From Pseudarthrobacter chlorophenolicus A6 (GTDB taxonomy: Bacteria > Actinomycetota > Actinomycetes > Actinomycetales > Micrococcaceae): 64,000 bases of DNA. Below the pieces are notes generated by a model. That model searched no databases. It saw nothing but the letters and a program-made list of their open reading frames with translations, and had not been told where the DNA came from. Below, piece by piece: positions 1 through 64,000 of the stretch. The translations under genes and the position numbers were made by a program. The stretch is from NCBI RefSeq assembly GCF_000022025.1, contig NC_011886.1, positions 186,001 to 250,000 on the forward strand. Reading direction: 5' to 3'. Each line of letters begins with the position of its first letter. Within the stretch, counting starts at the first letter, position 1.

Positions 1-725
1 TCCTCGAGCGATAGACCCTTCCGGGTTGCGTCGGGTTCTTGCGCACTACCCGAAAAATCGAACGGGTCCAGAATCCTCTCGATATCCATGCGCAGCAGTG
101 CCTGCAAAGCGAGTGCTTCCTGCCCGGTTATCGAATCCGGCGCCAGATTGGGGTGAGGTGCTATGAGCCGGGGAGTGATGAGGGCATGCCGGATTTCATC
201 TGCCGGGGGAAGATGCACCGCACCCGTCCACGCCGTTCCGTCCCAATTGGGGGCCGCGAGTTGTGTGAGGGCGACATCGGACAATGCTTCATTGTGATCG
301 GAGTCGACGGTCTGTGAGGCCGACAGGAGTATTTTCGCGCCCTTGCCGGTCGAGACGACCCGCTCAGGTGTTACGTGAACCCAGTATGAAAGATTCTTCT
401 CTTGGTCGCGCAGGATGACCACGTGTGGCAGGGCGTGCCTGAGCCAGTAGTCGAAGTGTTCACGGTCGCCTTCAGTGAACCACCAACCGGTGATCGTGCC
501 GTCGGTGTCCCTCTGTGGGGAGGTGAAGTATGACGGTCCGGTCTTGACTTGGGCTCCCATAACGGCGCCGAGTTCGAACCTGCGGGTGTCCCGGGGACGC
601 AGATACAAATCTGTGCCTGTGTCGTGCCGGCTGTCGATCACGCCGCCCCAGCCCAAACGCTCGAATTGCGCCAAGACCTCAGACTCACCCGATGTTCCAA
701 TAGCTTCATTTTTAGGCGCCCGCAC
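1..725 (-). CDS. DUF4365 domain protein (3' end cut by window edge)
   Basis: An open frame of 241 codons runs off the left edge. It starts at a GTG directly after the TAA of the upstream gene, with GGAGG five bases before the start. The translation has the DUF4365 pattern: GESEVLAQFERLGW, then D-T-G-T-D-L, then AQVKTGPSYF, then a DYWL..ALPHVVIL segment and YWVHV. This family is widely found in genomic islands and is thought to have a restriction-endonuclease-like fold (D...QVK core); its biochemical role is not established. Coupling to the upstream frame (stop and start adjoin) suggests one operon. Third-position GC is weaker than in the metabolic genes to the right, consistent with acquired DNA. 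Confidence 0.7.
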   Translation of the reverse strand, partial: MRAPKNEAIGTSGESEVLAQFERLGWGGVIDSRHDTGTDLYLRPRDTRRFELGAVMGAQVKTGPSYFTSPQRDTDGTITGWWFTEGDREHFDYWLRHALPHVVILRDQEKNLSYWVHVTPERVVSTGKGAKILLSASQTVDSDHNEALSDVALTQLAAPNWDGTAWTGAVHLPPADEIRHALITPRLIAPHPNLAPDSITGQEALALQALLRMDIERILDPFDFSGSAQEPDATRKGLSLE

Positions 726-1890
726 TTACGCCTCCCTCATATCGTCGGCTACAACGCGGACGTTGCGCATTGCAGAACCAGTGAATACGAGCGGAACAAA
801 TGAGTCTCGAAACCCGATTCCTGCGGGACGCTGGACAGGCCCGCCACCGGGAGGATTGGTAAGTGGGAACCTCATCCCGACCGGCGCCTTGGCAGAAATA
901 TGGCGAGGGTGTGGTCCGCCCACCGGATAGCCAGGGTGCGAGGGCCCCTGGCGATTGGGGGGGGAGGTTCGGCCTCCCCCCAAAATGTCTTGCAGCTGCC
1001 ACATGGAACATCGCGCCATGCGTCCAAACGATCATGTACGCCTCGGCGAGAATAGCAGGGACATCCACCCTCAACTGGGTCAGTTCCAGCCCCTGACGAT
1101 GCCCGGCCACCCTGGGTGCCTGTGCGAGTACCTCGATAACTGGGCGATCAAAAATATCAAGGGCATCCGGTCCTGTCAGTGCACTAAGTGGAATGGTCCC
1201 GTCTGCGCTGGGAGGAGTGGAAGCGAACGATACTTTGAGGTCATCGCGAGCCCGGACCGATAGGCCGTGCTTGACCTTATTGTGAGCGGCGTTGAGTTGA
1301 AGTTCGTGTCCCGCGAGGAGGTCAATCGCAAACTGGAGCCAGTCGGCGAACACATTGGAGGCTGATGCAAGTTGCTCGGTCATCCCGCCCTGAAGGTCAT
1401 GTTGGCGGAGAACCAAGCGGGCAAATTTCATCGGAGCCTCTGGAGACGAAAAGAACTCCTGGAGTTGTTCGACGACCTGATCGAGTTGGTTTGGCCCCGT
1501 GGACAGCGCCTCCCAGACGCATGGTTCCGCAACTTTCATTCCTGAGGAGAGCGCCGCCGTCAACCGCACAAGGGACTCGGCCGCGTGGTGCCGCAGGGCA
1601 TAGGCATCGGTGGCAACTTGTGTTGTTATGGACTTTGGAGAGATATCGGGAAAAAAGCTGTCAGATTGGCCGAGAAACTGAGCAAATTTCTTAGCTTTTT
1701 TATCTTGGTCTGGCACATCTTCATTTGCCATTACGGGATGTGTCTTGCTGTCACCGCCACAGTCCGCCCACCGCAGCACCATTCCAATTCGCAGGCTGAA
1801 GTACCCGTAGGGATCAGACGACAGGAAAGTGTCGTCAAGCTCCTGGCGCTGCTCAGTCGTGAGGTTCGGCCCGGCAGGTGGAAGATACAT
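726..1890 (-). CDS. Hypothetical protein, apparently frameshifted at a C8 tract
   Basis: I do not recognise the family. The first frame starts at ATG 1890, directly after an in-frame stop, and reads as a mostly helical soluble protein (segment LQLNAAHNKVKHGLSV around residue 205). Past the run of eight G (C on the coding strand) at 957-964 this frame turns Arg/Cys-rich and implausible, ending at 712. The neighbouring frame then reads sensibly to ..NVRVVADDMREA and stops at 726, exactly abutting the GTG of the DUF4365 gene. The intact protein is therefore most likely the first frame up to the tract joined to the second frame after it, about 388 residues. This could be a true mutation, a phase-variable tract or a sequencing error. 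Confidence 0.55.
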
Positions 1891-2419
1891 CTAATAAGCG
1901 TAGGTCCACGCAACCCACTGACTTTGCCGCCCCGCCGAGCCATTAGGAAAGGAAGCCTCATCTAATCGACTGGTGTTGCAAGAAAGGTCCGCCAAGTTCT
2001 TGGCAGACTGAAGTTACCCCCATCACAAGCTTGAACCCGACGGTGAAAGACTCATGTTAAAGGGCTGCAGCGTGGGCAAATCCTGAATATTTTGTTCGAC
2101 TTAGGCCGACGCCGACGTAGCGGCTGAACAGATCTGACGGCGGAAAGTAGGGGAGAGAACGCCATCCCATGGCGCCAGCGAATACCCCTTCCGAAGGGGC
2201 GACCAGGTGCCGTGTGATACCGGCACAGACAGGGGATTTGTCCGATAGCCGGAAGGGGTCGGAAGTGGCGAAACTCCGGTCAAATAGCGGTTGGCCGAAG
2301 TTCCGCGACCAACTCTGCAGGGTGAACCTTGAAATTGGCTGGGAACGACGTCGGCATCCGGCAATGACTTGTCGAAACAGACGACGGAAGAGGGTCGTAG
2401 GCCGGGGGAGTGGTTGGGT
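1891..2419. other. 529-bp gap without a recognisable gene
   Basis: No convincing reading frame is seen. Frames on both strands here are proline/serine/arginine-rich and do not resemble known families. A short perfect inverted repeat, CCCCTTC-C-GAAGGGG, lies at 2185-2199. The left part must contain the promoter of the minus-strand operon that begins at 1890. The right part lies just downstream of the recombinase gene and could hold decayed mobile-element DNA, which is an inference. Confidence 0.4.
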
Positions 2420-2986
2420 TCATTCCAGCTGGGCGTGGCGGAGGTACTGGTAGACCGTCTCCCTGCTGATGCCGTAGTCACGGGCGAGGACGACTTTCGG
2501 GATGCCAGTGCCGGCGCGTTGGACTAGTTCGGCCGCGCGTTCCGGTGTCAGGGTCTTCTTCCTTCCCTTGTAGGCGCCGCGTTGCTGGGCCAGGGCGATG
2601 CCTTCACGCTGACGCTCTCGAATGAGGGAGCGTTCGAATTCGGCGAAGGCGCCCATGACCGAGAGCATGAGGTTGGCCATGGGGGAGTCCTCACCGGTGA
2701 AGACAAGCTGTTCTTTGAGGAACTCAACCCGCACTCCGCGCCGAGTGAGACCCTGGACCAGCGCGCGCAGGTCATCGAGGTTTCGGGCGAGCCGGTCCAT
2801 GCTGTGCACGACGACGGCATCCCCGTCCCGGACGAACCGGAGCAGCTCGGTCAACTGCGGCCGGGCGGTGTCCCGGCCGGAGGCCTTGTCCGTGAACACC
2901 CGGTCCAGGACCTGGCCGTCGAGCTGGCGCTGCTCATTCTGGTCAAGGGTGCTGACCCGTACGTACCCGATGCGCTGACCATTCAC
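2420..2986 (-). CDS. Serine recombinase (resolvase/invertase family)
   Basis: This 188-residue protein has the small serine recombinase layout. The N-terminal catalytic domain has the nucleophile in YVRVS (Ser12, with Arg10). The VVVHSMDRLARN segment and the FAEFERSLIRERQREG region of the long E helix follow. A C-terminal helix-turn-helix (GIPKVVLARDYGISRETVYQYLRHAQ) would bind DNA. Length and order match Tn3-type resolvases and Hin/Pin-type invertases. No transposase gene is next to it, so it may be a remnant of a transposon or a stand-alone recombinase. It sits between the DUF4365 operon and the block bounded by dif-like motifs. Confidence 0.93.
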   Translation of the reverse strand: MNGQRIGYVRVSTLDQNEQRQLDGQVLDRVFTDKASGRDTARPQLTELLRFVRDGDAVVVHSMDRLARNLDDLRALVQGLTRRGVRVEFLKEQLVFTGEDSPMANLMLSVMGAFAEFERSLIRERQREGIALAQQRGAYKGRKKTLTPERAAELVQRAGTGIPKVVLARDYGISRETVYQYLRHAQLE

Positions 2987-3181
2987 GGAGGCCTCCCGTT
3001 CCTCGGTATGTGAGAACGAGTGTCGGCCCGCGCCGAGGGCACGTCAAGACCGGGCACGCGGGAGCTGGCCCTAACCTAAAGGACGGCGGCCATGTCCCCG
3101 CGCTGGGAGGAGCCTCACGGTGGTGTAGGTTGCTCACTGGTCAGAAAACAAGCGAGACGAAAGAAATGAGGACCACCACCA

Positions 3182-3484
3182 GTGGCTGCCGATTACGACG
3201 AAGTCCGTTCCGACGTCAAGGAATCCCAGGAACGCTCCCTGGAAGCCCTGAAGTCCGCCAGCGCCCCGGATGCCCGCAGCGTCGTCACCGAACTCGACGA
3301 AGCGGACGCCCTCGACGAAGGGCTGACCCCGGGCGGGGAAATCGTCTCCGAAGAACTCATCGTCCAAGTCGTCCCGCAGGCCGCGGACGAGTTCACATGC
3401 TCATCCTGTTTCCTGGTCCGGCACCGGTCCCAGCTCGTACGCGAACGCAACGGCCAGTTCTACTGCATCGAGTGCGAGGGCTGA
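3182..3484 (+). CDS. DUF4193 family protein with two CxxC pairs
   Basis: A 100-residue acidic protein matches the actinobacterial DUF4193 family: N-terminal AADYDEVRSDV, a central acidic stretch (ELDEADALDE), and a C-terminal zinc-ribbon-like part with CSSC and CIEC pairs (FTCSSCFLVRHRSQ...FYCIECEG). The start is GTG at 3182. The function is unknown; in other actinobacteria the family is a single-copy housekeeping gene, and the four cysteines probably bind a metal. Its GC-rich codon use resembles the core genome. It lies outside the dif-like blocks, just before the first motif copy. Confidence 0.88.
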   Translation: MAADYDEVRSDVKESQERSLEALKSASAPDARSVVTELDEADALDEGLTPGGEIVSEELIVQVVPQAADEFTCSSCFLVRHRSQLVRERNGQFYCIECEG

Positions 3485-3570
3485 CGGCCCGGGCGCCGGC
3501 TACGACGTGCCCGCCGGCGGGCCTGTGGGAAGGCCGCACATGATGCATCTGACGCAATAGGCAGGGGTCA

Positions 3571-3594
3571 GCTTTACATAACGTTATCGGCGTT
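3571..3594 (-). repeat. dif-like motif copy A
   Basis: Read on the minus strand it has the left arm AACGCCGATAA (3594-3584) and a right arm TTATGTAAAGC (3581-3571). The right arm matches 9 of 11 positions of the actinobacterial dif XerD arm as I recall it. The arms are separated by only 2 bp, where dif has 6. A hairpin-forming segment lies on the left-arm side at 3613-3625 (GGGG-N5-CCCC). Confidence 0.55.
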
Positions 3595-3781
3595 TAAGAA
3601 TGGGTGGGGGAGACACCCCGGAACGGGCCCGGAGTGGCCTGTTGAAAACGTGTCCAGTTCGTCCCGTTTGCGCAGTTGCCGGCCGAGTCAGGACGTTGTC
3701 AGGCGCGCAATCTGGCATTTTGCGCTGCAGGGCCATTCAGGTTGGTGGGACCGCACCGGACGCGGTCGCCGGCGACTGTCT

Positions 3782-4015
3782 ATGGTATCGAGTGGTGACC
3801 CGCAGAAATGTGGTCCTTTTGCTCAGTACCGGCAGGCAACTGACCTGGGTTTGCCGGCAGGGTCCTACGAAATCGGTGGGCAGGTGAAGCCGGTTGACGA
3901 CGAATTGGTGGTCTCGGTGCCGACTATCCATACCCTGATGGTGCCGGTCGCTTGGCTACACAGCCTGATGTCCGAACCGTCGCGTAACCACAGGAACGCC
4001 AGCGGCGGGTTCTAA
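3782..4015 (+). CDS. Possible small hypothetical protein between motif copies A and B
   Basis: A frame of about 77 codons starts at ATG 3782. Its central part (LGLPAGSYEIGGQVKPVDDELVVSV) reads like ordinary protein, but there is no strong ribosome binding site and no family I recognise. It could be a relic of a longer gene. Reported only because the block is otherwise empty. Confidence 0.22.
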   Translation: MVSSGDPQKCGPFAQYRQATDLGLPAGSYEIGGQVKPVDDELVVSVPTIHTLMVPVAWLHSLMSEPSRNHRNASGGF

Positions 4016-4419
4016 ATGGGCTCCAACGTCGCCAGAGTGAACATATCGAGAAGGCGGCAAGGGCTGCAGTGGGTGCTGGCTTCCGGAGTGCTGAGACCAA
4101 AGCCAGCCCCACCCCCAGCAACTCCTCTTGGGAAGGCCGTAACGCCCTTCCCAACAAGGACAAAGAGGAGCCCACTGCCCATCATCAGCGACAACACGCG
4201 ATTGAGCAACGGGTCAGACGATGCCGCACCGGGCGGCGTCACACCACGTCGCGGAGTCCTGAGCTGCTACGGACCTTACCCTCCGGTAAGGAGTGCCGGG
4301 AAAGTCGTGGGATTATCCACTCGATGTTGAGGGCAATGACGGGTACTCAGCCGCGGAATCCCGCCGGTCCCCCACCGGCGGGCTTCCCTTTACTACCGAT
4401 GTCCTGAGGGTTTTCTAAC

Positions 4420-4430
4420 TTATCGGCGTT
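4420..4430 (-). repeat. dif-like motif copy B (left arm only)
   Basis: The sequence TTATCGGCGTT (minus strand AACGCCGATAA) is identical to copies A and D. No recognisable second arm is present at the expected 6-bp spacing. As in copies A and C, a small hairpin followed by GAAAGGG lies just beyond the left arm (GGGA-N5-TCCC at 4443-4455). Confidence 0.5.
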
Positions 4431-4670
4431 TTGGCACCCGAGGGAGAGCGTCCCGAAAGGGGACATCGTCGATGCTATCGAAGGTCCCACGCACGCCTTT
4501 GCCCTCCGGGCTGGCGGTAGAAGCTCGATGAACCCAGCCAGCCTTTCTGCACGCGTCCGTCAAGTCAAAGGGTCCTCCCTCGACACAATTAACGAATGCT
4601 CGGACATTACTAACTCAATTTGATAATCAGCATCTAGGATCACTTTGGCCGCGCTCAGGCGGCAGTAAAA

Positions 4671-5978
4671 ATGACTCTAGGAGAGCACTTGTTCAGAAAA
4701 ATATTGGGGGCGACCATTGGGGCGGTCGTAATAGCGGCAACGAGCTTGGTGGGCATTACCGCCGCCCAGGCCGCTCCCGTGCTGTACCTGCCGTACCCGG
4801 CTGGCGTGTCTCACACCGTGACGAATTACCCGCATCCGGCCGACGGCTATCAGAATAACGCGGTCGACTTCGATCTGGCCTTTGGGGAAGCCATCTTGGC
4901 GTCTGGTGCCGGCAGGGTGTACGCGGCAGGGTATGACAACAACCCTGCCCCGGAGACTAACGGACTGCAGGTCTTAATCGACCACGGCGGAGACCAGTGC
5001 ACCCAATACGGGCACCTCAGTAGCGTCGCCGTCACCGTGGGCCAGAACGTTCCCCAGGGCCAATATCTCGGGGGCGCCGGTAGAACCGGAGCCGCGACCG
5101 GCTATCACCTTCACTGGAACCTCGTACGGTGCTCTGACCGCAAGGCCGTATTTGGCCCGGTCGCAACGGTCGAAAACCCGACCGCCTCATATTGGGTCGG
5201 GGAAGTCCTGCGCAGCCAGAACGCCCCAAAGTCGCCTGGCGCGGACGGTGAGCGTGTGTCCGACTTCAGCGGAGATGGGCAGTCCGACGTTCTGGGTGTG
5301 GACGGCAACGGCGACTTCTGGTTCTACCCCCACAACGGCAACGGACTCAGCGCGCGATCTAAAATCGGTAGCGGCTGGGCCAACCACAAACACGTGATGT
5401 CTGCAGACTGGAGCGGTGACGGTGCCGCAGACGTCCTGGGCGTCGACCCTGCCGGAGATCTCTGGTACTACCCCAACAACAACTACCAACTCTCCAGCCC
5501 CATGAAAATCGGATCCGGCTGGGGCAACTTCCTTCACGTCGCGGCGGCGGACTGGAGCGGTGATGGCCAAGCCGATGTCATCGGCGTCGATGCCAACGGC
5601 GACCTCTGGTACTACGCGCACAACGGCAATGGACTCAGCGCCGGTGTCAAAATCGGCAGCGGCTGGGCCAACTTCAAACAAATGGCGGCGGCGGACTGGA
5701 GCGGTGATGGGCAAGCCGATGTCATCGGCGTCGATGCCAACGGCGACCTCTGGTACTACGCGCACAACGGCAATGGACTCAGCGCCGGCGTCAAAATCGG
5801 CAGCGGCTGGGCCAACCACAAGCAAATGATCGCTTCGGACTGGAGCGGGGACGACCAGGCCGACATCCTCGGCGTCGATGCCAACGGCGACCTCTGGTAC
5901 TACGCGCACAACGGCAATGGACTCAGCGCCGGCGTCAAAATCGGCAGCGGCTGGGCAACGTTCCGACACATCATGTAG
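4671..5978 (+). CDS. Secreted M23-type peptidase-like protein with five C-terminal VCBS/FG-GAP-type repeats
   Basis: This 435-residue protein starts with a signal peptide (hydrophobic core to about residue 33, AAQAAP cleavage). Residues 40-165 form a LytM/M23-like domain with His105, GHLS (His115) and a HLH motif (His146/His148). The HxxxD zinc motif reads N-N-A-V-D, so the usual first His is Asn62 and Asp66 is kept. Residues about 197-435 are five tandem 48-residue repeats (DWSGDGQADVIGVDANGDLWY type) with Ca-binding-like DxDGxxD patterns. M23 enzymes cut peptidoglycan cross-bridges; the missing ligand makes activity uncertain. A strong hairpin follows the stop. It is the only clear gene between motif copies B and C. 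Confidence 0.85.
   Translation: MTLGEHLFRKILGATIGAVVIAATSLVGITAAQAAPVLYLPYPAGVSHTVTNYPHPADGYQNNAVDFDLAFGEAILASGAGRVYAAGYDNNPAPETNGLQVLIDHGGDQCTQYGHLSSVAVTVGQNVPQGQYLGGAGRTGAATGYHLHWNLVRCSDRKAVFGPVATVENPTASYWVGEVLRSQNAPKSPGADGERVSDFSGDGQSDVLGVDGNGDFWFYPHNGNGLSARSKIGSGWANHKHVMSADWSGDGAADVLGVDPAGDLWYYPNNNYQLSSPMKIGSGWGNFLHVAAADWSGDGQADVIGVDANGDLWYYAHNGNGLSAGVKIGSGWANFKQMAAADWSGDGQADVIGVDANGDLWYYAHNGNGLSAGVKIGSGWANHKQMIASDWSGDDQADILGVDANGDLWYYAHNGNGLSAGVKIGSGWATFRHIM
5262..5975 (+). repeat. Five tandem 144-bp coding repeats
   Basis: Repeat units begin at 5262, 5406, 5550, 5694 and 5838, with an exact 144-bp (48-codon) period. Units 3, 4 and 5 are nearly identical at the DNA level while units 1 and 2 have diverged, which indicates recent duplication at the 3' end of the array. 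The array is prone to slippage and recombination, and unit number probably varies between strains. Confidence 0.9.
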
Positions 5979-5988
5979 CGACCACCTA

Positions 5989-6038
5989 AAGGATCCTCCT
6001 TCCCGCGACACGACATGCGCGCAGGAAGGAGGATCCTT
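5989..6038 (+). terminator. Strong hairpin downstream of the M23/VCBS gene
   Basis: A perfect 15-bp inverted repeat (AAGGATCCTCCTTCC at 5989-6003, complement at 6024-6038) encloses a 20-base loop, 11 bases after the stop. There is no clear U-run, so it is either an intrinsic terminator of the GC-rich type or an mRNA 3' stabiliser. Confidence 0.7.
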
Positions 6039-6057
6039 CGGTATCGGAACGTCCGCC

Positions 6058-6347
6058 TCAAGTACTGAGGTCGAAGTCCAGATCGAGGCCTTCGAAAGCG
6101 CCCAGTGCCTTCCATATGGCTCCCACCATGGTGGTGCCCAGCGTCGCGGGGATCGATATCCTGTCCGCGGACGTGAACTGCTCCCGGCCCAGGCCGGCGA
6201 ATGCGACGATGTCCCTGGCCGGAGACTGGAAGGTGTGGAACGGGCCCAGCAGCCGTACTTCTGAGGCGGGTCTCCTTGGACGGCTACCGCCCAACTTCCC
6301 GAGGAAGTGCTGTCCCCGGAGGAGTTAGCCTGTATTTGCGCACGCAC
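6058..6347 (-). pseudogene. Possible broken hypothetical gene
   Basis: The minus-strand frame ending at 6058 (PFHTFQSPARDIVAFAGLG...GLDLDFDLST) reads like real protein but lacks a good start. The adjoining frame upstream supplies a plausible N-terminus (ending GSWAVAVQGDPP) from 6347. Joining them needs one frame change near 6250-6260. No family is recognised. This may be a decayed cassette gene or a coincidence. Confidence 0.3.
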
Positions 6348-6405
6348 GGTCCCGCAACAAGTTGATACCCGCCCTTCTCACCAACACGTGAGGTGCACTC
6401 CACCA

Positions 6406-6433
6406 GCCTTACGGAATATCCATTATCGGCGTA
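6406..6433 (-). repeat. dif-like motif copy C
   Basis: On the minus strand the left arm is TACGCCGATAA (6433-6423), followed by a 6-bp spacer (TGGATA) and a weak right arm TTCCGTAAGGC, giving the 11-6-11 layout of dif. A hairpin, GGGG-N5-CCCC followed by GCGAAAGGG, lies at 6446-6467 and closely resembles those near copies A and B. Confidence 0.5.
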
Positions 6434-6647
6434 TCAAAATGAGCAGGGGAGGCGCCCCGCGAAAGGGATTTTCTCGATCCGATGGCCTGAGGCGCGGGAA
6501 CGTTGAGTTCGTCACCGATCTCGGCGGCGGCACCGGACGTCTCCGCCCTCGTAGTGGCCCGCTCGGAGGACCAAAAGCCCACATCAACTAGTTGTTTTTC
6601 AAGGCATGACGCCGAATGCGTTCCGTACCCGGATGCAGAGGGCGCGG

Positions 6648-6944
6648 TCATGTGGCCGCGGTCAGCAGCGCATCTACGGCCGGCATCCCTGCGCAGATGA
6701 CGCCGGACAGGCGCATCAGCCGCAGGTCGTTCGCGATGATCGAGCCCAGCGTCTTCGCTTTGCCGGGATGCCAGCGCGGCACCAGCTCTGCGTAGAGCCC
6801 CAGCGCTTCCTCCTCGCGACCAAGGAAGAGCAGGGCGTGCGCATAGTTCACCAAATGCATCAGGTTCTCCGGCTCGCGCACGTGGCCGTTGCGACTCTCG
6901 GTGAGCGCATCCCCCGCTCGCCCCGTGTAGAGGTGGACCGCCAA
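6648..6944 (-). CDS. Small helical-repeat (TPR-like) protein downstream of the nuclease-like gene
   Basis: A 98-codon reading is chosen from TTG 6944 because GGGGAG lies about 7 bases upstream of it. Longer in-frame extensions would overlap the preceding gene and read poorly. The protein is helical with one TPR-like pair (NLMHLVNYAHALLFLGREEEALGLYAELV), then a short C-terminal helix. The start is 43 bases after the stop of the 805-codon gene, so the two are probably co-transcribed. I cannot assign a function; a partner, regulator or immunity role for the large protein is only an inference from position. Confidence 0.55.
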   Translation of the reverse strand: MAVHLYTGRAGDALTESRNGHVREPENLMHLVNYAHALLFLGREEEALGLYAELVPRWHPGKAKTLGSIIANDLRLMRLSGVICAGMPAVDALLTAAT

Positions 6945-6987
6945 TGGCGATCTCCCCTTCCCGTTTTCTGAATACCAGTTACGCCTG

Positions 6988-9405
6988 CTACTCGCGCTTC
7001 TTCTTCCCTCGACTGCCCCGCAACCTGACTGTGCTGCGGCGAGCACTGGGAGGTAGGTTAGAGAACGTCATTTTGAGACTTCGCAGCGGGGCGATGTCTA
7101 CTGCGTAGTCTCGGTCGATGGTTCGTTCCTGAGGCCGGCCCCGGTACCGTGTTCCGAGTAGTGACGAATCAGGCTGATATAGAAGCAACATCGATCTGTC
7201 CGAATGCGTCTGGTACTGCTTGGCATCCATGTATTCGGCAAGGTGCTCTGTGCTCGCATCTTTCGGCGCGACCGATATTGTGAGTAACCAGGAGCCGTAG
7301 GAACCTGCACTGTGCGTTGTCAGGCTACGCTCAATGCCGCCACCCTGGGCTGCGCGCCTCAGCTCCCTTAAGTTTTTCCCGATATTTCGTTGAGCGCTTT
7401 CGCTCAGTCCTACCAGATCGGCGCCAAACCTTAGCCATCCAGGAGTCTGGGCCGCTTCACTAGAGGATAGGTACTGCTCAACCCACGGCTGCTCCTGCCT
7501 TACAGGCTTCGCCGCCTGAGTCCGTGAAAGGCCTTCTTGCCAATAGAACCATGCATCTAGTGGATCAGTGAGCGTCCCTAGCCGAACACGGGACTGCTCT
7601 TCATAGCGGCGCGCGTCAGAAGCTTTGATGGGCCGTTCCAGTGGGAGTTGTTTTGCGATCTCCTGTGGGTCTGGGTTGAAGTACATGCCGCCGTCAAGGA
7701 ACCACATGAACATGTCCAGCTCGTCGACGCCATTGACCATTGTTGCGAGTCTGCGGCCTCGGCGACGGCGCAGGTACTCGAGGAACTGGGCAGGGTGATC
7801 GAGGGTTCGGCTTAGCACCATCAGGTCATGCATGCTGACGATCCATGGGACTTCGGCGGACTCGATGATGCCTTTGTCCGCCAGCACATTCATCGACAAT
7901 GACAGCGGCCCCATGTCATCGAGCATTACGACGATTGAATGGACCTCTGAAGCTGAAGACAAGTCAATCCATTTGCCTTCGACGCTCCAGGCACCTCCGT
8001 TGGTCGTTATGAGACGGGTCAGCCGGTCGGCCTGAGCGCTGCCCTCTTTTAGAGTTTTTTCCAGGTCCTTAGCTAGCCGCTGCGCGTTGCCGCTTCGGGA
8101 TTTTTCCGTGATAGAGGCGGCTTTCACCTCAACGCAGATGGCAACCCCGTCGACCAGGAACAGTATGTCGGACTCGAACTTGTCGGTATCTACAGCAGTA
8201 CGGTCGGCTGTCTTCCCCAGGCTGGGGGTATCCGCGGCATCAATCGGGCCAATGTACTTCTGTCCCTCCCAACGCGGTTTAGCTCCATGGAGCATCTTGC
8301 CAAGCAGGTCAGCGGCTTTGGACTCGGAGTAAACTGCACGGCGCTTGTCATACTTTGGCCACATCTTGGCAGCACTGTTCTTTTTCTCGGCAGCGGCTGC
8401 AATCAGCCCGCGTTCAAGGTTGCGGCGTAACTCGTCTTCGCTCAAGAAGCCGTTGAGAAGGAGGTATTCGTCCTCATCCGCGATGCACCCCCATGGGGCG
8501 GGAAGTTCACCATCAACGAACCGGAGGACCGGGTTGACGTCGTTTTCCGCCGGCCGGGAGGTGCTGAAGAAGTCTAAGACCGCCCGCGCAGTCGTTTCTG
8601 CGACTCCGGAACGGGTGGCGACATCAGCCGGTGCAACGGCGCCGAACAACCTACACTCATTCATCATGATGTTGATGTCGCGTAGGAAGGCCTCGGAGTC
8701 GGCTGGCGCGCCGGCTTTGGTGGCTTCCCCAATCCGGTCCCGAGCACCAAATAGCCGCTCATTCATCAGCGCTGTTGATGCCTCGCGGACGGCACGGATG
8801 TCGTCGAGGGTGAATCCGAGTACATGCTTGATGACAGACTCAACGGACGGGTGGCCCAGCAGCTCGCTATTTACTTCCCTGGCGATTGATTCATACTGAC
8901 GTCCGCGGACAGACAGTTCGTACCCCACGAACTCACCAGCGAGAGCGCCGAGGGGCTGGTTGGCCTGCCGGCCCTGAAAGAGGGCGAGTGTACGCGCAGC
9001 GGTTACGATCTGAGCTGCCAGGCCAAGGGCTTCTGCAGGGTTGGGTTGGCCGGAGTTTGCCCCCGTTAATGGCTGCCGCGGCAGCCCCATGCCCATCAGC
9101 GTCAGTGCCACCACATCCTGGGCGGCTTGGGAGCTCTCTACCTGACTATCGCTCTCACGGAGGTCCGTGAAATCCCACGGCCCGGCGGCGAGGCGGATGA
9201 ATGCAAGCGCGTCGAATGAGTCAAAGCCCCGCAAACATCTTTCTAGAGAGGTGCGGGCAGCCCCTATCACGTCTCGCAGATTTGACTGAGGGTCCTCATC
9301 GCTGCCGATGTTCTCTACCATCTGCTGGTAATAGGCAAACGCTTTGTTGAGGTTTTGGGTGACGTTGCTGCCCACAAAGTTCAGCTGTCCGGGTGCGGAG
9401 CTCAT
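6988..9405 (-). CDS. Large hypothetical protein with a PD-(D/E)XK nuclease-like core
   Basis: This 805-residue protein has no signal peptide or membrane segment. Around residues 405-425 it carries FESDILFLVDGVAICVEVKA, a hydrophobic strand-D-x(10)-E-V-K pattern like the catalytic core of restriction-type (NERD/Mrr-like) nucleases. It is followed by a Lys/Arg-rich helix, as is usual. The N-terminal ~350 residues are helical; the C-terminus is basic (RLRGSRGKKKRE). No helicase or methylase neighbour is present. It lies between motif copies C and D with a small helical gene directly downstream. Its codon use is less GC-biased than the genes to the right. A role in defence or DNA handling is inferred from the core motif and island setting only. 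Confidence 0.7.
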   Translation of the reverse strand: MSSAPGQLNFVGSNVTQNLNKAFAYYQQMVENIGSDEDPQSNLRDVIGAARTSLERCLRGFDSFDALAFIRLAAGPWDFTDLRESDSQVESSQAAQDVVALTLMGMGLPRQPLTGANSGQPNPAEALGLAAQIVTAARTLALFQGRQANQPLGALAGEFVGYELSVRGRQYESIAREVNSELLGHPSVESVIKHVLGFTLDDIRAVREASTALMNERLFGARDRIGEATKAGAPADSEAFLRDINIMMNECRLFGAVAPADVATRSGVAETTARAVLDFFSTSRPAENDVNPVLRFVDGELPAPWGCIADEDEYLLLNGFLSEDELRRNLERGLIAAAAEKKNSAAKMWPKYDKRRAVYSESKAADLLGKMLHGAKPRWEGQKYIGPIDAADTPSLGKTADRTAVDTDKFESDILFLVDGVAICVEVKAASITEKSRSGNAQRLAKDLEKTLKEGSAQADRLTRLITTNGGAWSVEGKWIDLSSASEVHSIVVMLDDMGPLSLSMNVLADKGIIESAEVPWIVSMHDLMVLSRTLDHPAQFLEYLRRRRGRRLATMVNGVDELDMFMWFLDGGMYFNPDPQEIAKQLPLERPIKASDARRYEEQSRVRLGTLTDPLDAWFYWQEGLSRTQAAKPVRQEQPWVEQYLSSSEAAQTPGWLRFGADLVGLSESAQRNIGKNLRELRRAAQGGGIERSLTTHSAGSYGSWLLTISVAPKDASTEHLAEYMDAKQYQTHSDRSMLLLYQPDSSLLGTRYRGRPQERTIDRDYAVDIAPLRSLKMTFSNLPPSARRSTVRLRGSRGKKKRE

Positions 9406-9479
9406 GGCGCAAGTATCGCAGTCGCCTCCGACAAACTTGATGTGATTACCCGGGACTCATTTGTCCTGTCAACCTGACA

Positions 9480-9507
9480 ACACGACATAAGGTCAATTAT
9501 CGGCGTT
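9480..9507 (-). repeat. dif-like site D (complete 28-bp layout)
   Basis: On the minus strand it reads left arm AACGCCGATAA, 6-bp centre TTGACC, right arm TTATGTCGTGT. This follows the actinobacterial dif pattern (left arm ..CGCCGATAA, right arm TTATGTCAAGT, quoted from memory) with matches through GCCGATAAT and TTATGTC. It marks the change from accessory to core-like sequence, 112-139 bp before the PPK2 gene. It could be the chromosomal dif itself or an att site of a Xer-dependent element. Confidence 0.55.
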
Positions 9508-9618
9508 GAGACTCACGGTGTAACTGCACGATCCGCGACATGCCGCGGAAATGCACTCACTGGCCTATTCGAGCAGCCGGGTCACGTTCCGTTCATGTGG
9601 GGCTGTTAGATTCCGGCG

Positions 9619-10578
9619 GTGCCGAAGGGGCGAGAGGAGACTGTGGTGGATGTTGGCGGGAAGTTGACGCCCTGGGGCCAGGGGTGGGTCAGGGAGAACC
9701 TGCGTGAGGCCATCGACCGCCTGGTGGATCTGGGTTACACGGTGACGGGCGGCCAGGGCGATGACCCGGAGCTGATTGATCCCGGCGGATCGGCAGTGGA
9801 GACCTGGCGCGAGGACTATCCCTATGGGGAGCGGCTGACCCGGGAAGAGTATGACCTGGAGAAGTACCGGCTGCAGATCGAGCTGCTCAAGTTCCAGTAC
9901 TGGGGCCAGGACCAGGGCCTGAAAACGGTCATCGTCTTCGAGGGCAGGGACGCCGCCGGTAAGGGCGGGTCCATCAAGCGTTTCACCGAACACCTGGACC
10001 CGCGCTCCGCCAGGACGGTTGCCTTGGCCAAACCCTCGGACCGGGAACAGGGGCAGTGGTATTTCCAGCGCTACATCCAGCACCTGCCCACCGCCGGGGA
10101 GATCGTCATGTTCGACCGCTCCTGGTACAACCGCGCAAACGTGGAGCGGGTCATGGGATTCTGCAGCGACGCCGAGTACGAGACCTTTATGGCACAGGCG
10201 CCCCTGTTCGAACAGATGCTGGTGGACTCCGGGATCCACCTGACCAAGTTCTGGTTCTCCGTCACCCGCCTCGAGCAGCGCACCCGGTTCGCGATCCGGC
10301 AGATCGACCCCGTCCGGCGCTGGAAGCTCTCTCCGATGGACCTGGCATCCCTGGACCGCTGGCAGGACTATACGGAGTCGAAGGAACAGACTTTCCTGCG
10401 GACGGATACAGACCATGCGCCCTGGATCACCATCAAGTCCAACGACAAGAAGCGCGCAAGGCTCAACGCCATGCGCTATTTCCTCAACCAGTTTGAGTAC
10501 GACGGCAAAGACCCCTCCATCGTCTTCGGACCCGATCCCCTGATCGTCCGGCGGGGCCGGGACGCTGTGGGCGACTGA
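9619..10578 (+). CDS. ppk2: Polyphosphate kinase 2 family protein
   Basis: PPK2 enzymes transfer phosphate between polyphosphate and nucleotides. The protein has the family signatures in order: Walker A-like GRDAAGKGGSIKR (about residue 110), a lid region QGQWYFQRYIQHLP, and Walker B-like VMFDRSWYNRANVERVMGF. C-terminal RRWKLSPMDLASLDRW and YTESKEQTF blocks follow. The full reading from GTG 9619 gives 319 residues. AGGAG at 9635-9639 points instead to GTG 9643 or 9646 as the start, losing 8-9 residues. Whether it favours ADP or GDP, or synthesis or use of polyphosphate, cannot be read from sequence by eye. Confidence 0.93.
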   Translation: MPKGREETVVDVGGKLTPWGQGWVRENLREAIDRLVDLGYTVTGGQGDDPELIDPGGSAVETWREDYPYGERLTREEYDLEKYRLQIELLKFQYWGQDQGLKTVIVFEGRDAAGKGGSIKRFTEHLDPRSARTVALAKPSDREQGQWYFQRYIQHLPTAGEIVMFDRSWYNRANVERVMGFCSDAEYETFMAQAPLFEQMLVDSGIHLTKFWFSVTRLEQRTRFAIRQIDPVRRWKLSPMDLASLDRWQDYTESKEQTFLRTDTDHAPWITIKSNDKKRARLNAMRYFLNQFEYDGKDPSIVFGPDPLIVRRGRDAVGD

Positions 10579-11718
<1,140 letters not shown>

Positions 11719-11741
11719 CCCGGCCGGCCGCCCGCACGAAA

Positions 11742-13517
11742 TCAGGCAATCAGCGCCAGCACGCCGCCCGCGGTGACCACGCCGCCGGCATCCACCCGCA
11801 CGTCGCCAAGGGTGCCGGCGCGGTGGGCTGTCACCTGGGTTTCCATCTTCATCGCTTCAAGGACGACGACGGGATCCCCGGCCGCCACCTCGGCGCCCGG
11901 CTCGACCAGCCACTTCACCACGGTCCCTGCCATGTCCGCCCGCAACTCACCGGGGGCCGCGGCACCTGCGGCAGTGCCGCCGTCGTGCTCTCCGCTGATG
12001 GGGCCGCCCGCCAGCGTGACGCCCGCGGGAACCGGGCCGCCGGAGCGCGCCCAGCCGTCCAGCAGTGCTGCGGGCAGCCCGACGGCGAGGCGCCGGCCGT
12101 CCACGTCAACGGTGATGGTGCGCCGCGCACCGTCCGGGACGGACGTGCCGAACTCCGGGTCCGCGCCGATGGTCTCCGCGAAGTCCGTTTCGATCCAGCG
12201 CGTGTGGATGCCGAGCCCGGTTTCGGAGGTGAAATCGGGCGCCTCCACCACGGCCCGGTGGAACGGCAGCACGGTAGCCACGCCGCCGATCTGCATCTCC
12301 GCCAGGGCCCGGCGTGCCCGGCGCAGCGCCTGCTGCCGGTCCGCGCCGGTGACGATCAGCTTGGCCAGCAGCGAATCGAACTGCGGCGCCACAACCGACC
12401 CTGCCCGGACGCCGGAATCGAGGCGGATTCCCGGGCCGGTGGGGCCGCTGAACGCGGTGACGGTCCCGGGTGAGGGCAGGAAGCCGCGGCCCACGTCCTC
12501 GGCGTTCAGCCTGAACTCGAAAGCATGCCCCCGCGGAGAGGGATCGGAGGCAAACCGGAGCCGTTCGCCCGCAGCAATCCGGAACTGCTCCTGGACCAGG
12601 TCGATGCCGGTGGTTTCCTCGGTGATGGGGTGTTCCACCTGCAGGCGGGTGTTCACCTCGAGGAAGGCGACGGTGCCGTCGGCGGCCACCAGGAATTCGA
12701 CGGTCCCGGCCCCCGCATAGGAGGCTTCGCGGCAGACTGCCTTGGCGGCGTCGTAAATCTGGCGGGTCTGGCCGTCGGTGAGGAACGGGGCGGGGGCTTC
12801 TTCCACGAGTTTCTGGTGCCGGCGCTGCAGCGAGCAGTCCCGGGTTCCGACGACCACCACGTTGCCGTGCTGGTCCGCCAGGACCTGGGCCTCAACGTGC
12901 CGGGGCCGGTCCAGGTAGCGTTCCACGAAGCATTCGCCACGGCCGAAAGCCACCACGGCCTCGCGGACTGCGGAGTCGAACGCCTCCTCCACCTGGCCCA
13001 TGTCCCGGACCACTTTCAGCCCGCGCCCGCCGCCACCGAAGGCAGCCTTGATGGCGATGGGGAGGCCGTGTTCCTCGACGAAGGCGCGCGCCTCAGCGGC
13101 GGAGTCCACCGGACCGTCGCTTCCGGCCACCAAAGGCGCCCCGGCGCGGACGGCGATCTCCCGTGCCGTGATCTTGTTGCCCAGCTGCCGGATGGCCTCC
13201 GGGCTGGGCCCGATCCACGTCAGCCCGGCGCCGATGACCGCTTCCGCGAAACCGGCGTTCTCGGACAGGAAGCCGTAGCCGGGGTGCACGGCGTCCGCTC
13301 CGGACTCCGCGGCGACGCCCAGCAGCTTGGCGACGTCCAGGTAGGTTTCCGACGGCGCGTTGCCGCCCAGGCTGTAGGCCTCGGTGGCGGCGCTCACGTG
13401 CATGGCATCGGCGTCCACGTCCGCGTAGACCGCCACGGATTCGAGCCCGGCGTCCTCGCAGGCCCGGGCGACGCGGACAGCGATTTCTCCTCGGTTGGCG
13501 ATGAGGACCTTGCGCAT
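11742..13517 (-). CDS. Biotin carboxylase with C-terminal biotin carboxyl carrier domain
   Basis: This 591-residue protein has a complete biotin carboxylase module ([16 protein letters not shown]..., ATP-grasp loop [42 protein letters not shown]). Its C-terminal biotinyl domain carries the EAMKMET motif, with the target Lys near residue 560. It uses ATP and bicarbonate to carboxylate biotin. ATG 13517 overlaps the stop of pxpBC by one base (TGATG), so the two are translationally coupled. No acyl-CoA carboxyltransferase subunit is nearby. The only possible carboxyl-acceptor module is the AHS1/AHS2 (KipI/KipA) protein encoded just upstream, which is homologous to the carboxyltransferase part of urea carboxylase. 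Confidence 0.92.
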
Positions 13518-15205
13518 CAGTTGCTCACTTCGTTTAGGGAATCGTGGGAAGAATTAGCGGGGGCAGGCAGCCCGGGCGCCCAGCGGAACCGGATTGAGCC
13601 GCCCACCGGAACCTGCGCGGCGAGGTCCAGGTGGTAGTCCGCCACCACGCCGATCACCGGGTAGCCGCCCGTGATGGGATGGTCAGCCAGGAACAGTACG
13701 GGCTGGCCTTCCGGCGGGATCTGCAGGGCGCCGGCCATGGTTCCCTCACTGGGCAGCTCCCCGTCCCGGCTGCGGCGGAGCGGTTCACCGGCCAAGCGCA
13801 TGCCCACCCGGTTGGACCGCGGAGTCACGGCCCAATCCTGGCTGCACAACAATTCCAGCGCCGCCGCATCGAACCAGTCGTCGCGGGGACCGGGCACGAT
13901 GTCCAGCACCGTGACACCGGCGTCCGGGTAGTCGGGCTGCAGCTCGGGGTTGCCCACCACGTTGGAGTTTGTGGCAACCCCGGCGCCGAGCAGTTGTCCG
14001 GCGGCCAGCGGTGCCGGCCCGATTCCGGACATGGTGTCCGTGGACCGGCTGCCCAGCACGGCTTCCGCTTCCACGCCGCCGCGGATGGCCAGGTAGGTGC
14101 GGAAGCCCTTTTCCGGGGCGCCCACGGTCAGGGTTTCGCCGTCCAGCAGGGCGAAGGCGGTGGCCATGGGAACGGTGCGCACCTCTTCGTATTGGGCACC
14201 GTCTTCGTTGTTATCGGTTCCGGCAGCGGACGACGGCGTCACTACAGTCAGTGCCGACGGCGCCCCGGTGACGGCCAGTACCTGGTCGCCCACGGCCTGG
14301 ACGCGCAGGCCGCCGGCCACGCTTTCGATCACGGCGGCGGAGGGGCCGTTGCCCAGCACCCGGTTGGCGCGCCGCACCGAGGCGCGGTCCAGCGCGCCGG
14401 CTGAGGATACCCCGAGACCCGCATGCCCTGGCCGGCCCAGGTCCTGGACCAGGCTCTGGAGCCCGGGGGAGAGGATGCGGAGGCCTGACTTCACGGCGGA
14501 ATGCCCGGAGGTTTCGGCCGGTGCGGCCGGGATTTCCACGAGTTCCCGTACTGCGCGGAACTGGACCCGGTCTCCGGGAGCGGCCAGTGCCGGCTGTTCC
14601 CGGCTGAGGTCCCACATGGGTGCTGCGGTGCGGCCGATCAGTTGCCAGCCGCCCGGCGACTGCCGGGGGTAGACGGCAGAATAGTTGCCGGCCAGCGCCA
14701 CGGAGCCGGCAGGGACAGCGGTGCGGGGCGAACTCCGGCGCGGGACCTCCAGGGCCTGGTTTTCTCCCACCATGTAGCCGAAGCCGGGGGCGAAGCCACC
14801 GAAGGCCACCGTCCAGACCTGCCCTGTATGGGCGGCCACCACTCCGTCAGCCCCCAGGCCGGTGAGCCGGCCCACTTCGGCGAGGTCTTCGCCGTCGTAC
14901 ACGGTGTCGATGGTGATTAGCGCGCCCTCGGTGTGGGACTGGACCGTCAGGTCCATCGCCAGCAGACGGTCAGCCATCCTTCGCGCCGCCGCGGGTGAGT
15001 CCGCCTTCACCATCACGGTTTCGGCGGCGGCCAGGACGTCCACCTGGCCGGGAAGCGGCGACTCAAGCAGGAGGGCCTGCAGGGCCAGGACGTCGTGGAG
15101 GCCGGAGAGCTCGGCGAGCACCGCCGTGGTGCCTACCGGCCGTACGGCCAGGACCCGGGCGGACAAAGCGCGGGCTGCCGTGGCGGGGCTGCTGACTGTT
15201 TCCAT
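13517..15205 (-). CDS. pxpBC: Fused 5-oxoprolinase subunits PxpB-PxpC (KipI-KipA / AHS1-AHS2)
   Basis: The N-terminal ~220 residues are PxpB/KipI-like ([41 protein letters not shown]). The rest is PxpC/KipA-like ([63 protein letters not shown]). With PxpA, such proteins cleave 5-oxoproline to glutamate using ATP. I place the start at ATG 15205, just after the MFS stop; an upstream ATG at 15268 would add 21 residues and overlap the MFS gene by 44 bases. The fusion of B and C is a common variant. The same domain pair forms the carboxyltransferase of urea carboxylase, which matters because a biotin carboxylase follows directly. Confidence 0.92.
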
Positions 15206-15224
15206 GGGGACCCGGCCGCGCCGC

Positions 15225-16574
15225 TCAGGCGTGGCTCTCCTTTGCGCTGTTGTTGAGGAGGCGGACATCTTCCTCAGGCTGCGGATCGCGGCCCAGGCGC
15301 ATGCCCACGATGGTGATGACCGCGGTCAGCGCCAGGTACCCGGCAATCAGGTGCCAGCCGCCGGAGGCCGCGCCGTAGAGGGCGGTGAAGATCAGCGGGG
15401 CCACGGCGCCGCCGATCACGCCGGCCAGGGTGTAGGCGAGCGAGCTGCCGGCGTAGCGGAGGCGGGCCGGGAACTGCTCGGTGATGAACGCGGCCTGCGG
15501 GCCGTACATGAAGGCGTGCAGGGCCAGGCCGATCACCACGCCGATGGTGAGCATCAGCACGGACTTGCCCTGGATCATCAGGAAGAACAGCGGAATATAG
15601 ACGGCGGTTGCGGCGGCGGCGATCCCATAGACCCAGCGGCGGTTGAAGCGGTCCGTGAGGGCGCCGGCGGCCGGGATGAGGAAGAGCTGGAAAGCGGAAC
15701 CGATGAGGATGGCCGCCAGCACGTTGCCGGTGGTCATGCCGAGTTCCTTGGTGGCGTAGACGGCCACGAACACGGTGAAGAGGGCGTACAGGACGTCCGG
15801 GCACAGGCGGGACAGGGCTGCCGAAACCAGGGCCTTGGGTTCCTTGGTGAAGACCTCCTTGATGGGGGCCTTGGGGCGGTCGCCGTGGGCCTGGATGGCC
15901 TTGAAGACAGGGGTCTCCTCAAGCTTGAGGCGGATCAGCAGGCCGAACGCCACCAGGAGCGCGGACGCCAGGAACGCGACGCGCCAGCCCCAGGACAGGA
16001 ACGCTTCGTTGCTGAGCGAGGCGGCCAGGACGGCCAGGACGCCGTTGGCCATGAGGTTGCCGGCGGGCGGGCCGATCTGTGCGGCGGAGGACCAGAATCC
16101 GCGCTTGTTGGGATCGCCGAATTCGCTGGAGAGGAGCACCGCGCCGCCCCATTCGCCGCCGACGCCGATGCCCTGGGCCAGGCGCAGCAGCACCAGGATG
16201 ATGGGGGCGGCCACGCCGATGGCTGAGTAGTCGGGCAGGGCGCCGATGAGGACGGTGGCGGCGCCGATCAGCACCAGGGTGAAGACGAGGACGTACTTGC
16301 GGCCCACTTTGTCGCCGAGCCGGCCGAACACCACGCCGCCGATGGGGCGGGCCAGGTAGCCCACTGCGAAGGCCGAGAAGGACAGGAGCAGCCCCACGAA
16401 CTCGTCATCCGAGGGGAAGAAGATCTTCGGAAAGACGAGGGCCGAGGCCACCGAGTAGATGGCGAAATCGTAGTACTCGAGCGAGGTGCCGGTGAGGCTG
16501 GCGACATAGGCCTTCAGTGCGCCGGCCGGCGGCTTCCTTGCCGCCGTCTTTGCTGCCTTGTTGGTGCTGGTCAT
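15225..16574 (-). CDS. MFS transporter, metabolite:H+ symporter (MHS) type
   Basis: A 449-residue membrane protein with 12 predicted helices. It shows the MHS signature SLEYYDFAIYSVASALVFPKIFFP at the first helix, the loop motif RPIGGVVFGRLGDKVGRK, and RLAQGIGVGGEWGGAVLL. MHS carriers import carboxylates, betaines or similar small acids with protons. Placement between pxpA and pxpBC in one transcription unit suggests it brings in 5-oxoproline (pyroglutamate) or a related lactam; that substrate is an inference. Confidence 0.9.
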   Translation of the reverse strand: MTSTNKAAKTAARKPPAGALKAYVASLTGTSLEYYDFAIYSVASALVFPKIFFPSDDEFVGLLLSFSAFAVGYLARPIGGVVFGRLGDKVGRKYVLVFTLVLIGAATVLIGALPDYSAIGVAAPIILVLLRLAQGIGVGGEWGGAVLLSSEFGDPNKRGFWSSAAQIGPPAGNLMANGVLAVLAASLSNEAFLSWGWRVAFLASALLVAFGLLIRLKLEETPVFKAIQAHGDRPKAPIKEVFTKEPKALVSAALSRLCPDVLYALFTVFVAVYATKELGMTTGNVLAAILIGSAFQLFLIPAAGALTDRFNRRWVYGIAAAATAVYIPLFFLMIQGKSVLMLTIGVVIGLALHAFMYGPQAAFITEQFPARLRYAGSSLAYTLAGVIGGAVAPLIFTALYGAASGGWHLIAGYLALTAVITIVGMRLGRDPQPEEDVRLLNNSAKESHA

Positions 16575-16652
16575 GGTGTTTCTCCGAAGGATGTGGGTGT
16601 TGCGCGGGGCCTGTTGGCCATGGATGCGGGTGGCAGTAGCCGGGCGGATTGG

Positions 16653-17411
16653 CTAGGCGAACGCGCCGATGCTGATGCCGGCGTCGGCGAGGGCGGACTT
16701 CACAGCGGTAGCCATAGCCACCGCGCCTGGGGAGTCACCGTGCACGCAGATGCTTTCTGCGCGGATCTTCAGGATGGACCCGTCGATTGTCCTGACGGAC
16801 TGTTCGGTGGCCATCCTTAGTACATGCTCCGCCACTTCGGCGGGATCGTGAAGGACTGCGCCCGGCTGGGTACGGGACACGAGGGTTCCGTCCGGGTTGT
16901 AGGCGCGGTCGGCGAAGGCTTCGGTCACTGCCCTCAGGCCTGCTTCCTCTGCCAGCCGCAGGACTTCCGAGCCCGGCAGCCCCATGATGGGCAGGCCCGG
17001 GTCCACGGACTTCACGGCGTCGACGACGGCGCGCGCCTGGTCGGTGTGCGACACAATCGCGTTGTACAGGCCGCCGTGCGGCTTCACGTACTGGACCTTC
17101 GTTCCTTCGGCGGCGGCGAGGGCCTGCAGCGCACCGATTTGGTACACCACGTCGTCGGCCAGTTCGCTGGGGCTGATGTCCAGGAAGCGGCGTCCGAAGC
17201 CTGCGAGGTCGCGGTAGCCCACGTGCGCGCCGATGACCACGCCGGCCTCCGCCGCGTTCCGGCAGGTCCTGCGGATCACGCTGGGGTCCCCGGCGTGGAA
17301 TCCGCAGGCCACGTTGGCGCTGGACACCGAGCTGAACATGGCGGCGTCGTCGCCGAGGGTCCAGCGGCCGAAGGACTCGCCGACGTCGCTGTTGAGGTCG
17401 ATGGAAGTCAT
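16653..17411 (-). CDS. pxpA: 5-oxoprolinase subunit PxpA (LamB/YcsF family)
   Basis: This 252-residue protein has LamB/YcsF family signatures: [19 protein letters not shown] at the N-terminus, [37 protein letters not shown] and [12 protein letters not shown]. It is the third part of the ATP-dependent 5-oxoprolinase together with PxpB and PxpC. ATG 17411 is chosen because GGGGATCACAA gives a ribosome site and the family N-terminus begins there; an upstream start at 17489 would only add unrelated sequence. It is the first gene of the pxpA-MFS-pxpBC-biotin carboxylase operon and is divergent from a GntR regulator. Confidence 0.94.
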
Positions 17412-17462
17412 TTGTGATCCCCGTCTCATTGGTTGGTCATATCTAGGATGCACCAAATCTAC

Positions 17463-17479
17463 GGATTGTTCAACAATCC
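17463..17479. promoter_or_regulatory. Palindromic operator between pxpA and the GntR regulator
   Basis: GGATTGTT-C-AACAATCC is a perfect 8-bp inverted repeat around one base, in the 107-bp divergent promoter region. Its size and position fit a GntR/FCD dimer site controlling both the pxp operon and the regulator gene. Confidence 0.7.
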
Positions 17480-17518
17480 TTCGATTCAACGATGTGACGA
17501 TCGTGTAAATTCTCGGGT

Positions 17519-18196
17519 ATGGCCACCATTGACTCCGCTCCCGCTTCCGCAGGCCGACTCCGGGTGGCAGTGCCGTCCGTGGCCGAACGCGTGGCCCAGG
17601 AACTCCGCCGCCAGCTGGCCGAAGGCGCGCTGATCCCGGGGGCCAGGCTCACCGAATCCACCATTGCCGAGGACCTGGGCGTCTCACGGAATACGGTGCG
17701 GGAAGCTTTTGCCGAACTGGCCAGTGAGCGGCTGGTGGTCCGGCACCCCAACCGCGGCGTCTTCGTGGCAAGCCTGGGGGCGGAGGACATCCACGATGTC
17801 TACACCGTCCGGCGGTTTATAGAAGTCAGCGCGATGCGCGGCGGGGGGAGCCCCGAGGACGTGGCCGCTGTCCGGGCCGCCGTGGAGGAAGGCAAGCGCG
17901 CAGCGGCAGCCGGTGACGATGAAGCCGGGGGAACCGCCAACCAGCACTTCCACGGTGCCATTGTGGCGATGGCACGGAGCCCGCGGCTGAACACCATCAT
18001 GGCCCAGGTGCTGGCGGAGATGCGCCTGTTTTTCCACAAGGCCACGGCGGACGCACTGTTCTACCAGCGCTACCTGCCGGACAACGAAGCAATCTGCGAG
18101 GCCCTGGAAGCCGGCGAACCGGACCGGGCTGCGGATCTCCTGCTTGCCTACCTGGACCGCTCCGAGGACAACCTCGCGGCAGTGCACGGAGAGTAG
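17519..18196 (+). CDS. GntR family transcriptional regulator (FCD type)
   Basis: A 225-residue regulator. The winged helix lies at residues 20-85 ([53 protein letters not shown]), followed by a helical FCD ligand-binding domain with the metal/ligand histidines ([12 protein letters not shown]). It is divergent from the pxp operon with a perfect palindrome between them, so it very likely controls 5-oxoproline use, as a repressor released by a small acid. It faces the deaminase gene tail-to-tail. Confidence 0.92.
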
Positions 18197-18221
18197 CCGG
18201 CGGCAGGGTGGCGCCGGGGGC

Positions 18222-18704
18222 TTACTCGGCGATGTCCTCTGCCCAGAGGTCCGGGCTGGTGTCCTGGAACTCGCGCATCATGTCCACGCAGCGCTGGTCA
18301 TCGAGGACTATGACTTCGACGCCGCGGGACCGCAGGAGCTCAAACTCGCCGGGAAAGGTGCGCGCTTCGCCCACCACCACCCGGGGGATCTTGAACTGGA
18401 TGATGGTTCCGGTGCACATGGCACACGGGGCAAGGGTGGTGTACAGCGTGGTGTCCCGGTAGCTGCGCTGCCGCCCCGCCGCCCGGAGCGCCGACATTTC
18501 CCCGTGCGCTATCGGATCGCCGTTCTGGACCCGCTCGTTGTGCCCGCTGGCGATGACCACGCCGTTGCGGGCAAGCGCCGCGCCGATGGGGATGCCGCCT
18601 TCGCTGGAACTTTTCCGGGCCGCCGCGTAGGCGGCTTCGAAGGCGCTCTCGGAAGTGGCCTTCGGGGGCAGGGTGGCGGCCGGCAGCCGGGTTTCGGAAG
18701 TCAT
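18222..18704 (-). CDS. Nucleoside/nucleobase deaminase (cytidine deaminase-like zinc enzyme)
   Basis: A 160-residue CDA-fold protein with the zinc and catalytic motifs HGEMSAL (His ligand, Glu proton shuttle) and PCAMC (two Cys ligands). The sequence GIPIGAALARNGVVIASGHNERVQNGDPIAHGE resembles the guanine/cytosine deaminase branch more than the tRNA adenosine deaminase branch. The C-terminus LDDQRCVDMMREFQ is typical of yeast-type cytosine deaminase relatives. It probably deaminates a free base or nucleoside; the exact substrate is not determined. It ends 26 bp from the convergent GntR gene. Confidence 0.88.
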   Translation of the reverse strand: MTSETRLPAATLPPKATSESAFEAAYAAARKSSSEGGIPIGAALARNGVVIASGHNERVQNGDPIAHGEMSALRAAGRQRSYRDTTLYTTLAPCAMCTGTIIQFKIPRVVVGEARTFPGEFELLRSRGVEVIVLDDQRCVDMMREFQDTSPDLWAEDIAE

Positions 18705-18798
18705 CCGGTCATTCTCGCATGCGGCATTTTCCGGCGGACCGGAGGAGGCCCCGGGCGGCGGGACCTCCTGGCTGTGATGCCGGATTTGGGGGTCTTCG

Positions 18799-18945
18799 TC
18801 AGGCGCGGGTCCGGCCTTGGACGAAGTGGAAAATCAGGACAACAACGGCGACAACCAGCAGGATGTGGATCAGGCCGCCGCCAATATTGGCGAGCAGTCC
18901 GAGCAGCCACAGAACGGCGATGATGATGGCAATCCAAAGCAACAT
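18799..18945 (-). CDS. Small membrane protein, lmo0937 family-like
   Basis: A 48-residue protein, MLLWIAIIIAVLWLLGLLAN at the start, with two hydrophobic segments around a glycine-rich turn (NIGGGLIH) and a basic C-terminus (FVQGRTRA). GGAGAATTCC precedes the ATG at 18945. This is the layout of the lmo0937-type short membrane proteins, often stress-induced; molecular function is unknown. It is too short to be found by usual length cut-offs. Confidence 0.8.
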   Translation of the reverse strand: MLLWIAIIIAVLWLLGLLANIGGGLIHILLVVAVVVLIFHFVQGRTRA

Positions 18946-19117
18946 GGAATTCTCCTTGTGGGTACATTTCGGATGGAATTGTGCTTTAGCCCGCGGATTT
19001 TCACATCCTACGCCCGGCGCAATCCACGGATGCCAAACACCGCGCTGTTAATTTGCCCACCCCCCAGGGGACCGGTCCGCGGCCACCACCAGGGGAACGT
19101 TCCCCAACCGCCGGGAC

Positions 19118-20224
19118 CTACTTCTTAGTGACCCGGTACCGTTCGATCTGCCGGAGGCGCCGCAGGAGGCTGTCGCGCCGGGGGTGCGGAACGGCGTCGG
19201 CCGCTTCTGCCGTGAGGTCAATGTGCCTGGTGCCGAACTGCCACAGCAGGAGGTCATCCAGCAGCCGGTCCGGTCCGGGGGAGTAGCGGTGGTCCAAGGC
19301 CTTGCGGACCTCGGTGATCTGCTCCGCGCGGAGCAGCCCGGCCAGTTCCATGGTCTGGGTGAGCCCGTGCGCCGCGAGCAGTTCCGAGGCCCAGCCCCAG
19401 TCGTCATCCACCTTGCGGTCCACGTGCGGCAGCAGTGTGCGCCACACGTCCCGGATCCGGTTGGGTGTCAGCGGCGCGGCGCCCTCCCCGTCCATGTCCC
19501 AGAAGCTGCGCACTTCCTCGTAGCGTTCGTGCAGGTCCGCGAACGCCGTCTCCACCGTTTCCAGCATGGCTGCTGTGGCAGTGAACTGCCGGTCGAAATG
19601 CGGGGTCCAGGCCCGCGGATCCTCGGCCTTGAAGCGGATATCGTGCTCAATCTCGCTCCACGCGTGCGCAAAGATGGTGCGGATCTGGCACTCGAAGAAA
19701 TAGCTGCCGTTGGGCGTGATCTCCGGGTTGAAGACCTGCTGGTACTCCTTGACGGCCTCGTTCTGGATGGTCCGCAGGATCAGGTGCCGGCTCGAATACC
19801 CATAAGTGCCGGACTCGATGGAGCCGATGTCCTTTTCCCGGTCCCCGCGGCAGTCGAACAGCTGGCGCTGCCGCTTAATGATGTTGGCCACCGCTGCATT
19901 CTCGGCCGGAAGCTTGGTGATGACGCGGATCCCCACCATGTCATTGAGGGTCCGGAACGGGTCCGGAAACTTCAGCAGCCGCCGACCGCCCGGCTCCAGC
20001 GGCTCCTCGGTGCGGGAGATCTTTTCTTTGAACGACTCCACTGTTTTGGTGCGGCCGGTGACGAACAGCGGGGTGACTTCACTGTCTTTGAGCATGTCCC
20101 GCAGGACCAGCAGCACATCCCGGGTAACCAGCTTCAGGGCAGGGCGGACGCGCTCGTACAGCTCCACGTTGTGCTGCACGGATTCGCGCAGCGGCTCGTC
20201 CAGATTCTCCCAGTTACTCGGCAT
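19118..20224 (-). CDS. RelA/SpoT synthetase-domain protein
   Basis: A 368-residue protein whose first ~230 residues form a (p)ppGpp synthetase domain: GRTKTVESFKEKISR, LNDMVGIRVITKLP, GTYGYSSRHLIL, and FFECQIRTIFAHAWSEIEHDIRFK. There is no HD hydrolase domain and no TGS/ACT domain, so it is not the long RelA/SpoT enzyme. The C-terminal ~130 residues are helical and unlike the classical short alarmone synthetases. It may make alarmones, or another nucleotide as some relatives do. The neighbours (lmo0937-type protein, M1 peptidase) do not narrow this. Confidence 0.85.
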   Translation of the reverse strand: MPSNWENLDEPLRESVQHNVELYERVRPALKLVTRDVLLVLRDMLKDSEVTPLFVTGRTKTVESFKEKISRTEEPLEPGGRRLLKFPDPFRTLNDMVGIRVITKLPAENAAVANIIKRQRQLFDCRGDREKDIGSIESGTYGYSSRHLILRTIQNEAVKEYQQVFNPEITPNGSYFFECQIRTIFAHAWSEIEHDIRFKAEDPRAWTPHFDRQFTATAAMLETVETAFADLHERYEEVRSFWDMDGEGAAPLTPNRIRDVWRTLLPHVDRKVDDDWGWASELLAAHGLTQTMELAGLLRAEQITEVRKALDHRYSPGPDRLLDDLLLWQFGTRHIDLTAEAADAVPHPRRDSLLRRLRQIERYRVTKK

Positions 20225-20538
20225 GTTCCCAGCTTACGGCCGGGGTCTGACAGAACGGCGGCTGCCAATCCTTGCGCGTCACAGGACGCCACCGGACACC
20301 TCGTCCCCGTCCCGCAAACCTGGGCGGGGGGAGGGGAATGAAGGGGGCATGGAAGTGTTGACACTCCCCGCGGGCTGGCCTAGCTTTCAATCCATCTGGT
20401 GGGGTAAGAGCGGCCCCGGGGCCGCCGGTACCGGTCTCGTCGCCGCGAAGGCACACTACCCGTTTCCTCCGGCGCGCGTGGGCGGAACTGTCAAGGCCGG
20501 AACCGCCCGGCGCCCTGCACCAGTCCAGGACTGCAACC
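20225..20538. other. 314-bp intergenic region upstream of the M1 peptidase
   Basis: It separates the divergent RelA/SpoT-domain gene and M1 peptidase gene and must hold both promoters. No small gene, riboswitch or clear operator is recognised. Confidence 0.4.
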
Positions 20539-22017
20539 ATGACCAACTTATCGAAGGCCCGCCGCATCGCCGCGGCAGCAGCAGCACTCTTGACGGCCGC
20601 CGCCCTCGGGATCAGCCCGGCGCAGGCCGCACCCCAAAGCGGAGCGCGCTACGGTCCAGGTGCGGCGGGAAGTGGTGACTCTTACTTCCCGAATGCGGGC
20701 AACGGTGGGTACGACGTCCTGCACTACGGCCTCGACCTCCACTACACGCCGCCGTCGGGTGCGGGCGGTGCGGGAAACCTCACCGCAGAGGCCAGTATCA
20801 CGCTGCGCGCCACCCAGGACCTGGACGCCCTCAACTTCGACCTGCGCGGACTCACCGTCACCGCCGTGGACGTGGACGGCAAGGACGTCAACCGCGGCGC
20901 GGGCGCCTTGGAATGGACCCAGGTGCAGGACGATGCGAACCGCCGGTGGGAACTCACCGTCGGGTTACGGCCAAAACTGAAAGAAGGCCAGAAAGCGACC
21001 ATCACCATCAGCTACGGCGGTGCCACCGGCCGGCCCCAGGACACCACGGGGGCGCTGTACGGATGGGTGACCACCCCTGACGGAGCCATTGTGGTCAACG
21101 AACCCGACGGCGCCCCCACCTGGTTTCCGGTGAATGACGACCCCGAGGACAAGGCCACGTACTCCTTCCGCATCACCGTTCCGGAAGGAAAAACCGCAGT
21201 GGCCAACGGCCTGCCCGGCGGCGACCCGGAAACACAGGCCGGCTGGACAACCTGGAGTTGGGAGGCGGCGGGCCCGATGGCCAGCTACCTCGCCACGGCA
21301 AGCGTCGGAGACTTCACGCTGTCGTACGGCGAGGGACCCGGCGGCCTACCGATCATTAATGCGGTGGACACTGGTGTGACCGGCTCCGCGCTGGTGACAA
21401 CCGATGCGGCTCTTGCGCTGCAGCCCGAGATGATCCGCTACCTGTCGGACCTGTTCGGGCCGTATCCGTTTGAGGCCTTCGGGGCGATCGTCGACGACGA
21501 CTCGGTGGACTACGCCCTGGAAACGCAAACCCGGCCGGTCTATTCGGGGGTTGCCGGTGAGGACACCGTTGCCCACGAACTGGGTCACCAGTGGTTCGGT
21601 AACAGCGTCAGCCCGGCGGACTGGAAGGACATCTGGCTCAACGAGGGCTGGGCCACCTATGTCGAGTGGCTGTGGGCCGAACACCAGGGCAAAGCGACGC
21701 TGGCCCAGCAGTTCACCGATACCGTGGCTGAACTGGACAGCAAGAACCTCTGGGGGCTGGACATCTCTGATCCGGGACGGGACAACCTGTTCGCCGAGCA
21801 GGTGTACCGGCGGGGAGCCATCACGCTCCATGCACTGCGGGCCAGGATCGGGGACACGGCCTTCTTTGCCGGGGCCACCGAATGGCTGGACCGCTACGGC
21901 AATTCCTCGGCAACAACCAGGGATTTTGAAAAAGTCATGGAGGAAGCCTCAGGCCAGCAGCTTGACGCGTTCTTCAACGACTGGCTGCGGGAGGGGAACC
22001 GCCCGGCTATGCCGTAG
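20539..22017 (+). CDS. Secreted M1 family metallopeptidase
   Basis: A 492-residue aminopeptidase-N-like protein with a signal peptide (RRIAAAAAALLTAAALG..AQAAP). The M1 zinc site is HELGHQWFGNSV (about residue 346) with the distal Glu in NEGWATYVEWLW (about 367). The exopeptidase motif region around LETQTRPVYSG replaces the usual GAMEN. It lacks the long C-terminal ERAP-like domain, so it belongs to the short secreted actinobacterial M1 group. It probably trims peptides outside the cell. Its last 11 bases overlap the end of the convergent LacI gene. Confidence 0.92.
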   Translation: MTNLSKARRIAAAAAALLTAAALGISPAQAAPQSGARYGPGAAGSGDSYFPNAGNGGYDVLHYGLDLHYTPPSGAGGAGNLTAEASITLRATQDLDALNFDLRGLTVTAVDVDGKDVNRGAGALEWTQVQDDANRRWELTVGLRPKLKEGQKATITISYGGATGRPQDTTGALYGWVTTPDGAIVVNEPDGAPTWFPVNDDPEDKATYSFRITVPEGKTAVANGLPGGDPETQAGWTTWSWEAAGPMASYLATASVGDFTLSYGEGPGGLPIINAVDTGVTGSALVTTDAALALQPEMIRYLSDLFGPYPFEAFGAIVDDDSVDYALETQTRPVYSGVAGEDTVAHELGHQWFGNSVSPADWKDIWLNEGWATYVEWLWAEHQGKATLAQQFTDTVAELDSKNLWGLDISDPGRDNLFAEQVYRRGAITLHALRARIGDTAFFAGATEWLDRYGNSSATTRDFEKVMEEASGQQLDAFFNDWLREGNRPAMP

Positions 22018-23044
22018 TGGAGCCGCGCACCACCAGCGACGTTTCCAGCGTGACGCCGCCCGGCTTCAGGAACTTGCCCTCCATCAGCCGGCGCAGCTGC
22101 TCGCCCGCTTTCTGGCCCAGGGACGTGGCGGGCAGATGGACGCTTGTCAGGCCCGGATTGCTGGTGGCCGAGTAGGGGAGGTCGTCGAAGCCGGCCACCG
22201 CGAGTTCCTCCGGGATCCGCACGCCGGCCACACGAGCCTCCTGCAGCACGCCGTAACCGTGCGTATCGGTTCCGCAGACGACGGCGGTCACCCCCGCTCG
22301 CTGCCACTCCGGCCAGGCGGCGGCGAACGCGGCGGCCGCCGTGCCGACGTCGATGGTGGTGCTGATGATCCGGTCCGGGCTCACGGAGATGCCAAGTGCC
22401 GCGGCCTCCTCCAGGAACGCCGCACGCCGCACGGCAAACGTGTCCGTGCCGGTCACACTATCCACATAGGCCGCTTCCGTGTGCCCGGCCGCGGCCAGGT
22501 GCGCGGCCAGCTGGCGTGCCCCGCTGGCCACATCCAGGTTGACGGACGGCGCGTAGGACTCCAGCCCCGGCGCGTCCAGCAGGACAAGGGGCGACGGCGA
22601 GGCGAGGTCTTCGAGGAAGTCCGCGTTGGGTGCGTCCACCAGCAGCCCGGCCGGGCGCAGCGACATGAGCCGCCGCACGTCATTGGCCTGCGGAAACTCG
22701 CCCGCTTCGGTGACGGACAGCAGCAGCTGGTACTGCGGGCCAAGTGATTCCCGGACCCCGTCGATGACCTTGGCGAAGAAGGGGTTTGAGATATCAGGCG
22801 CCACCAGGATGACGATGGAGCTTACGCCCTTGGCCAGCGAGCTGCCGATTCCGTCCACAACATAGCCGAGCTCGGCAATGGCGTCACGAACCCGGGTGAC
22901 GTTGTCCTCGGAGACGCGCCCCGCCGTCTTGCCGTTGGCCACCAGTGATACTGTCGCCGTCGAAACGCCCGCGCGGGCGGCGACCATGGCCGCCGTGATC
23001 CGCTGTGGGCGCGCGTGCTGCTGCCTCTGTTCCGCGGATTCCAT
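22007..23044 (-). CDS. LacI family transcriptional regulator
   Basis: A 345-residue LacI/GalR protein. The N-terminal helix-turn-helix and hinge are seen in ITAAMVAARAGVSTATVSLVANGKTAGRVSEDNVTRVRDAIAELGY. The periplasmic-binding-like domain runs from residue 75 (SIVILVAPDISNPFFAKVI) to the end (FDDLPYSATSNPGLTSVHLP). The nucleoside operon starting at 23573 has two LacI-type palindromes before it, so this regulator probably represses that operon. A small membrane protein gene lies between them on the same strand as the regulator. Confidence 0.92.
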   Translation of the reverse strand: MESAEQRQQHARPQRITAAMVAARAGVSTATVSLVANGKTAGRVSEDNVTRVRDAIAELGYVVDGIGSSLAKGVSSIVILVAPDISNPFFAKVIDGVRESLGPQYQLLLSVTEAGEFPQANDVRRLMSLRPAGLLVDAPNADFLEDLASPSPLVLLDAPGLESYAPSVNLDVASGARQLAAHLAAAGHTEAAYVDSVTGTDTFAVRRAAFLEEAAALGISVSPDRIISTTIDVGTAAAAFAAAWPEWQRAGVTAVVCGTDTHGYGVLQEARVAGVRIPEELAVAGFDDLPYSATSNPGLTSVHLPATSLGQKAGEQLRRLMEGKFLKPGGVTLETSLVVRGSTTA

Positions 23045-23080
23045 ATGTTGATCGTAGTGGGCGGAGGGAGTGCTTGGGCC

Positions 23081-23284
23081 CTAACTGCCGCGGCCGCTCC
23101 GGGCCTGCCCACGCGAGGTGAGTATGGCCCGGGACGCGAACGCGCAGCCGGCGAGCAGCAGAATGGCTGCCGACACGATGGAGTACCAGACTCCATTGGC
23201 GGTCAGTGCGATGTAGACGCCGATGAGAGAGAAGACAACTGCCCCCAGCGACCAAATGAGCGTTGCCCTCTTGGTGTTATCCAT
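23081..23284 (-). CDS. Small membrane protein, hypothetical
   Basis: 67 residues, starting MDNTKRATLIWSLGAVVFSL. Two hydrophobic segments (residues 9-29 and 33-50) are followed by a short basic tail (TSRGQARSGRGS). No family is recognised. It lies between the LacI gene and the nucleoside operon and could be co-transcribed with lacI (37 bp apart). Confidence 0.65.
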   Translation of the reverse strand: MDNTKRATLIWSLGAVVFSLIGVYIALTANGVWYSIVSAAILLLAGCAFASRAILTSRGQARSGRGS

Positions 23285-23441
23285 TGGTTCAGCCTAGAGG
23301 ACATCGTCCCTGCTCAGCGTTCCGGCCGCGCCTGCGCCGTCCGTGGCAGCGCAAGCATCTCCCGCGCGAATGGCAGCACCGGCCGCAGAGCGTAATTAGC
23401 ACGCATGTGCTGTAAAGACCGCAGCCCGGCACCACATGGCA

Positions 23442-23477
23442 TCAAGCGCTTGACCTGCATTGACGTTAAGCGTTTGA
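23442..23477. promoter_or_regulatory. Two LacI-type operators upstream of the nucleoside operon
   Basis: TCAAGCGCTTGA (23442-23453) is a perfect palindrome with the central CG typical of LacI-family sites. A second, imperfect copy, TTAAGCGTTTGA, lies at 23466-23477, 24 bp centre to centre, about 100 bp before the nucleoside hydrolase start. Two helical turns of spacing suggests cooperative binding. Confidence 0.75.
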
Positions 23478-23572
23478 CGTACGCCACATTCTGCTGCCAT
23501 GATCACTTTTGAACGCTACAACTCCCCGGACGCCAGGCAGCTGGCACGGGCCCCAATGACGTGGAGAACACC

Positions 23573-24640
23573 ATGGAACCCACCTTCCAGAACCCTGAGC
23601 CGGTCCAGGGCATCGAGCGCAGGAAAATCATCCTGGACTGCGACCCCGGGCATGACGACGCCGTGGCGTTGCTGCTCGCACACGGCAACCCCAACATCGA
23701 CCTGCTGGCCGTCACCACCGTGGTGGGAAACCAGACCCTCGAAAAAGTCACCCGCAACGCGCTCGCCGTGGGCACCATCGCGGGCATCACCGGCGTCCCC
23801 TTCGCCGCCGGCTGTGACCGCCCGCTGGTCCGCAGCATCGAAACCGCCCCGGACATCCACGGCGAGTCCGGCATGGACGGCCCCGCCCTGCCCGAGTCCA
23901 CCATCGAGCTGGACCCGCGCCACGCCGTGGACCTCATCATCGAGACCGTCATGGCGCATGAGCCGGGCACCGTCACCCTGGTCCCCACCGCCGGCCTGAC
24001 CAACATCGCCATGGCCGCCCGCAAGGAACCCCGCATCGTGGAACGCGTCAAGGAAGTGGTCCTCATGGGCGGCGGCTACCACGTGGGCAACTGGAGCGCC
24101 GTGGCCGAGTTCAACATCATCATCGACCCCGAGGCCGCGCACATCGTCTTCAACGAGAAGTGGCCCGTGGTGATGGTGGGCCTGGACCTCACCCACCAGG
24201 CGCTGGCCACCCCGGAGGTCGTGGAAAAAATCGCCGCGATCGGCACCGGCCCGGCGAAATTCGTCACCGAGTTGATGGACTTCTTCGCGCACACCTACAA
24301 GGACGCCCAGGGTTTCGACTACCCGCCCGTCCACGATCCCTGCGCCGTGGCCTACGTGATCGACCCCAGCATCGTCAGCACCCGCAAGGTGCCCGTGAAC
24401 ATCGAACTCCAGGGCACCCTCACCCTGGGCATGACAGTGGCGGACTTCCGCGCCCCGGCACCGGCCGACTGCCACACCAGCGTGGCCGTGGACCTGGACC
24501 ACGCCCGGTTCTGGGACCTCGTCACCGACGCACTGGTCCGCATCGGCGAGCCCGGCGCCGGTGACCTGCATAGCGCAGGCAACGCGTCCGACGTCGTCCC
24601 TTCCGAAAGTGCCCAGCTCACCGCCGGAGGGGTCAAGTAA
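23573..24640 (+). CDS. Nucleoside hydrolase (IunH family)
   Basis: This enzyme hydrolyses the N-glycosidic bond of ribonucleosides to base and ribose. It has the calcium-binding aspartate cluster near the N-terminus (ILDCDPGHDDAVALLLA), TVVGNQTLEKVTRNAL, the VLMGGGYHVGNWSAVAEFNIIIDPEAA block, and VHDPCAVAYVI for the C-terminal Asp. ATG 23573 is preferred over GTG 23561 because the GGAG in between sits at ribosome-site distance. It is the first gene of an operon with an MFS carrier and a PfkB kinase, the expected set to import a nucleoside, split it and phosphorylate the ribose. Confidence 0.93.
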   Translation: MEPTFQNPEPVQGIERRKIILDCDPGHDDAVALLLAHGNPNIDLLAVTTVVGNQTLEKVTRNALAVGTIAGITGVPFAAGCDRPLVRSIETAPDIHGESGMDGPALPESTIELDPRHAVDLIIETVMAHEPGTVTLVPTAGLTNIAMAARKEPRIVERVKEVVLMGGGYHVGNWSAVAEFNIIIDPEAAHIVFNEKWPVVMVGLDLTHQALATPEVVEKIAAIGTGPAKFVTELMDFFAHTYKDAQGFDYPPVHDPCAVAYVIDPSIVSTRKVPVNIELQGTLTLGMTVADFRAPAPADCHTSVAVDLDHARFWDLVTDALVRIGEPGAGDLHSAGNASDVVPSESAQLTAGGVK

Positions 24641-26068
24641 ATGACCACCACCCTTACCGAAACCAAGACCGGCCGCGGCAACATCGCCGCCCTTATGACC
24701 GCACTGCTGGCGGCCTGTGTGGCGTTCCAGCTCAACGCCTCGATGCTGAGCCCCGCCCTGGTGACCATGGGCGAGGAACTTAAGGCTGACCAGGCCGTCA
24801 TTGGGCTATCGCAGACCTGGTTCTTCACCGCCGCCGCCCTGTTCTCCCTGTTCCTGCCCCGGCTGAGCGATATCGTGGGCCGCAAGAAGGTCCTCGTCGG
24901 CATGATGGTGCTGATGGCCGTGGGCTCAGTCATCGCCGCCCTCGCCCCGGACATCACCTGGCTCTTCGTGGGCCGCATCATCCAGGGCGTCAGCGGCCCC
25001 ACCGTTCCCCTCTGCCTCATCATGCTGCGCTCCGCCGTCAGCAACCCCCGCAAGTACGGCACGCTCATGGGCCTGATCACCGCCGTGAATGGCGGCGTGG
25101 CGGGCGTGGACTCCTTCGTGGGCGGCTACTTCGCCGAGCACTTCGGCTTCCGCAGCATCTTCTGGCTGATGGTGGTCCTGGCCGTCGCTGCCACCGCCCT
25201 CATCATGTTCCTGGCCGCCGAAAGCAAGCCCGCCGCCGGTACCCGGATGGACTGGCTGGGCGTGTCCTTCATCGTGGTGGCCGTCGGCGCCCTGCTCACG
25301 GCCCTGAACCAAGGCTCCAAGCTGGTGGGCGGCTTCAACTCCGGCACCCTCATCCTGAGCCTGGCCCTCGTGGCTGTATCCGCCGTCGCATTCTTCGCGT
25401 TCTGGCGCACCGAACAGCGCGCAGCGCAGCCCATGGTGGAAACCGTGCACCTGCGCCAGCGCGCCACCTGGGCCCCGCTGCTCACCACCACCCTGACCAT
25501 GACCGGCATATTCGCCGTCATCAACGGCATCGTCCCCGCTTACGTCCAGGCCGCGGATCCCGGCTTCGGGGTGGGCCCCACCGAGATGTCACTGATCATC
25601 CTCACCCCGTACGCCCTGCTCGGCTGGGTGGTGGGCCCGCTCAGCGGCAAGCTGGCGCCGGTCCTGGGTTACACCAAGGTGCTGCGCATCGGCCTGCTCG
25701 GCAGCATCGCGGCGCTGGCCGTCATCGGGTTCCTGGGCCTGCACAGCCTGCCCATGATGATTGCCGGAACGGTCTTGCTGGGCATCATGTACGCCGGTAC
25801 GGTCAACATCATGCTCAACGGACTCGGCGTTGTCCTCTCGCCCGCCGGCAACCCCGGTTTCCTGCCCGGCATGAACGCAGGTGCCTTCAACCTGGGCGCA
25901 GGCCTGAGCTTCCTCATCCTGCCGGCCGTGCTGGTGGCTACCGCGTCCCTTGGCGATGCGACTGCTTCTTACCTCACCGTCGTGGTGGTGGGCCTGGCGC
26001 TGACCGTGGCCGCGTTCGCTGCATCGCTGCTGATCCCCAAGCCGGTTGAAGCCGAGGTGGCTGCATGA
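24641..26068 (+). CDS. MFS transporter, DHA2-like (14 helices)
   Basis: A 475-residue membrane protein with about 14 hydrophobic segments. It shows LFLPRLSDIVGRKKVLVGMMVL (loop 2-3 motif) and GRIIQGVSGPTVPLCLIMLRSAV. It starts immediately after the TAA of the nucleoside hydrolase. The family includes exporters and importers; placement between hydrolase and ribokinase-like gene indicates nucleoside or base transport in this case. Confidence 0.88.
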   Translation: MTTTLTETKTGRGNIAALMTALLAACVAFQLNASMLSPALVTMGEELKADQAVIGLSQTWFFTAAALFSLFLPRLSDIVGRKKVLVGMMVLMAVGSVIAALAPDITWLFVGRIIQGVSGPTVPLCLIMLRSAVSNPRKYGTLMGLITAVNGGVAGVDSFVGGYFAEHFGFRSIFWLMVVLAVAATALIMFLAAESKPAAGTRMDWLGVSFIVVAVGALLTALNQGSKLVGGFNSGTLILSLALVAVSAVAFFAFWRTEQRAAQPMVETVHLRQRATWAPLLTTTLTMTGIFAVINGIVPAYVQAADPGFGVGPTEMSLIILTPYALLGWVVGPLSGKLAPVLGYTKVLRIGLLGSIAALAVIGFLGLHSLPMMIAGTVLLGIMYAGTVNIMLNGLGVVLSPAGNPGFLPGMNAGAFNLGAGLSFLILPAVLVATASLGDATASYLTVVVVGLALTVAAFAASLLIPKPVEAEVAA

Positions 26069-27048
26069 GCACAGCAGCCGGGCCGGCCGATTCGACGGGC
26101 ACCGGCCGGATCGTCGTCGTCGGCTCCCTCAACGCCGACCTCACCATCTACTGCGAACGGCTCCCGCAGCCGGGCGAAACGGTGCACGGCAATGGCTTCG
26201 CCGTGAACCCGGGCGGCAAGAGCGCCAACCAGGCCGTCGCCGCCGGCCGGCTGGGCGGGCGGGTCAGCCTGGTGGGTGCCGTGGGGGATGACCCCAACGG
26301 GCACATGCTGCTGTCCTCGGTGGCCGGTGCCGGCGTGGACGTGGGGCTGGTGCGCAGCTCCAGCGAGCCCACCGGCGTCGCCGTCATCTCCGTTGACGCG
26401 GCCGGCGAAAACAACATCATCATCTCCGCAGGCGCCAACGGCACACTGTCCCCGGCGGACGTGGCGGGAGCCGCGGACGTCCTGGACGGCGCCGCCGTCG
26501 TCAGTCTCTGCCTGGAAGTTGCCATGCCCACGGTCCTGGCCGCAGCGCAGGCGGGGCACGACGCCGGCGCGAAAGTCCTGCTGAACCTCTCGCCGTACGC
26601 GCACATTCCGCGAGAGCTGGCCGGGTTGGTGGACGTCCTGCTGGTGAACGCCCATGAAGCGGCGCTGTTCCTCGGCCCCGGGGCATCCGTCCCGGGTGCC
26701 GACGCCCACGCCGCGCAATGGGATGCCGTCCGCGAACGCTTCGCTGAACGGGGGATCCGGCAGGTCCTGGTAACCCTCGGTGCCCATGGTTCCGTGGTGC
26801 TCGATTCCGACGCTCCCGCCGGCCGCGCCGTGGTGTTCGTAGCACCCACCAAAGTGGACGCCGTGGACACCACCGGTGCCGGCGACGCCTTCACCGGTGC
26901 CGTGGCCGTACGCCTCGCGGCCGGCGATGCGCTAGCCGACGCCGCAGCATTCGCCTCCGTGGCCGCGGCCCTGGCCACCACCCGCAAGGGGACGCAGGCG
27001 GCGTACCCGGAGACGGCCGACGTCGAACGGCGCCTGCGCAAGTCCTGA
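26065..27048 (+). CDS. PfkB family kinase, ribokinase-like
   Basis: A 327-residue PfkB-fold sugar kinase. Seen: VVVGSLNADLTIYCERLPQPGETVHGNGF, NPGGKSANQAVAAGRLGG (substrate-binding), and the catalytic signature DTTGAGDAFTGAVAVRLA near the C-terminus. The GGKSANQA motif is typical of ribokinases. ATG overlaps the preceding stop (ATGA). The expected role is phosphorylation of ribose released by the nucleoside hydrolase. Confidence 0.9.
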   Translation: MSTAAGPADSTGTGRIVVVGSLNADLTIYCERLPQPGETVHGNGFAVNPGGKSANQAVAAGRLGGRVSLVGAVGDDPNGHMLLSSVAGAGVDVGLVRSSSEPTGVAVISVDAAGENNIIISAGANGTLSPADVAGAADVLDGAAVVSLCLEVAMPTVLAAAQAGHDAGAKVLLNLSPYAHIPRELAGLVDVLLVNAHEAALFLGPGASVPGADAHAAQWDAVRERFAERGIRQVLVTLGAHGSVVLDSDAPAGRAVVFVAPTKVDAVDTTGAGDAFTGAVAVRLAAGDALADAAAFASVAAALATTRKGTQAAYPETADVERRLRKS

Positions 27049-27070
27049 CAGCCAGGCGCCCGATCCTAAG

Positions 27071-27115
27071 CTTGTTCGCCAGTCCTGACCTTCACGGCTA
27101 GGACCGGCGAACAAG
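27071..27115 (+). terminator. Terminator hairpin after the nucleoside operon
   Basis: A 16-bp stem with one mismatch: CTTGTTCGCCAGTCCT at 27071-27086 pairs with 27100-27115, with a 13-base loop. It lies between convergent genes and could serve both. Confidence 0.75.
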
Positions 27116-27160
27116 GCCAGGACTCAGCGGCTGTGGCCCGGCACCAAGGCCCCCGGAGGC

Positions 27161-28084
27161 TCAGTTCAGCAGCCAGGCCGCCCCCAGCAGCAGCGGAACA
27201 GCCAGCGCCGAGGTGATCACCGCCGTCGTCTGTGCAAGGCTCTGGCCCACCCGGTACCGGACGGCGTAGAGGACCACGTTCTGGCCGGTGGGCAGGATGG
27301 CGCAGGCGGTCACCACGAACGTGTTGAAGTCGTCCAGCTGGAAGACGTACCTGGCCAGGATCCAGGCCAAGGCGGGCTGGATGGCTGATTTCAGGACGAC
27401 AGCCAGGAACGTGGGGGCGCTCTCGCTGCTGCTGGCCCGCGGTGAGAGGCCATGGAGGGACATGCCGAAAATGATCAGCATCAGCGGAACCGTCACCTGC
27501 GCGATGAGCTTGAGCGGGTCCAGGACCAGTTCCGGGATCTCAATGCCCGCGGCGCTGACGATGATGCCCAGGATGGCCGCCACGGTCACGGGATTGCGGA
27601 ACGGAGTGGCCAGGATGCGCCGCAGGGACGGTTTGGTCCCGTCCGGGTTGGTCAGGTCCAGGATGGTCAGCGCGATGGGGGTGATGACGGCGAGCTGGAA
27701 CAGCATGATCGGCGTGACGTAGGTGGCACTTCCCATGACGTATTGCGACAACGGAACGCCCAGGTTGGTGGAGTTCACGATGCCCGTGGCCAAGGCGCCG
27801 ATGGTGGTGCGGCGGACTCCCCAGCGGGCGATCACGCCCACCAGGGCGAACACCGCCATCATGGCCACGGCGGTGACCACGGAGATCAGGCCCGTCTCAC
27901 TCAGGACCTCCGAGATATGCCGGGTGGCGATCATCGAGAACATCAGGCTGGGCAGTCCCACCAGGAACGTCAGGCTGGAAAGCACCTTGGTGCCCTGCGG
28001 GCCCAGCGAATTCGTTTTGCCCAGCACGTAGCCCACGAGCATGACCACGCCCACCACAAAAAATCCCTTTAAGACGCCGTCCAC
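27161..28084 (-). CDS. AEC family transporter
   Basis: A 307-residue membrane protein with about 10 hydrophobic segments in the auxin efflux carrier (AEC/malonate permease) pattern: FFVVGVVMLVGYVLGKTNSLGPQG at the start, NSTNLGVPLSQYVMG, and ACAILPTGQNVVLYAVRY near the end. Bacterial members carry small carboxylates such as malate or malonate. It lies just downstream of a TetR-like gene on the same strand. Confidence 0.85.
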   Translation of the reverse strand: MDGVLKGFFVVGVVMLVGYVLGKTNSLGPQGTKVLSSLTFLVGLPSLMFSMIATRHISEVLSETGLISVVTAVAMMAVFALVGVIARWGVRRTTIGALATGIVNSTNLGVPLSQYVMGSATYVTPIMLFQLAVITPIALTILDLTNPDGTKPSLRRILATPFRNPVTVAAILGIIVSAAGIEIPELVLDPLKLIAQVTVPLMLIIFGMSLHGLSPRASSSESAPTFLAVVLKSAIQPALAWILARYVFQLDDFNTFVVTACAILPTGQNVVLYAVRYRVGQSLAQTTAVITSALAVPLLLGAAWLLN

Positions 28085-28121
28085 AATAGAAGTCCTTCAT
28101 TCAGCCCGCGTGGGGCGGGTA

Positions 28122-28746
28122 TTAGTCGTTGGTGTCGCAGAGCCCTTGGAGCGCGGCCCAATAAAGCCGGCTGCAGCCGGTGACTAACTTTTCATCGTTC
28201 AGGCCTGTAACCGCTTTCAGGTCCATAATCTCGCGCGAGTTGAACATGGCGTTAAAGACGCCGATAGCGTAGGGGAACTGTGTCCAGTCGATGCCGGCTT
28301 TGTCCAGCAGCTGGCGGATAGGTGGTCCCCACACCTTTTCAAAGGCCCGGACATTCGGTTCACCCTGCTGCAGCCTGCACAGGAACCCTTCCCGGGATCG
28401 CACCAGGACCATGGCCGGCCCGTCTTCCGCCACCACCTTGATCCATTCAGCCATGGTGTCCTCGAGGAGCTCCAATCCGTTGCTCTTCAGGTTCTTCGTG
28501 GATTCGTACAACCCATCGATAACACCCAGCATGAACTTGCGGCGCAGCTCATCGAGGGTGAGGAGGTACCGGTATGCGGTAGCCAGAGACGGTCCGGCCC
28601 TCTCGGCGACGGCGGGTATGGTCCTCTGCCAGAGCAAGGGCGTCAATGGAGTCAGTATCGACGGCGCGGTCCGCGACGTCGAGGAGATGAACGACATGGG
28701 CATTGCCGTCTTCGCCCGCGCGGTTTGTTCCGGCAGGACCCTCCAA
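28122..28746 (-). CDS. TetR-like regulator with an apparent N-terminal frameshift
   Basis: The frame ending at 28122 carries the second half of a TetR helix-turn-helix (TIPAVAERAGPSLATAYRYLLTLDELRRKF) and a full ligand-binding domain. Before the HTH this frame becomes Arg/Pro/Ser-rich. The adjacent frame (from 28746) instead supplies a TetR-like first helix (HLLDVADRAVDTDSIDALALAE). Joining the two near 28612-28620 restores a ~205-residue TetR protein. It is divergent from the GntP permease operon, which it may control if functional. A mutation or a sequencing error would look the same. Confidence 0.6.
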
Positions 28747-29087
28747 GAACGGGCCGCGAACTGTTGGAGAGTCCGTTGCCTACGGCAACGTGGTCTGCAA
28801 TCCCGGGGACACCGTGATCGGAGACCAGGATCGCGTCCTCGTCTCCCAATCCGAAGCGTACGAAACACTCAAAAGCCTTCCTCTGCAGGCGGCCGTGGAG
28901 CGCCGGTTCCCCGCCCAGGTCAAGGCCACGCGACCATAGGGCTCCGTGCCGAAGCCGTATCTCTTACATTGACTCATTTACATTATGAGATCAGTCCCAT
29001 ATTATGGGTTCAACGATGTGGCCCTCCTCACGGTGCGCATCTGTTTCCAAGCCTTCAGTGTGGAAGGCCCAACGATCGGATTCCCCA

Positions 29088-30533
29088 ATGTCAGACGTAG
29101 CTGTCCTTACCAACACAGCGGTGGCCGTGCTCGCCGCCGTTGTGTTGATCGTCCGTTTTAGAGTCAACCCCGTAATTGCCCTTGTCATCGGCTCGGTGTA
29201 CCTGGGCCTCGCTGTCGGCCTGGGCGTTGAAAAGACAGTCGAGACCATTACTGCCGGTTTCGGTGAAATCATGGTGGACGTTGGGCTGCTCATCGCATTC
29301 GGCGTGCTGATGGGCTCCATCCTCAACCAGAGCGGTGCCATCCGCCGCCTGGTGGAGCACCTGCTCAACACCTTTGGCCCCAAGCGCCTGCCCTACACCA
29401 TGGGCTTGGCCATTGGAACAGTCCTGCAGTCCATTTTCCTGGACGTCCTGCTGGTGATCTCGGCTCCGCTGGCCCGCAAACTTGCGCCCAGAATCGGGAA
29501 GCTGGGCACAGCACGGATGGCGACAGCCATGGCCATCGCCCTCGAATGCGGCATCGTCTTCACCGTTCCCGGCGTCGCATCCCTTGCCCTGGCCGGCCTC
29601 CTGAACGTGCCCCTGGGCAAGATGCTGCTGTTTGGCCTCCTGCTGGTAATTCCCACGATCATCATCTCCATAGCCATCATGACGTTCCTGTTTCGTCGCG
29701 GCTTCTGGAACGAGGCAAAGGATGAGGACCACACGTTCGTTGCGGAAGAGGACCGCGAAGGCGAACCCGATGACGAGGAAGCCGCACCGGCCGCAGGCAC
29801 CGGCGGCACCGCACCCACGCGCAACTCGGGCAGCGAAGGCACAGACCGGCAGTCCAGCACCGTTGCGCTGGCGAAGCGTGGCCAAAAGGAATTTCCGCTG
29901 CTGCTCCTCTTCGCCCCGCTCCTGACGTCCCTCCTGCTCATTGGTGCAGGTGCCATCCTCCAGATCCTGGAAATCGAGATGCCGTGGCTTCAGCTTCTGG
30001 GTGAGCCCGTGATCGCCTTGCTGATCGGACTCATCGGAACCGCCCTGGTGACACGCGCAGCCATCGGCCAGTCGCGCGTTGAGGAAGCCATCACCATCGG
30101 TTTCAAGGAAAGCGGACAGATCCTGATCCTCACCGGCGTCGGTGGCTCGCTGGCCGCAACCGTCGCCGCAGCCGGCCTCGGCGACATCCTGGGTGGATTC
30201 TTCTCCGCAAGCACGGTCGCCCCGCTCCTGGTGGTGTGGGCCATCGCAGCCGTCCTCCACATCGCGGTAGGCTCCGTGACCCTGTCCGCCATCACCGCCG
30301 CAGGTCTTCTCGCGCCCATCGCTCCGGCCATCGGGCTGGACCCCGTACTTCTCGCCCTTGCCGCCGGCGCAGGCTCGTTGTTCATGGTCCACGTCACGAG
30401 CAACACCTTCTGGCTACTGCAATCCCTGCTGGGACAGAGCGTCCGGGGCGCCCTGAAATCGGTGTCCGTCGGTGTATCGGTGGCCTCCGTCGTCGCGATA
30501 CTCCTGATCCTGCCCATGAGCCTGCTGTTCTGA
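29088..30533 (+). CDS. GntP family permease
   Basis: A 481-residue membrane protein with 12 or more helices of the gluconate:H+ symporter (GntP) family. Seen: NPVIALVIGSVYLGLAVGLG, GFGEIMVDVGLLIAFGVLMGSILNQSGA, FLDVLLVISAPLARKLA, and a C-terminal HVTSNTFWLLQSLLGQ block. The family imports gluconate, glycerate and other hydroxy acids. The start is ATG 29088 (MSDVAVLTNTAV); in-frame codons further upstream read poorly. A long acidic cytoplasmic loop (residues ~215-265) is unusual. It leads an operon with CoA-transferase, lyase, dehydrogenase and glycerate kinase. Confidence 0.9.
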   Translation: MSDVAVLTNTAVAVLAAVVLIVRFRVNPVIALVIGSVYLGLAVGLGVEKTVETITAGFGEIMVDVGLLIAFGVLMGSILNQSGAIRRLVEHLLNTFGPKRLPYTMGLAIGTVLQSIFLDVLLVISAPLARKLAPRIGKLGTARMATAMAIALECGIVFTVPGVASLALAGLLNVPLGKMLLFGLLLVIPTIIISIAIMTFLFRRGFWNEAKDEDHTFVAEEDREGEPDDEEAAPAAGTGGTAPTRNSGSEGTDRQSSTVALAKRGQKEFPLLLLFAPLLTSLLLIGAGAILQILEIEMPWLQLLGEPVIALLIGLIGTALVTRAAIGQSRVEEAITIGFKESGQILILTGVGGSLAATVAAAGLGDILGGFFSASTVAPLLVVWAIAAVLHIAVGSVTLSAITAAGLLAPIAPAIGLDPVLLALAAGAGSLFMVHVTSNTFWLLQSLLGQSVRGALKSVSVGVSVASVVAILLILPMSLLF

Positions 30534-30581
30534 CCGACTCCTGCGCCTCCCACTGACACCCGCCAACGAAAGAAGATTGAC

Positions 30582-31832
30582 ATGACAGAACCGCGCATCG
30601 CTCCCCTGGCGGGAGTACGGGTCCTGGAACTCGGAAACTACATCGCAGCACCCACCGCGGGCAGGCTGCTGGCCGATTTTGGCGCCGAAGTAATCAAGGT
30701 GGAGCGCCCCGGGACCGGTGATGAGCTCCGCAACTGGCGGCTGCACAAGGGCGACACGTCCATGCTGTACCGGACAATCAACCGCAACAAGAAGTCCGTG
30801 GTGCTGGACCTGCGCACTGAGGCGGGCAAAGAAGCGGTTCTGGCCCTCGCCGCCGAATCAGACATCCTGCTGGAAAACTTCCGGCCCGGCACCTTGGAGA
30901 AGTGGGGCCTCGGCCCGGAGGTCCTGAATGAGGCGAACCCGGAACTCGTCATCACCCGCATTTCCGCCTTCGGCCAAACCGGCCCGCTGTCCGAGCGGCC
31001 GGGCTTTGCCGCCGTCGCCGAAGCCTACGGTGGCTTCCGCAACCTGGTGGGGGACCCGGACCGGGCACCTGTCCGCGTAGGCGTCTCCATCGGGGACTCC
31101 ATCGCCGGGCTCTACGCCGCCTTCGGCTCCATGATGAGCCTCTTCCAGCGGGAAGCACGACGGCGGGATGCGGCCGGAGCGGCGCCCCTCACCGAACGCA
31201 TCATCGACGTCGCCCTCAACGAGGCGATGTTCTCCATGATGGAGTCGCTCATCCCGGACTACCAGGCATACGGCGTGGACCGCCAGCGCGTTGGCGGGCG
31301 GATGGAGGGAATCGCCCCCTCGAACGCCTACGTCTGCAAAGACGGTGCCAGCATCGTTGTCGCGGGCAACGGGGATTCGATCTACCAGCGGTACATGCAG
31401 ACCATCGGTCGGCCAGACCTTGCGACTGATCCCTCGCTCCAGACCAACGCCGAGCGCTGGGCGCGGCGCGAAGAACTGGACCAGGCCATCGGGGAATGGG
31501 CCCGGAAACACAGCGCCGCCGATGCGCTGGCAGCCCTGGACGCTGACGGGGTGCCCGCCGGTCCTATCTACACGGCGGCGGACATCAGCGAAGACAGCCA
31601 GTACGCCGCGCGCAACATGATCCAGAAGTTCGACGTCTCCACAGGCGAGGAGATCATCCCGGGCGTTGGCTTCCCGGGCATCGTTCCAGTCATCGGCGAC
31701 CAGTCACTCCCGATCCGCAACCTTGGCCCGGACCTGGGCGAAAACACCGATGAAATACTAGGCGGGCTCCTCAAGATGGACCCGGCAAAGATCAGCGCGG
31801 CGTCCGGCCGCCAGGAGGCAATGCAGGCATGA
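30582..31832 (+). CDS. CaiB/BaiF family (class III) CoA-transferase
   Basis: A 416-residue enzyme that moves CoA between acyl-CoA and a free acid. Seen: LAGVRVLELGNYIAAPTAGRLLADFGAEVIKVERPGTGDELR, VLDLRTEAGKEAVL, ENFRPGTLEKWGLG, and the region of the catalytic Asp in VRVGVSIGDSIAGLYAA. It probably activates the hydroxy acid imported by the GntP permease. Its stop overlaps the next ATG (ATGA). Confidence 0.93.
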   Translation: MTEPRIAPLAGVRVLELGNYIAAPTAGRLLADFGAEVIKVERPGTGDELRNWRLHKGDTSMLYRTINRNKKSVVLDLRTEAGKEAVLALAAESDILLENFRPGTLEKWGLGPEVLNEANPELVITRISAFGQTGPLSERPGFAAVAEAYGGFRNLVGDPDRAPVRVGVSIGDSIAGLYAAFGSMMSLFQREARRRDAAGAAPLTERIIDVALNEAMFSMMESLIPDYQAYGVDRQRVGGRMEGIAPSNAYVCKDGASIVVAGNGDSIYQRYMQTIGRPDLATDPSLQTNAERWARREELDQAIGEWARKHSAADALAALDADGVPAGPIYTAADISEDSQYAARNMIQKFDVSTGEEIIPGVGFPGIVPVIGDQSLPIRNLGPDLGENTDEILGGLLKMDPAKISAASGRQEAMQA

Positions 31833-32809
31833 ACAACAACCTCACGGCAATGCTCGCAAAGACGATTCTTCGGGACGTGACCCTGCGCGACGGACTTCAA
31901 CTCACCGGCAAAGTGCTTTCCACCGAAAGGAAAGTCGAAACAGTCCGGGAACTTATCCGGCTCGGTGTGCCTGCCATCGAACTGGGTTCCATGGCCCGGG
32001 CCGACCTTGTGCCGACCATGGCCAACACGCTGGAGGTCGTCCAAGCGTTGACCCCGGAGGAACTCGAAAAGTGCTGGATCTGGGTGGCCACGCCGGGGCA
32101 CGTGGCGAAGGCGTCGGCCGCGGGAGCACGCAATTTCCAGTACTGCCTGTCCGCGTCGGATTCACACAACAAGGCCAACATCGGACGCACCACCGAGGAA
32201 AGCCTGGCCGCCCTGCCCGAAGCGGTCACATACACTCAGTCCGTCAACGGGCAGATCCAGTTGTGCATCGCCACGTCCTTCACGTGTCCCTTTGAGGGCT
32301 ATGTGCCTGAAGAGAGGATCCTGTCCATCGCCAACGACCCCCGCGCCGAAGGCACCACGGACATCGTTCTCTGCGACACCCTTGGCCAAGCCATCCCCAC
32401 CCAGGTTGCCGGCCTGATCAACCGGGTGCGGGAAGAATCCCCGGCCCGCCGGATCGTCTATCACGGACACGACACCTGGGGGCTTGGCGTAGCGAACACC
32501 CTCGCTGCTATCCAGGCCGGTGCGGCCATGGTGGACGGCGCACTCGGCGGGCTGGGCGGCTGCCCCTTCGCCCCGGGCGCCAGCGGAAACACCTCAACGG
32601 AAGACATCCTGTTTGCAACCCGCCCGGAGTGGCTCACGACCGAAGTCTTCGCGGACCTCGTGGTTCTGTCAGAAAAGCTGCTCGCGGAACTGGGCGAACC
32701 CAACCGCTCTAAAGCCGCCCAGGGTGCCCGGTCGAAAGCACCTGCCTTCGAATGGGTCCTCCCGGCCGGTTCCACAGCCCCTGTCCCGTGCAGCACAGGA
32801 GGCAACTGA
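31829..32809 (+). CDS. HMG-CoA lyase-like (pyruvate carboxyltransferase superfamily) enzyme
   Basis: A 326-residue TIM-barrel lyase. Seen: LRDVTLRDGLQ (metal-binding Asp and catalytic Arg), the HGHDTWGLGVANTLAAIQAGA metal-His block, and GLGGCPFAPGASGNTSTED with the flexible-loop cysteine of HMG-CoA lyases. These enzymes cleave 3-hydroxy-acyl-CoA to acetyl-CoA and a keto acid. Between a CoA-transferase and a hydroxyacid dehydrogenase plus glycerate kinase, the 3-hydroxyacyl-CoA probably yields a 2-oxo acid. True HMG-CoA (leucine) breakdown is less likely. Confidence 0.88.
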   Translation: MNNNLTAMLAKTILRDVTLRDGLQLTGKVLSTERKVETVRELIRLGVPAIELGSMARADLVPTMANTLEVVQALTPEELEKCWIWVATPGHVAKASAAGARNFQYCLSASDSHNKANIGRTTEESLAALPEAVTYTQSVNGQIQLCIATSFTCPFEGYVPEERILSIANDPRAEGTTDIVLCDTLGQAIPTQVAGLINRVREESPARRIVYHGHDTWGLGVANTLAAIQAGAAMVDGALGGLGGCPFAPGASGNTSTEDILFATRPEWLTTEVFADLVVLSEKLLAELGEPNRSKAAQGARSKAPAFEWVLPAGSTAPVPCSTGGN

Positions 32810-32811
32810 CG

Positions 32812-33801
32812 ATGGGCCACCGCTTCCTGGTCACCACAGCCATCCCCGACCCGGGGTTCCAACTGCTGTCCGACGCAGGCGAAGTCACCGTGCTCCCCGA
32901 ACCGCCGGACTACGAAACCTTGGCAGCGTTTTGCGCATCAGGCGATTTCGACGCCGTCCTGACCCAACTCCGCGACGTGGTAGATGCGCCGCTCCTGGCC
33001 GGGGCGCGCGTCAAGGGGATCTCCAACTATGCCGTGGGATACAACAACATCGACATTGACGCCGCCACCCGGCACGGCATCTTGGTGGGCAACACGCCGG
33101 GCGTACTGACTGACGCGACCGCGGACATCGCCATGCTGCTCATCCTCGGCGCTGCCCGACGGGTGGTCGAAGCCGACCGCCTGGTCCGCGACGGGAAGTT
33201 CCACGGCTGGGAACCTGAGCTCCTGCTGGGCCGCGACGTCTCCGGGGCCGTGCTGGGCGTGGCGGGCTTCGGCCGGATTGCCCGCGCCACCGCCCGGCGG
33301 GCCCTTGGTTTCGGAATGCAGGTCATCTTCTCGCCGCGGCCACCGGGGGACCGTCCTGTCAGCGAGGACGAACTGGGGGAGTTCGCTGGAAAGGTTCAGC
33401 AGGTGGCATGGTCCGAGCTTATTGAACGCAGTGACTTCCTGTCCCTGCATGTTCCACTCAACGAGGACACCAGGCACCTCGTGGATGCCCAGATCCTCGG
33501 GCGGATGAAGCCGGACGCCATCCTTATCAACACAGCCCGCGGCCCGGTGGTGGACGAGGCCGCCTTGGTAGACGCGCTGCGCAGCGGCGTCATTGCCGGC
33601 GCCGGGCTGGACGTGTTCGAGGACGAACCAAAGCTCGCAGCCGGGCTGGCAGAACTGCCTAACACGGTCCTGCTGCCCCACGTGGGGAGCGCCACCGTAC
33701 GCGTACGCAGCGAGATGGCACGGCTCAGCGCACTCAACGCCATCGCGATCGCCGAAGGCCGCCTGCCCCTCCACCCGGTCAACCCCCAAGCGCTGGCATG
33801 A
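32812..33801 (+). CDS. D-isomer-specific 2-hydroxyacid dehydrogenase (hydroxypyruvate/glyoxylate reductase-like)
   Basis: A 329-residue NAD(P)-dependent enzyme. Rossmann motif VLGVAGFGRIARATARRA, the catalytic Arg region NTARGPVVDEAALVDALRSG, Glu in GLDVFEDEP, and His in LLPHVGSAT are all seen. ATG 32812 is chosen because MGHRFLVTTAIPDPGFQLL is the natural N-terminus and it lies 2 bp after the lyase stop. With a glycerate kinase next, hydroxypyruvate to D-glycerate is the most likely reaction. Confidence 0.92.
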   Translation: MGHRFLVTTAIPDPGFQLLSDAGEVTVLPEPPDYETLAAFCASGDFDAVLTQLRDVVDAPLLAGARVKGISNYAVGYNNIDIDAATRHGILVGNTPGVLTDATADIAMLLILGAARRVVEADRLVRDGKFHGWEPELLLGRDVSGAVLGVAGFGRIARATARRALGFGMQVIFSPRPPGDRPVSEDELGEFAGKVQQVAWSELIERSDFLSLHVPLNEDTRHLVDAQILGRMKPDAILINTARGPVVDEAALVDALRSGVIAGAGLDVFEDEPKLAAGLAELPNTVLLPHVGSATVRVRSEMARLSALNAIAIAEGRLPLHPVNPQALA

Positions 33802-34769
33802 CGGTCCTCGTCGCTCCGGACAGCTTCAAGGGGACCTACTCCGCTGCTGAGGTCGCCGCAGCGATCAGCGAAGGCATCAACGACGGCGGCGGTTGTGCCG
33901 TTCAATTACCCGTTGCAGACGGCGGGGAGGGAACCTTCGACGCACTGTGCCGCAGCCTTCAGGCAGCAGCGGTGAGCGTCGACGTCGTAAATTCCTGGGG
34001 CGAGCCGCTGCGAGCGGTCATCGGACTGACCAAGGACGGCAACGCCGTCGTGGAGGTGGCCCAGGCGGGCGGGCTGACTGCCGGGCGGATCACGCCGCAC
34101 GATGCCGTGGCCGCCAGCACGTACGGAACAGGGATGATGATTGTCGCTGCGGTTGCCCTCGGCGCGAAACACATTTTCGTAGCAGCCGGTGGCTCTGCCA
34201 CCACGGACGGCGGCGCCGGAGCGGTGCAGGCCATCATCGATGGAGGCGGGCTTCACGGCGCCCGGATCACCGTCCTGACCGACGTCACCACGTCATTCCT
34301 GGACGCACCGCGCGTTTTCGGACCGCAGAAAGGCGCGGATCCGGCCGCCGTGGAAGCGCTTGAAGAACGGCTGGCCGCACTTGCCGCGTCCTCTCCCCGC
34401 AACCCTGCCGGGGTTCCCCGAACCGGCGCCGCGGGCGGTCTGTCTGGAGGGCTGTGGGCCTACTTCGAGGCCGAGCTGGTCTCCGGAGCAGATGCAGTAC
34501 TTGACGCCGCCGGCTTCGACAGCTGCCTCGCATCCGCTGACGCCGTGGTGGTCGGGGAGGGGCGCCTCGATTCCCAGACCGGCGAAGGAAAAATCATCTC
34601 CGCAATCCTGGAACGGGTGCAGAGTTCCGGCCGTAAAACTCCGGTCATCGCTGTCGTGGGTTCCTTGGCCGAAGACCTGGGGGATTACGCGGAAAACTTC
34701 GCCGCGATCCTCCTGGCCACGGATGCCACGGCCATGCGGGCTGCGGGCAGGGAAATCGCCAGAGGCTAG
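33798..34769 (+). CDS. Glycerate kinase (GlxK/GarK type)
   Basis: A 323-residue type-I glycerate kinase: VLVAPDSFKGTYSAAEVAAAISEGI at the N-terminus, PVADGGEGTFDAL, FVAAGGSATTDGGAGAVQAI, and a C-terminal VVVGEGRLDSQTGEGKIISAI motif. Related enzymes make 2-phosphoglycerate for glycolysis. It overlaps the dehydrogenase stop (ATGA) and closes the operon, so the pathway feeds into lower glycolysis. Confidence 0.93.
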   Translation: MTVLVAPDSFKGTYSAAEVAAAISEGINDGGGCAVQLPVADGGEGTFDALCRSLQAAAVSVDVVNSWGEPLRAVIGLTKDGNAVVEVAQAGGLTAGRITPHDAVAASTYGTGMMIVAAVALGAKHIFVAAGGSATTDGGAGAVQAIIDGGGLHGARITVLTDVTTSFLDAPRVFGPQKGADPAAVEALEERLAALAASSPRNPAGVPRTGAAGGLSGGLWAYFEAELVSGADAVLDAAGFDSCLASADAVVVGEGRLDSQTGEGKIISAILERVQSSGRKTPVIAVVGSLAEDLGDYAENFAAILLATDATAMRAAGREIARG

Positions 34770-34790
34770 GCAGTCGCGTTTCCTGGCGGG

Positions 34791-35624
34791 TTATGACTCG
34801 CCGGGAAACCGCCCGCCAATCAGCCGGGTCATGTGTTCTGCCGTTGTGAGCAGGGGCTCCACCCATTCCTGGCAGGTCTCCAACGGCATCCGCAGCGTTG
34901 GCCCGCTGATGGTTACGGCCCCCACCAGGCCCGCCGCAGAATCGAAAACGGGGGCGGAGAGGCCGGAGGCCCCGTCTTCGCGTTCACCTACGGTTATCGC
35001 AAAACCGTCCCGCAGGGTCTGCTTCACCGCAACAGCCAACTCCTCGGACGTGGTGATGGTTGATTCCGTGATCGACGCCAACGGATCGCGCAGGACCGCC
35101 TCCATCAGCTCGGGGTCCCATGCCAGCAGAACACGGCCCGCTGATCCTGCGTGAAGCGGGGCAATTTTGCCCAGGTGCATTTCCCGGCGAAGCGCATGGC
35201 GCGTTTCTGCCATGGCAACGCACACGCGGTAATGCTGCTCTGACTTGAAGAAGCAGGCGGTCTCGCCGGTGGTGTCGCGCAGCGTCTTCAGCAACGGACT
35301 AAGGATGTCCACCACCTCCATCCCCCGTGTTGCCGGTGCGGCCCAATAAGCCATGCGCATTCCGATGCGGTACGAATCCTCCTCACGGTCAAGGAACCCC
35401 TGCGAAACCAGGTTGGTGACCAGGCGCTGGACAGTAGACGTGGGCATTCGAGTCGACTCGCGGATGTCGCTCAACGACTGAACGGGCTTGGAGAGCGAGA
35501 ACGAATCCAGGATTGAGGTGATCTTGCCCAGCACTAGCAGAGGGTTGCCGCTGGATTTAGCTGCTGCATCGGACGCCATGGAACTCACGCTAGACGCTGG
35601 CCGCATCTGAAGCCACTTGCCCAC
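34791..35624 (-). CDS. IclR family transcriptional regulator
   Basis: A 277-residue regulator with an N-terminal winged helix (ITSILDSFSLSKPVQSLSDIRESTRMPTSTVQRLVTNLVSQGFLDRE) and a C-terminal GAF-like effector domain. The start used is ATG 35624; ATG 35579 (MASDAAAKSSG) is equally possible. It is convergent with the GntP-CoA-transferase-glycerate kinase operon and is the most likely regulator of that pathway. Confidence 0.9.
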   Translation of the reverse strand: MGKWLQMRPASSVSSMASDAAAKSSGNPLLVLGKITSILDSFSLSKPVQSLSDIRESTRMPTSTVQRLVTNLVSQGFLDREEDSYRIGMRMAYWAAPATRGMEVVDILSPLLKTLRDTTGETACFFKSEQHYRVCVAMAETRHALRREMHLGKIAPLHAGSAGRVLLAWDPELMEAVLRDPLASITESTITTSEELAVAVKQTLRDGFAITVGEREDGASGLSAPVFDSAAGLVGAVTISGPTLRMPLETCQEWVEPLLTTAEHMTRLIGGRFPGES

Positions 35625-35698
35625 CGCCCATTCCTAGAGTGTGCAGAACGGAAACAGGACGATGACCGGGCCCCCGGAATTTAGAGGTGAGGCTCCGC

Positions 35699-36367
35699 TC
35701 ACTTCGATGTCGGCACGGTTTCGGTGGGTGCGGCCCGATCATCAATTGCGGCAGCCAACCCGTCGATCCGCTCAAGCGCACCGCTGAGCCGCTCCACGGA
35801 AGACCACAGGTCCGGATGCTGTTCGCGGACTTCCTCCAGGGTTGTGCCGGCGGACCGGAGAGACGCAAGGTCGAAGCTGACGTTAGTGCGGGCCCCAGCC
35901 ACTGCTGCCCGCAGGGCCCCGAACGCTACGACGACATCGGCTACCAGCGCCTTGTTGCCCCCGTGCGCCAGCCAGGCGAGGTCCTCGATAGCGTCGATGG
36001 CCCGGGCGCCGAGGACCGCGGAGGCTTTGGCGGCGGCGACGGACGCGTGACGGATTGCCTCGTCCCGCTCCGGCCCCTTTTCGAGCCGGAACGCCGCACC
36101 GAAGGCCCGGGACGCCGTCGCGTCTTCATCCGCGAGCTGCAGTGCGCGTCGCCGGAGGTCCCGGGCCCGGTCCCTGATGCCGTCAACGGCCTGCTGCTGA
36201 TCCGCGGCGGGTTCGGTGTAGCCGGCCACCATCGAGGTCAGCGAGGCTGCGACGGCAAGCATCACGCCGGTCCCGGCGCCGCCGCCGGGTGAACCGGTCG
36301 ACTCGGCAAGGGCTCTGGTCCAGTCCTCCACCGTGGACTGTTGGGTGGTTACTTCGGGCTCTTCCAT
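35699..36367 (-). CDS. Cyclodeaminase/cyclohydrolase family protein (FTCD C-terminal domain)
   Basis: A 222-residue all-helical protein with the formimidoyltetrahydrofolate cyclodeaminase signature GSPGGGAGTGVMLAVAASLTSMVAGYT near residue 25. Its helices (EDATASRAFGAAFRL, ASVAAAKASAVLGARAIDAIEDLAWLAHGGN) are typical of the family. ATG 36367 is used because the domain begins right after it; frames further upstream are Arg-rich. It probably acts in one-carbon folate metabolism. No histidine-degradation genes are next to it, so the physiological substrate is uncertain. Confidence 0.85.
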   Translation of the reverse strand: MEEPEVTTQQSTVEDWTRALAESTGSPGGGAGTGVMLAVAASLTSMVAGYTEPAADQQQAVDGIRDRARDLRRRALQLADEDATASRAFGAAFRLEKGPERDEAIRHASVAAAKASAVLGARAIDAIEDLAWLAHGGNKALVADVVVAFGALRAAVAGARTNVSFDLASLRSAGTTLEEVREQHPDLWSSVERLSGALERIDGLAAAIDDRAAPTETVPTSK

Positions 36368-36564
36368 GTGGGGAGCGTGCCCATAATCCGCCTCGCCTAA
36401 ACGGAACGGCGTCACGCGGAGCACGCTCTTGCCGAATGTCCGACGGCGAGTCCCCGGGTTTTCGGGGTCCGCGCCGGTTGGGTGGGCCAAAAGCATGCCT
36501 GGCGTGACGCCGAACCGCTCCTGGCCGTGCTAAAAACAGGAAACACGCAATAAGGGAGGCCGTC

Positions 36565-37404
36565 ATCACTGGTGTTCAGTGCCACCGCTACCAGTACGGG
36601 GAAGATCCCAGCCAGTGGGGCGAACTATTCCTCCCCGACCTTCCCGCGGGAACCCGGCACCAGGGCGTGGTGGTGGTGATCCACGGCGGCTACTGGCGCT
36701 CGAAGTATGGCGCTGAGCTGGGTGAACCCCTGGCCCGGGACCTTGCGGAGCACGGCATCGCCGCGTGGAACCTGGAGTACCGGCGCGCCGGAAACGGCGG
36801 CGGATGGCCCGGCACGTTTGACGACATTTCGGCGGGCATCGACCACCTGGCCGCGCTCGCGGAACCGCACGCCCTGGACCTGCGGTCGGTAGTGGCCCTG
36901 GGCCATTCCGCCGGAGGACACCTGGCCGTCTGGGCCGCCGGCCGGGAGAAAGTGGCGGAGGCCGGCCCGGGGGACAGGGACAGCCTGCGTGGCGGAGGCG
37001 GAGTCCGGCTCACCGGCGTGGTCAGCCAGTCCGGCGTCCTGGACCTCGCCGGCGCCGAGCGGCTCAACCTCAGCAACGGTGCGGTGGCCAACCTCCTGGG
37101 CGGGCCGTCGTCGGAATTCCCCGTCCGGCACCGCCTGGCCAGCCCCATGGCCGCGCTGCCGCTGGATGTTCCCGTGTATGCCGTCCATGCCGAGGCCGAC
37201 CAGGACGTGCCGCCGGAAATGTCCATGGCCTACGTTGACGCCACCCGCGGATCGGTGGTGCCCGCACACTTCGTCAGCGTCCCCGGGGACCACTTTGCGC
37301 TGATCGACATCTCGTCGCCGGCGTACCTGGCGTGCCGGCACCTGGTGTGTGAACTGCTGCGCGACACGGAGTTCGGCGCCGCCCGCTTCTCTGGCAGAGT
37401 ATGA
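36565..37404 (+). CDS. Alpha/beta hydrolase, kynurenine formamidase-like, with a non-standard start
   Basis: The GTG at 36667 begins inside the protein, at VVVIHGGYW. The same frame extends upstream with sensible family sequence (GVQCHRYQYGEDPSQWGELFLPD). A stop lies at about 36505 and no ATG, GTG or TTG occurs in between. GGGAGG at 36554-36559 is at ribosome-site distance from ATC 36565, where ATG would be expected. Motifs: oxyanion HGGYW, nucleophile GHSAGGHLAVW, Asp in HAEADQDVP, His in GDHFAL. Relatives hydrolyse N-formylkynurenine or other small amides/esters. It overlaps the next gene (ATGA). Confidence 0.8.
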   Translation: MTGVQCHRYQYGEDPSQWGELFLPDLPAGTRHQGVVVVIHGGYWRSKYGAELGEPLARDLAEHGIAAWNLEYRRAGNGGGWPGTFDDISAGIDHLAALAEPHALDLRSVVALGHSAGGHLAVWAAGREKVAEAGPGDRDSLRGGGGVRLTGVVSQSGVLDLAGAERLNLSNGAVANLLGGPSSEFPVRHRLASPMAALPLDVPVYAVHAEADQDVPPEMSMAYVDATRGSVVPAHFVSVPGDHFALIDISSPAYLACRHLVCELLRDTEFGAARFSGRV

Positions 37405-38339
37405 CCATGCTCACAGTGATCGGCGAAGGCCTTGTTGACGTTGTCCAGCGCGCCTCGGGAATTGAGGCCCATGTGGGCGGCAGCCCGCTTAACGTTGCGG
37501 TGGGCCTGGCCCGCCTGGACCACCCGGTGCAGTTCATCGGCCGCTACGGGCGCGACGCCTACGGGGACTCCGTGGCCGCGCACCTCCGCGCCAGTTCCGT
37601 GATGCTCCCGCTGGGTCCGGATGAGTTGCCCACCAGCGTTGCCACTGCCCTGATTGACGACGACGGCGCCGCCACCTACACGTTCGACCTCACCTGGGAG
37701 CTCCCCGGCATCGCGGACCGGCTCGGCTTCATGCTCCAGGGCACCACGCTGCTGCACACCGGATCGATTGCCGCCATGCTGGCGCCCGGTGCCACCGAGG
37801 TGCTGGCCGCCGTCGAATACGCCCACCCGCATGCCACCATCAGCTACGACCCCAACTGCCGGCCGAGCATCATCGCTGACGTGGATTATGCGCGCCGCCA
37901 TGCGGAGAAGTTTGTGTCCCTCGCCGACGTTGTGAAGGCGTCGGATGAGGACCTCGCCTGGCTGTACCCGGGGCAGGACGTCCTGGAATCTGCGCGGCGG
38001 TGGCTGGCATTGGGCGGTTCCGAGGGGCCCGCGATGGTAGTGGTGACCCGGGGTGGCGAGGGTCCGTGGGGCATCACGGCCGCCGGCGAGGCCGCAGTCG
38101 CGGCACCGCGTGTGGAGGTGGCGGACACCGTAGGTGCAGGCGACTCCTTCATGGCTGCGCTGCTCTCGGGATTGGTGGACCGCGGCCTGGACGGCGCACA
38201 AAACCGAAAGGACCTGCGTGAACTGCCCGCGGAGGCCTTGGCGGAACTTTTGGCCCACGCTGCCCGCGCAGCAGCTGTCACCGTGTCCCGGCCCGGCGCC
38301 AATCCGCCTACGCGGGCGGAGATGAACGCCCTGCCGTAA
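37401..38339 (+). CDS. PfkB family carbohydrate kinase (fructokinase-like)
   Basis: A 312-residue PfkB kinase: VIGEGLVDVVQR, GGSPLNVAVGLARLDHPVQFIGRYGRDAYGD (sugar-binding part), a lid region LPTSVATALIDDDGAATYTFDLTWEL, and the catalytic DTVGAGDSFMAALLSGL. It resembles fructokinases more than ribokinases. It is translationally coupled to the upstream hydrolase gene; the joint role of the two is unclear. Confidence 0.88.
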   Translation: MTMLTVIGEGLVDVVQRASGIEAHVGGSPLNVAVGLARLDHPVQFIGRYGRDAYGDSVAAHLRASSVMLPLGPDELPTSVATALIDDDGAATYTFDLTWELPGIADRLGFMLQGTTLLHTGSIAAMLAPGATEVLAAVEYAHPHATISYDPNCRPSIIADVDYARRHAEKFVSLADVVKASDEDLAWLYPGQDVLESARRWLALGGSEGPAMVVVTRGGEGPWGITAAGEAAVAAPRVEVADTVGAGDSFMAALLSGLVDRGLDGAQNRKDLRELPAEALAELLAHAARAAAVTVSRPGANPPTRAEMNALP

Positions 38340-38387
38340 GGCCGGCCCCCGGAGTTGGCTCCTACATCGACACTTCCGGCCTGATGC

Positions 38388-38402
38388 TTTAGTATTTTTA
38401 GC
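38388..38402. promoter_or_regulatory. AT-rich motif upstream of the MarR gene
   Basis: TTTAGTATTTTTAGC stands out in GC-rich DNA about 40 bp before the MarR start. The core AAATACTA (reverse complement) recurs before the next gene at 38966-38980, so it may be the MarR binding site. Confidence 0.4.
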
Positions 38403-38438
38403 TTGACAGGCGTGTTACTAGGCGATCGAGGAAGGGTC

Positions 38439-38936
38439 ATGGCTCCTTTAGGCGGATCAGTACGTGCAAGCACCCTGGAAGCAGCCAAGCGGATCGACGC
38501 AAGCGACGTCCTTGATGCTTTGAGTGAGTACCGCGCTGCGGAAACTGCGATGCTTCGCCGCACCCGTCCCATCATGGACCGCGGCGCCAATGACGTCCTC
38601 GCCCTGCGCTACGTCCGGGAAGCAACTCTTCGCGGCCCTGGCATGCGCCCCACCGAGCTGGCGGCGCTGCTGGGGCTGAGCTCGGCCTCGATCACTGCGC
38701 TGATTGACAGGCTGGTGGCAGGCGGCGTTGTGGTGCGGGAGCCCCACCCGTCTGACCGGCGCGCTTCCATCCTGCGGAGCACCGGCCTGAGCGAAGCTGC
38801 GGAAGTCCAGGCGCTTGACGACGCCCGACGGCCCATCGCCGACCTTATCGAATCCCTCGACCACGACGAGCTTGAAACAGTCCTCGGCTTCCTCGTGCGC
38901 ATGCGGCGGGCCATGGACGAGGTGGCGCGGGACTGA
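38439..38936 (+). CDS. MarR family transcriptional regulator
   Basis: A 165-residue winged-helix regulator: helix 1 (LDALSEYRAAETAML), the recognition region RPTELAALLGLSSASITALIDRLVAGGVVVREPHPSDRRAS (wing Asp-Arg-Arg), and a C-terminal dimerisation helix. GAGGAAGGG precedes ATG 38439. It is followed by a small unknown gene with a very similar leader sequence and AT-rich upstream motif, suggesting both are under its control. Confidence 0.88.
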   Translation: MAPLGGSVRASTLEAAKRIDASDVLDALSEYRAAETAMLRRTRPIMDRGANDVLALRYVREATLRGPGMRPTELAALLGLSSASITALIDRLVAGGVVVREPHPSDRRASILRSTGLSEAAEVQALDDARRPIADLIESLDHDELETVLGFLVRMRRAMDEVARD

Positions 38937-38965
38937 TTCGCCGATTGGCTGGACAATTGCCTAGA

Positions 38966-38980
38966 GGTACTAAATACTAG
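38966..38980. promoter_or_regulatory. AT-rich motif upstream of the MarR-linked hypothetical gene
   Basis: GGTACTAAATACTAG shares the AAATACTA core with the motif before marR. It lies about 40 bp before ATG 39020, the same distance as upstream of marR. Confidence 0.4.
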
Positions 38981-39019
38981 GCGGACTAGCAATTTGGTAA
39001 ACGAGCGATCGAGGCGGGT

Positions 39020-39454
39020 ATGACAGCGGTAGCAGAACCACAGAGCCGGAACCGGGACCACCTGGCCGATGTCGTCGCCCTGCCGCTGCCTGAAAGCTAT
39101 GGTTTCAACGCCGATCCCGCCGAAGCGACCGAAGCGTCCACGGAATCCGGCGGCTGGATGAAGGCAGTTGCCCTGGCGTCCGCCAAGCTGGAGCAACTCC
39201 AGTGGGAGCTGGATGCTGCCGAAGAGGACCTGTGCGCGGCCCTCCGCGGCGCCTCGGCCTCCAGCGTCAGCGCGGCGGCCCTGGCCAGGGCGGCCGGCCT
39301 CAGCCCCGAGGAGCTCGACGAGTACCTGCGGCGTCCCGCACTGACGGACGCGCCTGCATTGCCGGATGGGCTGGGGCTTCCCGCTACTGCCGCCATGGCA
39401 CCGTTGGCCGGTCCCGCCCACCTGCCCTCCCTGGGCCTGCAGGCAGAGGCCTGA
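39020..39454 (+). CDS. Hypothetical protein linked to the MarR gene
   Basis: 144 residues, no known domain. The centre is a helical, partly coiled-coil segment (ASAKLEQLQWELDAAEEDLCAALRGA) followed by an ARAAGLSPEELDEYLRRP helix-turn-helix-like piece, then a Pro/Ala-rich tail. Its leader GCGATCGAGG-N-GGGT-ATG is nearly identical to that of marR 600 bp upstream. It may be a small DNA-associated or scaffold protein; function unknown. Confidence 0.7.
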   Translation: MTAVAEPQSRNRDHLADVVALPLPESYGFNADPAEATEASTESGGWMKAVALASAKLEQLQWELDAAEEDLCAALRGASASSVSAAALARAAGLSPEELDEYLRRPALTDAPALPDGLGLPATAAMAPLAGPAHLPSLGLQAEA

Positions 39455-39495
39455 TTCCCGAAGGGGCTACAGGCCCTTTTCTGTGCGGCCGGTGA

Positions 39496-39726
39496 TCAGC
39501 TTGCTGCCAAGGCTCTGAGCGCTTCCCGCAGGCGCGTGCCGGCGTCGTCTGCCACGTCCCTCACGGCGGGGGTGCTGCTGAGCTGCACCATGGTCTGTGG
39601 ATCGATGGCCTCCACCGTGGTGTAGTCCGCTGAACTTTTGCGGCGAACCACAACGTTGCAGGGCAGCAGGGCGCCCATTTCCGGCTCCGCGGCCAGCGCG
39701 CGGCTGGCCAGTGCCGGCTGCTGTTC
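39496..39726 (-). pseudogene. DUF302 domain protein, 5' half missing
   Basis: The frame carries only the C-terminal half of a DUF302 protein (QQPALASRALAAEPEMGALLPCNVVVRR...VEAIDPQTMVQLS). The expected first ~60 residues are absent. In the same frame the stop codon of the CstR gene (39730-39732) lies directly upstream, so a deletion appears to have joined the end of cstR to the middle of this gene. The first internal start is ATG 39678. DUF302 genes often accompany sulfur operons; this one looks inactivated. Confidence 0.65.
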
Positions 39727-39729
39727 CGT

Positions 39730-40724
<995 letters not shown>

Positions 40725-40725
<1 letters not shown>

Positions 40726-41636
40726 TGAGTCTCACCCTGCTCCTGGTCCTTGCCCTGTCGGTGGTGATCGGTCTATCGCTCGGCGTCCTGGGCGGCGGCG
40801 GGTCCATCCTGACCGTCCCGATCCTGGTCTACGTGGCCGGGTTCGAGGCCAAGGAAGCGATCGCGGCGTCCCTGTTCGTCGTCGGTGTCACCTCCGCGGT
40901 CAGCGTGATCAGTCACGCCCGAGGCGGCAGGGTGATGTGGCGGACCGGCCTGATCTTCGGCGCCGCCGGCATGGCCGGCGCGTTCGTTGGCGGCCTGCTG
41001 GGCGGGCACATCCCCGGCCAGATCCTGCTGATCGCCTTCGCCGTGATGATGGTGGCCACATCGGTGGCCATGCTGCGCGGCCGGAAGAAGAAGAACGACG
41101 GCGCGGCGGAGCCGGTCAAGCACGAACTGCCCCTTGGCAGGGTGCTGCTGGACGGCGTTGTCGTCGGCCTTGTGACCGGGCTCGTCGGCGCGGGCGGCGG
41201 CTTCCTTGTCGTACCTGCCCTGGCGCTGCTGGGCGGCCTGCCCATGTCCGTTGCCGTCGGCACATCCCTGGTGGTCATCGCCATGAAATCCTTCGCCGGG
41301 CTCGCCGGCTACCTCACCACCGTCCAGCTTGACTGGGGCATCACCCTCGGCGTCACCGCCGCAGCCATCGTCGGCAGCCTCATCGGCTCAAAGCTGGCAG
41401 GGAAGATCCCCGAAGCGGCCCTGCGCAAAAGCTTCGGCTGGTTCGTCCTGGCCATGGGCACCTTCGTCCTGATCCAGCAGGCCCCGCCCGGCCTGCAATG
41501 GCCCATCGCCGCGGGCGTGGCAGCCCTTACCGCAGCCACCGCAGCCACCGCCGGCATCTGCTGGTTCTTCATCGGCTCCTGCCCACTCCGGAACCGCAGC
41601 GGCCGCCGCAGCAGCGACATACCCTCACCCGCCTGA
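40725..41636 (+). CDS. TSUP (TauE/SafE) family permease
   Basis: A 303-residue membrane protein with two homologous halves, each with the TSUP pattern (GVLGGGGSILTVPILVYVAGFEAKEAIAASL and GLVGAGGGFLVVPALALLGGLPMSVAVGTSL). The family exports or imports sulfite, thiosulfate or sulfoacetate. In this operon it probably exports sulfite or thiosulfate made from persulfide oxidation. Confidence 0.92.
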
Positions 41637-41657
41637 TCGCCTCTACCGGAGCACGCC

Positions 41658-41999
41658 ATGGGCCTTATCAGCTCCCTGAAGAAAGCTTTCGGCAAACCCT
41701 ACAAAACCATTTCGGTGGCTGGGGCCAAGCGCCTCCTCTCCTCAGGTGCTGCGCTGATCGATGTCCGCTCCGCGCAGGAATGGCGCTCCGGGCGGGCGCT
41801 CCAGGCCAAGCACATCCCCCTGGACCGGCTGCAGGCCAGTACCACCGGTATCAATAAGACCCGCCCGGTAATCACGGTCTGCGCCTCCGGCATCCGGTCC
41901 GCCTCCGCGGCGCGGGCTCTCGCCGAACAGGGTTTCGAAGCCTACTCGGTGCGTGGCGGCATGGCTGCCTGGCGCCAGGCTGGCGAGCCCGTCCGCTAG
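41658..41999 (+). CDS. Single-domain rhodanese
   Basis: 113 residues with one rhodanese domain and the active cysteine in ITVCASGIRSASAARAL. An N-terminal 15-residue basic segment (SSLKKAFGKPYKTIS) precedes it. It would carry sulfur as a Cys persulfide between partners in the operon. Confidence 0.9.
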   Translation: MGLISSLKKAFGKPYKTISVAGAKRLLSSGAALIDVRSAQEWRSGRALQAKHIPLDRLQASTTGINKTRPVITVCASGIRSASAARALAEQGFEAYSVRGGMAAWRQAGEPVR

Positions 42000-42048
42000 C
42001 AACACCCCCACCATCTCCAGCAACAAACCACTTCGAAGGAGACCCCTC

Positions 42049-42345
42049 ATGGCTGAAATCACCATCACCGAGACGGACCAGCGCCGTGCCACCGACAACG
42101 TCCTCGACGTCCGCGAGGATTTCGAAGTGGCTGAAGGCATGATCCCCGGCGCCCTGCACATCCCCATGGGCCAGCTGCAGGCCCGCCTGGGCGAGCTCGA
42201 CCCCGCGGTCCCCGTGATCGCCGTCTGCCGCAGCGGAAACCGCAGCGCCGCCGTCGCCGACGCGCTCAGCGGCGCCGGCTACAAAGCCGACACCATGGCC
42301 GGCGGCATGACCGCCTGGGCCCGCGCCGGACTTCCCACCACCTAA
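42049..42345 (+). CDS. Single-domain rhodanese
   Basis: 98 residues; active cysteine in VIAVCRSGNRSAAVADAL and the usual DVREDFEVAEGMIPGALHIPM start of the fold. GAAGGAGA is placed 6 bases before ATG 42049. It is the third rhodanese of the operon, with an active-site loop (CRSGNR) different from the other two, suggesting different partners. Confidence 0.92.
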   Translation: MAEITITETDQRRATDNVLDVREDFEVAEGMIPGALHIPMGQLQARLGELDPAVPVIAVCRSGNRSAAVADALSGAGYKADTMAGGMTAWARAGLPTT

Positions 42346-42414
42346 GCCCCGCCCCGTAGCGGCACCGGCAAAACCATCGCAACCAAACGCTTCCCCGAAA
42401 GGACACCACAGGCC

Positions 42415-42777
42415 ATGGCCACCATCGATATCACCGAACATACTTTTGCCCAGACCCTGGAAGGCAGCGACATTGTCTTCGTTGACTTCTGGGCAGCCTG
42501 GTGCGGCCCCTGCCGCATGTTCGCCCCCACCTACGGCGCCGCCGCCGAACGCCACCCGGACATCACCTTCGCCAAGGTGGACACCGAGGCCGAGCGGGGC
42601 CTGGCGGCCGCAGCGAACATTACCTCCATCCCCACCCTCATGGCCTTCAAGGACAAGACCCTCGTCTTCTCCCAGCCGGGCGCCCTCAACGCCACCGGCC
42701 TCGAGGAAGTCATCCAGGCCGTCAAGGCCCTGGACATGGACAAGGCCAGCGACGACGCCGGGATCCAGCACGCCTGA
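42415..42777 (+). CDS. Thioredoxin
   Basis: 120 residues, one thioredoxin fold with the WCGPC active site (VDFWAAWCGPCRMFAPTY), and the cis-proline loop SIPTLMAF. In this operon it may reduce persulfides on the rhodaneses or release sulfide. Confidence 0.94.
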   Translation: MATIDITEHTFAQTLEGSDIVFVDFWAAWCGPCRMFAPTYGAAAERHPDITFAKVDTEAERGLAAAANITSIPTLMAFKDKTLVFSQPGALNATGLEEVIQAVKALDMDKASDDAGIQHA

Positions 42778-42892
42778 GTCCGGCTCTGGCAAGCCAGCCG
42801 GCACCAGTCAAACCATCGCGCAGCATCAGGCCTCCTGCACCTGTTGCCAAGGCTCTTTGCAGGAAAAACCCAGGCCGTAATCCAGTTGCAGC

Positions 42893-42908
42893 ATACCCCC
42901 GGGGGTAT
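42893..42908. promoter_or_regulatory. Second CstR-type operator
   Basis: ATACCCCCGGGGGTAT is a perfect 16-bp palindrome, 52 bp before the persulfide dioxygenase-like start and inside the 180-bp gap after thioredoxin. It implies an internal promoter under the same regulator. Confidence 0.8.
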
Positions 42909-42959
42909 CTATACTGGATGCAGATCCCCACCACCTTTCCAACCGAAGGAGAGCACCTC

Positions 42960-44372
42960 ATGCTTATCGAGCGCATCTACGACGAAGACCTCGCCCAGGC
43001 CAGCTACCTGATCGGCTGCCAGGCCAAGGGTGAAGCCATTGTGGTTGACGGACGCCGCGACATCGCCGTTTACCAGGACCTCGCAGCGAAGAACGGCATG
43101 AAGATCGTGGCCGTCACCGAAACCCACATCCACGCCGACTACCTCTCCGGCACCCGCGAACTGGCAGCCGCGACCGGTGCCAAGGTGTACGTTTCCGGCG
43201 AAGGCGGCCCGGACTGGCAGTACGAATTCGACGGCGAACGGCTGTACGACGGCGACGCCATCACGCTGGGCAACATCACCATCAAGGCCCTCCACACCCC
43301 CGGCCACACCCCCGAGCACCTGTCCTTCCTGGTGACCGACGGTGCCTTCAGTGACCAGCCGGGCTACCTGCTGTCCGGTGACTTCGTCTTCTCCGGCGAC
43401 CTGGGCCGGCCGGACCTGCTGGACGAGGCCGCCGGCGGCATCGATACCCGCTTCGAGGGTGCAAAGCAGCTCTTCGCCAGCTTGCGGGACAAATTCCTCA
43501 CCCTCCCGGACTACGTCCAGGTCCACCCCGCCCACGGCGCGGGCAGCGCCTGCGGCAAGGCCCTCGGTGCCATCCCGTCCTCCACGGTGGGCTACGAACG
43601 GCTCTACGCCTGGTGGGGGCCGTACCTGGCCGCCAACGACGAGCAGGGCTTCATCGATGAACTCCTCGACGGACAGCCGGACGCACACGCCTACTTCGGC
43701 CGCATGAAGCGCGAAAACCGTGAAGGCCCGGCCGTCATGGGTGAACGCACCCCGCTGCCGGAGCTTTCCACCGGCATCGTGGCCGCCGGCCTCGACGAAG
43801 ACACCCTGACCTTCATTGACACCCGGTCCAACAGCGAGGTCCATGAAGGCACCGTGGTCCGGTCACTGAACGTTCCGGCCGGCAAATCAGTGGCCAGCTA
43901 CGGCGCCTGGGTGGTGAACCCGGAAACTGACAAGAACCCGCTGGTGCTGCTGGCCAGCGGCCAGGACCAGGCCATGGACATGTGGGACCACCTGGTACGC
44001 GTGGGCATCGATAACGTGGCCGGCTACGTCACCGGCATCGAGGAACTGCCCACCTTTACCCCAAAGCTCATCCAGCCCGAAGAACTGGACGGCTTCGACG
44101 CCGCCATGGTCCTGGACGTCCGCAACAAGACCGAGCACACGGCCGGCCACATTCCGGGCTCGTACCAGCTCAGCGGCGGCCGTGTGATGTGGCACCTGGA
44201 CGAGCTTCCCGCCAACGGCACCATCGTCACCTACTGCCAGTCCGGCGTCCGGAACTCCGTAGCAGCCAGCGCCCTGCGCCGTGCGGGGTACGACATCGTC
44301 GAACTTGACGGCAGCTACGCGGCCTGGAGCATGTGGCGGCAGTCCCGGCCCAACGCCGTGGCCGCCCACTAA
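42960..44372 (+). CDS. MBL-fold/rhodanese fusion, persulfide dioxygenase-like (CstB/ETHE1 type)
   Basis: 470 residues. Residues 1-240 form a metallo-beta-lactamase fold with the metal motif THIHADYLSG (Tyr where the fourth motif His stands in ETHE1), the later ligand in HTPGHTPEHLSF, and SGDFVFSGDLGRPDLLD. Residues ~265-350 are an inactive rhodanese without Cys. The C-terminal rhodanese has an active Cys in VTYCQSGVRNSVAAS. This is the CstB domain order, which oxidises persulfide sulfur to sulfite and thiosulfate. A perfect CstR operator lies 52 bp upstream. Confidence 0.9.
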   Translation: MLIERIYDEDLAQASYLIGCQAKGEAIVVDGRRDIAVYQDLAAKNGMKIVAVTETHIHADYLSGTRELAAATGAKVYVSGEGGPDWQYEFDGERLYDGDAITLGNITIKALHTPGHTPEHLSFLVTDGAFSDQPGYLLSGDFVFSGDLGRPDLLDEAAGGIDTRFEGAKQLFASLRDKFLTLPDYVQVHPAHGAGSACGKALGAIPSSTVGYERLYAWWGPYLAANDEQGFIDELLDGQPDAHAYFGRMKRENREGPAVMGERTPLPELSTGIVAAGLDEDTLTFIDTRSNSEVHEGTVVRSLNVPAGKSVASYGAWVVNPETDKNPLVLLASGQDQAMDMWDHLVRVGIDNVAGYVTGIEELPTFTPKLIQPEELDGFDAAMVLDVRNKTEHTAGHIPGSYQLSGGRVMWHLDELPANGTIVTYCQSGVRNSVAASALRRAGYDIVELDGSYAAWSMWRQSRPNAVAAH

Positions 44373-44547
44373 CCCCACAGACCGCCCGGGCAGGACCCCC
44401 CTCCCGCCCGGGCTCCGCCCGCGCACGTTTCCCCGAACGGCGCGGGCACGCCCCGAGCGTTACCCCCAACGCTTGGGGCAACCCGCCCGGGTGCGCTTCC
44501 CCCAAGCGCGCCCGGGCACCTTCATGCCCACCGAACGGAGCCCGCGC

Positions 44548-45837
44548 ATGCCCGGCAGCACACGTCCCGAAAACCCCGCAGCGACGCGGCGCCCGGTGCT
44601 GGGACTGCGTCAGAACCTGGCCCAGTTCATGCTGCTGGTTGCCGTCAACGCGCTGGTGGGCGGCACCCTGGGACAGGAACGCACGGTCCTGCCCCTCCTG
44701 GCCACGGAGGCCTTCCACCTGGACCTCTACACCGGGGCGCTGACGTACATCCTCGCGTTCGGGCTGTCCAAGGCTGCAATGAACTATTTTGCGGGGACGC
44801 TCTCCGACAAATACGGCCGCAAGCCCGTCCTCGTCGCCGGCTGGCTGGCAGCACTCCCGGTCCCCGCCATGCTGATCCTCGCCCCCTCCTGGGGCTGGAT
44901 CGTAACGGCCAACGTCCTGCTGGGCATCAGCCAGGGCCTGACCTGGTCCACGGCCGTGATCATGAAAATGGACCTGGTGGGCCCGCGCCAGCGGGGCCTG
45001 GCCATGGGCTTCAACGAAGCGGCCGGCTACCTTGGCGTGGCTGCCACGGCACTGGCTACCGGCTACCTCGCCACCACCTACGGGCTCCGGCCGGCACCGT
45101 TCCTCCTCGGAGCGGCCTACATCGCCCTGGGGCTGGGCCTGACAGTCCTGGCCGTCCGCGAAACCCACCACCATGCCTTCGCCGAGGCGTCCGGAACACC
45201 CGCCGCACCCGGTGCTGCCGGAGCCGGCCTCAGCACGGGCCAGGTGTTCACCCTGACCAGCTTCAGGGACCGCTCCCTCTCTGCGGCCAGCCAGGCCGGC
45301 CTGGTCAACAACCTCAACGACGGGCTCGCCTGGGGTCTCTTCCCCGTCCTGTTTGCCGGCGCCGGCCTGGGCGTGGGCCAGATCGGCATCATTGCCGCCG
45401 CCTACCCTGCCGTGTGGGGAGCCGCGCAGCTGGTGACCGGTGCCGCCTCGGACCGCTGGGGCCGCAAATGGTTCATAGCCGCAGGCATGCTGGTACAGGC
45501 CGCAGCCCTGGCAATGGTCGCGGCAGGCAGCACCTTCGAGGCATGGCTCGGGGCCGCCGTCGTCCTCGGCATCGGCACCGCCATGGTGTATCCCACCCTG
45601 CTGGCCAGCATCGGAGACGTCGCCCACCCAGCGTGGCGGGCACGCGCCGTCGGGATTTACCGTCTATGGCGCGACGCCGGGTTCGCCGCAGGTGCGCTGC
45701 TCGCCGGGCTCATCGCGGACCTGTACGGAATTCCGGTGGCTGTCGCCGCCGTCGCCGGAATCACCGCGGTGTCCGGGATTGTCGTGGCAGTGCGGATGCG
45801 CGGCGGCGACCACCGCCCCGCTGCGGCGCTGCCTTAG
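44548..45837 (+). CDS. MFS transporter
   Basis: A 429-residue membrane protein with 12 helices: LSDKYGRKPVLVAGWLAALPVPAMLI, GLAMGFNEAAGYLGVAATAL, and ASDRWGRKWFIAAGMLVQA. ATG 44548 has GGAG 7 bases upstream. A 175-bp gap after the dioxygenase gene contains repeated GC-rich half-palindromes, so it may have its own promoter. The substrate is unknown; a sulfur oxyanion is possible from the context. Confidence 0.88.
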   Translation: MPGSTRPENPAATRRPVLGLRQNLAQFMLLVAVNALVGGTLGQERTVLPLLATEAFHLDLYTGALTYILAFGLSKAAMNYFAGTLSDKYGRKPVLVAGWLAALPVPAMLILAPSWGWIVTANVLLGISQGLTWSTAVIMKMDLVGPRQRGLAMGFNEAAGYLGVAATALATGYLATTYGLRPAPFLLGAAYIALGLGLTVLAVRETHHHAFAEASGTPAAPGAAGAGLSTGQVFTLTSFRDRSLSAASQAGLVNNLNDGLAWGLFPVLFAGAGLGVGQIGIIAAAYPAVWGAAQLVTGAASDRWGRKWFIAAGMLVQAAALAMVAAGSTFEAWLGAAVVLGIGTAMVYPTLLASIGDVAHPAWRARAVGIYRLWRDAGFAAGALLAGLIADLYGIPVAVAAVAGITAVSGIVVAVRMRGGDHRPAAALP

Positions 45838-45839
45838 GT

Positions 45840-46319
45840 TCAGCTCCAGACCGACGCCGACCCGGAATGGCCCGTCACCACGGCTTCGTAAACCAGGAAC
45901 AGCCCCGCAATTACTCCGAGGACGGACGTGGCGGGAACAAGCCAGCGGGCCGCGAGCAGGCGCCCGGCTCCGCGGAGTGCCTGCCAGCGGCTCACGGCGG
46001 AGGGGAACGCGGCCAGAATCTGCGCAGCCGCCACCAGCAGGAAAACCACCGTCACGTACCGGAAAAAACTGCCCTGCTCGGCGTGCTCCCTGACCAGGTC
46101 CGATGCGGGTTTCGCCTTTTCCAGCTGCTCACCGGCTTCCGGGGTGAGGACGGACAGCGGTACCAGCACAACGGCGAGGACGCCCAATGGCCAGGCCAGA
46201 TAGGACCTGCTGCGGCGCCAGAGCGCGAAGACCACTGCCATCAGGCCAGCCAGCGGGGCAAGGACAACCACCCCGTGGACCAGGAGGATGTGGGCCGGAA
46301 GGCCGCCGATTTCCATCAT
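45840..46319 (-). CDS. DUF2231-like membrane protein
   Basis: 159 residues with four hydrophobic segments. The first (GLPAHILLVHGVVVLAPLAGLMAVVFALW) has the His residues typical of DUF2231-type predicted membrane proteins. It may bind heme or metal; function unknown. It is tail-to-tail with the MFS gene, 2 bp apart. Confidence 0.7.
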   Translation of the reverse strand: MMEIGGLPAHILLVHGVVVLAPLAGLMAVVFALWRRSRSYLAWPLGVLAVVLVPLSVLTPEAGEQLEKAKPASDLVREHAEQGSFFRYVTVVFLLVAAAQILAAFPSAVSRWQALRGAGRLLAARWLVPATSVLGVIAGLFLVYEAVVTGHSGSASVWS

Positions 46320-46369
46320 GCAATGTTTCCTTCGGACGGGGCGGTCACGCCGGATCAGGCGTGCTGGAG

Positions 46370-47092
46370 TCAGGCTATCCCCGTGGTCCCCAGCAGCAGG
46401 CCAACGCCATAGGTGAACGCCATGGCAAGGGCACCGCCGATGACCAGGCGCAGGGTGGCTTTCCGTTTCGAACTGCCACCGATCCTGGCACTGACCGTAC
46501 CGGTGATGGCCAGGGCGACGACGACTGCCACGAAGGTGAGGGGAACCCGGATTTCGGCCGGAGGCAGCAGGATCGCCAGCAGCGGGAGTACCGCACCGAT
46601 GGTGAAGGCGATGGCTGAGGCGAAAGCAGCGTGCCAGGCGCTGGCGACGCTGGCCTCATCAATCTTCAGTTCGGCTTCCAGGTGCGCGCCCAGCGCATCG
46701 TGCTCGGTAAGCTCTGCGGCCACCGTGCGCGCGGTGGCTTCGGTGAGTCCCTTCGCCTGGTAGATGGCGGCAAGCTCCTCCAGTTCGCCGTCGGGATCGT
46801 CGTGGAGCTCCTGGCGTTCCTTCTCGATCAGCGCCCGCTGGCTGTCGCTTTGGCTGCTGACGGACACATACTCGCCCAGCGCCATGGACACGGCACCGCC
46901 CACCACGGCGGCCGCCCCGGCTATCAGGATGGGAGTGACATCGTTGGTCACGCCGGCAACACCCACCACCGTCGCAGCAACTGACACGATGCCGTCATTG
47001 GCTCCAAGGACACCCGCGCGCAGCCAGTTCAGGCGCGCAGCAATGCTGTCGTCGTGCGGTTCATTGGGGTGCTGCTTCAGCAACTCAGTCAT
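46370..47092 (-). CDS. VIT1/CCC1 family transporter
   Basis: 240 residues: WLRAGVLGANDGIVSVAATVVGVAG is the family's first helix, followed by an acidic cytoplasmic segment (SQRALIEKERQELHDDPDGELEELAAIYQAKG) and three C-terminal helices. The family moves iron(II) or manganese(II) across membranes. It is probably co-transcribed with the DUF2231-like gene, 50 bp downstream. Confidence 0.9.
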   Translation of the reverse strand: MTELLKQHPNEPHDDSIAARLNWLRAGVLGANDGIVSVAATVVGVAGVTNDVTPILIAGAAAVVGGAVSMALGEYVSVSSQSDSQRALIEKERQELHDDPDGELEELAAIYQAKGLTEATARTVAAELTEHDALGAHLEAELKIDEASVASAWHAAFASAIAFTIGAVLPLLAILLPPAEIRVPLTFVAVVVALAITGTVSARIGGSSKRKATLRLVIGGALAMAFTYGVGLLLGTTGIA

Positions 47093-47173
47093 AGGGGAAA
47101 GTAAAACACCGGCGGCCGCTCCCGGCTACGCAGGTTTGCATACCCTACCCGCGGCCCGGGACGGACCGGGCCG

Positions 47174-48181
47174 TTAGAGCTGGGGAACACACGGCCCGCT
47201 GCCCAGGAGTGCAAGCCCGGCGCGGTCCCCGGCGGCGAAGTCCACCACGCCCACGTTGTCCGCGTGCATCAGCTGGGCCGGATCGCTGACGTGGTCCAGG
47301 CCCACAACGTGGCCCAGTTCGTGCATGATGATGGCCCGCACCTGTTCCGTTCCGTCCGGGCGGCTGGCCAGGATGCCTGCGAGGTCGGGTGCGTCCAGCC
47401 GGATCTGGCCGGCGGCGAGGACCATCGGCTGGCCGGGTGCCTGGATGAAGGTGCTGCCGCCGTCGCCCGCGATGTCGCCCGCGAGACCTGGGGATTCCTG
47501 CGGCGTGGACCAGGTGATCAATATTGGTGCCCAGCGCTTGCCGTAGCGGTCCGGCTGGAAGGCCTCCCGTTCATCCGCCGGCGCTTCGGTGGACGTGCCG
47601 TCGTACACGAACTGTAAGCCGGTGGCCGCCGAGGTCGCTGCAACGGCGTCCCGGATCAGGGCGTCGCCGCCCGGTACGGCGAAGTCCGGACGCACCACGT
47701 AGTGGACGGGGCGGCACGGATCGTAGGCGGCGAACCGCTGGCCGGGATCGGGCGACTCCTGCAGGACGAAAGCCGTGGAGCCGGTGCTGGCCGGGGGAGT
47801 CCCCAGCGGCGAGGACGCGGCCTCGTACCCGGGCGGCGGGACCGTTGCCCCCGGCAGGTAAGGTGCCGCGAAGGGAAGGACAACGCGGCTAAGGAACGAC
47901 GGCGTGAAGTACAGGCAGATGACCAGCGCCACGCCCAGCGCGGGCAGCAGCCGCCGCTTCCGGGGCCCGTGCGGCCGGGGCGCACGCCCGAACGCCGGGC
48001 GTCCGGCGTTGTGGGGTGCCGGTTCCGGTGCGCGCCAGGGAGCCTGTTGTGCCTGCCGGCCGAACGCCTCGTCGATGGCCCACTGCGGGATCCGCCCGCT
48101 CGGTGACCGGCGCACCTTTGGCATCGGGCCGCCGTCGGGCGCTCCCTGCCATGTATCGCCGTCCCTGCCTGAACCGCCCAC
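47174..48181 (-). CDS. Membrane-anchored matrixin-type metalloprotease-like protein
   Basis: 335 residues. A basic N-terminal cytoplasmic part (~75 residues) is followed by one transmembrane helix (LLPALGVALVICLYFTPSFL) and an extracellular domain ending in HELGHVVGLDH plus a downstream Met (AQLMHADNVG). This is the HExxHxxGxxH zinc motif and Met-turn of metzincins such as matrixins. The start is uncertain; ATG 48124 (MPKVRRSPSGRIPQW) would shorten it by 19 residues. The substrate is unknown. Confidence 0.8.
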   Translation of the reverse strand: MGGSGRDGDTWQGAPDGGPMPKVRRSPSGRIPQWAIDEAFGRQAQQAPWRAPEPAPHNAGRPAFGRAPRPHGPRKRRLLPALGVALVICLYFTPSFLSRVVLPFAAPYLPGATVPPPGYEAASSPLGTPPASTGSTAFVLQESPDPGQRFAAYDPCRPVHYVVRPDFAVPGGDALIRDAVAATSAATGLQFVYDGTSTEAPADEREAFQPDRYGKRWAPILITWSTPQESPGLAGDIAGDGGSTFIQAPGQPMVLAAGQIRLDAPDLAGILASRPDGTEQVRAIIMHELGHVVGLDHVSDPAQLMHADNVGVVDFAAGDRAGLALLGSGPCVPQL

Positions 48182-48284
48182 CCGCCATCCCCCGTGCCGC
48201 CTGCCGATGAATCCTCTTCAGCTTAGGGGCGGCCAGGCTCCCGGTTCCGGCGGGTATGCGCAGGATTTCCACAAGTTAAAAGCG

Positions 48285-48324
48285 CCCGCCCGGCCGGAGG
48301 CATGATGCCGTGCGGCCGGGCGGG
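48285..48324 (-). terminator. Terminator after the substrate-binding protein gene
   Basis: An 11-bp GC stem (CCCGCCCGGCC at 48285-48295 with 48314-48324). Read on the minus strand it is followed by TTTT after three bases, a good intrinsic terminator. Confidence 0.8.
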
Positions 48325-48346
48325 GGAGTGCGGAAATGAGTGGCGG

Positions 48347-49528
48347 CTATTCCTTGCCGAGGTTGGCGGCGGAGGTCTTCTCGCCGGTGACCTCGTTGAG
48401 GGCCCGCAGGTCGAAGATGCCGTTGATGTCGGCCTGCTTGGTGGTTCCGGCCGTGACGCCGTCGGCCAGCAGCTTCTGGTACGTGCCGGCCAGCGGGTCC
48501 ACCGTGAACACGATGTTCTTGAGGGACCGGTCGATGACATCGGCCTTCAGCTCGGCGCCGGCCGCTTCCTTGAGTGCTGCGTTGATCACCGTGGCCTTCT
48601 CACCTGCGGCGGCGCCGTTCAGCCATTCAACGGATTTGGCATGGCCCTTCAGGAGCGCCTTCACGGTGTCCGGGTGGTCTGCCGCGAACTTCTGGTTGAC
48701 GATCAGGATGGTGGTGGGGAATTCGCCGGGCTTGCCGGACAGCGAACCGTCCCACAGGTCCTTCTCATCCACCAGCACCTTGGCGCCGGCGGTCAGCACC
48801 AGGCGGGAGGCCCAGGGCTCGGGCAGCCACGCGCCGTCGAGCTTGCCGTCCTGGAACAGCTTGAGGGTCTGGGCGTTCTCGGTGGGGTTGATGGCCACGT
48901 CGCCGCTGCCGTCAACGTTGGTCTTGTACCCCTGGGCGGTCAGCCAGGCGCGGAGGGCCACGTCCTGGGTGCCGCCGAGCTGCGGGGAGGCGAGGGTCTT
49001 GCCCCTGAGGTCAGCGGCGGAGTTGATTTCCGGCTTCACCACCAGCTGCGCGCCACCCGCGGCTGCGCCGGCAATGATGTTGATGGACTCGCCCTGGCTC
49101 TTCACGAACGAGTTGATGGCCGGGTTGGGGCCGATGTAGGTGGCGTCGATGGCTCCGGCGTTGAGTGCCTCGATGGCGGCAGGACCGGCGTTGAAGACCT
49201 GGGTGCTGAGCTTGGTGTCGCCGAGCTCGTCCTTGATGAAGCCCTTGCTGACGCCCACCAGTGCGGGGGCATGGGTGACGTTGCCGAAGTAGCCGAGCTT
49301 CAGTTCCGCAGCCGGGTTGCCTGCCGGGGCGGCTTCGGCAGTGGGTGCGGTGGAGGCGTTGTTCGCGTTGACGGCGGAGGCGACGGCGGCGCCGCCTCCC
49401 ACGAGGGCGAGGACGGCGGCGGCGATGCCGATTTTCAGGCCCAGGGGGCGCTTGGGTGCGGCCTGGCCGGCGACGATGCGGGTGGAGTTTCCGGGGTTCT
49501 GCGGACTCTTGTCCTGGGGCTCTGCCAT
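48347..49528 (-). CDS. ABC transporter substrate-binding protein, aliphatic sulfonate/nitrate type
   Basis: 393 residues. An N-terminal membrane/signal segment (LGLKIGIAAAVLALVGGGAAVASAV) precedes an SsuA/NMT1-like domain: ELKLGYFGNVTHAPALVGVSKGFIKDELG, NAGPAAIEALNAGAIDATYIGPNPAINSF, GKTLASPQLGGTQDVALR and WLPEPWASRLV. The family binds taurine, alkanesulfonates, nitrate or thiamine precursors. No cognate permease or ATPase gene is adjacent, and a terminator follows at once, so it is an orphan binding protein here. Confidence 0.88.
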   Translation of the reverse strand: MAEPQDKSPQNPGNSTRIVAGQAAPKRPLGLKIGIAAAVLALVGGGAAVASAVNANNASTAPTAEAAPAGNPAAELKLGYFGNVTHAPALVGVSKGFIKDELGDTKLSTQVFNAGPAAIEALNAGAIDATYIGPNPAINSFVKSQGESINIIAGAAAGGAQLVVKPEINSAADLRGKTLASPQLGGTQDVALRAWLTAQGYKTNVDGSGDVAINPTENAQTLKLFQDGKLDGAWLPEPWASRLVLTAGAKVLVDEKDLWDGSLSGKPGEFPTTILIVNQKFAADHPDTVKALLKGHAKSVEWLNGAAAGEKATVINAALKEAAGAELKADVIDRSLKNIVFTVDPLAGTYQKLLADGVTAGTTKQADINGIFDLRALNEVTGEKTSAANLGKE

Positions 49529-49674
49529 GGGGATTCCTTTGCTGGGGCGGGTGCTGAGACGAGATTACGGAGCGCCCAGCAGGGCCACAATGATCCGTGT
49601 AGCAGGCGTTCACGGGACGACGCGAAGCCGCAATGCAGCGTCGCGGAGCGTCACGGAAGGTCGCGCAGCGTCTT

Positions 49675-49702
49675 GTTGGCACCCGGAAATCCGGGTGCCA
49701 AC
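49675..49702. terminator. Hairpin between the SDR gene and the substrate-binding protein gene
   Basis: A perfect 12-bp stem, GTTGGCACCCGG with a 4-base loop, ends 5 bp beyond the SDR stop. No U-run is present, but it is well placed to end the SDR operon. Confidence 0.65.
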
Positions 49703-49707
49703 TCCCG

Positions 49708-50478
49708 CTAAACCACCACTGTCATGCCGCCGTCGATGAAGATGGTCTGGCCGTTGACGAACCCCGAACCGTCCGAGGCAAGCCACACCACCGGGCCTGC
49801 AAGGTCCTGCGGGGTACCCCAGCGCCGGGCCGGCGTCCTGCCCAGGATCCAGGAGTTGAACTGCTCGTCGTCCACCAGGTTCTGCGTCATCTCCGTATGG
49901 ATGTAGCCGGGTGCGATGGCGTTGATCTGCAGCCCTGAGGACGCCCACTCCGCCGTCATGGCGCGGGTCAGGTTCCGCAGCCCGCCCTTCGCGGCGACAT
50001 ACGGGGCTATGGTGGGCCGGGCCAGGTCCGCCTGCACCGAACAGATGTTGATGATCTTGCCGCGGCCGCGGGGAACCATGGCCCGGGCTGCGGCGCGGCC
50101 CACCAGGAACGCGCTGGTGAGGTCGGTGCTGATGACCCGTTCCCAGTCCTCGACGTCGAGGTCCAGCATGGGCACGCGGTGCTGGATGCCGGCATTGTTG
50201 ACCAGGATGTCCAGGGGGCCGACGTTCTCCTCCACCCAGGCGACTCCACGGCCGGCGTCGGCATCCCGGGTGACGTCGAACGCGCAGCTGCGGATCCGGC
50301 CCGCGGCAAAGTCCGCTGCCATCGACGCCTCGGCGGCGTCGAGCCGCTCCGCGTTGACCCCGTTCAGGACCACCGTGGCGCCGGCTTCCGCAAGTGCCCT
50401 GGCGAGGGCGTTGCCGATGCCGCGGCTGGAACCGGTGACCAGGGCGGTGCGTCCGGCCAGGTCGAACAGTGGATTCAC
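49708..50478 (-). CDS. Short-chain dehydrogenase/reductase
   Basis: 256 residues of a classical SDR: cofactor motif TGSSRGIGNALA, NNAGIQHR, catalytic Ser in NICSVQADL and YVAAK. The sequence is close to the gluconate 5-dehydrogenase type. GTG 50478 has GGAGG 7 bases upstream and overlaps the previous stop (GTGA). It is the last gene of the MFS-HIBADH-SDR operon, probably oxidising a sugar acid or related hydroxy acid. Confidence 0.92.
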   Translation of the reverse strand: MNPLFDLAGRTALVTGSSRGIGNALARALAEAGATVVLNGVNAERLDAAEASMAADFAAGRIRSCAFDVTRDADAGRGVAWVEENVGPLDILVNNAGIQHRVPMLDLDVEDWERVISTDLTSAFLVGRAAARAMVPRGRGKIINICSVQADLARPTIAPYVAAKGGLRNLTRAMTAEWASSGLQINAIAPGYIHTEMTQNLVDDEQFNSWILGRTPARRWGTPQDLAGPVVWLASDGSGFVNGQTIFIDGGMTVVV

Positions 50479-51386
50479 CGCGTGGCCTCCCCGGCGGGCA
50501 CGCCGAGGTTGGCAATGGCCTGCCGCACCACCGCAAGGTCCTGGTCGCCCAGACCCTGGGCCACGAGTTCGGTGTACAGCGCGATTCCGGCGGACGCCAT
50601 GGGTGTGGCCGTCCCCGCGCTTCCTGCGCTTTCGAGCACGAAGGACAGGTCCTTGCGCATAAACTTGGCCGGCCCGGTGGGTGTGTAGTCCTTCGCTGCC
50701 AGCCGGGGTCCCACCTGGTCCAGCACGCGGCTGCCCGCCAAGCCGCCGGACAGCACCTCGAAGAGGGCGTGAACGTCCAGGCCTGAGCGTTCGGCGAGCT
50801 CCGCGGCTTCGGCGAGTGCCGCCGTCGTGGTTCCCACCACCAGCTGGTTGCAGGCCTTGGCCAGCGAGCCTGCACCCAGCCCGCCCAGCCGCCGCACCGC
50901 CGTGCCCATGGACTCCAGCACCGGCAGGGCACGCGCGAAGCCGGCCTCTGAGCCGCCCGCCATGATGGCCAGGGTTCCCCGCCGGGCGCCGTCCGTGCCG
51001 CCGCTGACCGGCGCATCGAGCACCGACGCGTTCCCGCCGCTCGCGTCCGCCACCGCGAGGCCGAACGCCTGCACGCCCACCGGTGACACGCTGCTCATGA
51101 CCACCACGAGCGTCCCCGGCGCGGGCGGAGCTTTCCGCCACTCCGCCAGGAGGCCGGCCGCGGACTCTTCGATGAAGGGCAGGTCAGGGAGCATGAAGAT
51201 GATGACGGGCTCGCCGCGCAGGTCCGCAACGTGTTCGACGCCGGTGCCGCCCAGCAGTTCGAGGTCCCGGACGGCTGCGGGGGAGCGGTTCCACGCCCTG
51301 ACCTGCCAGCCGGCCTTGGCCAGGTTGGCGGCCATCGGCGCCCCCATGAGGCCCAGGCCGACGAAGCCGACGGACCCGTGCGTCAC
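50475..51386 (-). CDS. NAD(P)-dependent 3-hydroxyacid dehydrogenase (HIBADH/6PGDH-like)
   Basis: 303 residues: GFVGLGLMGAPMAANLAKAG (cofactor), DAPVSGGTDGARRGTLAIMAGG (substrate Ser/Gly loop), and the catalytic Lys in GSLAKACNQLVVG. The family includes tartronate semialdehyde and 3-hydroxyisobutyrate dehydrogenases. GTG 51386 overlaps the MFS stop (GTGA), giving a coupled chain of three genes. Confidence 0.9.
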   Translation of the reverse strand: MTHGSVGFVGLGLMGAPMAANLAKAGWQVRAWNRSPAAVRDLELLGGTGVEHVADLRGEPVIIFMLPDLPFIEESAAGLLAEWRKAPPAPGTLVVVMSSVSPVGVQAFGLAVADASGGNASVLDAPVSGGTDGARRGTLAIMAGGSEAGFARALPVLESMGTAVRRLGGLGAGSLAKACNQLVVGTTTAALAEAAELAERSGLDVHALFEVLSGGLAGSRVLDQVGPRLAAKDYTPTGPAKFMRKDLSFVLESAGSAGTATPMASAGIALYTELVAQGLGDQDLAVVRQAIANLGVPAGEATR

Positions 51387-52732
51387 TTGGCGTCCTCCAC
51401 GACCACCAGGTCGCGGCCGTTCGTTTCGGGGGTGAAGAACGTGGTGGCGAATGAGATGCCCGCCAGCACCAGCGAGTAGAGCGCCGGAACCAGCCAGGAG
51501 TGGTTGGTCGCCGCCAGCAGCGCCACACCGATCATCGGTGCGAATCCGCCGGCCAGGACAGCGGAGAGTTCCCGGCTGAGGGCCACGCCGGTGAAGCGGT
51601 GCTGCGAGCCGAAGAGTTCCGGCAGCAGGGCGCACTGGGGGCCCAGCATGGACTGCACGCCGATGGCGATGCCCACCACCATGACCACCCACACCAGGGT
51701 GACGTTGCCCAGCGTGACCAGGTAGAAGGCCGGGAGGGCAATGACGGCTTGGAAAAGGGCGCCGTAGCGGTAGACGGGAACCCGGCCGAACCGGTCTGAC
51801 AGCGCGCCGAAGGTGACCACCAGGACCGCCGCGAATCCGGCGGCGATCAGCAGGCCGGTGGGGCCGATGAACTTGTCGCCGGCGAACACCCCGGCCGGCA
51901 TGCTGATGAAGGACACCAGCAGCGCGGAGTAGATCGATGAGTTTCCGTTTTCGCCCATCCGCAGGCCGATGCCCACCAGCACGTTCTTCTTGGAGTGCTT
52001 CCAGATCTGGCCTACCGGGTTCTTGACCACGGCCTTGTGCTTTTCGAGCTCCTGGAAGACCGGGGTCTCCTTGAGCTTGAGCCGGATGAACACGGCGATG
52101 ACGATCAGGATGACGCTGGCCAGGAAGGGTACGCGCCAGAGCCAGCCCTGCAGGACTTCCTTGTCCGCCAGGGCCATCAGGGCGAAGGTGCCGGCACCCA
52201 GGAGGGTGCCCAGCTGGATGCCCACGAACGGCAGGGAGGCGAAGAACCCGCGACGGCGGCGCGGGGCCACCTCGGAGATCAGCGTTGTGGCGCCTGCCTG
52301 CTCGGCTCCGGCGCCGAGGCCCTGCAGGATGCGGAGGGCCACCAGCAGCACTGCCCCGAGCATCCCAGCCTGCTCGAAGGTGGGGAGGAGTCCGATGGCG
52401 AAGCTGGCCATGCCCATCAGGCCGATGGTCAGGATCAGCACCATTTTGCGGCCGAACCGGTCTCCGATGTATCCGAAGACCACTCCGCCGAACGGCCGGG
52501 CCGCGAAGCCGACGCCGTAGGTGGCGAAGGAGGCGATGACGGCGCCGCTGTCGCCCAGGGGCGCGAAGAACAGCGGGCCGAAGATCAGGGCCGATGCGAG
52601 GCCGTAGATGTAGAAGTCGTAGTACTCCAGGGCTGAACCCACGGAGCTGGCAAGAGTTGCCCTTCGCAGCTGCTCCGGATCGACGACGGCGCCGTCCGCT
52701 TCGGTCTGCGGTGTTTTAGTACGAGTTGTCAC
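51383..52732 (-). CDS. MFS transporter, MHS type
   Basis: 449 residues, 12 helices: SALEYYDFYIYGLASALIFGPLFFAP, RPFGGVVFGYIGDRFGRKMVLIL, and ILQGLGAGAEQAGATTLISEVAP. GTG 52732 has GGGAG 5 bases upstream. It probably imports the carboxylate used by the downstream dehydrogenases. Its promoter region has GTTCAG-type half-sites shared with the IclR gene. Confidence 0.9.
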   Translation of the reverse strand: MTTRTKTPQTEADGAVVDPEQLRRATLASSVGSALEYYDFYIYGLASALIFGPLFFAPLGDSGAVIASFATYGVGFAARPFGGVVFGYIGDRFGRKMVLILTIGLMGMASFAIGLLPTFEQAGMLGAVLLVALRILQGLGAGAEQAGATTLISEVAPRRRRGFFASLPFVGIQLGTLLGAGTFALMALADKEVLQGWLWRVPFLASVILIVIAVFIRLKLKETPVFQELEKHKAVVKNPVGQIWKHSKKNVLVGIGLRMGENGNSSIYSALLVSFISMPAGVFAGDKFIGPTGLLIAAGFAAVLVVTFGALSDRFGRVPVYRYGALFQAVIALPAFYLVTLGNVTLVWVVMVVGIAIGVQSMLGPQCALLPELFGSQHRFTGVALSRELSAVLAGGFAPMIGVALLAATNHSWLVPALYSLVLAGISFATTFFTPETNGRDLVVVEDAK

Positions 52733-52911
52733 GAGAACTCCCTCTAATGCACTCCAGGCCCCCGTTGGCCTGGTGGGATAGCGACAACACCTATTGTGTC
52801 GATCACTATGCTGAACACAATACAGCAAGCTGAACAACCGGCAAGAGTTTTTTGGTTTTTGACTGCGGGTGGGCGGTTTTGCGCCCGCGTCCTGGAGCCG
52901 CGCTGCCGCAC

Positions 52912-53709
52912 CTAACCCATGGGGTTGCCCAGGGAGTGCGCAAGCTCCTTGAGCTCCTTGACCATCTGCGAGCCCTGCTCCGGGGTGTAGGTGGCCTTTA
53001 GCGCGGTCACGGACAAGCCCAGGCTGGGCCCATGGGCGCCGCGCGTCGGGACGGAAACCGCGAGGCACACCACGCCGGTGGTGCTTTCCTCGTCCTCGAA
53101 GGCGTACCCTTGCTCGCGTATTTCCCGCAGCTGCGACTTCAGTTCTGCCCCGGTGCGCAGCGATTTGGGTGTGAGGACCGGCAGCTCGGCATCGTCAGGG
53201 AACATCTCCTCGATGTCGTGCACGTTCAGGCGGGCAATCAGTGCCTTGCCAACGGCGCAGAGCGAGACGGGCATCTTGTCGCCGATGTTGGAGGTCAAGC
53301 GGACTGCGGGATGGCCCTCATAGCGGGCAAGGTAGATGACGCTGGTTCCATCCAGCATGGCGATCCGGACCGTTTCCCCGGAGAGCACGGACGCCTGTTC
53401 GCAGTAGCGGTAGAACTCCTGGACCTCGTCCATCCGGCCCAGGTAGGCGGCACCGAGCTCCACCAGCTTGCGGCCCAGCGTGAATTCCGCTCCCTGCCGG
53501 GTGATCAGCCGTGCCTCTTCGAGCGCCAGCAGGAGGTTGGAGGTGGAGGATTTGGGGATGCCCACCTCCCGCGAGAGGTCGCTGAGGGTCAGCCGGCCCG
53601 TGGCCGAGGCAGCCAGCGCATCCAGGACGGCAGCCGCACGCGTGACAGCCGGCGCCGGCGAGGCGGCCCCCGATTTGTCCGGTGAAGCGGGAGTGCGGGA
53701 ATCGGCCAT
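52912..53709 (-). CDS. IclR family transcriptional regulator
   Basis: 265 residues with a winged helix (AAVLDALAASATGRLTLSDLSREVGIPKSSTSNLLLALEEARLI) and an IclR effector domain. A perfect palindrome, GTTCAGT-CA-ACTGAAC, lies about 40 bp before its start. Related half-sites are present before the MFS gene and before the D-2-hydroxyacid dehydrogenase gene, so it probably controls the whole cluster. Confidence 0.9.
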   Translation of the reverse strand: MADSRTPASPDKSGAASPAPAVTRAAAVLDALAASATGRLTLSDLSREVGIPKSSTSNLLLALEEARLITRQGAEFTLGRKLVELGAAYLGRMDEVQEFYRYCEQASVLSGETVRIAMLDGTSVIYLARYEGHPAVRLTSNIGDKMPVSLCAVGKALIARLNVHDIEEMFPDDAELPVLTPKSLRTGAELKSQLREIREQGYAFEDEESTTGVVCLAVSVPTRGAHGPSLGLSVTALKATYTPEQGSQMVKELKELAHSLGNPMG

Positions 53710-53746
53710 GATTCTCCTTAGGTTGCCGGGGCTGACTGCAGTGTCC

Positions 53747-53762
53747 GTTCAGTCAACTGAAC
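53747..53762. promoter_or_regulatory. IclR-type operator
   Basis: GTTCAGTCAACTGAAC is a perfect palindrome with 7-bp arms, immediately upstream of the IclR gene. Similar half-sites recur at 52807-52816 and in the pair at 55616-55625/55641-55650. Confidence 0.65.
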
Positions 53763-53803
53763 GCTATCCATCATAAGGGCCCCGGCGGCCGGTAGCGTGG
53801 CGG

Positions 53804-54541
53804 CTAGCAGACCGTGCTGGTCAGGGTGCCGACGCCCTCCACCACAATGTCCACGCGGTCGCCCGGCTCCACGGGCACCGCCGTGCCAGGCGCGCCCGTC
53901 ATGACCACATCCCCGGGCTCCAGTGTCAGCCAGGACGTGACGTAGACAAGGCAGTCCACCACGGTGGAGGGCAGGTTGAACGTCCCGGAGTTGGCCCGGG
54001 GTACCCCGTTGATGTGGACGTCAATGCCGGCGCGTTCGGGATCCGGGAGGGCGGTCTCTATCCACGGTCCAAGGGGCGTGTAATTGACGCCGGCCTTGCC
54101 TTGGAAGTTCCGCTCGTCCACCGCGTTCTGGTCCACGTTGGTGACGTCGTTGACGCAGGTATAGCCGAGGACGTGGTCCAGGGCGTTCTCCGCGGTCAGT
54201 CCGGCCGCCTGTTTGCCGATCACCACGGCGAGTTCACCTTCGGCGTTTACCGTGCCGCGGCCGCGTGCTGCCACGATCTGGTCCCCGGGTGCGGCGACGG
54301 TGTGGACAGACTTATGCCAGGCCTGGATGGGCAGGGGGTGGTCGTTGAGGGTCAGGTTGTGGCCGATGCCTACCACCACGGCCGGGGCTACGGGCGCGAG
54401 GAATTCCGCCTCACCCGCGGGGGTGGTGCCGCCCGTGAAACGGAGCGGCGCTTCGAACGGGTCAATGATGTGGTCCCATGCCCCGGCCCGTTCGACGGCG
54501 TGCAGGGCGCCGGAAGCGGTCTTGATTCTGGCGATGCGCAT
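53804..54541 (-). CDS. Fumarylacetoacetate hydrolase (FAH) family protein
   Basis: 245 residues of the FAH fold: VVVGIGHNLTLNDHPLP, the metal/catalytic block AEGELAVVIGK, YTCVNDVTNVDQNAVDERNF, and GDVVMTGAPGTAVPVEPGD. The family hydrolyses or decarboxylates 1,3-dioxo acids, including 2,4-diketo-3-deoxy sugar acids. It is encoded just downstream of a D-2-hydroxyacid dehydrogenase (19 bp gap), an arrangement that fits sugar-acid breakdown. Confidence 0.88.
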   Translation of the reverse strand: MRIARIKTASGALHAVERAGAWDHIIDPFEAPLRFTGGTTPAGEAEFLAPVAPAVVVGIGHNLTLNDHPLPIQAWHKSVHTVAAPGDQIVAARGRGTVNAEGELAVVIGKQAAGLTAENALDHVLGYTCVNDVTNVDQNAVDERNFQGKAGVNYTPLGPWIETALPDPERAGIDVHINGVPRANSGTFNLPSTVVDCLVYVTSWLTLEPGDVVMTGAPGTAVPVEPGDRVDIVVEGVGTLTSTVC

Positions 54542-54560
54542 TGGTTCTCCCGGTGCCGGC

Positions 54561-55613
54561 TTAGTAGAAGTGGACGGTGTCCACGAGGTGGGGGAGATCC
54601 CCGCCGTCCAGGAAGGTGCGGAGGTTGCTGCAGAAGCGCTCGGTGATGAGGCGGTTTTCGGCGGCACTGAGGGCTGATGTGTGGGGCGAGACCATGACCC
54701 TGGGGTGGTTCCACAGGGGGCTGTCCTGGGGCAGTGGCTCCACGGCGAAGACGTCCAGGCAGGCGTAGCCCACCTGCCCGTTGTCCAGGGCCTCCAGCAG
54801 GGCTTCTTCATCCACCACCGTGCCCCGGCCAACGTTGACGAAGGTGGTTCCGGGTTTCATTGCGGCAAACAGTTCGCGGTTGAACAGCTTTTCCGTGTAG
54901 GCGGTTCCGGGCAGCGTGTTGACCACGGCGTCTGCCGTGGCGAGCAGGGCGGACAGGCCCGCGTTGTCCGTTACCCGGCCAATGCCTTCGATTGGCTCTA
55001 TGGTCCGCTTCGTGCCGCTCACGTTCATGCCCAGCGCCCTGGCGATCCGTGCCGTTTCCAGCCCGATTTCGCCCAGGCCACTGACCACCAGGTTGGAGCC
55101 GTTCACCAGCCGGGTGGGGACCCGCAGGTCGGGCCAGGTTTTGGCGGCCTGGTCCTGGGCCAGCTCGGCACTGCGTTTGAAGCCGTTCAGGATTCCCAGT
55201 GCCGCGAATTCCGCGAGGGGAAGGGCGTGGACCCCGGCGGAGGTGGTGATCCGGAACTTCTGCAGGACGTCCTGGCCGAGTCCGGATGCCTTCACCGCGC
55301 CGCCTGCCCCTGCGGCCATGGCGTGGACCCATTCGAGGGCAGGGTTGTCCCGGGCGATGCGGGCCAGGCCCTCGGGGCTTTCGTTGGGAAAACCGTAGAG
55401 GACTTCGGCCCGGCCGAGCATGGCCCAGTACCGTTCCTCCTGCTCGGCCGTGCGCTGGAAGGCAGGGTCGCCGGCGTGGTCGGCAGGGAAGCGCTCCGGC
55501 GGAAGGAGGCTGGGTTCGTAGAGAACGGTGACGGACGGATCGATGGCACGGATCTGGTCCACGAGCTCTGCTTCGAGCGGGACGGCGATGGCCACAGTCT
55601 TAGGGGAAGTCAT
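54561..55613 (-). CDS. D-isomer-specific 2-hydroxyacid dehydrogenase
   Basis: 350 residues: Rossmann motif VVSGLGEIGLETARIARALG, VGRGTVVDEEALLEAL (catalytic Arg), CLDVFAVEPLP (Glu) and MVSPHTSALSAAENR (His). ATG 55613 is used as it begins the conserved MTSPKTVAIAVPLE; an in-frame start 10 codons earlier overlaps the likely operator. It is co-transcribed with the FAH-family gene. Confidence 0.88.
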   Translation of the reverse strand: MTSPKTVAIAVPLEAELVDQIRAIDPSVTVLYEPSLLPPERFPADHAGDPAFQRTAEQEERYWAMLGRAEVLYGFPNESPEGLARIARDNPALEWVHAMAAGAGGAVKASGLGQDVLQKFRITTSAGVHALPLAEFAALGILNGFKRSAELAQDQAAKTWPDLRVPTRLVNGSNLVVSGLGEIGLETARIARALGMNVSGTKRTIEPIEGIGRVTDNAGLSALLATADAVVNTLPGTAYTEKLFNRELFAAMKPGTTFVNVGRGTVVDEEALLEALDNGQVGYACLDVFAVEPLPQDSPLWNHPRVMVSPHTSALSAAENRLITERFCSNLRTFLDGGDLPHLVDTVHFY

Positions 55614-55615
55614 CT

Positions 55616-55650
55616 GTTCACTATACTGTCTATTGGCTAGCATACTGAAC
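55616..55650. promoter_or_regulatory. Inverted half-sites before the D-2-hydroxyacid dehydrogenase gene
   Basis: GTTCACTATA and CATACTGAAC form an imperfect inverted repeat with the same GTTCA...TGAAC ends as the palindrome near the IclR gene. It lies just before the start codon at 55613, so binding would repress. Confidence 0.5.
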
Positions 55651-55681
55651 GGTTTGGGCCATATTTCGGACCAGAAGCCGA

Positions 55682-56992
55682 TCAGGCGGCCTTGACCACC
55701 GGAAGTTCATCCCAATGGGTGGTGTACCGCGGTGAGCGCATGTCCCGTTTCATGGTCCAATCGAGGCCGGACTTGATGCCGGCATGTCCCAGCCCGATGG
55801 CCCCGCGGCCGAAGCGGCGGCTGACATCCTCCAGCAGCGGGCCGATGCCGCGTTCCTCGTGCGGGTTCTCGAACGGTTCCAATGGAGGCTGGTTCCCGCT
55901 GGGCCGCAGGTCAGTCAGCATGATCCCCGCCTTGGCATATTTGAGGCCGTCCCGGATGTGCGGGAGCAGCGCATGTGCCGCCCTGGCCAGCAGCAGCGGA
56001 TCCGCCGTCGGCATTGGCAGCGAAACGCACACGGACGGGTACGCCTGCTCTTGCTGGCGGAAGGGTGACGTGGCGGCGAATGCCGTGAGCACTTTCGCCT
56101 GCAGGCCGTGCTTGGACAGCCTGGCGCTCGCCTGCTGCCCGTAAATGCTCAGCACCTGCCGCAGGCCGTCGGCGCTGGTGACAGGCGTCGCGAACGATCG
56201 CGAGAAGATCAGCTGGTCCCGGCCGATGCGTTCCTCTTCCATGGGAATGCACGGGGTGCCCCGCAATTCGAGCACCGTGCGCATCAGCACCACCGAAAAC
56301 TTGTCCCTGATCATCACCGGGTCCGCCCGGACCAGGTCCCCGACGGTGAAGATCCCCAGGACGTTGAGCCGCTTGGTCAGCCTTCCGGCGATGCCCCAGA
56401 TCTCGTCCACCGGCAGCCGTTCCAGCAGGCTGTCCCGGACATCGCCAGGGACCGCCTCCCACAAACAGACCCCGCCAAAGGCCGGATTATTCTTGGCCCA
56501 CTTGTTGCAAAGCTTGGCGAGAGTCTTGGTGGGCGCGATGCCCACGCAGACGGGAACGCCAACGTTCCTGCGGACGGCGTCCCTGATGGTCCGTCCCAGG
56601 GGGAGGAGCTGGTCCGCTTCCCCTTTGACCCCCAGGAAGGCTTCGTCGATGCTGTACACCTCAAGCCATGCCGAGTAGCGCCCCAGAAGCTCCATGAACC
56701 GGGCGCTGATGTCGCCGTAAAGCTCGTAGTTGCTGGATTTCGCCACCAGCCCCCATTCCTTGGCCCGCGGCGCGAGCTTGAACCAGGGCTCGCCGGTGGC
56801 GATGCCGAGCGCCTTGGCTTCTGGGGAGCGGGTGACGGCGCAGCCGTCGTTGTTGGACAGGACCACCAGCGGGCGGCCCTCCAGCGAGGGGTCGAAGGCC
56901 CGTTCCGCGGAAGCGTAGAAGCAGTTGACGTCCACGTGGGCTATCTGCGGCATGCTGCGCATCAGGGCGGGCTTAGCCACGGCAGTCCTCAT
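55682..56992 (-). CDS. umuC: Y-family DNA polymerase V subunit UmuC
   Basis: 436 residues: HVDVNCFYASAERAFDPSLEGRPLVVLSNNDGCAVTRSPEAKALGI (metal Asp, nucleotide contact), VYSIDEAFLGV (catalytic Asp-Glu), then the UmuC-specific C-terminal parts. It is an error-prone translesion polymerase. ATG 56992 overlaps the umuD stop (ATGA), giving a standard umuDC operon. Confidence 0.93.
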   Translation of the reverse strand: MRTAVAKPALMRSMPQIAHVDVNCFYASAERAFDPSLEGRPLVVLSNNDGCAVTRSPEAKALGIATGEPWFKLAPRAKEWGLVAKSSNYELYGDISARFMELLGRYSAWLEVYSIDEAFLGVKGEADQLLPLGRTIRDAVRRNVGVPVCVGIAPTKTLAKLCNKWAKNNPAFGGVCLWEAVPGDVRDSLLERLPVDEIWGIAGRLTKRLNVLGIFTVGDLVRADPVMIRDKFSVVLMRTVLELRGTPCIPMEEERIGRDQLIFSRSFATPVTSADGLRQVLSIYGQQASARLSKHGLQAKVLTAFAATSPFRQQEQAYPSVCVSLPMPTADPLLLARAAHALLPHIRDGLKYAKAGIMLTDLRPSGNQPPLEPFENPHEERGIGPLLEDVSRRFGRGAIGLGHAGIKSGLDWTMKRDMRSPRYTTHWDELPVVKAA

Positions 56993-57420
56993 ACATGGTG
57001 CAGGCACCGGGTGGCGACGCCCCAGATGGTCAGGTCCGAAAGCGCTGACACCTTGATGTCCTGGTAGCGGGGATTTTCCGCCTGCAGGACAATGCCCGCG
57101 GCCGTGATGCGGAGTCGCTTTACGGTGAGTTCGCCGTCAAGCACGGCGATCACCACGGAACCGTCCTTGGGTTCCAATGCGCGGTTGACGATCAGTTCGT
57201 CTCCGTCGCTGATGCCTGCGCCTTCCATGGAGTTGCCGGTGACCCTGACAACGAAGGTGCTGGTGATGTCCTTGATCAGGTGCGCGTTCAGGTCGATCCG
57301 CCCGTCGAAGTAGTCCTGTGCCGGCGAGGGAAAGCCGGCCGCGACTGCGACGGGAGAGATCAATACCGAGAACAGCGACGCGCCTGCATCTATCACGCGA
57401 GGCCCGACAATAACGCCCAC
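56989..57420 (-). CDS. umuD: UmuD-type S24 peptidase (polymerase V accessory protein)
   Basis: 143 residues: self-cleavage Ala-Gly bond in VAVAAGFPSPA (about residue 28), catalytic Ser in VTGNSMEGAGI and Lys in GELTVKRL. Cleavage, prompted by RecA filaments, would activate UmuC. It starts at GTG 57420. An SOS box lies 14 bp upstream of the start. Confidence 0.92.
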   Translation of the reverse strand: MGVIVGPRVIDAGASLFSVLISPVAVAAGFPSPAQDYFDGRIDLNAHLIKDITSTFVVRVTGNSMEGAGISDGDELIVNRALEPKDGSVVIAVLDGELTVKRLRITAAGIVLQAENPRYQDIKVSALSDLTIWGVATRCLHHV

Positions 57421-57433
57421 AACACACCCTTAT

Positions 57434-57449
57434 TCGAAAATATGTTCGA
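57434..57449 (-). promoter_or_regulatory. LexA (SOS) box of umuDC
   Basis: On the minus strand it reads TCGAACATATTTTCGA, matching the actinobacterial LexA pattern TCGAAC-N4-GTTCGA with one mismatch. It is 14-29 bp upstream of umuD. Confidence 0.85.
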
Positions 57450-57528
57450 TAAGTTCAGTGTAGCGCCGGACGCCGACAATGCGCCCCCGCACTCCTATGG
57501 GACTCTCTTGCGTAAAACATAGATGAAT

Positions 57529-57540
57529 GTAAATATTTAC
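57529..57540. promoter_or_regulatory. Possible ArsR operator
   Basis: GTAAATATTTAC is a perfect AT-rich palindrome ending 2 bp before the arsR start, flanked by ATAGAT and GTCTATG. It is suitably placed for autorepression. Confidence 0.6.
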
Positions 57541-57542
57541 GC

Positions 57543-57899
57543 GTGTCTATGTCTACGGAGCTGACCCCGGTCGAAGCCGCCGCCTGCTGTTCGCCGCTGG
57601 CCCGGCAGCCATTGTCCGAAGCGGAAGCCGAGGGCATTGCGCCACTGCTTAAGGCGCTCGCGGATCCCGTCCGGCTGCGCCTCATGTCCATGGTTGCCTC
57701 GCACGAGGGCGGCGAAGCCTGCGTCTGCGACCTGAACGATGCGTTCGAGCTGTCCCAGCCCACCATCAGCCACCACCTCAAAATCCTGCACGAGGCCGGC
57801 CTGCTGGATCGCGAAAAGCGCGGCGTCTGGGTCTACTACCGCGCCCGCACCGGGGCGCTGCAGAACCTCGCCGCGCTGATCGGCGGGCAGGCCCCGTGA
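57543..57899 (+). CDS. arsR: ArsR family arsenite-responsive repressor
   Basis: 118 residues: winged helix LKALADPVRLRLMSMVASHEGGEACVCDLNDAFELSQPTISHHLKILHEAGLL. Two cysteines (Cys60, Cys62) are in the recognition-domain CVCDL motif, and an additional Cys15-Cys16 pair is near the N-terminus, a layout consistent with As(III) binding. Start GTG 57543 or ATG 57549. It overlaps the channel gene by four bases. Confidence 0.9.
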   Translation: MSMSTELTPVEAAACCSPLARQPLSEAEAEGIAPLLKALADPVRLRLMSMVASHEGGEACVCDLNDAFELSQPTISHHLKILHEAGLLDREKRGVWVYYRARTGALQNLAALIGGQAP

Positions 57900-58597
57900 G
57901 CGTTCTGGGCCGCAAAGCTGCCGCGGAGTTTGTCGGCACCGCGTTCCTGGTCATGGCGGTGGTTGGCTCGGGCGTCATGGCCTCGCGGCTTTCACCGAAC
58001 GACGCCGGCCTGCAGCTTCTGCAGAACAGCCTCGCCACGGGTGCCGCGCTGGTAGCCCTGATCGTGGCACTCCAGCCGGTGTCGGCGTCGTTCAATCCGG
58101 TGGTGACCCTGGTGGAACGGGCGCTGGGCCTGATTGATACCGGGACCGCCGCGGCTCTCATCACCGCGCAGGTTCTGGGCGGCCTGGCCGGCACCGTTGC
58201 GGCCAACCTCATGTTCGGGCTGGACGCGGTCACGCTCTCCGCGCACGTCCGCACCGGCCCCGCGCTCTGGCTCGGCGAGGTCGTCGCCACCGTCGGCCTT
58301 CTGGTGGTCATCTTCGGCACCGTCCGCTCCGGCCGGGCGGACCGGGTCGCCTTCGCGGTCGGTGGCTACATCACCGCCGCGTACTGGTTCACCAGCTCCA
58401 CCAGCTTCGCCAACCCCGCAGTGACCATCGCCCGGACGGTCACGGACAGCTTCGCCGGCATCGCACCGTCGTCGGCACCTGCCTTCATCCTCACCCAACT
58501 GCTGGGCGGCGCCGCCGGGTACGTCCTGGTCCGCCTCCTGTACCCCACTCCCGCAACCTCCGCCGTCGTGACGGCTGACCGAAAGGTACCCGCATGA
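57896..58597 (+). CDS. MIP family channel, arsenite efflux type (AqpS-like)
   Basis: 233 residues with six helices and two MIP half-helix motifs, here SFNPVVT (about residue 65) and FANPAVT (about 172). Between ArsR and an arsenate reductase it fits the AqpS scheme, where arsenate is reduced inside and arsenite leaves by downhill flow through the channel. No ArsB or Acr3 pump is present in this operon. Confidence 0.88.
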   Translation: MSVLGRKAAAEFVGTAFLVMAVVGSGVMASRLSPNDAGLQLLQNSLATGAALVALIVALQPVSASFNPVVTLVERALGLIDTGTAAALITAQVLGGLAGTVAANLMFGLDAVTLSAHVRTGPALWLGEVVATVGLLVVIFGTVRSGRADRVAFAVGGYITAAYWFTSSTSFANPAVTIARTVTDSFAGIAPSSAPAFILTQLLGGAAGYVLVRLLYPTPATSAVVTADRKVPA

Positions 58598-59001
58598 GCC
58601 GCAAACCCTCCGTCCTGTTCGTCTGCGTCCACAACGCCGGCCGCTCACAGATGGCCGCCGCCTTCCTCACCACCCTGTCCAAGGGCGCCATCGAGGTCCG
58701 GTCCGCCGGCTCCCAACCGGCAGACAAGGTCAACCCGGCAGCCGTGGACGCCATGGCCGAGTTGGGCATTGACATGTCCGCCGAAATTCCCAAGGTCCTC
58801 ACCACTGAGGCCGTCAAGGAATCCGACGTGGTGATCACCATGGGCTGCGGCGACGAATGCCCGTACTTCCCGGGCAAGCGCTATGAGGACTGGGTCCTGG
58901 AAGACCCTGCCGGCAAGGGTGTGGACTCCGTCCGGCCTATCCGCGACGAGATCAAGGGCCGGGTGGAGGCGCTTATCGCCTCCCTGGTTCCCGCGAGCTA
59001 G
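58594..59001 (+). CDS. arsC: Arsenate reductase, low-molecular-weight phosphatase type
   Basis: 135 residues: P-loop VCVHNAGRSQMAAAFL with the first catalytic Cys, CGDECPYFPG with two further cysteines, and DWVLEDPAGKGVDSVRPIRDEI. This is the LMW-PTPase fold class of arsenate reductases, using thioredoxin or mycothiol as electron donor. It overlaps the channel gene (ATGA). Confidence 0.93.
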   Translation: MSRKPSVLFVCVHNAGRSQMAAAFLTTLSKGAIEVRSAGSQPADKVNPAAVDAMAELGIDMSAEIPKVLTTEAVKESDVVITMGCGDECPYFPGKRYEDWVLEDPAGKGVDSVRPIRDEIKGRVEALIASLVPAS

Positions 59002-59013
59002 AAAGAGGACAGC

Positions 59014-60375
59014 ATGCCTACCCCGGAATCCCTGCCGGTCGCCGTCATTGGTGCGGGCCCCGTTGGCCTGGCCGCGGCCGCGCACCTGCTCGAACGCGGA
59101 CTGGAACCGCTCGTCCTGGAAGCCGGTCCCGCGGTGGGCTCGGCCATCCGGCAGTGGGGGCACGTCCGGCTCTTCTCCACCTGGCAGTACAACCTGGACC
59201 CCGCCTCCGTGCGGCTGCTGGAGCGCAACGGCTGGGATGCGCCCCGGCCCACCGCCCTGCCCTACGGGGCCCAGATCGTGTCCGACTACCTCGAGCCGCT
59301 GGCCGCCACGCCGGAATTGCAGGGCCGGATCCGGACCGGAGCCCGGGTCACTGCCGTGACGCGCCTGGGCATGGACAAGGGCCGAAGCCAAGGCCGCGAG
59401 CAGGCACCGTTCCTTGTGCGCATAGAGTACGACGGCGGCAAGGTCACCGAGCTGCCCGCCCGCGCCGTGGTGGACGCCTCCGGAACGTGGAGCACGCCGG
59501 CACCCCTGGGTTCCTCCGGGCTGCCCGCGCCGGGGGAACCTGAGGCCCGCGCCGCCGGCCTGGTCACCGGGCCGCTGCCGGATGTGGCCCGCGACGGGTT
59601 CGCCGGCCGCCGGACCCTTGTGGTCGGCTCTGGCCATTCGGCCGCCAACATGGTGCTGGACCTGGCACGCGTTGCCCGGGCCAACCCCGGAACGGAAGTG
59701 CTGTGGGCCATCCGGGCCGGCACGCCTGCCGCCGCGTACGGCGGAGGGGACAAGGACCAATTGCCCGCACGGGGCCAGCTGGGCACCCGGCTGCGCACCG
59801 CCGTGGACACGGGAGCCGTCCAGCTGTTCACCGGGTTCCACACCGTGTCCCTCGAGGTGCAGGATGACGCTGTGACCGTGCACGCTGCCGATGGCCGCAG
59901 CATTCAGGTGGACCGGGTCATTCCCGCCACCGGATTCCGCCCCGACCTGTCCATCCTCTCCGAGCTGCGCCTGGACCTCGACCCCGCCGTCGAGGCGCCG
60001 AAGGCCCTCGGCCCCCTGATCGACCCGGACTTCCACAGCTGCGGAACCGTCCCCGCCCACGGCGCCAACGTCCTGGCCCAGCCGGAGAAAGACTTCTACC
60101 TGGCCGGGATGAAATCCTACGGCCGGGCCCCAACCTTCCTGATGGCCACCGGGTACGAACAGGTCCGCTCCGTCGCCGCCGCCCTGGCCGGGGACACCGC
60201 AGCCGCCGACGCCGTCGAACTCCAACTGCCCGAAACCGGCGTGTGCTCCACCAGCGTCCCCGGCGAGGCTCCTGCCGAAGACGCCTGCTGTGGAGCGCCC
60301 GCCGCGGTGCCGCTGAGTATCGGCTTCCCCACCGGACTCCGGCATGGCCGTGCGGGAGGGACAGCCACGCTCTAA
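59014..60375 (+). CDS. Flavin-dependent oxidoreductase of the ars operon (ArsO-like)
   Basis: 453 residues: FAD motif VAVIGAGPVGLAAAAHLLERG, second nucleotide motif TLVVGSGHSAANMVLDLARV, and ATGFRPDLSIL. The C-terminus has a cysteine-rich tail (VCSTSVPGE...EDACCGAPAA) that may bind arsenite. Similar flavoproteins accompany arsenic operons in actinobacteria; the reaction is not settled. It lies 12 bp after arsC. Confidence 0.85.
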   Translation: MPTPESLPVAVIGAGPVGLAAAAHLLERGLEPLVLEAGPAVGSAIRQWGHVRLFSTWQYNLDPASVRLLERNGWDAPRPTALPYGAQIVSDYLEPLAATPELQGRIRTGARVTAVTRLGMDKGRSQGREQAPFLVRIEYDGGKVTELPARAVVDASGTWSTPAPLGSSGLPAPGEPEARAAGLVTGPLPDVARDGFAGRRTLVVGSGHSAANMVLDLARVARANPGTEVLWAIRAGTPAAAYGGGDKDQLPARGQLGTRLRTAVDTGAVQLFTGFHTVSLEVQDDAVTVHAADGRSIQVDRVIPATGFRPDLSILSELRLDLDPAVEAPKALGPLIDPDFHSCGTVPAHGANVLAQPEKDFYLAGMKSYGRAPTFLMATGYEQVRSVAAALAGDTAAADAVELQLPETGVCSTSVPGEAPAEDACCGAPAAVPLSIGFPTGLRHGRAGGTATL

Positions 60376-60459
60376 CCCAAACTGCCGGCCGGCTGGCCGG
60401 CGTCGGGACAGCCGGGGCAAACCCGCACCGGGCCGGGCCGCGGGGTCTACAGTGGAGGC

Positions 60460-61494
60460 ATGGCTGCCAGCCGCAAACCGCTCGACGAACTGCGTGAAAC
60501 GCTCGGCCACCTGGCCGATCAGCTCAAGCTGCCCGGTTCGGAACGCGTCGATGACCTGATGGGCGACCTCATCGGCCCGAAGCCCGGGCCGGCGCGGCCG
60601 CTGTCCGAGGTGCAGGCCGAGCTCGACTCGCTGGTGGGACTTGAGACCGTGAAGGAACAGGTTCGCGCTCTCGTGGCACTGCTCCAGGTCCAGGCGCGCC
60701 GCAAGGCGCACGGCCTGCCGGAGGTGGCCACGTCACAGCATCTGGTGTTCCTCGGCAACCCCGGCACGGGCAAAACCACCGTGGCGCGGCTCCTGGCCGA
60801 GATGTACCGCGCGGTGGGCCTGCTGCAGAAAGGCCACCTGGTGGAGGTGGACCGGTCGGGCCTGGTGGGGCAGTACGTCGGGCAGACCGCCATCAAGACG
60901 GACCGGGTGATCAGGCGCGCACTGGACGGGGTTCTGTTCATCGACGAGGCCTACGCCCTGGCCCCGGAGGACGGCCGGATGGACTTCGGCCCCGAAGCGA
61001 TCGAGGTCCTGCTCAAGCGGATGGAGGACCACCGCCACCGCCTGGTGGTGATCGTGGCCGGGTACCCGCGGCTGATGGAATGGTTCCTGCTCTCGAACCC
61101 CGGGTTGCGTTCCCGGTTCGCCCGCGAGATCACGTTTCCCGACTACTCCGTGGACGCGCTCCAGACGATCTTCCACCAGATGCTGGCCCAGCACGAATAC
61201 ATGCTGGAACCGGGCGCGGAGCAGATGCTGCGCCGCATCTTCACCGGACTCCACGCCAGCGAGGACTCCGGCAACGCTCGGTTTGCCCGCACCCTTTTCG
61301 AGCAGGCGCTTAACCGCCAGGCACTGCGGCTCTCACTCGACGAAGGGCAGAGCCTGGACGCGCTGGACCGTGAAGCCGTCATGACGCTCACAGCGGACGA
61401 CATTGTGGAGGCCGCGCTGGCCCTGGGTGAGGAGCCGGAGCCCGAACAGGAAACTTCGGCGGAACCGGAAAAGCCCCGCTGGTGGCGCTGGTAA
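60460..61494 (+). CDS. AAA ATPase, CbxX/CfqX-like
   Basis: 344 residues: an N-terminal helical part, then [25 protein letters not shown], Walker [17 protein letters not shown], the pore loop region YVGQTAIKT, and Walker [13 protein letters not shown]. It resembles the Rubisco-activase-like CbbX and the type VII-secretion EccA C-terminal domain. No ESX or Rubisco genes are nearby, so its partner is unknown. The C-terminal tail is acidic and ends with Trp-rich PRWWRW. Confidence 0.88.
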
Positions 61495-61555
61495 CCTGAG
61501 GCCGCCGCCGCCGCACCTGGCGGGCCTGCGCATGGCTCCCGGCCGTAAACTTGAT

Positions 61556-61588
61556 GAGCCCGGGCACCCCCCCCGGATGCCCGGGCTC
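61556..61588. terminator. Bidirectional terminator
   Basis: GAGCCCGGGCA (61556-61566) pairs with 61578-61588 in an 11-bp stem around an 11-base C-rich loop, between convergent genes. Confidence 0.8.
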
Positions 61589-61602
61589 ACGGCGTCCAGG
61601 AG

Positions 61603-62139
61603 CTACTTCGGGCAGCTCAGGTCCGGGTTGAAGGCCGCGAACATGCCGTCCGGATTATCCCGCCACACCCACGCGTGCAGCGCGAAGGAGCCGGGGAACG
61701 GGCCGTCCTCGAATTTCAGCCCCGCAATCGAGGGCCGGTTCTTGGCGGTTGAAATGAACTCGGCAGCCACCAGCCGGTACCGGCCGTTCCTGTCCGGCAT
61801 ATAGACGAGCACCTCGGGCTTGCGGGCCTGGGTCTTGTCATCGATCAGTTCCTGCTTCGCGTAATGGAATCCCATCGCCCCGCCGCCGCCGGGCTTGGCG
61901 ATGCATTCGGTGATCTTCTTGTAGCCGTCGGCTTCCGCGTTCTCCAGCCAGCGGTAGTCGTCCGTGACGTGGCGCAGCACCCGGACCAGGCGGCGCTGGT
62001 CGTCGTTGTTCCGCCAGTCATCACCCTTGTCGGACCCTCCGTGCCCGGATCCGCCATGGGCCACGGCAGTCCCCGGCGCGAGCCCCAGCGCAAGCACTGC
62101 TGCGGCTGTTGCAAGTACCCCATTTTTGGTGCGGTTCAT
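61603..62139 (-). CDS. Secreted hypothetical protein
   Basis: 178 residues with a signal peptide (GVLATAAAVLALGLAPGTAVAH, cleavage near residue 28), a His/Gly/Asp-rich mature start (HGGSGHGGSDKGDD), and a compact domain (ITECIAKPGGGGAMGFHYAKQELIDD...LHAWVWRDNPDGMFAAFNPDLSC) with two cysteines that could form a disulfide. No family with known function is recognised; the His-rich start might bind metal. Confidence 0.8.
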   Translation of the reverse strand: MNRTKNGVLATAAAVLALGLAPGTAVAHGGSGHGGSDKGDDWRNNDDQRRLVRVLRHVTDDYRWLENAEADGYKKITECIAKPGGGGAMGFHYAKQELIDDKTQARKPEVLVYMPDRNGRYRLVAAEFISTAKNRPSIAGLKFEDGPFPGSFALHAWVWRDNPDGMFAAFNPDLSCPK

Positions 62140-62417
62140 CGTTGATCTTCTGCCCCTCTGAGACCTGTGTTTTCCTCAGGGATGCGCAGCGCGGGAACTG
62201 GATGTCCCGCCTTCGCCAGATGCCGGCAGATTTCCCGGGAGTGCCGGTGACGGTGCCGCCCGCAAGGCCGAGCGTCCTCTCATGGGGCGGCGTTTCCAGT
62301 ATGCTCCCGGGTGAAAATGCGGCGCTACGCTACGGGCCGGTAGTAGGGGAACCCTGGGACCTTCCCGGTGAAGCCCCCGCTGCCGGCGCCTCCCGGTAAC
62401 CCACGTAGACTGGCAGC

Positions 62418-63236
62418 ATGCGGTTGGTGGCAAGCGATATAGACGGAACGATCCTCGGGCACGACGGAAAAATCAGCCCCCGAACCATCCGTGCCTTCCA
62501 CGCCTGCCGTGATGCCGGCGTCGAGTTGGTCTTCGTCACCGGCCGCCCGCCGCGCTGGCTGCATCCGCTTGAGGAGCAACTGGGCCACACCGGCCGCGTC
62601 ATCTGCTCGAACGGCGCCGTGGTCTGGGACCTCGAGGCCGACCACCTGGTGTCGGCGCAGACCCTCGCCATCGACGCCGTCCTCGAAATCCGGCGTATCA
62701 TCAAGGACCTCCGCCCCGCAGCGCTGTTCGCCGCCGAGACCCTCACCGGCTTCCACCTGGAGCCCGGTTTCATCGAGAACGAATCGAGCGAACTGCTCGC
62801 GCAGTTCGCCCCGGCGCCCCTGCGCGAAACGCTCACGGCGGATGACGCCGTCGTGAAGTTCCTCGCCATCGTCCGCGACGGCACCCCGGATGACTTCCTC
62901 GCCGAGGTGGCGCCCGCCGTCGAACACCTTGCCGCCGCAACGCACTCTTCGCCCGGCGTCGCCATGCTGGAACTGTCCCTTCCCGGCGTCAACAAGGCAG
63001 TTACCCTCGCTGAGTACGCGGCTGCGCTGGGAATCGGCGCCGCGGATGTGGTGGCGTTCGGCGACATGCCCAATGACATCGAGATGCTCCGCTGGGCGGG
63101 CCACGGGTACGCCATGGCCAGCGGCCACCCCGAGGCCATCCGCGCGGCAGGGCAGCAGGCGCCGCATTTTGACGACGACGGCGTGGCCCAGGTCCTGGAG
63201 GAACGCCTCGCTTCCCTGGGGGTGCCGCACTCCTGA
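62418..63236 (+). CDS. HAD superfamily phosphatase (Cof type)
   Basis: 272 residues: motif I SDIDGTILGHDG, motif II FVTGRPPRW, and motif IV VVAFGDMPNDIEML, with a class IIB cap between. It dephosphorylates small sugar or cofactor phosphates; the substrate is not predictable. It comes just before a small protein and a glycerophosphodiester phosphodiesterase gene. Confidence 0.92.
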   Translation: MRLVASDIDGTILGHDGKISPRTIRAFHACRDAGVELVFVTGRPPRWLHPLEEQLGHTGRVICSNGAVVWDLEADHLVSAQTLAIDAVLEIRRIIKDLRPAALFAAETLTGFHLEPGFIENESSELLAQFAPAPLRETLTADDAVVKFLAIVRDGTPDDFLAEVAPAVEHLAAATHSSPGVAMLELSLPGVNKAVTLAEYAAALGIGAADVVAFGDMPNDIEMLRWAGHGYAMASGHPEAIRAAGQQAPHFDDDGVAQVLEERLASLGVPHS

Positions 63237-63361
63237 CGCCGGTGTTCCCGGTTGGTGCACCTGCCGCCGTTTTCACAGGTTGCGCTCACTTGCCGTTCAC
63301 CTTCATTCCGTAGCGTGAAGCGCGGAGGGCAGGCACCTCTCCGGCCGGCTAAGGGGACAAC

Positions 63362-63610
63362 ATGGCACGAAGCGCAAAGCACCAAATGGCTGAAGCACCG
63401 CTGCGCAGGGCAACGCCCGCACCGCACTGGAAGAAGCTCCGGCAAGGGGACCGCGTCCGCGTCCAGCTCTCGCCGGGATTCGACGCGGCGGGCATCGTGG
63501 ACGCCATCACCGCCGACCACTCGGCCGTGTGGGTACACCTGGACGGCGGCCGCGGCCGGACGCTGCTGCACTGCGGCGACGGCGTGGAAATCTTCCCTTA
63601 CGGGGACTGA
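63362..63610 (+). CDS. Small hypothetical protein
   Basis: 82 residues; the central part (LRQGDRVRVQLSPGFDAAGIVDAITADHSAVWVHLDGG) reads as a small beta-barrel of SH3/KOW type. The start is ATG 63362, with AAGGGGACA upstream. Function unknown. Confidence 0.7.
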   Translation: MARSAKHQMAEAPLRRATPAPHWKKLRQGDRVRVQLSPGFDAAGIVDAITADHSAVWVHLDGGRGRTLLHCGDGVEIFPYGD

Positions 63611-63657
63611 CGCCACCCGCCACTAAACGGGCGGGCCGGCTCCGGTACGCTCACATT

Positions 63658-64000
63658 GTGAGCCTGCCGTTCTTCGACCACGCCGGCGCCGATGGCGCGC
63701 CGCTTCCCATTGCCATGGCGCACCGCGGCTTTTCCGTGGACGGCCTGGAGAACTCGATGGCAGCGTTCCGCGCCGCTGCCGAGCTGGGCTGCCGCTACCT
63801 CGAAACGGATGTCCACACCACGTCCGACGGCGTGCTCCTCCTTTTCCACGACGGCACCCTGGACCGTGTGACGGACGGCAGCGGCCGCGTTGCCGACCTG
63901 CCCGCGCAGGACGTTGCCGGTGCCCGGATCGGCGGACGCGAGCCGATTCCCACCTTCGAAGAACTCGTCACCGCCCTGCCGGACGTTCGGCTGAACCTGG
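63658..64000 (+). CDS. Glycerophosphodiester phosphodiesterase, 3' end cut by window edge
   Basis: The first 114 codons show a GDPD TIM barrel: AMAHRGFSVDGLENSMAAFRAAAELG (His-Arg catalytic, Glu-Asn), LETDVHTTSDGVLLLFHDGTLDRVTDGSG (Glu-x-Asp metal ligands, catalytic His). GTG 63658 is the start. It hydrolyses glycerophosphodiesters to glycerol-3-phosphate and an alcohol. The rest lies outside the window. Confidence 0.9.
   Translation, partial: MSLPFFDHAGADGAPLPIAMAHRGFSVDGLENSMAAFRAAAELGCRYLETDVHTTSDGVLLLFHDGTLDRVTDGSGRVADLPAQDVAGARIGGREPIPTFEELVTALPDVRLNL

Follow-up and report, generated by a model that had tools for sequence, protein, structure and literature searches.

Accessory genes flanked by sites for the XerC/XerD recombinases are known from Acinetobacter as dif or pdif modules and as chromosomal islands of dif modules (PMC13141974, PMC11705084, PMC12907356). 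The parts of these papers available to us describe 11-6-11 Xer sites around accessory genes, many per replicon, in arrays on chromosome and plasmid that share modules and encode no recombinase of their own, and in all of this the locus analyzed here is alike. The host, however, belongs to the Actinobacteria; the Acinetobacter C and D modules alternate in orientation in those same texts, whereas the four neighboring sites described below all point the same way; and the XerD arm here varies at positions 3-4. The orientation rule relative to dif and the outward polar heptamers reported below go unmentioned in the available portions of the Acinetobacter papers: the words orientation, KOPS, and FtsK are absent from the main text of PMC12907356, and PMC11705084, as far as its accessible text goes, reports no KOPS on the plasmids studied.

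Three further systems bear comparison. Integrative mobile elements exploiting Xer (IMEX: CTXphi, TLCphi, VGJphi, and the gonococcal genomic island, GGI) likewise use host XerC/XerD, and the conserved XerC arm and diverged XerD arm seen here match those of TLCphi and the GGI in the section available of PMC5357621. Unlike IMEX, the present array has several sites and is not at the chromosomal dif (C3:2190618), and a Pfam scan of ten proteins from the array region found neither phage nor transfer proteins. The "XER modules" of Arthrobacter plasmids resemble it in Xer-type recombination, bacterial group, and plasmid cargo genes, but according to the accessible text of PMC6305408 they are located in umuCD and bring XerD/XerC-like recombinases of their own, whereas our array encodes none. 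Finally, the array differs from a dif-targeting element with its own tyrosine integrase: besides XerC/XerD none was found in this genome, and such genes stand beside some sites in other genomes.

The window, i.e., the whole 64,000-nucleotide stretch of the Pseudarthrobacter chlorophenolicus A6 chromosome (C3) under analysis, takes in one end of an array of six sites at C3:172-196 kb, which extends 14 kb outside it and reads, with strands, 172301+, 182839+, A-, B-, C-, and D-. We judge it likely, at a probability of roughly 0.7, that these are dif-type XerC/XerD sites bounding accessory modules in an Arthrobacter-group chromosome, and that recombination at the sites has carried the modules to and from plasmids and other species, as in the Acinetobacter dif modules; the reading is built on sequence comparison. 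The four XerC-arm motifs originally predicted are present, in one shared orientation, at 3584-3594, 4420-4430, 6423-6433 (one mismatch), and 9497-9507, and their identification as dif-type Xer sites is supported. Allowing at most one mismatch, the window gives 4 matches against 0.40 ± 0.70 in shuffles (n = 100), none of which reached 4. The exact 11-mer arm occurs 10 times in the 4.98-Mb genome and 0 times in the reversed control, and four of the ten copies fall in C3:182.8-195.5 kb.

The details of the arms are also as first described. Site C (6406..6433, minus strand; TACGCCGATAA tggata TTCCGTAAGGC) and site D (9480..9507, minus; AACGCCGATAA ttgacc TTATGTCGTGT) have two 11-bp arms around a 6-bp center, as do C3:172301, C3:182839, and the plasmid sites, but not A or B. 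Site A (3571..3594, minus) joins the XerC arm at 3584-3594 to the XerD arm TTATGTAAAGC through a 2-bp center, CG, 4 bp fewer than in its homologs in P. enclensis and P. defluvii plasmid pA, which have 6-bp centers. Site B (4403..4430, minus) retains only the XerC arm at 4420-4430; its XerD-side DNA is 75% homologous to the XerD side of C3:172301, whose arm remains, and this homology ends within 3 bp of the 28-bp frame of B but 63 bp from the site of the other copy. To judge from the 4-bp center deletion in A and the lost XerD arm in B, these two sites look non-functional.

Such sites are also found on both probable plasmids of the strain (C1 and C2). Neighbors are mostly parallel, and the only inverse pairs are C3:182839(+)/A(-) and C2:111836(+)/118804(-). 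The suggestion that elements are stacked at dif fails: the chromosomal dif is C3:2190618, mid-chromosome and 2.0 Mb away, the position at which the polar heptamer GGGGGAG changes strand. Site D is thereby ruled out as the chromosomal dif, plain GC skew, the check that had been proposed, being too weak to locate the terminus. The script classified dif sites by TTATGT plus the center, so the TTAT reading of dif sites is no result.

The blocks between the motifs hold accessory genes, as anticipated. Outermost in the window is the N-terminal part of a DUF4365 and HEAT-like protein (1..725, minus, start at 725; 936 aa in full, leaving the window to C3:183915), which forms cargo between C3:182839(+) and A(-). 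It is followed by a 392-aa ORF (712..1890, minus) of low GC3 (0.60) with no Pfam, PADLOC, or NCBIfam match, a serine recombinase (2420..2986, minus; Pfam Resolvase PF00239 and HTH_7), and a DUF4193 protein (3182..3484, plus; PF13834). Between B and C lies an M23 peptidase with FG-GAP repeats (4671..5978, plus), whose secretion we read from its N-terminus by inspection; in genome G119 this block, sites included, lies the other way round with respect to the flanking core. Between C and D lies an 805-aa protein (6988..9405, minus) without a Pfam, PADLOC, or NCBIfam match at E 0.01; it has 67 database relatives, and the names shown are "hypothetical protein" and, for one, a UniRef name beginning "Preprotein translocase s". 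The claim that the sequence becomes core-like beyond D stands in part: the next gene, PPK2 (9619-10578), has a core-like GC3 of 0.86 and is common to G038, the closest relative found, but homology to G119 and G052 begins only at C3:196711, so that PPK2 is absent there and the variable region continues past D.

Counted per site, alignments end within 5 bp of 14/63 sites (nine locus pairs), against 1.83 ± 1.32 at random positions, with 0/2000 draws as high; at zero tolerance the figures are 7/63 against 1.44 expected, with 1/2000 draws as high. Of the alignments that meet a site, 16/20 stop there; for random positions the mean share is 11%, and the highest of 2000 draws gives 74%. The per-site count was used in place of an earlier one over all alignment ends (16 against 5.5 ± 4.9, 17/300 draws as high), which is not convincing. 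An exact case is the module formed by the resolvase, DUF4193, and site A, which is 78-86% identical to DNA of P. enclensis and P. defluvii plasmid pA up to the outer XerC edge of site A and unrelated beyond it. With homology stopping at sites far above chance, and exactly so for the site-A module, the array appears to work like the Acinetobacter dif modules, in Actinobacteria. An NTase-like gene with its site is likewise shared between C3:182839 and plasmid C2:118804 (83% over 596 bp). The same kind of site-bounded module is thus found on chromosome and plasmids. Counting against the reading, anchoring on DUF4193 over nine distinct loci places a site within 450 bp in 4/9, with homology reaching it in 3/9; on plasmid C2 of the same genome, other genes stand between DUF4193 and the site.

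The expectation that homology would change exactly at the motifs was borne out at A against relatives but not at C or D, and no exact boundary was found in these comparisons for the M23 block. Homology to G038 begins 65 bp beyond the outer end of D, at C3:195572; the corresponding G038 stretch has no such Xer site. No empty site, another check proposed, was found, and neither was any near-identical recent transfer; identities of 78-86% between shared modules indicate that the exchange is old, not recent.

The pattern search suggested for related genomes returned a match in 148/150 sampled genomes of the genus. At least two sites occur in 111/150 (mean 3.1), and in 9/228 genomes of the same order outside the family. 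The 6-bp centers come from a restricted set: identical ones recur across genomes in 251 pairs against 84 ± 12 in column shuffles, after the wrongly anchored validation locus L173 was dropped from the center analysis; shared centers and breakpoints are partly due to common ancestry of the loci. Within this genome, the ten readable centers all differ and none is the same as that of dif, which predicts no current recombination between these sites. Under the module-exchange reading, XerC/XerD would be responsible for the exchanges, which would probably be rare events and proceed by co-integrates that join sites of matching center; subsequent decay would then have left A and B, which look dead, and a genome in which no two readable sites have a center in common.

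Chromosomal secondary sites are strongly oriented. The XerD arm faces dif in 79:22 overall (C and D included), 52:5 within 0.4 of the chromosome from dif, and 39:1 within 0.2 (33:1 in the filtered set); removing 7 doubtful sites leaves 73:21. Beyond 0.4 the ratio, 27:17, is not significant, and sites A-D, at 0.45 of the chromosome from dif and near the origin, violate the rule. Around 78 secondary sites, a set other than that of the orientation count, there is no gene-strand bias (0.496). Of all 7-mers in the samples, GGGGGAG shows the strongest strand polarity, and like KOPS it changes strand at dif; this polarity count leaves out five stretches (L010, L011, L012, L103, and L122). We infer that it is the KOPS of the genus. 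Unlike KOPS or AIMS, it also adjoins secondary sites, pointing outward in 25/129 and inward in 0. In the discovery set, it is outward at 21/69 and inward at 0, with L095-L099 dropped because their fetch pattern contained the motif. The 60 new sites of the validation, in which L173 was kept, gave a weaker signal, with 4 outward and 0 inward (XerC side 3 against 0.41 expected, P = 0.008; XerD side 1, P = 0.34). In the window, one copy lies by site A (3606..3612, plus), 11 nt from the XerC arm, directed away and within the conserved XerC-side flank, and a GGGGAG lies by site C (6446..6451, plus), 12 nt from the XerC arm and directed outward. In L122, at the right-hand end of C3, GGGGGAG runs 4:0 in the unexpected direction.

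The orientation rule and the outward heptamers suggest that the sites may avoid FtsK. Chromosomal copies would be retained in the orientation that presents the XerC arm to FtsK coming from the origin side, leaving XerD unactivated, and sites in the opposite orientation near dif would be lost. We tentatively propose, at less than even odds, that the structure and placement of secondary sites serve to hide them from FtsK: close to dif they would be kept only if approaching FtsK meets their XerC arm first, outward KOPS-like heptamers on one or both sides of a subset would act as roadblocks, and only rare, FtsK-independent recombination would be left. The rule could instead have nothing to do with FtsK reaching XerD and reflect selection on strand-polar motifs (AIMS) in the modules or insertion coupled to the direction of replication, which we regard as somewhat unlikely. 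In the accessible text of PMC5993296, the AIMS constraint on inserted DNA is strongest near the terminus, and GGGGGAG is both strongly polar here and present in some site flanks. By geometry, though, rule-obeying sites carry XerC-side heptamers in the wrong polarity and XerD-side ones in the right polarity, so a single polarity constraint cannot account for both. The bias also fades toward the origin, which would not be expected from replication coupling alone.

The recombinases bear on who moves the modules. PF00589 finds only two in the genome, both distant from the array: C3:1702605 is XerD, above the NCBIfam cut-off, and C3:2483511 matches XerC best, scoring 318.9 bits where the cut-off is 335.15. 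Apart from XerC/XerD, PF00589 detected no tyrosine recombinase, and the array encodes none, in keeping with the predicted dependence on the host enzymes, although a serine recombinase adjoins A. A tyrosine integrase lies within 500 bp of 8/23 dif sites and of 5/78 secondary sites, among them the dif of G038 and, on both its sides, the site on P. ureafaciens plasmid pCZY, so integrase-bearing elements have shaped part of the site family. These neighbors, together with the XerD-XRE-XerC genes of the Arthrobacter XER modules (accessible text of PMC6305408), would fit old attachment sites of dif-targeting elements whose own integrases have since been lost, the array being accreted wreckage rather than a XerC/XerD cassette system. 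We consider this unlikely: 73/78 secondary sites have no integrase within 500 bp, none besides XerC/XerD was found in this genome, and at site A, where the boundary is exact, the module contains a serine resolvase and DUF4193 in place of an integrase.

More improbable still, homologous recombination or the serine resolvase may move the blocks, with the dif-like site a passenger, a plasmid dimer-resolution site at the end of plasmid-derived DNA. The site-A module does match plasmid DNA, and the resolvase match ends, at its 3' side, about 45 bp from the XerD arm at five loci (L079, L084, L087, L088, and L098). Homology nevertheless breaks off right where the XerC arm ends on its outer side, and some breakpoint sites have aligned DNA other than the resolvase (e.g., L070/L089, L080/L086, and L014/L093). 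That the motifs are merely a common sequence, arising by chance or as an intrinsic repeat, is virtually dismissed by the shuffled and reversed controls, and nothing in its favor was found.

On the preferred reading of exchange at XerC/XerD sites, modules described in Acinetobacter in the papers we found would here belong to the usual make-up of a common soil genus, on chromosome and plasmid alike, with some carrying defense-like cargo. The orientation rule bears on how cells keep many Xer sites without FtsK-driven rearrangement and, if true, hiding sites from FtsK may be how genomes generally tolerate them.

Some sites have conserved flanks on both sides, which we looked at for accessory sequences of the cer/psi type. 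Rfam gave no match at the gathering threshold in window positions 1-12000. The XerC-side flank sequence CCCCTTTTCGG...CTCCCCC is conserved, and we suspect hairpin pairing in it by eye but do not claim it. On the XerD side of A lies the element TGATGCATCTGACGCAATA (3541..3559 in the flank listings); the strain's own chromosomal dif is not among the sites with such a neighbor, and similar elements adjoin C1:191338 and C2:111836 on the plasmids and, in other genomes, several chromosomal dif sites.

The four copies of the XerC-arm motif lie where the original prediction had placed them (3571..9507 of the window), all in one orientation, against 0.40 ± 0.70 copies in shuffled sequence; the window itself corresponds to C3:186001-250000. 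A complete dif-type site comprises an 11-bp XerC arm, a 6-bp centre, and an 11-bp XerD arm, dif itself being the chromosomal Xer site. A genome-wide arm search found two-armed sites on the 4,395,537-bp chromosome contig (C3) at C3:172301 and C3:182839 (plus strand) and at A (C3:189584, its centre short by 4 bp), C (C3:192423), and D (C3:195497), all on the minus strand; site B (C3:190420), without a XerD arm, has the same direction as C and D. Further two-armed sites lie at C1:191338 and at C2:111836, 118804, and 120403, on contigs of 427 kb (C1) and 158 kb (C2) that are probably plasmids. The exact XerC arm, AACGCCGATAA, occurs 10 times genome-wide and its reversed control 0 times; the copies at C1:55663 and C3:3686097 have no XerD arm. 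Since the XerD-side DNA of B is homologous to that of C3:172301, B has probably lost its XerD arm through deletion. A near-palindrome of the form TTGCATCnGATGCAA, possibly an accessory-protein binding site, occupies window 3541-3559 on the XerD side of site A, and the XerD sides of C1:191338, C2:111836, and several relatives' chromosomal dif carry it as well.

The two-armed site at C3:2190618 (plus strand) is dif. Its sequence, AACGCCGATAA tctaca TTATGTAAAGT, is close to the Frankia dif printed as CACGCCGATAATGCACATTATGTCAAGT (PMC3025954), and because C3 begins with a dnaA-like reading frame (named by inspection of its protein), the site is mid-chromosome. Among 10,038 7-mers tested, GGGGGAG, a KOPS-like candidate, had the top strand polarity (54:3 in 252 kb sampled). 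Around dif its toward:away counts are 51:2 in this genome, 46:1 in the relative G052, and 21:2 in the relative G128, ranking first of the tested 7-mers in each; these polarity counts leave out the contrary final 15.5 kb of C3 (L122), where the heptamer runs 4:0 in the unexpected direction. In these samples from three genomes, GGGGGAG behaves as a candidate FtsK-orienting polar sequence of the genus, switching at dif. The position of dif and the heptamers pointing toward it therefore rule out D as the chromosomal dif, an identity raised in the original prediction, and place the array near the origin.

An orientation rule emerges when secondary sites, that is, dif-type sites other than the chromosomal dif, are compared across relatives. 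Of 64 genomes with the chromosome apparently in one contig, 36 had one or more secondary sites on the contig of a recognised dif, yielding 101 sites. The XerD arm points toward dif along the replichore in 79 and away in 22 (P = 1e-8), or 50:13 by 50-kb clusters and 25:4 by genomes, with 7 ties. By distance from dif, as a fraction of the chromosome, the ratio is 39:1 up to 0.2, 52:5 up to 0.4, and 27:17 beyond, the origin being assumed opposite dif and some chromosome lengths rounded or estimated, which is relevant mainly near the origin. Within 0.2 it is 33:1 after 7 doubtful sites are dropped, 23:1 at one site per 50-kb cluster, and 13:1 for sites with 0-1 mismatch only; both arms show the bias (filtered, within 0.4: 29:2 and 17:3). 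Of the window sites the search pattern detects C and D alone; these two are exceptions to the rule at 0.45 of the chromosome from dif, and A and B share their direction.

The orientation bias near dif is measured, and we infer FtsK as its cause. In work associated with Massey in 2004 and Bonne in 2009, XerD is said to be activated by contact with FtsK, with DNA on the XerD side required. An FtsK travelling from the origin to dif would first meet the XerC arm at nearly all secondary sites near dif, and sites there in the activatable orientation would have been lost through recombination. By analogy, a rule fading toward the origin would fit E. coli, where FtsK activity is reported to be highest in a defined terminal region (PMC3140498). 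Selection on polar motifs, insertion coupled to replication, and relics of integrases are rival explanations. Gene orientation is an unlikely cause of the bias, because around 78 secondary sites from a different set of loci the genes within 3 kb favour neither strand relative to the site (0.496).

The polar heptamer also marks the secondary sites themselves. Within 40 nt of 77 unique sites GGGGGAG points outward 26 times and inward 0 times, where about 0.5 is expected per side and direction, a count inflated by loci fetched with a motif-containing pattern; with those removed, 69 sites have 21 outward copies and none inward, and GGGGAG gives 30 and 2. Sixty newly fetched sites gave 4 and 0 for GGGGGAG and 13 and 2 for GGGGAG. 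In the set of 77, the heptamer is mostly separated by 11 nt from a XerC arm or by 1 nt from a XerD arm. Outward GGGGGAG is thus a mark, in a single direction, of a subset of secondary sites, and none of 22 dif sites carries it. Non-permissive KOPS on both sides of dif are reported to lower FtsK-activated recombination; in E. coli, one such motif was insufficient (PMC2533119). If FtsK shapes the bias, outward heptamers would be added protection in a subset of sites.

The arms differ in conservation. Among 135 secondary sites found by patterns leaving XerD-arm positions 3-4 free, these positions read CC in 44, AT in 30, CT in 29, TC in 14, CG in 9, and otherwise in 9, in contrast to an inner XerC arm that hardly varies. 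Because TTATGT was the criterion for calling a site dif, TTAT in dif is no result. TLCphi and GGI are likewise described with a conserved XerC arm and a diverged XerD arm (PMC5357621). The 6-bp centres of the 135 sites are drawn from a small set: there are 58 distinct centres, and identical pairs number 251 against 84 ± 12 in column shuffles, to which common ancestry contributes. In this genome no two of ten readable centres are alike, and recombining sites in Acinetobacter are reported to share a centre (PMC11705084, PMC13141974); by analogy, the array as it now stands is predicted to be almost inert within itself.

One relaxed pattern, with two mismatches allowed, matched 148 of the 150 genomes sampled from the genus, and 111 of the 150 have at least two sites (mean 3.1, maximum 17); the reversed control gave 0 in all 150. 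Matches occur in 225 of 245 genomes of the family (control non-zero in 2 of 245), with extra sites in several genera, and at least two sites in 9 of 228 genomes of the order outside the family (control non-zero in 2 of 248). Named records place the group in Arthrobacter/Pseudarthrobacter/Paenarthrobacter. Among the matches listed from the open-licence literature, judged by titles and abstract starts, we recognised no paper that deals with dif modules in these bacteria or with an orientation rule of this kind.

Accessory gene blocks, or modules, tend to end at the sites. In alignments among 41 loci with 63 sites, own replicons included, ends fall within 5 bp of 14 sites (nine locus pairs), where random positions give 1.83 ± 1.32 and none of 2000 draws reached 14, and exactly at 7 against 1.44; 16 of 20 alignments meeting a site stop there, against a random mean of 11% and a highest value of 74% (2000 draws). 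These counts are not fully independent, since each pair enters once from either end and some of the loci have a common ancestry. The clearest case is resolvase-DUF4193-site A, with 78-86% identity to L083 of P. enclensis and to plasmid pA of P. defluvii (L080, L100); homology stops at the XerC arm's outer edge, and past it the sequences are unrelated. Nine distinct loci were aligned through DUF4193; four of them (L012, L083, L080, L077) have a site within 450 bp, and homology extends up to the site in three. Contig C2 of this genome has counterparts of these pieces: within C2:111819-114083 the resolvase, DUF4193, and site region is interrupted by other genes. An NTase-like gene, so named by inspection as it has no family match, recurs with its site at C2:118782-119560 and C3:182191-182871. 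The two replicons differ in cargo, which is DUF4365-HEAT plus a 392-aa protein on the chromosome and RmrT/RmrA-like genes on C2. The relative G119 has the M23/FG-GAP block, together with part of the A-B block, in the same order and with co-oriented sites, but inverted relative to the flanking core. Against exact boundaries, M23 homology stops short of the sites, and in the relative G038 the break lies 65 bp outside D. The prediction that sequence beyond D is core-like held only in part: the adjacent PPK2 gene (9619-10578) is shared with G038 and absent at this place in G119 and G052, and is thus itself part of the variable region. RmrT- and RmrA-like candidate defence genes lie between two dif-like sites at C2:114383-116121. 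The 805-aa protein at window 6988-9405, of a family without assigned function, has 67 relatives, among them proteins of Kribbella and Micromonospora with 67% identity; it looks like mobile cargo, possibly defence cargo.

A PF00589 search of the genome returned two genes only, C3:1702605, XerD by NCBIfam above cut-off, and C3:2483511, whose best NCBIfam match, XerC, is slightly below cut-off; the array, C1, and C2 contain neither. A serine recombinase is encoded in the window adjoining site A. In this genus, dif seems to be a hot spot for the insertion of elements that carry an integrase. Tyrosine integrases lie no more than 500 bp from dif or a dif-like site in L029, L032, L036, L044, L045, L046, L050, L054, L055, L077, L091, and L102, with one on each side of the site in L032 and L102. 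In L079, L084, L087, L088, and L098, the 3' end of a serine resolvase match and the XerD arm of a dif-like site are about 45 bp apart. On the P. ureafaciens plasmid pCZY (L102), an integrase-HTH-hypothetical set with the same protein accessions is duplicated in inverted orientation (4434-7662 and 12912-16140), with a dif-like site about 220 bp from each copy.
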